Of a stretch of DNA of 21,957 bases, positions 1-21,957 are shown piece after piece (positions within the stretch are counted from its first letter, which is position 1; each line of letters begins with the position of its first letter). The stretch covers positions 1 through 21,957 of IMG/VR virus record IMGVR_UViG_3300031518_000015; one strand, 5' to 3'. The notes beneath the pieces are model-generated. The model saw nothing but the letters and a program-made list of their open reading frames with translations. It ran no database searches and was not told where the DNA came from. The position numbers and the translations under genes are program-made. The DNA comes from a virus.

Positions 1-90
1 TTGACGTTTATCTTCCGCCGTAGCCAGAGCCTGTAGGTCTGTGTATATTTTCTTTAAAAGCCCCACACCAAGCTCGAACTCCTTTGACAT
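1..90 (-). CDS. 5' part of unidentified leftward gene (cut by window edge)
   Basis: An ATG at 90-88 opens a frame that stays open for all 30 visible codons. It begins MSKEFELGVGLLKKIYTDLQ and looks helical. A good Shine-Dalgarno sequence (AGGAGG, within 97-104 on the minus strand) lies a few bases upstream, which is why this start was chosen. I do not recognise the family from 30 residues. It is the first gene after the repeat-filled gap beyond the lysis cassette, so it may begin another phage transcription unit, or be host sequence if the phage ends in that gap. Confidence 0.55.
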   Translation of the reverse strand, partial: MSKEFELGVGLLKKIYTDLQALATAEDKRQ

Positions 91-111
91 TATACTCCTC
101 CTCTAAGCTTC

Positions 112-142
112 TTTTTGTCAAATTATTATAATTTGACAAAAA
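112..142. repeat. Perfect 31-bp palindrome around a -10-like core
   Basis: Two 15-base arms (112-126 and 128-142) are exact reverse complements around one base. Each arm carries TTTGTCAAA/TTTGACAAA-type sequence. On the minus strand TATAAT occupies 130-125, well placed to serve the gene starting at 90, with no good -35. The right arm overlaps the first 21-bp repeat (132-153). With no G+C stem it is a poor terminator, so a protein-binding site is more likely. Confidence 0.6.
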
Positions 143-207
143 AAATGGGACACCTTTTTTATTATAACAGGACATAGGGGGACATAGTGGGATTTTCTGG
201 GACGCTT

Positions 208-384
208 GAAAATCAAGGACTTTAGAAGGGTAGGGTTTTCTGCAAAATTGCAGTCTGAGGGTGTCCCACGATTTTGTCAAACTTTTTTGACAAAAAAATG
301 GGACACTTTTTTATGGTGTTTTGAGTTGGGTCAGAATTTGACAAAAAAATGGGACACCCTACCCTTCTGGACTTGTTGATTTTC
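208..384. repeat. 29-bp inverted repeat with mismatched centre
   Basis: The arms are 208-236 and 356-384. The outer parts (GAAAATCAA and AGAAGGGTAGGGT) match exactly as reverse complements. The central seven bases differ and are nearly inverted with respect to each other. The arms enclose three of the 21-bp repeats and one dispersed palindrome. Confidence 0.55.
241..252. promoter_or_regulatory. Dispersed palindrome copy, intergenic
   Basis: TGCAAAATTGCA flanked by C and G, the full 14-base consensus. This copy is intergenic, so codon usage cannot explain it. It lies inside the repeat block left of the endolysin gene. Confidence 0.6.
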
Positions 385-429
385 TAAGTTTGTCCCACGC
401 TTTTGTCAAACTTTCGGACCGTTCTCTAT

Positions 430-1032
430 TTACCAGTACCTCCACCGCCCATCCTCCACACGACGGTATTTGTCTGCATATCTATATATCAGCAAGGAAT
501 ATTGGTAGTTAATCTCGCAGGCACTCCTATACTGCTTACATTCAGCCCCTACCTTCCACACGCACACCTGCCCTCTTCTGCAAAATTGCGGGCACTTCTC
601 CCACTCCCAAGAACCCGCCCGCCTGCATTCTCGGATAACCCAATCACCTCCGTTATATCTCTGATAAACAACCCATAGGCGTGGGGCAGGGTTGCTTTTG
701 ATAAGCGTATTCAGATAATAGGCAAAGGCGTAAAAGTGGTCTTTGGAGTATTGCTTCGTGTAATCAGGGAATAGTGGGCGTAGCTCCTTGTCTAAGAATT
801 TTGGCGTCAGCTGGAAGTATCCAACAGATCCATGTCCATCTGCACTTTCCCTCCACCGACAGGAAGTCTCTTTCTCGGCGGTAGCTACATTATAGTGGGT
901 TGGGTAGTCTTTTGCTATGTATCTTTCTGTTGCTTCCTTTACGGCTGGTTCAAGCTTCAGGCATCTGGGGTTAGCCCAAAGCAAAGACAAGCCCGATATA
1001 GATAAGCAAAGCAATAGTGTAAATCTTGTCAT
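430..1032 (-). CDS. Secreted endolysin, lytic-transglycosylase type
   Basis: This 200-residue protein probably cleaves peptidoglycan at lysis. Residues 1-20 form a Sec-type signal peptide (MTRF, a hydrophobic core, then LLWA before Asn21). The body looks like an SLT/lysozyme-fold domain: Glu55 in the EKETSC segment matches the catalytic Glu-Ser motif, and GSVGYFQLTP (68-77) matches the conserved G-x-x-G-x-x-Q region. The C-terminal half is Cys-rich, so disulfides are plausible after export. I use the ATG at 1032, preceded by GGAG, because it begins the signal peptide; the longer open frame to 1107 would bury it. The gene overlaps the holin gene by 62 bases and ends the lysis cassette. The exact enzyme class is uncertain. 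Confidence 0.75.
   Translation of the reverse strand: MTRFTLLLCLSISGLSLLWANPRCLKLEPAVKEATERYIAKDYPTHYNVATAEKETSCRWRESADGHGSVGYFQLTPKFLDKELRPLFPDYTKQYSKDHFYAFAYYLNTLIKSNPAPRLWVVYQRYNGGDWVIRECRRAGSWEWEKCPQFCRRGQVCVWKVGAECKQYRSACEINYQYSLLIYRYADKYRRVEDGRWRYW
579..590. promoter_or_regulatory. Dispersed palindrome copy within endolysin gene
   Basis: TGCAAAATTGCG, one mismatch at the last base. The same variant occurs in the early promoter at 17525. It lies within codons of the Cys-rich C-terminal part of the endolysin. Confidence 0.45.
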
Positions 1033-1249
1033 AAGGGTCTCTCCAGTCAATGAAGCCCACCTTGAGAACTCTCGTGATGTAGTAATAGACCAAGCCAGCC
1101 GAGGCAAGGGCGACCTTGCGGGCTATTGCACTCAAGAGTGTGGGTTGGTCGTAGACATAGACAAAAGCTACAAACATAAACACAACAGCAAGGGCTAAAT
1201 CAACGCTGTAATGCTTCAGTATTCTTCTTAACAACTCTACTGTTTGCAT
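971..1249 (-). CDS. Putative holin (three membrane segments)
   Basis: This 92-residue protein has a short amphipathic N-terminus and three hydrophobic stretches (about residues 17-34, 39-62 and 74-91), matching small phage holins with three transmembrane segments. Holins form inner-membrane lesions that time lysis. The call rests on size, topology and position: directly after the spanin pair and overlapping the endolysin gene. The endolysin carries its own signal peptide, so this protein may depolarise the membrane rather than release the enzyme. The start codon at 1249 has only a weak GGTGAT-type ribosome site. No family signature was recognised. Confidence 0.6.
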   Translation of the reverse strand: MQTVELLRRILKHYSVDLALAVVFMFVAFVYVYDQPTLLSAIARKVALASAGLVYYYITRVLKVGFIDWRDPYDKIYTIALLIYIGLVFALG

Positions 1250-1485
1250 GTCTCAATCACCCCCCAGAGGAGCTGGTTTTCTCTCTCAAGTTTGAACATA
1301 TAGTTCAAAAGGGACTGCAATTTTTCAGGGGCTGGCTGGTCTGGTTTGATAACGGGTCTCTCTGTTTTTGGGATGTCAGGAATAGGGCACTTTACGATAA
1401 CTTCTTTTTCTATTACTTGCACTTGTGGTTTTGTGGCACAGGATAACAGGGATAGACTAAGGGCTAAAATGCTTGCTCGCTTCAT
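1237..1485 (-). CDS. Outer-membrane spanin lipoprotein (Rz1-like)
   Basis: This 82-residue protein starts with a lipoprotein signal peptide: MKR, a hydrophobic run, then lipobox LLSC with Cys16 as the lipidated residue. The mature part is proline-rich (CPIPDIPKTERPVIKPDQPAP region), as in Rz1-type o-spanins, and ends in a helix. It would sit in the outer membrane and join the i-spanin across the periplasm to fuse the two membranes at lysis. Its first codons overlap the end of the i-spanin gene by 29 bases in another frame, the usual overlapped Rz/Rz1 arrangement. Its presence implies a host with an outer membrane. Confidence 0.75.
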   Translation of the reverse strand: MKRASILALSLSLLSCATKPQVQVIEKEVIVKCPIPDIPKTERPVIKPDQPAPEKLQSLLNYMFKLERENQLLWGVIETCKQ

Positions 1486-1807
1486 CTATCATCCCCTTGA
1501 GTGCCTCGCATTCATTTGTAGTGTTTGGGATGCTTATTTGTGGGATAGGCTCGGTGGCTTTTTTCAGGAGGGCAGTATATCTCTGTTCTATCTTTCTCTT
1601 GTCTATTTCACACTTGTTTTTTAGCTCGGAGTAAAGTTGTGTGTATTTGATGAGGTTCTCTTGTGTGGTTCTAAGCTCCGCTTGGCATTGGGCGAGGGAT
1701 TGCATGGCTCTAAAGTGGGCTTTGCGTTCATGCTTGTAAATGACATAAAACAGGGCATTGGAAAAGAGAGAGAGGGAGAGAAGGATAAAAAGTAGTTCAC
1801 GAAGCAT
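1457..1807 (-). CDS. Inner-membrane spanin (Rz-like)
   Basis: The 116-residue product has one N-terminal membrane segment (about residues 4-23) followed by a Lys/Glu/Gln-rich coiled coil (about 25-95), the standard i-spanin layout. It would be anchored in the inner membrane with its coil in the periplasm, pairing with the lipoprotein encoded by the overlapping next gene. ATG 1807 lies 9 bases after GGAG and overlaps the end of the preceding gene, indicating one transcript. Sequence conservation in spanins is low, so the call rests on topology, order and the overlap with a lipobox gene. Confidence 0.72.
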   Translation of the reverse strand: MLRELLFILLSLSLFSNALFYVIYKHERKAHFRAMQSLAQCQAELRTTQENLIKYTQLYSELKNKCEIDKRKIEQRYTALLKKATEPIPQISIPNTTNECEALKGMIDEASKHFSP

Positions 1808-1994
1808 TTATGGGCTCCTTGATGAAGACTCCATCTCTATATACATAGTCTTGTGGGTTTTCAGATAGCCAGACTTCGTGATTTTCGTCTATCTCTATAA
1901 GCTGGACATCTGGGTGGTCTTGGATGTAATCTTCCCAGCTTGTGAAACCTTGAACTCTCCCATCTGAACTGATGATAACAAATAATTTTCCCAT
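1797..1994 (-). CDS. Small acidic protein between tail fibre and spanins, unknown
   Basis: The 65-residue product (MGKLFVIISSDG start) has an acidic middle and a YVYRDGVFIKEP C-terminus and seems to be a small mixed alpha/beta protein without membrane segment or signal peptide. AGGAGG lies 8 bases before ATG 1994, so translation should be efficient. It follows the adhesin-like gene and overlaps the i-spanin gene by 11 bases. Position would suit a tail-fibre chaperone or minor tail component, but I recognise no family. Confidence 0.6.
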   Translation of the reverse strand: MGKLFVIISSDGRVQGFTSWEDYIQDHPDVQLIEIDENHEVWLSENPQDYVYRDGVFIKEPINAS

Positions 1995-2011
1995 CTTTTA
2001 TACCTCCTTGC

Positions 2012-2842
2012 TTAAGTTGGTTGAATAAAGCCTTTGAAGTTTAGTTCTCTGATTGCGGGGTGAGAACCACCAGTGCTATTAGCCCTGACTCTCCAATACT
2101 TGTAATATCCCCCTTTAGCTATATATAGCGTAGTAGGCGTGCTTGTAAATCCCTGGTTGAATGTATGGATGTCTATAAATGTGCTACCATCTTGAGATGC
2201 TTGTATGGTTATAGAGGTGGGGTTATGACCATTTCCAGCACTCTCATAACCAGTTATCGTGACTGTGTGGACAAACACAGGTCTTACAAATTGATATTGT
2301 ATCCATTGTGGAACAGTTCCTCCAGCCAACCACCATGTGCCTGTATTTTTATCAAAAGCCTTGAATGCATCACGAATTGAATCGTAAATACTACTTGCAG
2401 ATGCCACTCCTTCTGGTGCGGTGTTTGAGGTCATCGTTGGGACTTCTTTTACATTTATTGTGCTGTTGATAAAAGTATTCCATGCGGTCGCGTTATTTCT
2501 GATGGCGTTCAACGCAGTTTGAGAGTTAATCACAGCGTTCATAGCAGTTTGGGAGTTAATCACAGCGTTCATAGCAGTTTGGGAGTTAATCACAGCGTTC
2601 ATAGCAGTTTGGGAGTTAATCACAGCGTTCATAGCAGTTTGGGAGTTAATCACAGCGTTCATAGCAGTTTGGGAGTTAGCAACAGCGTTCATAGCAGTTT
2701 GGTCCCATACGATTAACCACAGCGGGGTTGAGAAGTTGGGATTTTGTAGTAGTGCTTCGAGATTACTACCATTACCACTGAAGATTAGTTCAAGTATGCT
2801 GTCTTTTCTTGCTGAAATCCCTAAGCTAATTATCTTTGCCAT
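2012..2842 (-). CDS. Tail fibre/adhesin with decapeptide repeats and F5/8-like domain
   Basis: This 276-residue protein probably contacts the host surface. Residues 1-48 are a short head domain. Residues of about 49-128 are eight units of a decapeptide (consensus QTAMNAVINS; central ones identical, last two degenerate), a periodicity suited to a trimeric coiled or fibrous shaft. The C-terminal 135 residues resemble an F5/8 type C (discoidin) carbohydrate-binding domain: GVASASSIYDS, AFDKNTGTWWLAG, WIQYQF and a final YWRVRA...REL strand. Start ATG 2842 has GGAGG 7 bases upstream. It follows small adhesion-region genes after the baseplate genes, the usual place for receptor-binding proteins. 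Confidence 0.75.
   Translation of the reverse strand: MAKIISLGISARKDSILELIFSGNGSNLEALLQNPNFSTPLWLIVWDQTAMNAVANSQTAMNAVINSQTAMNAVINSQTAMNAVINSQTAMNAVINSQTAMNAVINSQTALNAIRNNATAWNTFINSTINVKEVPTMTSNTAPEGVASASSIYDSIRDAFKAFDKNTGTWWLAGGTVPQWIQYQFVRPVFVHTVTITGYESAGNGHNPTSITIQASQDGSTFIDIHTFNQGFTSTPTTLYIAKGGYYKYWRVRANSTGGSHPAIRELNFKGFIQPT
2521..2700. repeat. Tandem 30-bp repeat, six copies
   Basis: Six head-to-tail 30-bp units. Units two to five (2551-2670) are identical; unit one differs at one base and unit six at a few. Degenerate units continue to about 2461. They encode the decapeptide of the fibre shaft, so copy changes keep the reading frame and would lengthen or shorten the shaft. Identity at synonymous positions shows recent duplication or gene conversion. 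Confidence 0.95.
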
Positions 2843-2844
2843 GC

Positions 2845-3102
2845 CTACACCTCCATTCCATCTACAAAGACATTAATTTGCGAATTTGAACCGACTTTGA
2901 TTGTGTCTCCGGCATCAAGGCTGAATTTCTCTATAAATAGCCCGGTAAAGCTGTCCGAGAAGTAGGTAAGGTTGTTGATTTTTATTGTGATGGTAGAAGT
3001 GGTTGGAGCGTATATGCGTAAGAACACATAAGCTTTTTTGTTTGCTGGGCAAGTGTATATTGTTTGCTCTGTGTTGTTTATTGTGGCTTGTGCAAGCATC
3101 AT
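2845..3102 (-). CDS. Small beta-rich structural protein, unknown
   Basis: The 85-residue product is dominated by predicted beta strands (ATINNTEQTIYTCPANKKAY, TSTITIKIN, GDTIKVGSNSQINVFVDG), like small jelly-roll or fibre-associated proteins in phage adhesion regions. ATG 3102 overlaps the preceding stop as ATGA; the adjacent ATG 3099 is better spaced from GGAGG and may be the true start. It lies between a coiled-coil protein and the repeat-bearing fibre. A capping or decoration role at the fibre is inference only. Confidence 0.65.
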   Translation of the reverse strand: MMLAQATINNTEQTIYTCPANKKAYVFLRIYAPTTSTITIKINNLTYFSDSFTGLFIEKFSLDAGDTIKVGSNSQINVFVDGMEV

Positions 3103-3530
3103 TCACCTCCAAAAAAGAATGCCATTACCCTACTCATAAGCAGGGCGGAGTTTATTTGTGAGACTGCTTCTTGCTGTTTTTGTTCAATGTTTGATAGGGC
3201 ATCCGCTTTTGCTGTAGAGATGGCGGATATAGCATCATCTCGACGCTCGTTAATCAAAGCATCTGCGTTTTGTCTCAATGCTTGTATCTCAGCGACTATC
3301 TCGTCCGCTATGGTTTTTCTCTCTTCTATAAATTCAAAGGATGGTCGTAAGACTTCTTCAATGCGAAGTAGCCCATATCTGGTGACCTCATTTACAGCAT
3401 ACTGCCAGTCCTTTTTAACATCTTCTAAAGCTGTAAGACGCAAGTCTATATCTTTAAAGACAGCGTTGAAAACCTCGTCGGAAAGAGGTGTTCTTTTAGT
3501 AAAGCGATACTTATCAAACCTACTCGGCAT
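3099..3530 (-). CDS. Coiled-coil tail-region protein, unknown
   Basis: The 143-residue product starts MPSRFDKYRFTKRTPLSDEV, continues as long Ala/Glu-rich helices with heptad character (about residues 60-130), and ends SRVMAFFFGGE. I chose ATG 3530 because GGAGG lies 6 bases upstream; the open frame extends to 3572. It overlaps the small upstream gene by 11 bases and the next by 4, so it is translated as part of the tail operon. The helical region suits a trimeric fibre or connector, but no family is recognised. Confidence 0.65.
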   Translation of the reverse strand: MPSRFDKYRFTKRTPLSDEVFNAVFKDIDLRLTALEDVKKDWQYAVNEVTRYGLLRIEEVLRPSFEFIEERKTIADEIVAEIQALRQNADALINERRDDAISAISTAKADALSNIEQKQQEAVSQINSALLMSRVMAFFFGGE

Positions 3531-3660
3531 TTTCATCCTCCAGTTTTTCAACTTTGTCTTTGATGAGTTCATACACCTCAGGGGCTACTTCAATAATTTG
3601 CCCTGCATAGAAGCGTCTGCCGTAGAGTTCAAAGTCTTCTAAGACTTTAACCTTCACCAT
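3520..3660 (-). CDS. 46-residue tail-region protein, unknown
   Basis: This short gene reads MVKVKVLEDFELYGRRFYAG, then QIIEVAPEVYELIKDKVE and an acidic tail, ending at TAG (3522-3520). A strong GGAGG precedes ATG 3660, and the 3' end overlaps the next gene by 11 bases, so it is very likely translated. The beta-strand opening followed by a G-x-x-hydrophobic-E-V turn resembles small phage proteins often seen beside head or tail genes, but no function can be assigned. Confidence 0.65.
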   Translation of the reverse strand: MVKVKVLEDFELYGRRFYAGQIIEVAPEVYELIKDKVEKLEDENAE

Positions 3661-3672
3661 GCTTTACCTCCT

Positions 3673-5832
3673 TCAGTAAGCTATATCAATGCGTTCAACA
3701 ATCACATATGGTGCAGCATCAGAAGTTCTGGAACCAGAAAGCTTGATCTTGTAGCGCTGAATACCGGCTGAGATGTTAAAAGTAAAAGTTTTGCGTATGG
3801 CGTCTTCGTCTTCTTGCTCGGTTGTAACAACGGCTGGGTTGTAGGTGGTGTTGCTTACTGTATCGATAAGCTGGCAATTGATAGTGTGTTTAGTAGGATC
3901 GAACTTATGTAGAAGCACTTGCACATCTATGTTTTGTCTTGGGGCAGAGAGAACTCTCTCTGTGGAGGTTGCAAAAAAGGTTGTTGCGGGTCTGCTTGCG
4001 GTGATAGCCTGTTCAGTGAGGATTAGGGCTGGTTGCAAATCTGCAGTGCCAAGCATGACCGCCCTCAATGGCACGATGTCGGGAGCTGAGGAAAGTCTGC
4101 CCGTCTCCTTCAGTGGGTACCACTTCCCACCTACATTGATCTCAAAGATCAATTCCGTTCCTTCGGGCACGACGGCGGGGGCTATGATTTGGAGGTCAGT
4201 GATACCTCCGGCAAGGCTTACGGGTTGAAGCTGAACTTCAGTCCTTGCTTGCTTAAATTGTGCTGCGTAGAGTTTAAACATAATATCTTTAGTTAAGTCT
4301 CCTGTGAAGTAATCTCCATCTGTGCCATAAAAGAGTGTTCCTTGCAAGTAGTTTTGTCCTGATACGGTTGCTACTTTGTAATCTCCTTGTGTGATAAAAC
4401 AAATGGCATATCTTCCGGGCTTTAGGAAGACCGGTGGTAGATTGATGATGGTTTCAGAGGGGTATTTTTGCACATCTGATGGGTTTAAAGTCACATGGGT
4501 TAAGGTTTTTTGGAGGACTGGTTTTCCGCCTTCGGTCTCGCAAATCACAATGTGTATATCTGCGTTGCTGTCTTTTTGAGTGAAGTATAGACCAAGTCCA
4601 GCGAGCCACATCGGAGAGGAAATCACAAAGGTTTGGGCAACGATTGCCCCGTTTATAGTGTGGGTTGTTTCTTGAAGTCTATATTCTGTAATTGGATAAG
4701 ATACCCAATACCCGCATCTTCCATACCACCAATAGTCGTAATACCAATACCAATACCAGTAGCGATAATACCAGTTCCAGTAGCAGCCCCACCCCCAGCC
4801 ATAAGTCCAGTAGTATTGATAATAAGTGTATTTTTGCAGTGTGAGGGTCTGCCATTGGTATCTTGATATTGAGATGTCTCCGGAGTAGCCTTTTGTCTCA
4901 AGCTTTGGGACGAGGTCATACTTTGGAAGAACTAAGTTATCAAATCTTTGTATGTTTGGGTCGTATGGGTTAAATAGTGCGAGATTAGCCCTTGCTTCTC
5001 CTGCATTTGGGAATAACAAGCCGTTGAAAATCTTCGCCTGCGTGTTGTTTGTATCTATTTTTGATGTATCTCCAAAGTAATCTGCATCATAGCTGTGGTA
5101 GGTGCTTGGGAGGTTGAGTTTTTCTTTTACACGAGCCATGTCTGCCATGACCTCAAGGACTGCTTTCAGGTCGGCTTTTCCGTCTGTCTTTTTGGCAAGG
5201 GTTGAAAGGTCGGTAACGATTGAGATGAGGCGGGGCTCGGTTAAAGCCCTCCAATTTTTCAGCTCTTTCACGTCTGCTTTGGTCTCATATAAACGAGGTA
5301 GGACATAATCTTCAACTCGAGTTATCTTTTCAATGCCGGTTGTGGAAAGGTAGATGTAAGCGACAGGCACTACATTTTCCTGAAGGGCTGGGGGTTGAGG
5401 GTCAACGGATTCCACGCCGGGAACAAGGTTTACATTGGCTTTGTTAATATGGGTCATGGCGACAGCACGGGGCTCCGTTGTCCCCTGCACCACATCAATT
5501 AGGAAATCCCGTGGCTCTACCTCTGTCTCTGTCTCAGAACCCCATATAACCACTGCAACTACTTTTTTGGTGTTCAAGGGCAGATACTGAAAGATATTGA
5601 ACTCAAGTGATTGTTCGGAAATGTAGATTTTGCCGTTGGCATACAATCTCCCCGGGGCTACTGTTATCTCAGTGGAGGAGTTTTGCGTAACCTCAAAGCC
5701 AGTGTAGTGATAGCGGTTAGAGATTGCGTCGGTGATAACCGCTTCTATGGCTTGGGCAGTAAAGTCTTGGGTGTTGTTCAGGTCTTTTGCTTGGAGCTCT
5801 TGCCTGTCTCTGTAAATAACTTTTTTAAACAT
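3673..5832 (-). CDS. Large DUF4815-like tail/fibre protein with Tyr/Trp-rich insert
   Basis: The 719-residue product follows tail protein I, where collar or proximal fibre proteins are encoded. Residues 1-200 (MFKKVIYRDRQELQAKDLNN start, VAPGRLYANGKIY, later VVPVAYIYL) resemble the DUF4815 family of phage structural proteins. Residues 335-376 are a remarkable aromatic stretch, 17 Tyr and 11 Trp in 42 positions. Residues 385-520 look like a beta-sandwich (GLGLYFTQKD, FLKPGRYAICFI), and more beta-rich sequence follows to the C-terminus. ATG 5832 has AGGAGG 7 bases upstream and overlaps gene I by 8 bases. No cysteine-knot or enzymatic motif was noticed. Function as a tail fibre or baseplate-associated adhesin is inferred. 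Confidence 0.75.
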   Translation of the reverse strand: MFKKVIYRDRQELQAKDLNNTQDFTAQAIEAVITDAISNRYHYTGFEVTQNSSTEITVAPGRLYANGKIYISEQSLEFNIFQYLPLNTKKVVAVVIWGSETETEVEPRDFLIDVVQGTTEPRAVAMTHINKANVNLVPGVESVDPQPPALQENVVPVAYIYLSTTGIEKITRVEDYVLPRLYETKADVKELKNWRALTEPRLISIVTDLSTLAKKTDGKADLKAVLEVMADMARVKEKLNLPSTYHSYDADYFGDTSKIDTNNTQAKIFNGLLFPNAGEARANLALFNPYDPNIQRFDNLVLPKYDLVPKLETKGYSGDISISRYQWQTLTLQKYTYYQYYWTYGWGWGCYWNWYYRYWYWYWYYDYWWYGRCGYWVSYPITEYRLQETTHTINGAIVAQTFVISSPMWLAGLGLYFTQKDSNADIHIVICETEGGKPVLQKTLTHVTLNPSDVQKYPSETIINLPPVFLKPGRYAICFITQGDYKVATVSGQNYLQGTLFYGTDGDYFTGDLTKDIMFKLYAAQFKQARTEVQLQPVSLAGGITDLQIIAPAVVPEGTELIFEINVGGKWYPLKETGRLSSAPDIVPLRAVMLGTADLQPALILTEQAITASRPATTFFATSTERVLSAPRQNIDVQVLLHKFDPTKHTINCQLIDTVSNTTYNPAVVTTEQEDEDAIRKTFTFNISAGIQRYKIKLSGSRTSDAAPYVIVERIDIAY
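4705..4830. repeat. Low-complexity stretch encoding Tyr/Trp-rich segment
   Basis: On the plus strand the region is built from ACCA/CCAG words, with ATACCA three times in tandem at 4741-4758. On the coding strand this reads as TAT-TGG, giving alternating Tyr-Trp. Six-base units can slip in copy number without breaking the frame. Confidence 0.85.
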
Positions 5833-7033
5833 TTATAACCTCCTGAATTTTGATTGATTGCCCTGCTGTGATGGTGCCATCTGCCGTTGGCGTTCTTTTT
5901 GTTTTTGTATCAATAAAGATTTTGTCTCTTACGCTTTTGTAGTCGTTTATGAGTTTTTGTGTTTCGTGTAAAGCCCGTTTAGGCGTGGCACTAAGGAATT
6001 TAAAGAAAAACCTCTGGTGGGTTTTGTCTTTTATGTCTATAAGAAGCTCGGCGTTGTATGGCGGAATTCGAATAGGTTTTTCGTCTAAGAAGGTGTAGGC
6101 GTTGCGTCGCTGTGGGATTACTTCTGGGTCAAAGATGCGGAAGCGTTTCCAGATGCGTTTTTCTGCGTCAAGGTCTGTAGTGTGTCCGTGTGTGTATGAA
6201 ATAAAGGCAATTTTATAATTGGCGTTTCCTTTTTCTTGTAGGGTTTCATATTTGGATGTGATTGGTTCTGTGGAGGGTGTAATGGTTTCTGTGCGGGTGA
6301 TTGGTTCATAATCGGAGTAAAGGACAGGTAAGTTAAGGGTGTAAAGTCTTTCTTTTGCGTTGTGATTGACAAGATATTTTAAACGGTTTGATTTCGTAAA
6401 AGAACCGTAAGCATTCCCTTCTTTGCGGACTTCTACTTTTTCCTCTGCTGTCTTTTCCTTTTGTGTGTATTGTATAGTGTAGGTTTTGAGGGGTTGAAGG
6501 ATGCCATTTTTGACTAAGTATGCCCTATGCCCATAGCGATTTATTGCGAGCTGGTTGTAAGGGTGCAATTTTGCAGAGAGGAACTCTTTCTGGTAAGGTT
6601 GGTATTTTTTGCCGGGAAAGGAAAACTTTGTGAGGCGTAGTTCTGGAAAAAGCTCGTAAAATCTGGCTCGGTCTTCATCTGTAAGGGAAAGGCTAAAATA
6701 GGTTTTTATCTCGGGTGTCCTTGCTCGGATGAGCCTTGAGCCTGCAAGCTGGCATGCGGTCTTGATGCCCAACAGGGTGCCCTTGCCTCTATGAAGATTG
6801 ATTGCGTTCTTGATTAAATTGCGTTTTTCTTGGATTGTCTGTGCTTGTTCGTAGCCCTCAATGTGAAATTGCCAGCCTAAAAGGTCAAGGAGTTTCTCGT
6901 CCTCTAATTCGTCGATGCGAGGATAGATGAGAACATTGATAATGCGATTCTTCAGTTCTTCAAAGCTTGTGTCAAAGGTGTCTACTAAATGTTGAAGCTC
7001 TCTTATGCCTGGAGGAGTTAGCTCTTTAATCAT
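5825..7033 (-). CDS. I: Tail protein I with long C-terminal extension
   Basis: About the first 150 residues resemble P2 gpI/phage tail protein I: an acidic helical start (LTPPGIRELQHLVDTFD), LIYPRIDELEDEKLLDLLGWQFHIEG, and the RNLIKNAINLHRGKGTLLGIK segment typical of the family. In P2 this protein joins baseplate wedge and fibres. The product is about 402 residues, roughly twice the usual size; the extension is rich in Thr, Lys and Tyr and is likely a fibre-attachment region. I chose ATG 7033 because GGAGG lies 8 bases upstream; an in-frame ATG at 7048 has none. It overlaps J by 8 bases and the next gene by 8. Confidence 0.8.
   Translation of the reverse strand: MIKELTPPGIRELQHLVDTFDTSFEELKNRIINVLIYPRIDELEDEKLLDLLGWQFHIEGYEQAQTIQEKRNLIKNAINLHRGKGTLLGIKTACQLAGSRLIRARTPEIKTYFSLSLTDEDRARFYELFPELRLTKFSFPGKKYQPYQKEFLSAKLHPYNQLAINRYGHRAYLVKNGILQPLKTYTIQYTQKEKTAEEKVEVRKEGNAYGSFTKSNRLKYLVNHNAKERLYTLNLPVLYSDYEPITRTETITPSTEPITSKYETLQEKGNANYKIAFISYTHGHTTDLDAEKRIWKRFRIFDPEVIPQRRNAYTFLDEKPIRIPPYNAELLIDIKDKTHQRFFFKFLSATPKRALHETQKLINDYKSVRDKIFIDTKTKRTPTADGTITAGQSIKIQEVINV
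6564..6575. promoter_or_regulatory. Dispersed palindrome copy within tail gene I
   Basis: TGCAATTTTGCA, exact half sites. It is read through as Ala-Lys-Leu-His codons of tail protein I. Confidence 0.5.
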
Positions 7034-8126
7034 CCACCAAACCTCCATAGCGAATGCTTACGTTCCGTGCGTGTGCTATCTGTTCAATAGTGAGTTCCTG
7101 CCTCGTTGGTAAGGCTAAATCTACCCTGTAAGCTCCCGCTTGCTTGACAAGTCGTGTTAGTTCTTCGGGTAAGATGTCCCTTCCGATTTTGGATTTTGTC
7201 CAAGCTATAAAGTCGTTTACTGCTTTTTCTACTGCGGATTGGATGAAGGAAAGTTTGGAAGCATCCTTCTTATTTACATAAAAGGTTAAATCAATGTCGT
7301 ATTGAACTATCTCAGGTGCAGAAACTAAGACTTGGTCGGTGAGGGGACGCACACGCTCTGAGGATAAATAATCCCTAACAAGAGAGAGCATACTTGCATC
7401 TGGGATGTTGCCGCCTTTCACGGTAAGGATGACTTTTACCTGACCGGCGGCTGGACTATAGACTTCTGCATCTTCTATGTCTTGATGGGCTGATAGCGTG
7501 TAATAGATGTAAGCTTGTTTGGAGCCCGCATTGGTGAAGCGTTCAATGGATAGTCTTATTCTCTCCCGGAAGCGTTCATCATCTTCTTCATCTGCACCAT
7601 ACATGCTCATTGTGATGTTTGAGACAGAGTCAATGTAAGGCAATGGGTCTATAAGGTTTTTTACCTGTCCGGGAGAAAAGCCGTTTCCTTTTGTTCCTGC
7701 TTCATTACACTCAGCTGGGACATCAACATATAAGCTTCCGGCTGGGATCTTTACCTCCTGCAAAGTTGCAAAATAGAGGTCTCCTCCTGCGGATGCCCTT
7801 GTCCCGGCAGGGATGACTACATCAAAGCTTAGGGGTTCGGATAAGGAAAAACGCAAGATTGTTTGTGCCTTCCGGGCGGGGAGTCTTTGAACTCCGTAAA
7901 ACTCAGCAAGGGCGTCAAGGTGTGGTCCGGTTGCATATGCAAGCAAATTCTGTTTTGCGGTCTCGTTTATGGCTATGGCTAAAAGAGTGCTGGCGTAGGT
8001 TTGAAGGTTCAGTAGTAATCTTTCAGGGTCTGCTGGGTAGAGTGGGCGCTGTGTGATGTTTTCATAAGCGTCAATCAACAAGCCTTCCCAATAAGTTGCG
8101 TCTGTTTCCACAAACTTTATATCCAT
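7026..8126 (-). CDS. J: Baseplate assembly protein J
   Basis: This 366-residue product matches the P2 gpJ/Mu gp47 baseplate wedge family in length and layout: N-terminal DATYWEGLLIDAYENITQRPLYPADPERL, the VVIPAGTRASAGGDLYF segment, AGTKGNGFSPGQV, and DDERFRERIRLSIERF followed by GSKQAYIYYTLSAHQDIEDAEV. These are the most conserved stretches of the family. It overlaps W by 10 bases and I by 8, the expected W-J-I order, pointing to coupled translation. The ribosome site is weak, consistent with coupling to W. Confidence 0.92.
   Translation of the reverse strand: MDIKFVETDATYWEGLLIDAYENITQRPLYPADPERLLLNLQTYASTLLAIAINETAKQNLLAYATGPHLDALAEFYGVQRLPARKAQTILRFSLSEPLSFDVVIPAGTRASAGGDLYFATLQEVKIPAGSLYVDVPAECNEAGTKGNGFSPGQVKNLIDPLPYIDSVSNITMSMYGADEEDDERFRERIRLSIERFTNAGSKQAYIYYTLSAHQDIEDAEVYSPAAGQVKVILTVKGGNIPDASMLSLVRDYLSSERVRPLTDQVLVSAPEIVQYDIDLTFYVNKKDASKLSFIQSAVEKAVNDFIAWTKSKIGRDILPEELTRLVKQAGAYRVDLALPTRQELTIEQIAHARNVSIRYGGLVDD
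7759..7770. promoter_or_regulatory. Dispersed palindrome copy within gene J
   Basis: TGCAAAGTTGCA, exact half sites with a different centre. It encodes Ala-Thr-Leu-Gln in J. Confidence 0.5.
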
Positions 8127-8422
8127 AGCTCTTGCTTCACTAATACATCTTCAATTGCTAATACAAGCTGTATCTTTGTCCTGTCAAGGCGTCTATCAAG
8201 TTTGATTTCTTTGACCTTTACCCTTGGTTCCCATCTTTCTATTTCATCTACAATGTAAGCTTTGATCTTGCCAGCGGTCAAAGCGGTAAGAGGCTGGTCT
8301 ATGAATCTGTAGAGTTCTGAACCAAAATCGGGGCGGTGCACATCGGAACCTTTGGGCGTGGTCAAAATCACACGGATATTTTGCAAGACACTTTTTACGG
8401 CGTCTCGTTCAATAACAGTCAT
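8117..8422 (-). CDS. W: Baseplate wedge protein W (gp25-like)
   Basis: The 101-residue product belongs to the GPW/gp25 family of baseplate wedge proteins: the VLQNIRVILTTPKGSDVHRPDFGSELYRFIDQP segment is characteristic, followed by EIERWEPRVKV. It forms the inner wedge with J and I and initiates sheath assembly. I chose ATG 8422, where the family match begins; the frame is open to 8458. There is no Shine-Dalgarno sequence before it. Instead the 18-bp late element lies 33 bases upstream, suggesting that W begins a transcript that is leaderless or nearly so. Confidence 0.9.
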   Translation of the reverse strand: MTVIERDAVKSVLQNIRVILTTPKGSDVHRPDFGSELYRFIDQPLTALTAGKIKAYIVDEIERWEPRVKVKEIKLDRRLDRTKIQLVLAIEDVLVKQELWI

Positions 8423-8455
8423 AGTAAAAAGGATGGCGGATGGGAAGGGGGATTT

Positions 8456-8473
8456 CAAGCAAAGATTTCACAA
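8456..8473 (-). promoter_or_regulatory. Late element before W (copy 4)
   Basis: Plus-strand CAAGCAAAGATTTCACAA. It ends two bases from the stop codon of the F-like gene and lies 33 bases before the W start, which has no Shine-Dalgarno sequence. Proposed activator site or core of a late promoter for the W-to-lysis unit. Confidence 0.6.
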
Positions 8474-8475
8474 AC

Positions 8476-9816
8476 TTAGAAGAGCTTAACTGTGGCAGAC
8501 GGTAGGTTTTCAGAGAGTTCAGCAGGCAAGCTCTCTATATCTTTCTTCAGCCGTCCGCACGTTTTGATAGCAAGGCTTTCGTCGTTTGAAACCACATAAA
8601 CACCGTTTTTGACAAAGATGTAGTTCGTTTCGTATTTTTGGGTCTGAGGGTTGAGGACTCTCTGGATAAAGACGTGCTCGGGCTTTTTTATCACTTCATA
8701 GCTTAGTTGTTCGTATTCTTTGAGAGAGTTGACTCCTAAGTCTTTTGCCTGCTTTTCAAACTCCGCTTTAAGTCTGCTGGCTTTAGCGTCAAAAGTGCCA
8801 TCTGGATTACGCCTCCAGCCGCTTCCAAGATGTGCTTTTATGCGGGCGGTTAATTCTTCAGGTCTTAAAGCTTTTAACTCAGTGGTCAGTTCCTGCAAAA
8901 TTGCAGTTTCCTCCAGAGATCTGGGTGGGACAGCTGGCTCTACGACGACCGGGTAGGGTTCTTCAATTTCTTCAATAAAAGAGACGATCCTGCACCGGCA
9001 GTGCGGGTGGGCTGGTGGCATCTTTGAAGGCATCTGCGAGCTTGGTAGGCTTTTTAGCTTTTCTAACGGGAGGCTTGTTAAAAAAGGCTTTACTTCAGGT
9101 AAAGATGCTGGGTCAGATTCTATAAGTTCCAAAGTCCGGACCGCATCCGCCGTTTCAAAAATTCTTCCGTCCATAGCACGGCAGTAAGGGCAGGTTAGCC
9201 TGTCCCCCACAGCATCCCATCTGTATTTTGTGATCCTTGCCTTTGCTATAGCCCTCAGCCTTGCGGAGTTGCGAAGGTGATTAACTGAGGTGTCTATGAT
9301 CTGTCTTACTTTACCTTCCGTTCTTTGCTTGAGATACCCTCCAAACTCGTTTAGAAAATGCTTTATGCCCTCTTGCTCCTTGCCAATAGGGTTTCCTTCT
9401 TCTAAATAGTATTTGGAAAGCCACTTCACCACGTCCAGACGAAGCTTTTTATCCCCCTGAAAGAACTTACCGAGATAGAAGTCGCTTAAGGAAAGGGCAT
9501 AGTTGATAGAGCGCTCGTCTGCCATATTGAACTCTGTCCGTATCGGCATCCCAGCGGTGGCTTCCTTTTGTGTTTTTTCGTAGATCCTTTTGAACTCAGA
9601 GTAAAGCATTTCCTTGTGTTCTGGTGATAGGCGCACTTTCTGTTCTAATTCTTGCATGATAAACCGTGTAAAATCGTTAAAGCTCATGAAGTAAGGTGCA
9701 AAGCGGAAGGCTTGGGCGAGGACGGACTCTACTTTCTGCAAAAAGTCAGGAAGGATCTTCTTCAGTAGTTCGTTTATAAACTCGTTCCCTTCCGCATCCC
9801 AGTCGTATTCCGCCAT
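8476..9816 (-). CDS. F: F-like minor head protein with C-terminal nuclease-like domain
   Basis: The 446-residue product matches Mu gp30/SPP1 gp7-type head morphogenesis proteins, which sit at the portal and may enter the host with DNA. Residues about 150-280 carry the family signature: YRWDAVGDRLTCPYC (Cys209, Cys212) and PPAHPHCRC (His270, His272, Cys273, Cys275), a likely zinc site. The C-terminal part (about 320-446; KAHLGSGWRRNPDGTF, then VIKKPEHVFIQRVLNPQTQ and FVKNGVYVVSNDE) resembles the barnase/EndoU/colicin/RelE-like nuclease domains known to be fused to such head proteins, but I cannot confirm catalytic residues. Start ATG 9816 has GAGGAG upstream. It follows the portal gene and ends the head module as seen here. 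Confidence 0.82.
   Translation of the reverse strand: MAEYDWDAEGNEFINELLKKILPDFLQKVESVLAQAFRFAPYFMSFNDFTRFIMQELEQKVRLSPEHKEMLYSEFKRIYEKTQKEATAGMPIRTEFNMADERSINYALSLSDFYLGKFFQGDKKLRLDVVKWLSKYYLEEGNPIGKEQEGIKHFLNEFGGYLKQRTEGKVRQIIDTSVNHLRNSARLRAIAKARITKYRWDAVGDRLTCPYCRAMDGRIFETADAVRTLELIESDPASLPEVKPFLTSLPLEKLKSLPSSQMPSKMPPAHPHCRCRIVSFIEEIEEPYPVVVEPAVPPRSLEETAILQELTTELKALRPEELTARIKAHLGSGWRRNPDGTFDAKASRLKAEFEKQAKDLGVNSLKEYEQLSYEVIKKPEHVFIQRVLNPQTQKYETNYIFVKNGVYVVSNDESLAIKTCGRLKKDIESLPAELSENLPSATVKLF
8894..8905. promoter_or_regulatory. Dispersed palindrome copy within F-like gene
   Basis: TGCAAAATTGCA with C and G flanks, the full 14-base consensus. It encodes Ala-Ile-Leu-Gln between the zinc region and the C-terminal domain. 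Confidence 0.55.
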
Positions 9817-9818
9817 GC

Positions 9819-11057
9819 TTACTCCTCGGGACCGTAACCGAGTTCCTTCTTGGCTGTTTCAATATCAATGATGCCGGCTTGAAGGAGTTGGACTATCCTT
9901 TGGGTTTCTTTAAGCCTTGCCTCAGCCTTCTTCTGCGGTTCAAAATCGGGAAGCGGGTTGAAGATGATATTCACATCGTCTATGTCAAAGCCTTTAAGCA
10001 TGAGATGTAGGCGGTAGACAAACTCTAAGAAACGTCTGACAAGTCTTTGTATGTTTTCAAGTTGTGCGGAAAAAACATGCAGAGCTACCGTTGCCCAAGT
10101 TTCAGTGTAGCCATCTGAAAAGCCAAGAACTGCGGGTTGAGATTTTGCTCCTTCTATTAACCATTTCTCCGCAAGGTCTATGATTTCCCTTATGCCTCCC
10201 GCATTAGGTGATATTTCCTTGAATTCTGCCTCTGTCCCATCAAAGTGAAGGAATATGCCTTTGCTCATATTCTCACTTACCTGCTGTGCGATGTTCTCAA
10301 GCCACTTTAAAGCCCTCTCTTGGTATTCCGTTTCTGTCTCGTTGGGTGCTTTTGTAAGCGGTGGAAATTTAACATCTAAAAATCCGATTAGACCGATTTT
10401 CTGTGCTAACCCTTTCAGCTCCGTGATCATGTTTTCCACCACTTCTACGATGGAGAGGGAGGCAAGAAATGGAGGGATGGCATAGGGCGAATCTTCAAGG
10501 GTCAGCAGAGGCAAATACTTGTAAGTCATTGGATTGAGTTTTATAGGTTCTGCGTTGCCGACCCATTGGTAGGCTTCGTATTCGTCCGTCTCTTCGTTGT
10601 AGGTGAAATACACAGTAGCTGACGGGACAAACACGACCTTTTTTACACCCTGCAATTTTTCATCAACCACCACTTCAGCTGATATAGCTCCAGAGATGTT
10701 TATCTGTGCGATCAACTGATTGACTAAATGGTCTGTGTTGAGAAGGAAAGCAAGCTCTTCGAGTTCCTCCCTTGCTTTCTCTGCGTCTTTCCCTTCAATT
10801 TGAACAGTGTGCCCTGTGTTTGCTAAGGTGATTGTTAGGTTATGCACTTGCGAAAGGATAGGATTTACAACAACCGCTTTGGCTATGACGTTTAGCCATT
10901 CCCTCGGATACTTAGGATTGACGAACTTATACCGGACGTCTAAGGTCTTGGGAGTTAAAATCTTCTCGGCTTGGAGTGAGACTCTCGTTTTTGGGAGGTC
11001 TGCTAAGTTTATCTTCTCGGAGCCAAACAGGCGTTTAAAATAGCGCACTAAGTCCAT
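9819..11057 (-). CDS. Portal protein
   Basis: The 412-residue product lies directly between the large terminase and the F-like gene, as the Mu gp29 portal does. The portal ring is the channel for DNA packaging and the tail joint. Family-like features are the N-terminal strand/helix region, KYLPLLTLEDSPYAIPPF before the stem, the long central helices, and an acidic C-terminus (ETQRIVQLLQAGIIDIETAKKELG) of the type common in portal proteins. It is somewhat shorter than Mu gp29, and I am not certain whether it belongs to DUF935 or to another portal clade. It overlaps the terminase gene by 23 bases; GGGAG precedes ATG 11057. Confidence 0.82.
   Translation of the reverse strand: MDLVRYFKRLFGSEKINLADLPKTRVSLQAEKILTPKTLDVRYKFVNPKYPREWLNVIAKAVVVNPILSQVHNLTITLANTGHTVQIEGKDAEKAREELEELAFLLNTDHLVNQLIAQINISGAISAEVVVDEKLQGVKKVVFVPSATVYFTYNEETDEYEAYQWVGNAEPIKLNPMTYKYLPLLTLEDSPYAIPPFLASLSIVEVVENMITELKGLAQKIGLIGFLDVKFPPLTKAPNETETEYQERALKWLENIAQQVSENMSKGIFLHFDGTEAEFKEISPNAGGIREIIDLAEKWLIEGAKSQPAVLGFSDGYTETWATVALHVFSAQLENIQRLVRRFLEFVYRLHLMLKGFDIDDVNIIFNPLPDFEPQKKAEARLKETQRIVQLLQAGIIDIETAKKELGYGPEE
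10651..10662. promoter_or_regulatory. Degenerate dispersed palindrome in portal gene
   Basis: TGCAATTTTTCA, one half-site mismatch; the same variant occurs at 1316-1327 in the o-spanin gene. It is weaker evidence than the exact copies. Confidence 0.3.
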
Positions 11058-12345
11058 AGCTCAACTCCCTTCTTTGTTTGGTAAAAAGCACAGGTAAAAA
11101 CTCCTTTGTTTCCTCTTGGCTTGAAGCATGCAAAGCTAATGCCAAACTCCAAAACCTGTCTGCGTGGCTGTCTTGAGTTTCTCCCTCGTAGCGTATATTC
11201 CCGGCTGGAGTTAAAGTCTTCTTCACAGAGTGCAAATCTTCAATCAAGTCTCTGTCGGGCGGTATGCTGATAATTTTGTCTTCAAAGACTGCTTTTACTC
11301 TACTTGCAAGCTCTTCTTTTGCTTTGGCTGTGAAATACACCCGCAGGACTTTAAGCTCTCCCCATTTCTTAGCCAGCTCCTCCGCCAACTGCATGCCTAT
11401 TCCTGTTTCGTCTATTGCAACTTTGCGGGCGTATGCGGTTAAGTGGTCAATGATCTTGAACTGCTCAGAGAAAGGAAGCTTCCTTAGGATTTCTTGTTTG
11501 CGTAGATAATACCTACCTGCCACCTTTTCCAATATGCTTATCACCGTCAAGTCATGCCTTCTTCCAATGTCAATGCCAAGATAGACATCTCCAGTCAGTT
11601 CTCTTATGTCTGCTTCTATGCCCTCCACAGTGCAGGCATGGATTAATTCATAGGGAAGCAGGACAGATTCTTCGTCCATGAATTCACACATATACTCTTG
11701 AAGCCAGATGTCTTGGTTTGGCACGCCCTTTCTTAACTCCTCCACATCCACATCAAGCCCGAGTTCCACTGCGTCAAAGATTGTTAGCTTTTGCCGAAAC
11801 CAAAGTTCGTTTCCTTCTGACATTTGCCAGAGATGTCCGAATATGTCGTTTTTCGCCTTAGGAGTTGAAATCACAACAAGCTTAAAGTCCCTGTTCCTTG
11901 TGATGCTTGGGAATATAGCTTGATAGACTTTGTAGCCGTCCTTGAAAAATGCCGCTTCTTCTAAAATCACATCACCAGTCAAACCACGCACGCCGTCTGG
12001 GTTTGCGGGAAGTCCGATAATCCGGGAACGGTTTGGAAACCTAACCTCAAGAACATTTGCCTGCGTATCCTCAAAAAACTCCACATCACCAGTTAGCTTG
12101 CCAATTTGTCTTAGAAACTCCACATGCCTTTTGACCTTTTCCATGAGTTCTTTTGACTGTCTTTCGGTGGGTGAGATGATGGCTACCAGGTGGTTTTTTC
12201 TCTCAATAGCCCGCAAGACTGCAAAAAGGGAGACCACGAAGGATTTTCCTGTTTGCCTTGACCACATTAGAATGGAATACTTTTTCTCAAGCATCTTTTG
12301 GAGGGCGTGGCGTTGGTAAGGGAGGAGGAGTTTTTCAAACTCCAT
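11035..12345 (-). CDS. terL: Terminase large subunit (ATPase/nuclease)
   Basis: The 436-residue product is the packaging motor, of the Mu gp28 type. The ATPase domain has a Walker A-like SRQTGKS (29-35), Walker B VILEE (126-130) and the coupling motif STP (160-162). The RNase H-like nuclease domain has acidic residues Asp259 (GIDIGRRHDLT), Asp312 (AIDETGIG) and Asp396 (HADRFWSLALA), all intact. Length is typical for a compact TerL. It is preceded by the DUF3486-like gene (11-base overlap) and followed by the portal gene, the expected packaging order. ATG 12345 has GGAGGA nearby. Confidence 0.95.
   Translation of the reverse strand: MEFEKLLLPYQRHALQKMLEKKYSILMWSRQTGKSFVVSLFAVLRAIERKNHLVAIISPTERQSKELMEKVKRHVEFLRQIGKLTGDVEFFEDTQANVLEVRFPNRSRIIGLPANPDGVRGLTGDVILEEAAFFKDGYKVYQAIFPSITRNRDFKLVVISTPKAKNDIFGHLWQMSEGNELWFRQKLTIFDAVELGLDVDVEELRKGVPNQDIWLQEYMCEFMDEESVLLPYELIHACTVEGIEADIRELTGDVYLGIDIGRRHDLTVISILEKVAGRYYLRKQEILRKLPFSEQFKIIDHLTAYARKVAIDETGIGMQLAEELAKKWGELKVLRVYFTAKAKEELASRVKAVFEDKIISIPPDRDLIEDLHSVKKTLTPAGNIRYEGETQDSHADRFWSLALALHASSQEETKEFLPVLFTKQRRELSYGLSALF
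11416..11427. promoter_or_regulatory. Dispersed palindrome copy within terL
   Basis: TGCAACTTTGCG, one end mismatch. It encodes the Lys-Val-Ala residues just before catalytic Asp312, so coding constraint may partly explain it. Confidence 0.35.
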
Positions 12346-12832
12346 AAATTTCCTCCTTCACAAGCCTTAGGAACTCTGGGTCTATGTTCCTCTTCTTGCC
12401 TTCCTCTTCTATCTTTTCCACTGCTTTCTGCAATTTTGCAGAGATGTATTCTTCCAAGCTCTTTGTCATCTGCGTTAGTTCTTTGACTGCTTTGATTAGT
12501 TCTCCGGGCTCTTCAAACTCCATGAAGTCTATGTCCTTTACAAACTCCAGCACATGCTGTGTAAGGATGGAAACAAGGGCGGAAAGCATAAAGCTTGTTG
12601 GCTTGTTTTGTGTTTGTTCAACAAGGATTTTTATCTTGTCCCACCATTCGTTGTATTGTTTAGCGAGTTCTTTATAGTCCCGGTAGGCACGATGGATGCT
12701 TGAGCGTGAGATGTCGTAGCCTTCAGATCTGAGCAGGCTTGCTATTGCCCGGAAGTCTTTCTTCTCTTCCTCGTAGAGATATACGATCCGCTGTATGAGG
12801 TCGTAAAGTTCTGCCTTTTTACGTTTTGCCAT
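12335..12832 (-). CDS. DUF3486-like protein, probable small terminase
   Basis: The 165-residue product matches the Mu gp26/27-type DUF3486 family in length, position and pattern: basic start MAKRKKAELYDL, a helix-turn-helix segment (FRAIASLLRSEGYDISRSSIHRAYRDY, about residues 27-53), then long helices. It should recognise phage DNA and hand it to TerL. It overlaps terL by 11 bases. GAGG upstream of ATG 12832 lies within the end of the previous gene. One exact copy of the dispersed palindrome lies inside it (12429-12440). Confidence 0.8.
   Translation of the reverse strand: MAKRKKAELYDLIQRIVYLYEEEKKDFRAIASLLRSEGYDISRSSIHRAYRDYKELAKQYNEWWDKIKILVEQTQNKPTSFMLSALVSILTQHVLEFVKDIDFMEFEEPGELIKAVKELTQMTKSLEEYISAKLQKAVEKIEEEGKKRNIDPEFLRLVKEEIYGV
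12429..12440. promoter_or_regulatory. Dispersed palindrome copy within DUF3486-like gene
   Basis: TGCAATTTTGCA with full 14-base flanks, encoding Ala-Lys-Leu-Gln. The same four residues are encoded by the copy in tail gene X, an unrelated protein. Confidence 0.55.
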
Positions 12833-12835
12833 TGT

Positions 12836-13120
12836 TCAGCCCTCGGGAGGAAGGACGGTATCATCTACGATCTCGCCATCAAGCAAATCAATTCCTTTTG
12901 GAGTGATCTTGTAAAGCGTTCTGTAGCGTCTTTTGTCGTATGGAATAGCTACCTTCTTAGCCTCCACGTATCCTTTATCCACAAGGTATGCGAGTGCTTG
13001 TCTTATCTCCGTGTCCCTGTGGTATTGGTAGAAAACCGCAATGATCTCAAGTTCTTCAATCTCCCGAGGGTAAATTCTTTTCAGGAAATCTAAAATCAAG
13101 CCTCTCAAACTCTTAGTCAT
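12836..13120 (-). CDS. Small winged-helix protein of the Mu packaging module
   Basis: The 94-residue product has an N-terminal helix (SLRGLILDFLKRIYPREIEEL), a recognition-type region (RDTEIRQALAYLVDKGYV) and a beta-wing (YRTLYKITPKGIDLLDG), the layout of a winged helix. In Mu-like phages a protein of about 100 residues with the same plan (VpaChn25_0724-type) lies at exactly this place, between the gp25-like protein and DUF3486. Its role there is unknown; DNA binding during packaging or regulation is likely. I chose ATG 13120 because GGGAGG lies 7-8 bases upstream and it overlaps the previous stop as ATGA; a TTG start at 13135 is less likely. Confidence 0.72.
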   Translation of the reverse strand: MTKSLRGLILDFLKRIYPREIEELEIIAVFYQYHRDTEIRQALAYLVDKGYVEAKKVAIPYDKRRYRTLYKITPKGIDLLDGEIVDDTVLPPEG

Positions 13121-13491
13121 TTTTGAACCTCCCAAAGTTTGTCCAAGACCTTCGAAAGCTTGCCCTCAAGCTTCTGTATCTCTGCCCTCCATCCACTCAC
13201 ATCCTGATAGTATTCCTCTTTTGATACACCGCATTTCTGCAGTTCTTCAAGCTTAGAGACAAGCCTGTTCAACTCATGCCTCCAACCGCTGACATCCCGG
13301 TAATACTCCTCCTTGCTTACCATCTCTTTGTGATAGTCCTCAAGTTTTTCTTCAAGCCTCTTCATCTCACTTGACAAACTCTCCATCCTCTTCTCAAACT
13401 TGAGAAGCAAATACAACAAAAAAGCAATGCTTGCAACCCAGCCGCCTTGAAAAATCAGCGAAAGAATTCCTACTTCCATTTGTTTAAACAT
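13117..13491 (-). CDS. Membrane-anchored coiled-coil protein (gp25/DUF2730-like)
   Basis: The 124-residue product has a membrane segment at about residues 9-27 followed by a long coiled coil. Inside the coil a block of about 37 residues occurs twice, marked by SKEEYY-(R/Q)DVSGWR. Mu gp25-type (DUF2730) proteins have the same plan and head the packaging module, so I place it there; a holin or spanin-like role cannot be excluded. ATG 13491 gives the longest frame, but ATG 13479 (MEVGIL) would put the late element 34 bases upstream, as at the three other copies. Neither start has a Shine-Dalgarno sequence, consistent with a leaderless or short-leader transcript. Confidence 0.7.
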   Translation of the reverse strand: MFKQMEVGILSLIFQGGWVASIAFLLYLLLKFEKRMESLSSEMKRLEEKLEDYHKEMVSKEEYYRDVSGWRHELNRLVSKLEELQKCGVSKEEYYQDVSGWRAEIQKLEGKLSKVLDKLWEVQK

Positions 13492-13513
13492 TGCAATAAG
13501 CGTGAGAGTATTT

Positions 13514-13531
13514 CAAGCAAAGATTTCAAAA
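13514..13531 (-). promoter_or_regulatory. Late element before packaging module (copy 3)
   Basis: Plus-strand CAAGCAAAGATTTCAAAA, four bases from the V stop codon. It lies 22 bases before ATG 13491 or 34 before ATG 13479. With TTT at both sides it is identical over 18 bases to the copy at 16109. Confidence 0.65.
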
Positions 13532-13535
13532 AGGG

Positions 13536-13970
13536 TCAGTGGCTGTGGTGAGGAGTGTTCCCGCCCTCGTCTATAATGGAACCCGTGGCGTGAATGTTGC
13601 CGATAACATTTACATTGCCCTCAATAATAACCGTTTGTGCCTTCACCCGGAGGATATGTGTTTTCCTGTCGTATTCAATCTCTGTTCCGTCTTCAAACCG
13701 CACAAAAAACTTATCTTTGTTGGCGACCGGCGGAGCGTCCTTGTTGTTGTAGATAGCCCCTAACACATAACCGTCCGAGTGTTCTCCTTCCTCATCAAAG
13801 GCAACAATCACGTATTCTCCTATGTCGGGCAGCCAATAGGCTTTGTCCTTCTGGGTTTTGGGTTGCACAACTGGAAGCCAATTGGAGACCAAGCCATCAA
13901 GGTCTGGCATTTGCACTCTCACCCTTGCTGTTTTTTCATCAACTGCTACCACTATGCCACGACGGATCAT
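13536..13970 (-). CDS. V: Baseplate spike protein V with metal-binding tip
   Basis: The 144-residue product matches the P2 gpV/Mu gp45 spike family: an N-terminal OB-fold (MIRRGIVVAVDEKTARVRVQ, LPDIGEYVIVAFDEEGEHSDGYVLG) followed by a beta-helical region with repeated strands (ILRVKAQTVIIEGNVNVIGN) and the tip GGNTPHHSH. The His-x-His at the extreme end is the known iron-binding tip that pierces the outer membrane. It overlaps D as ATGA, with GGAGG 9 bases upstream of ATG 13970. Normally W follows directly; here the packaging module follows. Confidence 0.93.
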   Translation of the reverse strand: MIRRGIVVAVDEKTARVRVQMPDLDGLVSNWLPVVQPKTQKDKAYWLPDIGEYVIVAFDEEGEHSDGYVLGAIYNNKDAPPVANKDKFFVRFEDGTEIEYDRKTHILRVKAQTVIIEGNVNVIGNIHATGSIIDEGGNTPHHSH

Positions 13971-14980
13971 TTTCTCTTACCTCCTCCGGGCTTTTTCAAA
14001 AATTCTATTCGTGTAGTGTAGCCGTCCCTTTTGATCTCGTGTTCAACCTGAGAGACATAATAAACCCCATCAAACTTATCAAAGCCCTTAAGTTCGATGT
14101 TTCCGCTTGCGTAAATGGAGGGGATGCCAACGCAGGTAAGTCTTCCTTTGAGTTCTCTCATTTCGTTTAGTGTTTTTTGGGCGTTGCTTATTCTCTCAGC
14201 TTGTGCTTTGTTCTCTACCCTGACTCTTTGGACTTGCTTATCTTGGCTTGCTTTCACCTCGGTTTTCTTTTTGTCTGCTGTTGCTTCTTTCTTCTTTGGG
14301 TCAAGATAGACCACATCCACAGCCCCGGCGTTCAGACTTGAGACCTCTATCTCAAGGTCTATCACCCACTCGGGCGTTAGCACAAACATAACCTTGCGAT
14401 TGAGGATGCTTTCTATTCCTTGAATGGCTATTTTCCCGTCTGCAACTTTGCAGGTGTATCCGTAGCGTTTGCAGAGTTGGGACAGGAATTCCAGATCCCT
14501 CTGCTTGTATTGGTCTATCCGTTGAAATGTGATGTCTGAACCTTCAAAGTAAAGCTTGTATCCGTTTCTCTTGGCTATGTCCTCTGCAATCTTCTTTAGG
14601 CTTGTGTTTTCAAAGGCGGTGGTCTTAGGCGTTCGGAAGCTTGCTTTGACATCTTTAGCTAAAGCCTTAATGGTAAAGGTTGCACCGTCTTGGGAATATC
14701 TGAAAGTATAGCTGTCTATGAAAAATACTCCCGCATCCCGCACCGCTTCTTCGTAGCCAAAGCGAACCTTTAGGCTTGAGCCTCTTGCAGGAGGGTTCTT
14801 CCTGAAAAAGCCTGTGCTGTCTTCAACCTCTATTTCCACATCATCGCTTTCGTCTTTGTCTAAGCCGTCGTTGTCTATATAGCGAAAGCTTAGAAGGTAT
14901 GGCGTGATGTATGCTGAAACATCTTTATTGCTTATTTCAACGTAAAGAAAAGGTTTGTAAAGTTCTACTCGGTCTGCCAT
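13967..14980 (-). CDS. D: Tail hub protein D (gpD-like)
   Basis: The 337-residue product matches the P2 gpD/Mu gp44 hub family (T4 gp27-like), the ring that carries the spike. Typical features are FLYVEISNKDVSAYITPYLLSFRYIDNDG, DDVEIEVEDSTGFFRKN, VRFGYE near residues 20-75, and DLEFLSQLCKRYGYTCKVADGKI (the conserved core segment) near 160. A Lys-rich linker (about 225-260) precedes the C-terminal domain. It follows X with a 16-base overlap; the nearest purine-rich ribosome site lies rather far upstream of ATG 14980, so translation may be coupled. Confidence 0.9.
   Translation of the reverse strand: MADRVELYKPFLYVEISNKDVSAYITPYLLSFRYIDNDGLDKDESDDVEIEVEDSTGFFRKNPPARGSSLKVRFGYEEAVRDAGVFFIDSYTFRYSQDGATFTIKALAKDVKASFRTPKTTAFENTSLKKIAEDIAKRNGYKLYFEGSDITFQRIDQYKQRDLEFLSQLCKRYGYTCKVADGKIAIQGIESILNRKVMFVLTPEWVIDLEIEVSSLNAGAVDVVYLDPKKKEATADKKKTEVKASQDKQVQRVRVENKAQAERISNAQKTLNEMRELKGRLTCVGIPSIYASGNIELKGFDKFDGVYYVSQVEHEIKRDGYTTRIEFLKKPGGGKRK
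14441..14452. promoter_or_regulatory. Dispersed palindrome copy within gene D
   Basis: TGCAACTTTGCA, exact half sites, encoding Cys-Lys-Val-Ala in the hub protein. Confidence 0.5.
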
Positions 14981-15180
14981 GGCGCTTTGATAACCTCTGG
15001 CTCGTCTTCAACACTGATGATCGGAATCTGCAATTTTGCACCGGGTGGTGGGTAGGGTAAGCCAAGATGCTGAGGGTTAGCACGGAGGATGTGTTCATAA
15101 AGATAAGGGTCTCCGTAGAACTGCCAAGCGAGCGTATCCCAGCGGTCTCCTTGTTTGGCTATGTAAATAAGGTATTCCAT
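14965..15180 (-). CDS. X: Tail protein X (LysM-like)
   Basis: The 71-residue product is a close fit to P2 gpX/phage tail X: YIAKQGDRWDTLAWQFYGDP, then HILRANPQHLGLPYPPPGAKLQIP, a LysM-like fold of the family's usual length. In P2 it is needed for tail completion and helps join tail components. GAGG lies 6 bases before ATG 15180. It follows U by three bases and overlaps D. An exact dispersed palindrome (15029-15040) lies in the GAKLQIP codons. Confidence 0.92.
   Translation of the reverse strand: MEYLIYIAKQGDRWDTLAWQFYGDPYLYEHILRANPQHLGLPYPPPGAKLQIPIISVEDEPEVIKAPWQTE
15029..15040. promoter_or_regulatory. Dispersed palindrome copy within gene X
   Basis: TGCAATTTTGCA, exact half sites; it encodes Ala-Lys-Leu-Gln, as in the DUF3486-like gene. 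Confidence 0.5.
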
Positions 15181-15183
15181 GCT

Positions 15184-15663
15184 TTACCTCGTGATGATGG
15201 GTTTATATTGTGAGGACTGCACTTGCTGTTGGGAGTTCTTCTTAGCTGGTGCTTTTTTCTTTGTTGTTTTGGTTTCCCTTGTCTGGAGTTTCTTTTCACG
15301 GTATTCTGTAAGCTTTACGTTGCAATAGATTGCGACGGGTTTGCCCCACATATCTACCTGCTTGACTTCTGCTGTGATGCTTTCTATAACGAAATCTCCG
15401 TAAACCTGTTCGGCGATGATCAGTTTTTTGGGTAAGCCCTCTTTAGCAATGTCTTTCAGTTTCTGGTATTCCTCGAGTGGGTCGCAAAAATCTCTGTGGA
15501 AGCCCACATTGATTTCAAGGCTTAAGAGTTCATCCCCGAGGAACTGCAAGCTTGAAGGGGCAAAGATGGTTCTATGCTTGGCTACTGCGTAGTCGTTTGT
15601 TTCTCTATGCTCAAGGTATGAATAGACTTTGAAGACGATTTCTCCGAGGGAGGCATAGTTCAT
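15184..15663 (-). CDS. U: Tail protein U (gpU-like)
   Basis: The 159-residue product resembles P2 gpU, a tail-terminator protein: MNYASLGEIVFKVYSYLEHR start, AKHRTIFAPSSLQFLGDELLSLEINVGFHRDFCDP, and YGDFVIESITAEVKQVDMWGKPVAI, close to the family core. The C-terminal 25 residues are a Lys/Thr/Gln-rich tail not typical of P2 gpU. I chose ATG 15663 over the longer frame to 15711 because the family match begins there and because the late element then lies 32 bases upstream. There is no Shine-Dalgarno sequence. Confidence 0.85.
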   Translation of the reverse strand: MNYASLGEIVFKVYSYLEHRETNDYAVAKHRTIFAPSSLQFLGDELLSLEINVGFHRDFCDPLEEYQKLKDIAKEGLPKKLIIAEQVYGDFVIESITAEVKQVDMWGKPVAIYCNVKLTEYREKKLQTRETKTTKKKAPAKKNSQQQVQSSQYKPIITR

Positions 15664-15695
15664 ATATATCAATATTCGATATATAAGCACTGGTT

Positions 15696-15713
15696 CAAGC
15701 AAAGATTGCAAAC
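15696..15713 (-). promoter_or_regulatory. Late element before U (copy 2)
   Basis: Plus-strand CAAGCAAAGATTGCAAAC. It ends at the last base of the DUF2513-like stop codon and lies 32 bases before the U start. Two bases differ from the other copies. Confidence 0.6.
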
Positions 15714-16075
15714 TATTGGATCAGGCTAAGGATGATTTTTTTAGCAAGCTCTCTCGCAAGGTCAAAGGTTAAGCTCAACCCGAGCTCCCTTGCCTTCTCT
15801 TTAACCTTGTTCCAAACGGATGGGTTGCGAACGCTATTTAAAAACTCGTGCCCCTGCCAAGTCAAGCTGATGGCGTAGTAGATAGGAGGACTGCCCAGAG
15901 ATTTAATGCAGTCTGCCTCTATCAATCCTGCTTGGGAGAGGAGCTTTATGTGGTAGGAAACTTTCCCCCCGTCATGGAAAGGTTGGAATGTATGGGGCAT
16001 TAACCGCCCTTCTTGTTCCGGGAGCTCTTCAAGCTTAAGAAGGATCTCCCGCACAAGCTCCCAGTCAAGCTTCAT
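15713..16075 (-). CDS. DUF2513-like putative regulator
   Basis: The 120-residue product matches the DUF2513 pattern: start MKLDWELVREILLKLEELPE, then VSYHIKLLSQAGLIEADCI, ISLTWQGHEFLNSVRN and VWNKVKEKARELGLSLTFDLARELAKK. The family is common in phages and has a predicted winged helix, so DNA binding is likely. It is the first late gene and has a late element 33 bases upstream, as U has downstream of it. That makes it a candidate late activator acting on these elements, in the manner of Mu Mor/C; this is inference. No Shine-Dalgarno sequence precedes ATG 16075. Confidence 0.75.
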   Translation of the reverse strand: MKLDWELVREILLKLEELPEQEGRLMPHTFQPFHDGGKVSYHIKLLSQAGLIEADCIKSLGSPPIYYAISLTWQGHEFLNSVRNPSVWNKVKEKARELGLSLTFDLARELAKKIILSLIQ

Positions 16076-16108
16076 GCAATAAAACTATGCTACCCGTGAA
16101 AAAAAAGA

Positions 16109-16126
16109 CAAGCAAAGATTTCAAAA
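16109..16126 (-). promoter_or_regulatory. Late element before DUF2513-like gene (copy 1)
   Basis: Plus-strand CAAGCAAAGATTTCAAAA, directly abutting the membrane-protein stop and 33 bases before ATG 16075. The A/T-rich sequence just before ATG may act as a weak -10. No consensus -35 is present, suggesting activator dependence. Confidence 0.65.
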
Positions 16127-16804
16127 TTATTTTTTTTCAAATGTTATTACCCATAGCGGGAAATCTTTAGTGCCGGGTATTATTTTAATTTTACAAAAAG
16201 TGGTTTCTAATTTCTTTTCTTCTACCTCAAAACCTTTAAGGCGTGGTGCATTTTCAATCGTGTCTCCTAACGTGCGCCAGAATTTCTTTGAATCTTCCTC
16301 ATTATCATTTGGATTGCATAATATTGAAAAAGGTGCTAATATAAACGAGGTAATCCTTTTCACTTCTTCATCTGAAGGATTTGGGATAAACATCACGGAC
16401 ACCTTTTCCACTTCTGGGTTACCAATGATCTCTATTGAAGAAAATTTTGCATCATAAAGCTTTCTTGGTCTACCATCTAACAATGGGACATCTTGTATTG
16501 TATAGTAAACATTAAGGTCAGCAAGCATTTTTTGGAGTTTTTTCTCAAAATCTTCGAGTTTGCCAAAAGTTTTCGGTGTTTCTTTCTGGATATCTTCTTG
16601 AATATTTTTAGCTTCTTCTTTATAGGTTAAAACCCCACCTCCTATCCAGCAAAGTATTAATCCTATTATCCTAAGCTTCCATTTATTTTTTTGCACCCAT
16701 TGATAAGATTCAACTTGCCGTTCATCCTGCTTATCCCTAGGCTCTTTCATAAAAGTAATGACAAATAGCATAACTCCGATAAAACCAAGTAATACCCAAA
16801 ACAT
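16127..16804 (-). CDS. Membrane protein encoded with repressor, unknown
   Basis: The 225-residue product has two membrane segments (about residues 1-18 and 43-61) near the N-terminus and a soluble, charged remainder with alpha/beta character (LPLWVITFEKK-like C-terminus). It begins 11 bases after the repressor stop with AGGAGG upstream of ATG 16804, so both are on one transcript and the protein should be made in the lysogen. By position it may alter the host surface or exclude other phages (lysogenic conversion). The gene looks more A+T-rich than its neighbours, suggesting separate acquisition. No family is recognised. Confidence 0.7.
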   Translation of the reverse strand: MFWVLLGFIGVMLFVITFMKEPRDKQDERQVESYQWVQKNKWKLRIIGLILCWIGGGVLTYKEEAKNIQEDIQKETPKTFGKLEDFEKKLQKMLADLNVYYTIQDVPLLDGRPRKLYDAKFSSIEIIGNPEVEKVSVMFIPNPSDEEVKRITSFILAPFSILCNPNDNEEDSKKFWRTLGDTIENAPRLKGFEVEEKKLETTFCKIKIIPGTKDFPLWVITFEKK

Positions 16805-16814
16805 GTCGTCCCTC

Positions 16815-17495
16815 CTAAACTTCGATCTCTCTTACTATTTTAACCGCTACCCCCACAATCCGCAAGTCTTCAGTTTTAAACTGCTCTGGCGGGATGGGTG
16901 GGTATTTGGGATTATCCGAAACCAGCATCATAACAGCGTCTATTCTCACAAGCCTTCTAACTAATAGTTCTCCGTTCCTATCCCGCACTATTACTATCTT
17001 TCCGCTTGGAATATCAGATCCGTCGCCCATGTAAAGCTTAAACACTACCAGATCACCATTCCGTAAGGATGGCTCCATACTGTCGCCTTTCACTTGCACT
17101 GCAAGCTGTCCGCCTTTTAGGATTGTTTCCTTGCTTACAAGCCCCCAGCCAGCAACTTCCATGTAGCCAACCCACGAGCGCCGCACCAAGGGAATTTGAG
17201 TAAACGATTCAAGGGTTTCTTCTGTTTTCTCCTTCAATTCTTTCACTAATACCTTCCTCTCCCACATCTCCCCCTTGCCTTCCTTAAGCCATTCATAAGA
17301 GACGCCAAAAACTTGTGAAATGAGTTTTAAGGCTGTATCAGGAATTTGGACTGTGCTCGCTTCCCAGTATTGTATGGTTCTCAAAGATTTCCCTATTCTT
17401 TTCCCAAACTCCTCCTGTGATAACCCTAAGGTTTTTCTTAGATATTTAAGCCTTTCGTGGATATTGCCAGTCTCTCCACTTGTGCAATGTTGCAT
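16815..17495 (-). CDS. CI-like repressor with S24 domain, catalytic Lys replaced
   Basis: The 226-residue product has an XRE-type helix-turn-helix (about residues 13-72; LGLSQEEFGKRIGKSLRTIQYWE) and a C-terminal S24/LexA-like domain: Ala115-Gly116 as a possible cleavage site, Ser139 in GDSMEPSLRNGDLVVF. The catalytic Lys of the family, in the V-K-R-L type motif, is replaced by Arg180 (ELLVRRL), so self-cleavage may be lost. It maintains lysogeny by repressing the rightward early promoter. I chose ATG 17495: the frame is open to 17717, but the helix-turn-helix starts just after this Met, and GGTGGG lies upstream. A palindrome copy overlaps the start codon (17483-17494), suggesting autoregulation. 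Confidence 0.88.
   Translation of the reverse strand: MQHCTSGETGNIHERLKYLRKTLGLSQEEFGKRIGKSLRTIQYWEASTVQIPDTALKLISQVFGVSYEWLKEGKGEMWERKVLVKELKEKTEETLESFTQIPLVRRSWVGYMEVAGWGLVSKETILKGGQLAVQVKGDSMEPSLRNGDLVVFKLYMGDGSDIPSGKIVIVRDRNGELLVRRLVRIDAVMMLVSDNPKYPPIPPEQFKTEDLRIVGVAVKIVREIEV
17483..17494. promoter_or_regulatory. Operator-like palindrome at repressor start
   Basis: TGCAATGTTGCA, exact half sites, overlapping the repressor start codon. Its centre is 42 bp, four helical turns, from the copy in the early promoter. Binding by repressor or Cro/Ner here would block repressor transcription. Confidence 0.6.
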
Positions 17496-17514
17496 ACCTA
17501 TCCCACCATACCCC

Positions 17515-17542
17515 TTGACTTTTGTGCAAAATTGCGTATAAT
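17515..17542 (+). promoter_or_regulatory. Rightward early promoter
   Basis: -35 TTGACT (17515-17520) and -10 TATAAT (17537-17542) with a 16-base spacer, a near-consensus sigma-70 promoter. The palindrome TGCAAAATTGCG (17525-17536) fills the spacer. Transcription should start close to 17549-17550, so the mRNA begins at or next to the ATG of the Cro/Ner-like gene and is leaderless. Confidence 0.85.
17525..17536. promoter_or_regulatory. Operator-like palindrome in early promoter
   Basis: TGCAAAATTGCG between -35 and -10 of the rightward promoter and just downstream of the -10 of the leftward one. The location fits an operator blocking early transcription; which protein binds is not shown. Confidence 0.7.
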
Positions 17543-17566
17543 ATCTTGCATGGGTTCTAACCTCAA
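17538..17566 (-). promoter_or_regulatory. Leftward repressor promoter
   Basis: Minus-strand TTGAGG (17566-17561), 17-base spacer, TATTAT (17543-17538). Its -10 overlaps that of the rightward promoter, so the two polymerases should exclude each other. The leader to ATG 17495 is about 36 bases and contains one operator-like palindrome in full and part of a second. Confidence 0.7.
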
Positions 17567-17834
17567 AGATATTGTAAAAGAAGGGTGTAAGAGAAAAGGA
17601 GTAAGTCTTAGTAAACTTGCTCTTATCCTTGGAGTTAATCATGTATATCTTTTCGGAGTGCTTAGCGGTAAGAAAATCTCTCGCCCTTTGATTAAGAGGA
17701 TCGCAGAGACCCTTCATCTTACTAACCTCCCTTCTCAGTATGAGATTTTTTTAGCATCAAGGCGTGTAGAAAGCAAGGGCGACAAACCTACACAGCAAAA
17801 AACCAAATCCTATAAAGGAGGTGTAAAGCCATGA
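17550..17834 (+). CDS. Cro/Ner-like DNA-binding protein
   Basis: The 94-residue product has a helix-turn-helix of the Cro/C1 type (about residues 4-56; GVSLSKLALILGVNHVYLFGVLSGKKISRPLIKRIAETL) and a basic polar tail. As first early gene opposite the repressor, it corresponds to Cro or Mu Ner and would turn down both promoters in lytic growth. I chose ATG 17550 because the -10 ends at 17542, leaving essentially no leader; upstream in-frame starts would lie before the promoter. No Shine-Dalgarno sequence is needed for a leaderless message. Its end overlaps the next gene as ATGA. Confidence 0.82.
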   Translation: MGSNLKDIVKEGCKRKGVSLSKLALILGVNHVYLFGVLSGKKISRPLIKRIAETLHLTNLPSQYEIFLASRRVESKGDKPTQQKTKSYKGGVKP

Positions 17835-18289
17835 GGCACTCTTTTAACTGGGTTTTTAGGGAGTTTATCTCCCGGAAGTCACCCTATGCGCTGGCTTCCC
17901 GTTTGGGGAGGTCTGAAAAGTTGATTTACGCATGGGCTCAAGAGGAGTCCTCTCCGTTTTACCGAAGGGACCCGCTGTCGTATGCATTGAGCGTGCTCAG
18001 GGTAATTAATGACCATTGCCCTGACTTAGCGTTTAAAGCGCTATCAGAGATTGCCCGTGAACTGGGATATCGGTTAGAGCCCCACCCATCACAACACGAG
18101 AAGGAGGTCCCATTTAAAGAAATCCTCAAGGAACTTAACGACGCCCAAGAAGCCTTAGTGGATGACCAAAACAGCATAGAAGAAGACCTGAAGGAAATTG
18201 ATGAGGCGCTACACGTATTGCTACGCAAAAAAGCCGAGCTTTTGAAAAAAGCCGAGAGGGAAGGAAGAAGACCCTCTCGGGGGAGGTAG
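17831..18289 (+). CDS. Early protein with putative HTH and coiled coil
   Basis: The 152-residue product has a possible helix-turn-helix near the N-terminus (SPYALASRLGRSEKLIYAWAQE, about residues 17-38), a helical middle, and a C-terminal acidic/basic coiled coil (about 95-145). The plan recalls phage CII-type or other early regulators, but no family can be named. GGAGG lies 9 bases before ATG 17831, and ATGA overlaps the Cro/Ner stop. A hairpin formed by its last codons borders the ribosome site of the next gene. Confidence 0.7.
   Translation: MRHSFNWVFREFISRKSPYALASRLGRSEKLIYAWAQEESSPFYRRDPLSYALSVLRVINDHCPDLAFKALSEIARELGYRLEPHPSQHEKEVPFKEILKELNDAQEALVDDQNSIEEDLKEIDEALHVLLRKKAELLKKAEREGRRPSRGR
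18252..18280 (+). promoter_or_regulatory. Hairpin next to the ribosome site of the following gene
   Basis: CCGAGAGGG (18252-18260) pairs perfectly with CCCTCTCGG (18272-18280) around an 11-base loop. GGGAGG, the ribosome site for ATG 18295, follows immediately. No U-run follows, so it is not a terminator; it may modulate translation or mRNA stability. Confidence 0.5.
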
Positions 18290-18294
18290 AGCAA

Positions 18295-18525
18295 ATGACA
18301 CACGCAATGAATAATAATATCACCTTCTCACTAAAGCTTGCAAGTGGTGTAGTTTTTACGGTGCTGGATTTGAGGTTTTACAACTGGCGGTGGCTGAGAC
18401 CTCTTGAACTGATAGAAGTAGAAACAAGCAGAGGGCGTCTGGTCTTTGAGGTTTATAAGTGGGAGAAGGGAGAGGACAAGCTTGTTGCTGTTGTAGTTCC
18501 AATAAAACAGGAGGTGGGGGTATGA
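18295..18525 (+). CDS. Small early protein, unknown
   Basis: The 76-residue product is mainly beta strands (ITFSLKLASGVVFTVLDLRFYNW, LELIEVETSRGRLVFEVYKW, KLVAVVVPIKQEVGV), suggesting a compact barrel- or OB-like fold. ATG 18295 has GGGAGG 8 bases upstream; a second in-frame ATG at 18307 is less well placed. It overlaps the next gene as ATGA. No family is recognised. Confidence 0.65.
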   Translation: MTHAMNNNITFSLKLASGVVFTVLDLRFYNWRWLRPLELIEVETSRGRLVFEVYKWEKGEDKLVAVVVPIKQEVGV

Positions 18526-18683
18526 GGCTACCAGAAAGAGACTCAGACTGGCAATTGATTATTTCGTCATTAATGCTTCTCTGTTCAATCTTTCTCGTCA
18601 TACTTGCCGAAGCCAAAAACAGGCAGGCGGGGGCAATGCTTAAGGAAGTAAGCAAAACCGTTAAGGAGGTGTGTCATGAGTGA
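18522..18683 (+). CDS. 53-residue single-pass membrane protein
   Basis: The product starts MRLPERDSDWQLIISSLMLL, with one membrane segment at about residues 11-30 and a basic amphipathic end. GGAGG lies 7 bases before ATG 18522, which overlaps the preceding stop as ATGA; its own end overlaps the next gene by 8 bases. The longer open frame beginning at 18459 lacks a ribosome site. It is unknown, possibly an early membrane-active factor. Confidence 0.65.
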   Translation: MRLPERDSDWQLIISSLMLLCSIFLVILAEAKNRQAGAMLKEVSKTVKEVCHE

Positions 18684-18972
18684 ATGGAAGAAGAAGTATA
18701 AGCAGGAAGAACCGCAGCCACAGCAACAACCACAACAGCCACAAAAGGGAAATGGGAAGTGGGTAGAGGTAGTGAATTTATACCACCAAAGCGGGGAAAG
18801 CACATATAAAAAGCTCAGTGTGTCTGTCTCCAGTGATCTCAAGGTGGTAATCTCACTTACGGAGGGGAAAGCGAAAGAAGCTTCTACAAAAATCAATTTT
18901 CAGTTAAGCGAGCAGGAATTGATTTTCCTTGCGGAAAAACTGAGGCATCTGTTCTACAAGCTTGGAAAATGA
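18676..18972 (+). CDS. Small early protein with Gln/Pro-rich start, unknown
   Basis: The 98-residue product opens with a charged, then Gln/Pro-repeat segment (residues 10-23, QEEPQPQQQPQQPQ), followed by a folded-looking region (WVEVVNLYHQSGESTYKKLSVSVSSDLKVVISL) and a C-terminal helix. GGAGG lies 6 bases before ATG 18676. It is the last gene before two terminators. Sequence does not identify it; a partner-binding or nucleic-acid role is speculative. Confidence 0.65.
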   Translation: MSEWKKKYKQEEPQPQQQPQQPQKGNGKWVEVVNLYHQSGESTYKKLSVSVSSDLKVVISLTEGKAKEASTKINFQLSEQELIFLAEKLRHLFYKLGK

Positions 18973-19025
18973 AATGCTCCCTCGGTTTCCCTCCCCTCAC
19001 CACACCTCCCTCCTCCCCCCTCCTT

Positions 19026-19050
19026 GCGGGGTCCCAAGCCCCGCCTTTTT
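19026..19050 (+). terminator. Intrinsic terminator 1
   Basis: GCGGGG (19026-19031) pairs with CCCCGC (19039-19044) around a seven-base loop, followed by C and TTTTT. It would end the short early transcript after 18972 unless read through. Confidence 0.75.
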
Positions 19051-19078
19051 ATGTCCTCCCTATCGGTCGCCAAGTTTT

Positions 19079-19106
19079 GGGAAGGTGCAACGCCTTCCCG
19101 CTTTTT
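19079..19106 (+). terminator. Intrinsic terminator 2
   Basis: GGGAAGG (19079-19085) pairs with CCTTCCC (19093-19099) around a seven-base loop, followed by GCTTTTT. It lies about 50 bp after the first terminator and 34 bp before the ParB-like start. Confidence 0.7.
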
Positions 19107-19139
19107 GCCAAAACAAAAAACCAAAAGGAGGTGTAAAGC

Positions 19140-20816
19140 ATGAAAAGCAAAGGCGTTTTTGAGGTTCCAGTCGCAAAGATTGAAGTCATTCAGGGCTTAC
19201 TGCCACGCATCTATACTCACACAATTGAGGACAAGGTTCAAGAATACCAAGAGGCAATGGCAGAGGGGCAAGAGTTCCCAGCCATCACGGTATGGGACAA
19301 GGGCGGGAACTACTGGCTCATTGATGGAATGCACAGGCTTTTGGCAAGCAAGAGACTTGGAAAGGAGGCCGTCAAGGCGGAAGTGGTAGAACTGGAAAAT
19401 GAATTAGAAGCAAGGCTTTTAGCTATTGAGAAAAATATGCTACATGGTATCCCTCTTGACAGGGAGGAGAAAAGGGAACTGGCAAGGCTACTGTATGCGG
19501 ACGGAGTGGAAATAGAGAAGTTAAGGAGGCTGTTTAGGGTTAGTGAAAGAACCATATATAACTGGGTGGAAGGTGTAAAGAGAAGGGCAAAGGATGAGGA
19601 ACTGAAAAGGCAAGCGTTGGAATTAAGAAGACAAGGATTAACACAGGAAGAGGTGGCGGAAAGATTAGGAGTTTCTCAACAGGCAATTTCTAAGTGGGAA
19701 GGAGAGACTTTACCACAACCTGCAAAAATTGCAGATTGTAGTATTGCAAATAATTCTCAATTACCCCTCCTCACCCCCGACGGCACCCCCACCCCCGAGG
19801 GCTTTAAAGCATTGTCGGAGTTTATAGAGGAGAACGAGGAAGAGTTAAAGCAGAAGCCCTTTAACGATGTAGTTAAAGACCAAGTCCTGCGGGATGTTCT
19901 CAAATTCCTCCATGAGGTAATCAAAAGGGATTTAAAGAGGTTCATAGACGCCCCTACATATGAAAAAGTGAAAAACTACCTCATCACCATCTATCCATAC
20001 AGAGAACTCTCCCTCCGGGCACGGAAGGTATTCTTTGACAAGGCTTTGCCCCTTTGGGAGAAACTGAAAAAGGAGCACGAGGAAGAGCAAAAGCTGGAAA
20101 GGGAAGTCTTGGAAGAAGCTAAGAAAATCCTTTCTAACCCAGAGTATGTATTCCATACGTGGAGAAGCGTCCGGGAAGACTTGGCAAGGCTTGGAGACAT
20201 GAACCACACATTCGTATATACCAAAAAAGAGGAGATTGAGGATATCCTACACAGGCACGCAGACGAACTCATGGAAATTTACAAAAAGGTTCCTGAGGCA
20301 ACCTACACCGCACTCTTTGATGAGGAACTCCAAGAAATAAAGGAAAAAGCAAAAGATGTAAATAAATGGGAGAGAAAAACCAACATAAGGGAAGAGGTAG
20401 AAAGGTTGTTGAAAGGAAAAGGGTTTAGACCGGTGAATGCAGTGGTGGAAGAGTTTGTAGAAAAGGTAGAGGAACTACTCAAGGAAGAAGAGACTGAAGC
20501 CACCAAGATAACTTGGGAAAAACTGGAAAGGATAGCGGAGGAGATAGAGAAGGAAACAACAGAAGAACAGTGGGAGACGATCCTTCAGGAGGTCGGACTG
20601 AAGAAACAAGGGCAAGGGCAAAAGAAAGAAAAAGACAAGGAAAAGGATAAAGGAAAGGAATTGCCCCCGGACGTAGAGGACTGGTATAGGGAGAGGTTGG
20701 AGGTTCTGATGTTGGATATGGGCATCAAGCTTGGATGGGTGCGGGCATTCCAAATAGTGGATGAAGTGTATGAAAAGGTTAAAGAACTCTCTAAAAAGGC
20801 TGTCCGAGGCTGGTAA
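19140..20816 (+). CDS. ParB-like protein with two helix-turn-helix segments
   Basis: The 558-residue product has an N-terminal ParB/Srx-like domain (about residues 10-105: VAKIEVIQGLLPRI, PAITVWDKGGNYWLIDGMHRLLASKRLG), then two predicted helix-turn-helices: GVEIEKLRRLFRVSERTIYNWVEG (122-145) and GLTQEEVAERLGVSQQAISKWEG (166-188). The remaining 370 residues are mostly charged helices, with Lys/Glu-rich coil at 460-530. This is larger than typical phage ParB-like proteins. Position just before the transposase suggests a role in transposition targeting, replication or genome organisation. GGAGG lies 8 bases before ATG 19140. No promoter was found between the terminators and its start, so it may depend on readthrough. 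Confidence 0.78.
   Translation: MKSKGVFEVPVAKIEVIQGLLPRIYTHTIEDKVQEYQEAMAEGQEFPAITVWDKGGNYWLIDGMHRLLASKRLGKEAVKAEVVELENELEARLLAIEKNMLHGIPLDREEKRELARLLYADGVEIEKLRRLFRVSERTIYNWVEGVKRRAKDEELKRQALELRRQGLTQEEVAERLGVSQQAISKWEGETLPQPAKIADCSIANNSQLPLLTPDGTPTPEGFKALSEFIEENEEELKQKPFNDVVKDQVLRDVLKFLHEVIKRDLKRFIDAPTYEKVKNYLITIYPYRELSLRARKVFFDKALPLWEKLKKEHEEEQKLEREVLEEAKKILSNPEYVFHTWRSVREDLARLGDMNHTFVYTKKEEIEDILHRHADELMEIYKKVPEATYTALFDEELQEIKEKAKDVNKWERKTNIREEVERLLKGKGFRPVNAVVEEFVEKVEELLKEEETEATKITWEKLERIAEEIEKETTEEQWETILQEVGLKKQGQGQKKEKDKEKDKGKELPPDVEDWYRERLEVLMLDMGIKLGWVRAFQIVDEVYEKVKELSKKAVRGW
19731..19743. promoter_or_regulatory. Dispersed palindrome copy (13-base variant) within ParB-like gene
   Basis: TGCAAAAATTGCA, with one extra central A but exact half sites and C/G flanks. 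It encodes Ala-Lys-Ile-Ala just after the second helix-turn-helix. Confidence 0.45.
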
Positions 20817-20834
20817 TCAGGGGGGAAGGCAGGG

Positions 20835-21957
20835 ATGGATAAGAAAAAAATGGTTCTACATCTTTATGCCCTTGGCACATCCATAAGTCGGATTGCCAAA
20901 GAGTTAGATATATCCAAAAGCACCGTCCACAGGTGGATACAGGAAATACTCGCAAAGCCCAAAACAAGAGAGGAAAGGATAGATAGCTTGCTTCAAGATG
21001 AGATATGGGACAGGATAATCCATACCTTAATGCTCACCGCAGAGGAAAAAGGTAGGACAAGGACGCTTTCAATTTCAAAAGTCTTCAGACTCTATGAACA
21101 AGAGCTGACAATTAAAGGGATAGAAAAAGAGCGGACTTTTCGTAGGTATCTGGAAAGGGTGATAAAAGAAAGGTTCGGAAGCTGGGAGGGTCTGGAGATG
21201 AGGAGAAGGGATAAAAGTGAATTGGCGGAATACAGAAAGCCTAAAGGCAAACAAAGAAGAGAAAAAGGCGAGTGGGAAATAGACGCTACGGGCTACCCGT
21301 TTAGAGGAGAGAGGTATTTTGTCCTCGCCGTGCGGGAGAGGTGGTCTGGGTGCTTCCTCTCCTGCATGGTTGCAAAAGTCAAAGAAGACACTCAAGCCCA
21401 GCACTATAACAAAGCGTTTAACTCTCTTGATGTAGCCCGTTTCCTTATATCCTTATTTAAAGAATACGGACTGCCCGAACGCATCATAACTGATAACGAG
21501 GCAGTTCTAAAGGCGGAGATTATCACACGAGGGCTTGAATATCTCAACATCCCAATCACACGCACAAAGCCACATGCACCAAATCAAAAGCTTATTGAGA
21601 GAGGCTTTAGAGACTTAAAGGACCACCTAAGATATTACACAAACACCCATCCGACATTTGAAGACGCCCTCAGGGCGGCAGTAGAAATGTATAACAAATC
21701 GGAGCATAAGTTTGAACACTTTACCAGTCCTGTCATCCCTGAGGTTTTACATTCGCAGGTTGAATACAGACAGGCGGAGGAGGATGAACTAAGGAAGGCA
21801 TTCAGAGAAAGGTTTGAGAGGGTTGTCCGTAATCACACAATCACAATAGACAATTTGAAGTATGAGTTCATATACGACTTTGAGGATAGGGCGGGAGAGA
21901 TCGGCAGGAATAGGAAAGCACCTACTGTAGTGTGCTACAGAGACATAGAGAACGCCA
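20835..21957 (+). CDS. DDE transposase, Mu-like (cut by right edge)
   Basis: The first 374 codons are visible. Residues about 7-37 are a helix-turn-helix (LYALGTSISRIAKELDISKSTVHRWI). The rve/RNase H-type catalytic core carries Asp150 (WEIDATGYPF), Asp220 (RIITDNEAVL) and Glu255 (HAPNQKLIERGFRDLK), with 34 residues between the last two, the DD(35)E pattern. After about residue 330 the sequence resembles the start of the Mu-type C-terminal barrel (NHTITIDNLKYEF). It would integrate and replicate the phage by transposition. ATG 20835 follows GGGGGGAAGGCAGGG and lies 18 bases after the ParB-like stop. A MuB/ExeA-like ATPase is expected next. Confidence 0.9.
   Translation, partial: MDKKKMVLHLYALGTSISRIAKELDISKSTVHRWIQEILAKPKTREERIDSLLQDEIWDRIIHTLMLTAEEKGRTRTLSISKVFRLYEQELTIKGIEKERTFRRYLERVIKERFGSWEGLEMRRRDKSELAEYRKPKGKQRREKGEWEIDATGYPFRGERYFVLAVRERWSGCFLSCMVAKVKEDTQAQHYNKAFNSLDVARFLISLFKEYGLPERIITDNEAVLKAEIITRGLEYLNIPITRTKPHAPNQKLIERGFRDLKDHLRYYTNTHPTFEDALRAAVEMYNKSEHKFEHFTSPVIPEVLHSQVEYRQAEEDELRKAFRERFERVVRNHTITIDNLKYEFIYDFEDRAGEIGRNRKAPTVVCYRDIENA

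Follow-up and report, generated by a model that had tools for sequence, protein, structure and literature searches.

A promoter-like element shared by the late operons of uncultivated Mu-like phages and its candidate HTH_17 activator

What is the role of a short sequence that recurs immediately before four late genes of one phage? The window analyzed here is the whole 21,957-nucleotide stretch of viral DNA (positions 1 to 21,957 of IMG/VR record IMGVR_UViG_3300031518_000015), and it belongs to a family of Mu-like phages, marked as such by a MuA-like DDE protein, a MuB-like AAA protein, MuF, portal and TerL. The initial annotation had described an 18-bp element, interpreted it as an activator-dependent late promoter giving leaderless or short-leader mRNAs, and suggested the DUF2513 protein as activator. 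We consider it quite probable, from sequence comparison, that the element supplies the -35 and the activator-binding site of Mu-like late promoters with leaderless starts, and that the activator is an HTH_17 protein.

The element and its setting

The element was found exactly where it had been described, at 8456, 13514, 15696 and 16109, with 0, 0, 1 and 2 mismatches to the 18-mer. Chance can be excluded as the source of these four copies, since 100 dinucleotide shuffles of the window gave a mean of 0.07 matches and never reached four. The four genes that follow are all encoded on the minus strand, and read on that strand the element is KTGMAATCTTTGCTTG; its functional reading in the window is TTGAAATCTTTGCTTG (minus). 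It is 16 bp long and asymmetric, contains TG steps 9 bp apart (KTGM-N5-KTGC), and ends 3' in a TTG that opens a -35-type hexamer and is preceded by 13 conserved bp. The stop codon of the preceding gene ends 4, 6, 1 and 2 bases ahead of the 16-mer at the four window sites, and in other lineages a TGA within the element is itself the stop of the upstream gene (offset -4). A sigma-54 reading of the TTTGC was rejected by eye because GG is absent at -24. The features of the four loci are as follows.

8456..8471, minus strand: element E1 (GTGAAATCTTTGCTTG), putative promoter of the W-J-I-fibre-lysis operon; -35 TTG at 8458-8456
8430..8435, minus strand: -10 of E1, CATCCT, offset 20, 17-bp spacer
8117..8422, minus strand: gpW/gp25-type baseplate gene, ATG at +33 after E1, no Shine-Dalgarno (SD) sequence, predicted leaderless
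430..8126, minus strand: late genes of the E1 operon past gpW (gpJ, gpI, fibres, lysis)
13514..13529, minus strand: element E2 (TTGAAATCTTTGCTTG), putative promoter of the small gene-wHTH-TerS-TerL-portal-MuF operon
13488..13493, minus strand: -10 of E2, CAATGT, offset 20
13117..13479, minus strand: small gene at the Mu gp25 position, ATG at +34 after E2, no SD, predicted leaderless
8476..13135, minus strand: late genes of the E2 operon (wHTH, TerS, TerL, portal, MuF)
15696..15711, minus strand: element E3 (TTGCAATCTTTGCTTG), putative promoter of the gpU-X-D-V operon
15671..15676, minus strand: -10-like hexamer of E3, AATATT, offset 19
15184..15663, minus strand: gpU-like tail gene, ATG at +32 after E3, no SD, predicted leaderless
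13536..15180, minus strand: gpX, gpD and gpV of the E3 operon
16109..16124, minus strand: element E4 (TTGAAATCTTTGCTTG), putative promoter of the DUF2513 gene
16084..16089, minus strand: -10 of E4, CATAGT, offset 19
15713..16075, minus strand: DUF2513 gene (Pfam E=1.2e-27), ATG at +33 after E4

The distances to the four start codons agree with those first claimed, and the choice of start codons is backed by N-termini conserved across lineages (MNYASxG.., MKLDWEL..).

A search of relatives, which had been suggested as a check, found the element and its genes conserved together in dozens of contigs from related viruses, where it again precedes these operons. It heads nearly every late operon seen: the HTH_17 gene, capsid, terminase/portal, W-J-I-fibre-lysis, U-X-D-V, and DUF2513. 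A pattern scan of IMG/VR returned 63 matches within this phage family, nearly all at the two start distances described below, and 41 outside the family, almost never at these distances. In the Sericytochromatia prophages L030 and L031 the element was not matched within 2 mismatches; in these prophages two HTH_17 genes lie in tandem, and the second is preceded by only a degenerate ATTGCTTG-N20-CATAAT-N6-ATG.

Promoter geometry and predicted leaderless starts

The -10 was scored as a NANNNT hexamer, with offsets counted from the 3' end of the 16-mer. Over 31 weighted site clusters, 82% have it at offset 20-25 (99% when a shift of one base is allowed), although the relatives are not independent of each other; in shuffles the figure is 12.5%, and 0 of 2000 reach the observed value. 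The spacer between the -35 hexamer, which starts at the terminal TTG of the element, and the -10 is 17 bp. At non-redundant sites with at most one mismatch, a co-oriented start codon is present at +24..+69 in 100 of 100, and the -10 at offset 19-21 in 90 of 100 vs 22% at random places.

Start codons fall at two distances. SD strength was computed as anti-SD duplex energy at 74 sites, taking -4 kcal/mol or lower as the cut-off. At 59 of these the start codon is at +31..+37, the mean energy is +0.8 kcal/mol and none reaches the cut-off; at the other 15 it is at +54..+62, with a mean of -5.6 kcal/mol and an SD in 10. The four window starts have values of +1.9, +1.0, +0.1 and -3.4 kcal/mol, compared with a mean of -7.6 kcal/mol for 169 other genes of the same phages (85% at or below -4), which bears out the initial remark that these genes lack the SD that most others possess. 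Typically, a weak -10 is followed by 6-9 nt and then the ATG, without SD. In bacteria, Aquifex included, leaderless genes are conventionally recognized by a TANNNT about 12 bp 5' of the start (PMC3160421).

The copies also vary in concert, differing by 0.84 mismatches per 16 between operons of one phage vs 2.94 when one operon is compared across lineages. Based on the fixed -10, the two start-codon distances and this concerted variation, the element is very probably a promoter with the RNA start directly at the first codon. Together with the missing SD and the conservation in relatives, this geometry strongly supports the proposal of a late promoter with leaderless or short-leader mRNA. From the -10 position and the start distances without SD it follows that most late mRNAs are predicted to be leaderless: RNA polymerase would start at the ATG or a few bases from it, and the first gene of most late operons would be translated from a leaderless mRNA, while in some lineages the same promoter would feed a 22-30 nt leader, mostly with SD.

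A candidate activator and alternative explanations

The late-promoter hexamers are weak (3.7/6 and 3.8/6), as expected for activation; TATAAT is present in 4/6 HTH_17-gene promoters. These weak hexamers, the 13 conserved bp 5' of the TTG and the concerted variation indirectly support activator-dependent late promoters. Of special interest is the HTH_17 protein (Pfam HTH_17 E=2.3e-14), about 80 aa long and encoded by the last gene of the early region (1831-2070 in G004), with elements both before and after the gene. This gene adjoins elements in the 24 family loci found by protein search; the window contig stops short of its own copy. The best Foldseek matches of its predicted structure (pLDDT 75) are the BldC-DNA complexes 6AMA/6AMK and Pukovnik Xis 4J2N, none below E=0.001, and in sequence the protein resembles BldC weakly (E about 0.005). 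On DNA, BldC occupies 9-bp direct repeats in head-to-tail order, and its Arg30 reads TG steps 9 bp apart (PMC5859096). The HTH_17 residue aligned with Arg30 is N in lineage B, where the element has ..TGTGC.., and S/T elsewhere. The L013 protein is 47-54% identical to other lineage-B proteins, yet 71-73% identical to T-bearing ones. The recognition helix thus appears to track element variants in part, a correlation that comes from few proteins and has one exception (L057, which has S and one TGTGC site).

We propose that the site is recognized by a phage-encoded activator, most likely HTH_17 (a MerR/Xis/BldC-type winged helix). Its target would be a pair of half-sites centred near -41, each with a TG and spaced 9 bp apart (KTGM-N5-KTGC), from which it would contact polymerase in the class II mode. 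Lying behind its own element, the HTH_17 gene would be subject to positive autoregulation. Other observations count against this explanation: lineage C (G009) and L018 have a degenerate element at the HTH_17 promoter; the -10 of that promoter is less regular in lineage A; and in G003 the HTH_17-like gene is a different one and no element precedes the capsid operon. The gp26-like wHTH is conserved in all, but its gene belongs to a structural operon and takes the place of Mu gp26, and it was set aside as activator.

A site overlapping the -35 can also serve repression, and HTH_17/Xis proteins are capable of it as well as of activation. The element might then be an operator through which the S24 immunity repressor, or HTH_17 as repressor, shuts late promoters, in the manner of mycobacteriophage L5 stoperators, repressor-bound sites that shut promoters. 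We regard this as unlikely, given hexamers of the strength expected for activation, even if the BldC-like fold is used for repression too (PMC5859096). The S24 protein itself was rejected as the element-binding protein: phages that share an element have strongly different S24 proteins (about 42-62% identity), and the likely S24 operators, at 17480-17538 in the repressor-cro region, are a different repeat (TTGTGCAA..TTGC). Equally improbable is that the 16-mer is an extended -35 of a constitutive or alternative-sigma promoter without activator, a reading that the clear -10 at 17-bp spacing would suit; the 13 conserved bp exceed a sigma region-4 contact, all copies of one phage change together, and no convincing match to sigma-factor families was found among the proteins scanned.

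Late operons are permuted between phages, with elements marking the junctions. In G004, G005, G006 and G009, the capsid, W and terminase operons stand behind differing upstream genes (HTH_17, MuF, gpV/PAAR), the operon breakpoints fall at elements, and unrelated upstream flanks join near-identical downstream flanks there. The Xis/BldC-like HTH_17 might both activate leaderless late transcription from inverted copies and assist recombination between these copies, with inversion re-pairing late operons and different upstream modules; the late promoters would then serve as programmed genome hinges as well, but we think this improbable. That the element is primarily a recombination site, either a boundary sequence or an invertase target shuffling late operons, seems more doubtful still: it leaves the -10, the start-codon distance and the missing SD unexplained, the element is asymmetric, and no near-identical phage pair differing by the inversion was found. 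The inspected junctions with near-identical flanks differ by cassette insertion or loss, not by swapped operons. Shuffling at elements is more likely a consequence of shared promoters.

The least probable alternative keeps the same late promoters with DUF2513 as activator, as first suggested; although DUF2513 resembles a winged helix (weak HTH_20 match) and its gene stands behind an element, it is not supported as a general activator, since it is missing from many element-bearing phages, among them L001, L004, L010/G003, G005 (35 kb) and G006, although these contigs are partial and may carry a copy elsewhere. In L001, with a TerL identical to that of the window and 98.9% identity 3' of the gpU element, DUF2513 is replaced at exactly that boundary. 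HTH_17, not DUF2513, is the likely activator, and DUF2513 is an optional gene behind the element, one of several such genes. The adjoining gene at 16127, found in the window only (tblastn E<=1e-3), was discarded as a candidate.

Significance and comparison with known systems

These results outline a complete, testable late-gene switch for uncultivated Mu-like phages, with one site type, a candidate activator and starts predicted to the base, and they link BldC/Xis-type mini-regulators to phage late control. They suggest that phages may keep leaderless translation for late operons and SDs for other genes. Self-contained junctions, with stop, promoter and start in about 50 bp, let whole late operons move with their regulation kept. 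In the set of papers searched, no close precedent was found for leaderless phage late genes or for a MerR-like late activator.

The same -10-to-ATG geometry and absence of SD characterize the leaderless genes of Actinobacteria, Deinococcus-Thermus and Aquifex (PMC3160421), but here they are selective for the first genes of late operons, the other phage genes having strong SDs, and are joined to a shared activator-type element. The HTH_17 protein has the same small single winged-helix fold as Streptomyces BldC (6AMA/6AMK), Pukovnik Xis (4J2N) and RdfS (8DGL); unlike these, it is a putative activator tied to phage late promoters, and its sequence identity to them is weak. The SAS/ESAS of cluster K mycobacteriophages are likewise conserved repeats before many genes, with a consensus per phage (PMC3203893), yet ESAS is a 17-bp inverted repeat with a variable spacer, whereas ours is asymmetric and forms part of a promoter, with a fixed -10 and no SD.

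The closest parallel is phage Mu, in which the late promoters Plys, PI, PP and Pmom share a C protein site at -35, have non-consensus -10 and -35 hexamers, and depend on an activator made before the late phase (PMC4461284), as proposed here; in our phages, too, a conserved site at -35/-41 recurs before several late operons, with a weak -10 after it. Neither the scanned proteins of the window nor the stretch of G004 early genes that runs from the MuB-like gene to HTH_17 gave a match to the Mor/C family. Late promoters of the Mu kind are known, and what differs here is the HTH_17 candidate, a site that is an asymmetric direct repeat, and first genes that are predicted to be leaderless.

The late element and its operons

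We recovered the 18-mer that the initial annotation had placed at 8456, 13514, 15696 and 16109 of the window at all four positions, with 0, 0, 1 and 2 mismatches; chance alone predicts 0.07 matches, and four copies turned up in no shuffle. Taken as a 16-bp element and read toward its minus-strand genes, it is 5'-KTGMAATCTTTGCTTG-3'. The previously described start distances and abutment on the preceding stop also proved right (distances are in bases after the 3' end of the 16-mer):

E1, minus strand, before gpW: start at +33, preceding stop ending 4 bases 5' of the 16-mer
E2, minus strand, before the small gene at the Mu gp25 position: start at +34, stop 6 bases 5'
E3, minus strand, before gpU: start at +32, stop 1 base 5'
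E4, minus strand, before DUF2513: start at +33, stop 2 bases 5'

Every minus-strand gene of the window between 16075 and 430 lies downstream of E1-E4. A fibre-type protein (3673-5832, minus) has a marked Tyr/Trp-rich stretch near its middle (YYWTYGWGWGCYWNWYYRYWYWYWYY), and an F5/8-type-C tail fibre gene contains a 30 bp x 6.6 tandem repeat (2505-2702; repeat INSQTAMNAV).

A terminase query retrieved 29 related viral contigs and two prophage contigs, and the element was found again 5' of the same genes, the contigs compared being metagenome fragments. Maps of the longer contigs (G003, G004, G005, G006, G009) show it in front of the small HTH_17 gene that closes the early region, and at the head of the capsid operon, the terminase, portal and MuF operon (whose first gene in lineages B and C is an Hjc-like nuclease), and the W-J-I-fibre-lysis and U-X-D-V operons; where DUF2513 occurs, that gene follows an element too. 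The exception is G003, where the capsid operon and an HTH_17-like gene are divergent and both lack the element; between them (6297-6376) lies a perfect palindrome, TCGCAAAATGCGA, in its place. L007, L004, L028 and L029 have an additional ORF, about 130 aa long, between MuF and the next element.

Element forms by lineage
A (the window's group): TTGCAATCTTTGCTTG or GTGMAATCTTTGCTTG
B: GTGAAATCTGTGCTTG
B': GTGAAATCATTGCTTG
C: TTGAAACCTTTGCTGG

Operons within one phage differ by a mean of 0.84 of 16 positions, versus 2.94 for the same operon across lineages; the B/B' division is partly drawn from the element itself and does not separate in the TerL tree, and the contrast between A and C is independent of it. 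This pattern is what a single trans-acting factor that recognises every copy in its phage would produce.

Probable late promoters and predicted leaderless starts

Across 74 sites in 31 clusters (cluster-weighted), 82% of sites carry the -10 hexamer pattern NANNNT at offset 20-25, and 99% do so with a one-base tolerance; shuffles preserving relatedness gave 12.5%, and 0/2000 reached the observed level. A -10 element thus follows, at a 17-bp spacing, a -35 hexamer starting with the element's terminal TTG, which is replaced by TGG in lineage C. Of 100 non-redundant sites with at most one mismatch, every one is followed at +24 to +69 by a start codon in the same orientation, and in 90 a -10 stands at offset 19-21, against 22% at random places. 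Both late hexamers are poor, the -35 matching at 3.7/6 and the -10 at 3.8/6 despite a free choice of four offsets. An IMG/VR pattern scan with the element plus -10 gave at least 104 distinct sites; among the matches listed, nearly all of the 63 in loci with genes of the Mu-like phage family have a start at +32 to +37 or +54 to +59, and almost none of the 41 outside it do.

The start codon lies at +31 to +37 in 59 of the 74 sites and at +54 to +62 in the other 15, with none in between (26 versus 5 by cluster). The nearer class has no Shine-Dalgarno sequence (mean duplex energy +0.8 kcal/mol, 0/59 at or below -4), whereas the farther class mostly does (mean -5.6 kcal/mol, 10/15 at or below -4); the mean for 169 other genes is -7.6 kcal/mol. 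Leaderless bacterial genes, those of Aquifex included, are recognised by a -10 box that begins about 12 bp upstream of the start codon (PMC3160421). The first gene of most late operons is thus predicted to have a leaderless 5' end. The HTH_17 gene's own start lies at about +42 to +46 in later loci of group A. In L061 (3053-3110) and L063 (893-950) its leader carries a two-codon ORF, ATGGCATGA, that overlaps the gene's ATG and sits at the predicted transcript start.

Candidate activator

DUF2513, previously proposed as the activator, does not hold as a general one: it is absent from many element-bearing contigs, and L001, whose TerL is identical to the window's, has a different gene upstream of the gpU element. 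L001 is 98.9% identical to the window downstream of that element, which forms the boundary of a g16127-DUF2513 cassette present in the window (16109-16804) and missing at the matching place in L001 (1195). The stretch that separates the S24 repressor from the Cro-like gene in the window holds an imperfect repeat, TTGTGCAA..TTGC (17480-17496 and 17522-17538); the two copies are probably immunity operators and differ from the late element.

The HTH_17 protein is a better candidate. A search with it found 26 loci, 24 of them in the Mu-like phage family, and in all 24 the gene adjoins elements, mostly one before and one after; the window's own copy lies beyond the contig end. An AlphaFold2 model (22 sequences, pLDDT 75) best matched BldC-DNA complexes and Pukovnik Xis, which were also the best matches of the sequence profile (Xis 3e-6, BldC 0.005). 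BldC molecules bind head to tail on 9-bp direct repeats, Arg30 making contact with TG steps spaced by 9 bp (PMC5859096), and the element has two TG steps at that spacing. At the position aligned with Arg30, lineage B, with TGTGC as its second half-site, has N, and the other lineages have S or T. The HTH_17 protein of lineage-B L013 is only 47-54% identical to those of the other lineage-B phages L014 and L018, but 71-73% identical to those of L015 and L023, which have T and the ATTGC form. That this residue tracks the half-site variant is suggestive only, few proteins having been compared and L057 being an exception.

The weak late hexamers, and the fact that its gene is the last of the early region, suggest that HTH_17 activates rather than represses. 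Consensus TATAAT is present in 4/6 HTH_17-gene promoters tested, in G009 together with a degenerate element. In L043 (12540-12585) a strong terminator-like hairpin and T-run immediately adjoin the element 5' of this gene. Two Sericytochromatia MAG prophages with near-identical phage regions (L031, 6090-6550; L030, 172-632) carry two HTH_17 genes in tandem, the second preceded by ATTGCTTG-N20-CATAAT-N6-ATG.

Operon order and known systems

The order of the capsid, W and terminase operons varies across phages, with breakpoints at elements (G004, G005, G006 and G009; L034-L042).

Operons behind HTH_17, MuF and gpV/PAAR, in that order
G005: terminase, capsid, W
G006: terminase, W, capsid
G009: capsid, W, terminase
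G004: W, (contig end), terminase

Each junction of element and start is complete in itself; that of lineages B and C also includes the upstream stop (TGA). Judging from the maps, inversions between two oppositely oriented elements can interconvert all these arrangements; the junctions inspected gave no evidence of programmed inversion, and we regard the permutation as modular evolution at shared promoters.

Our literature search, incomplete in coverage, found no close precedent for a MerR-like late activator or for leaderless phage late genes; late control through a presumed BldC/Xis-like activator, with leaderless first genes, would be a new variant. These late promoters appear to work like the C-dependent late promoters of Mu (PMC4461284). 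Unlike those, they have an asymmetric direct repeat as their site, and no member of Mor/C, the family of Mu's activator, was found among the proteins scanned; on present evidence, they therefore lie outside the Mu C regulatory family.
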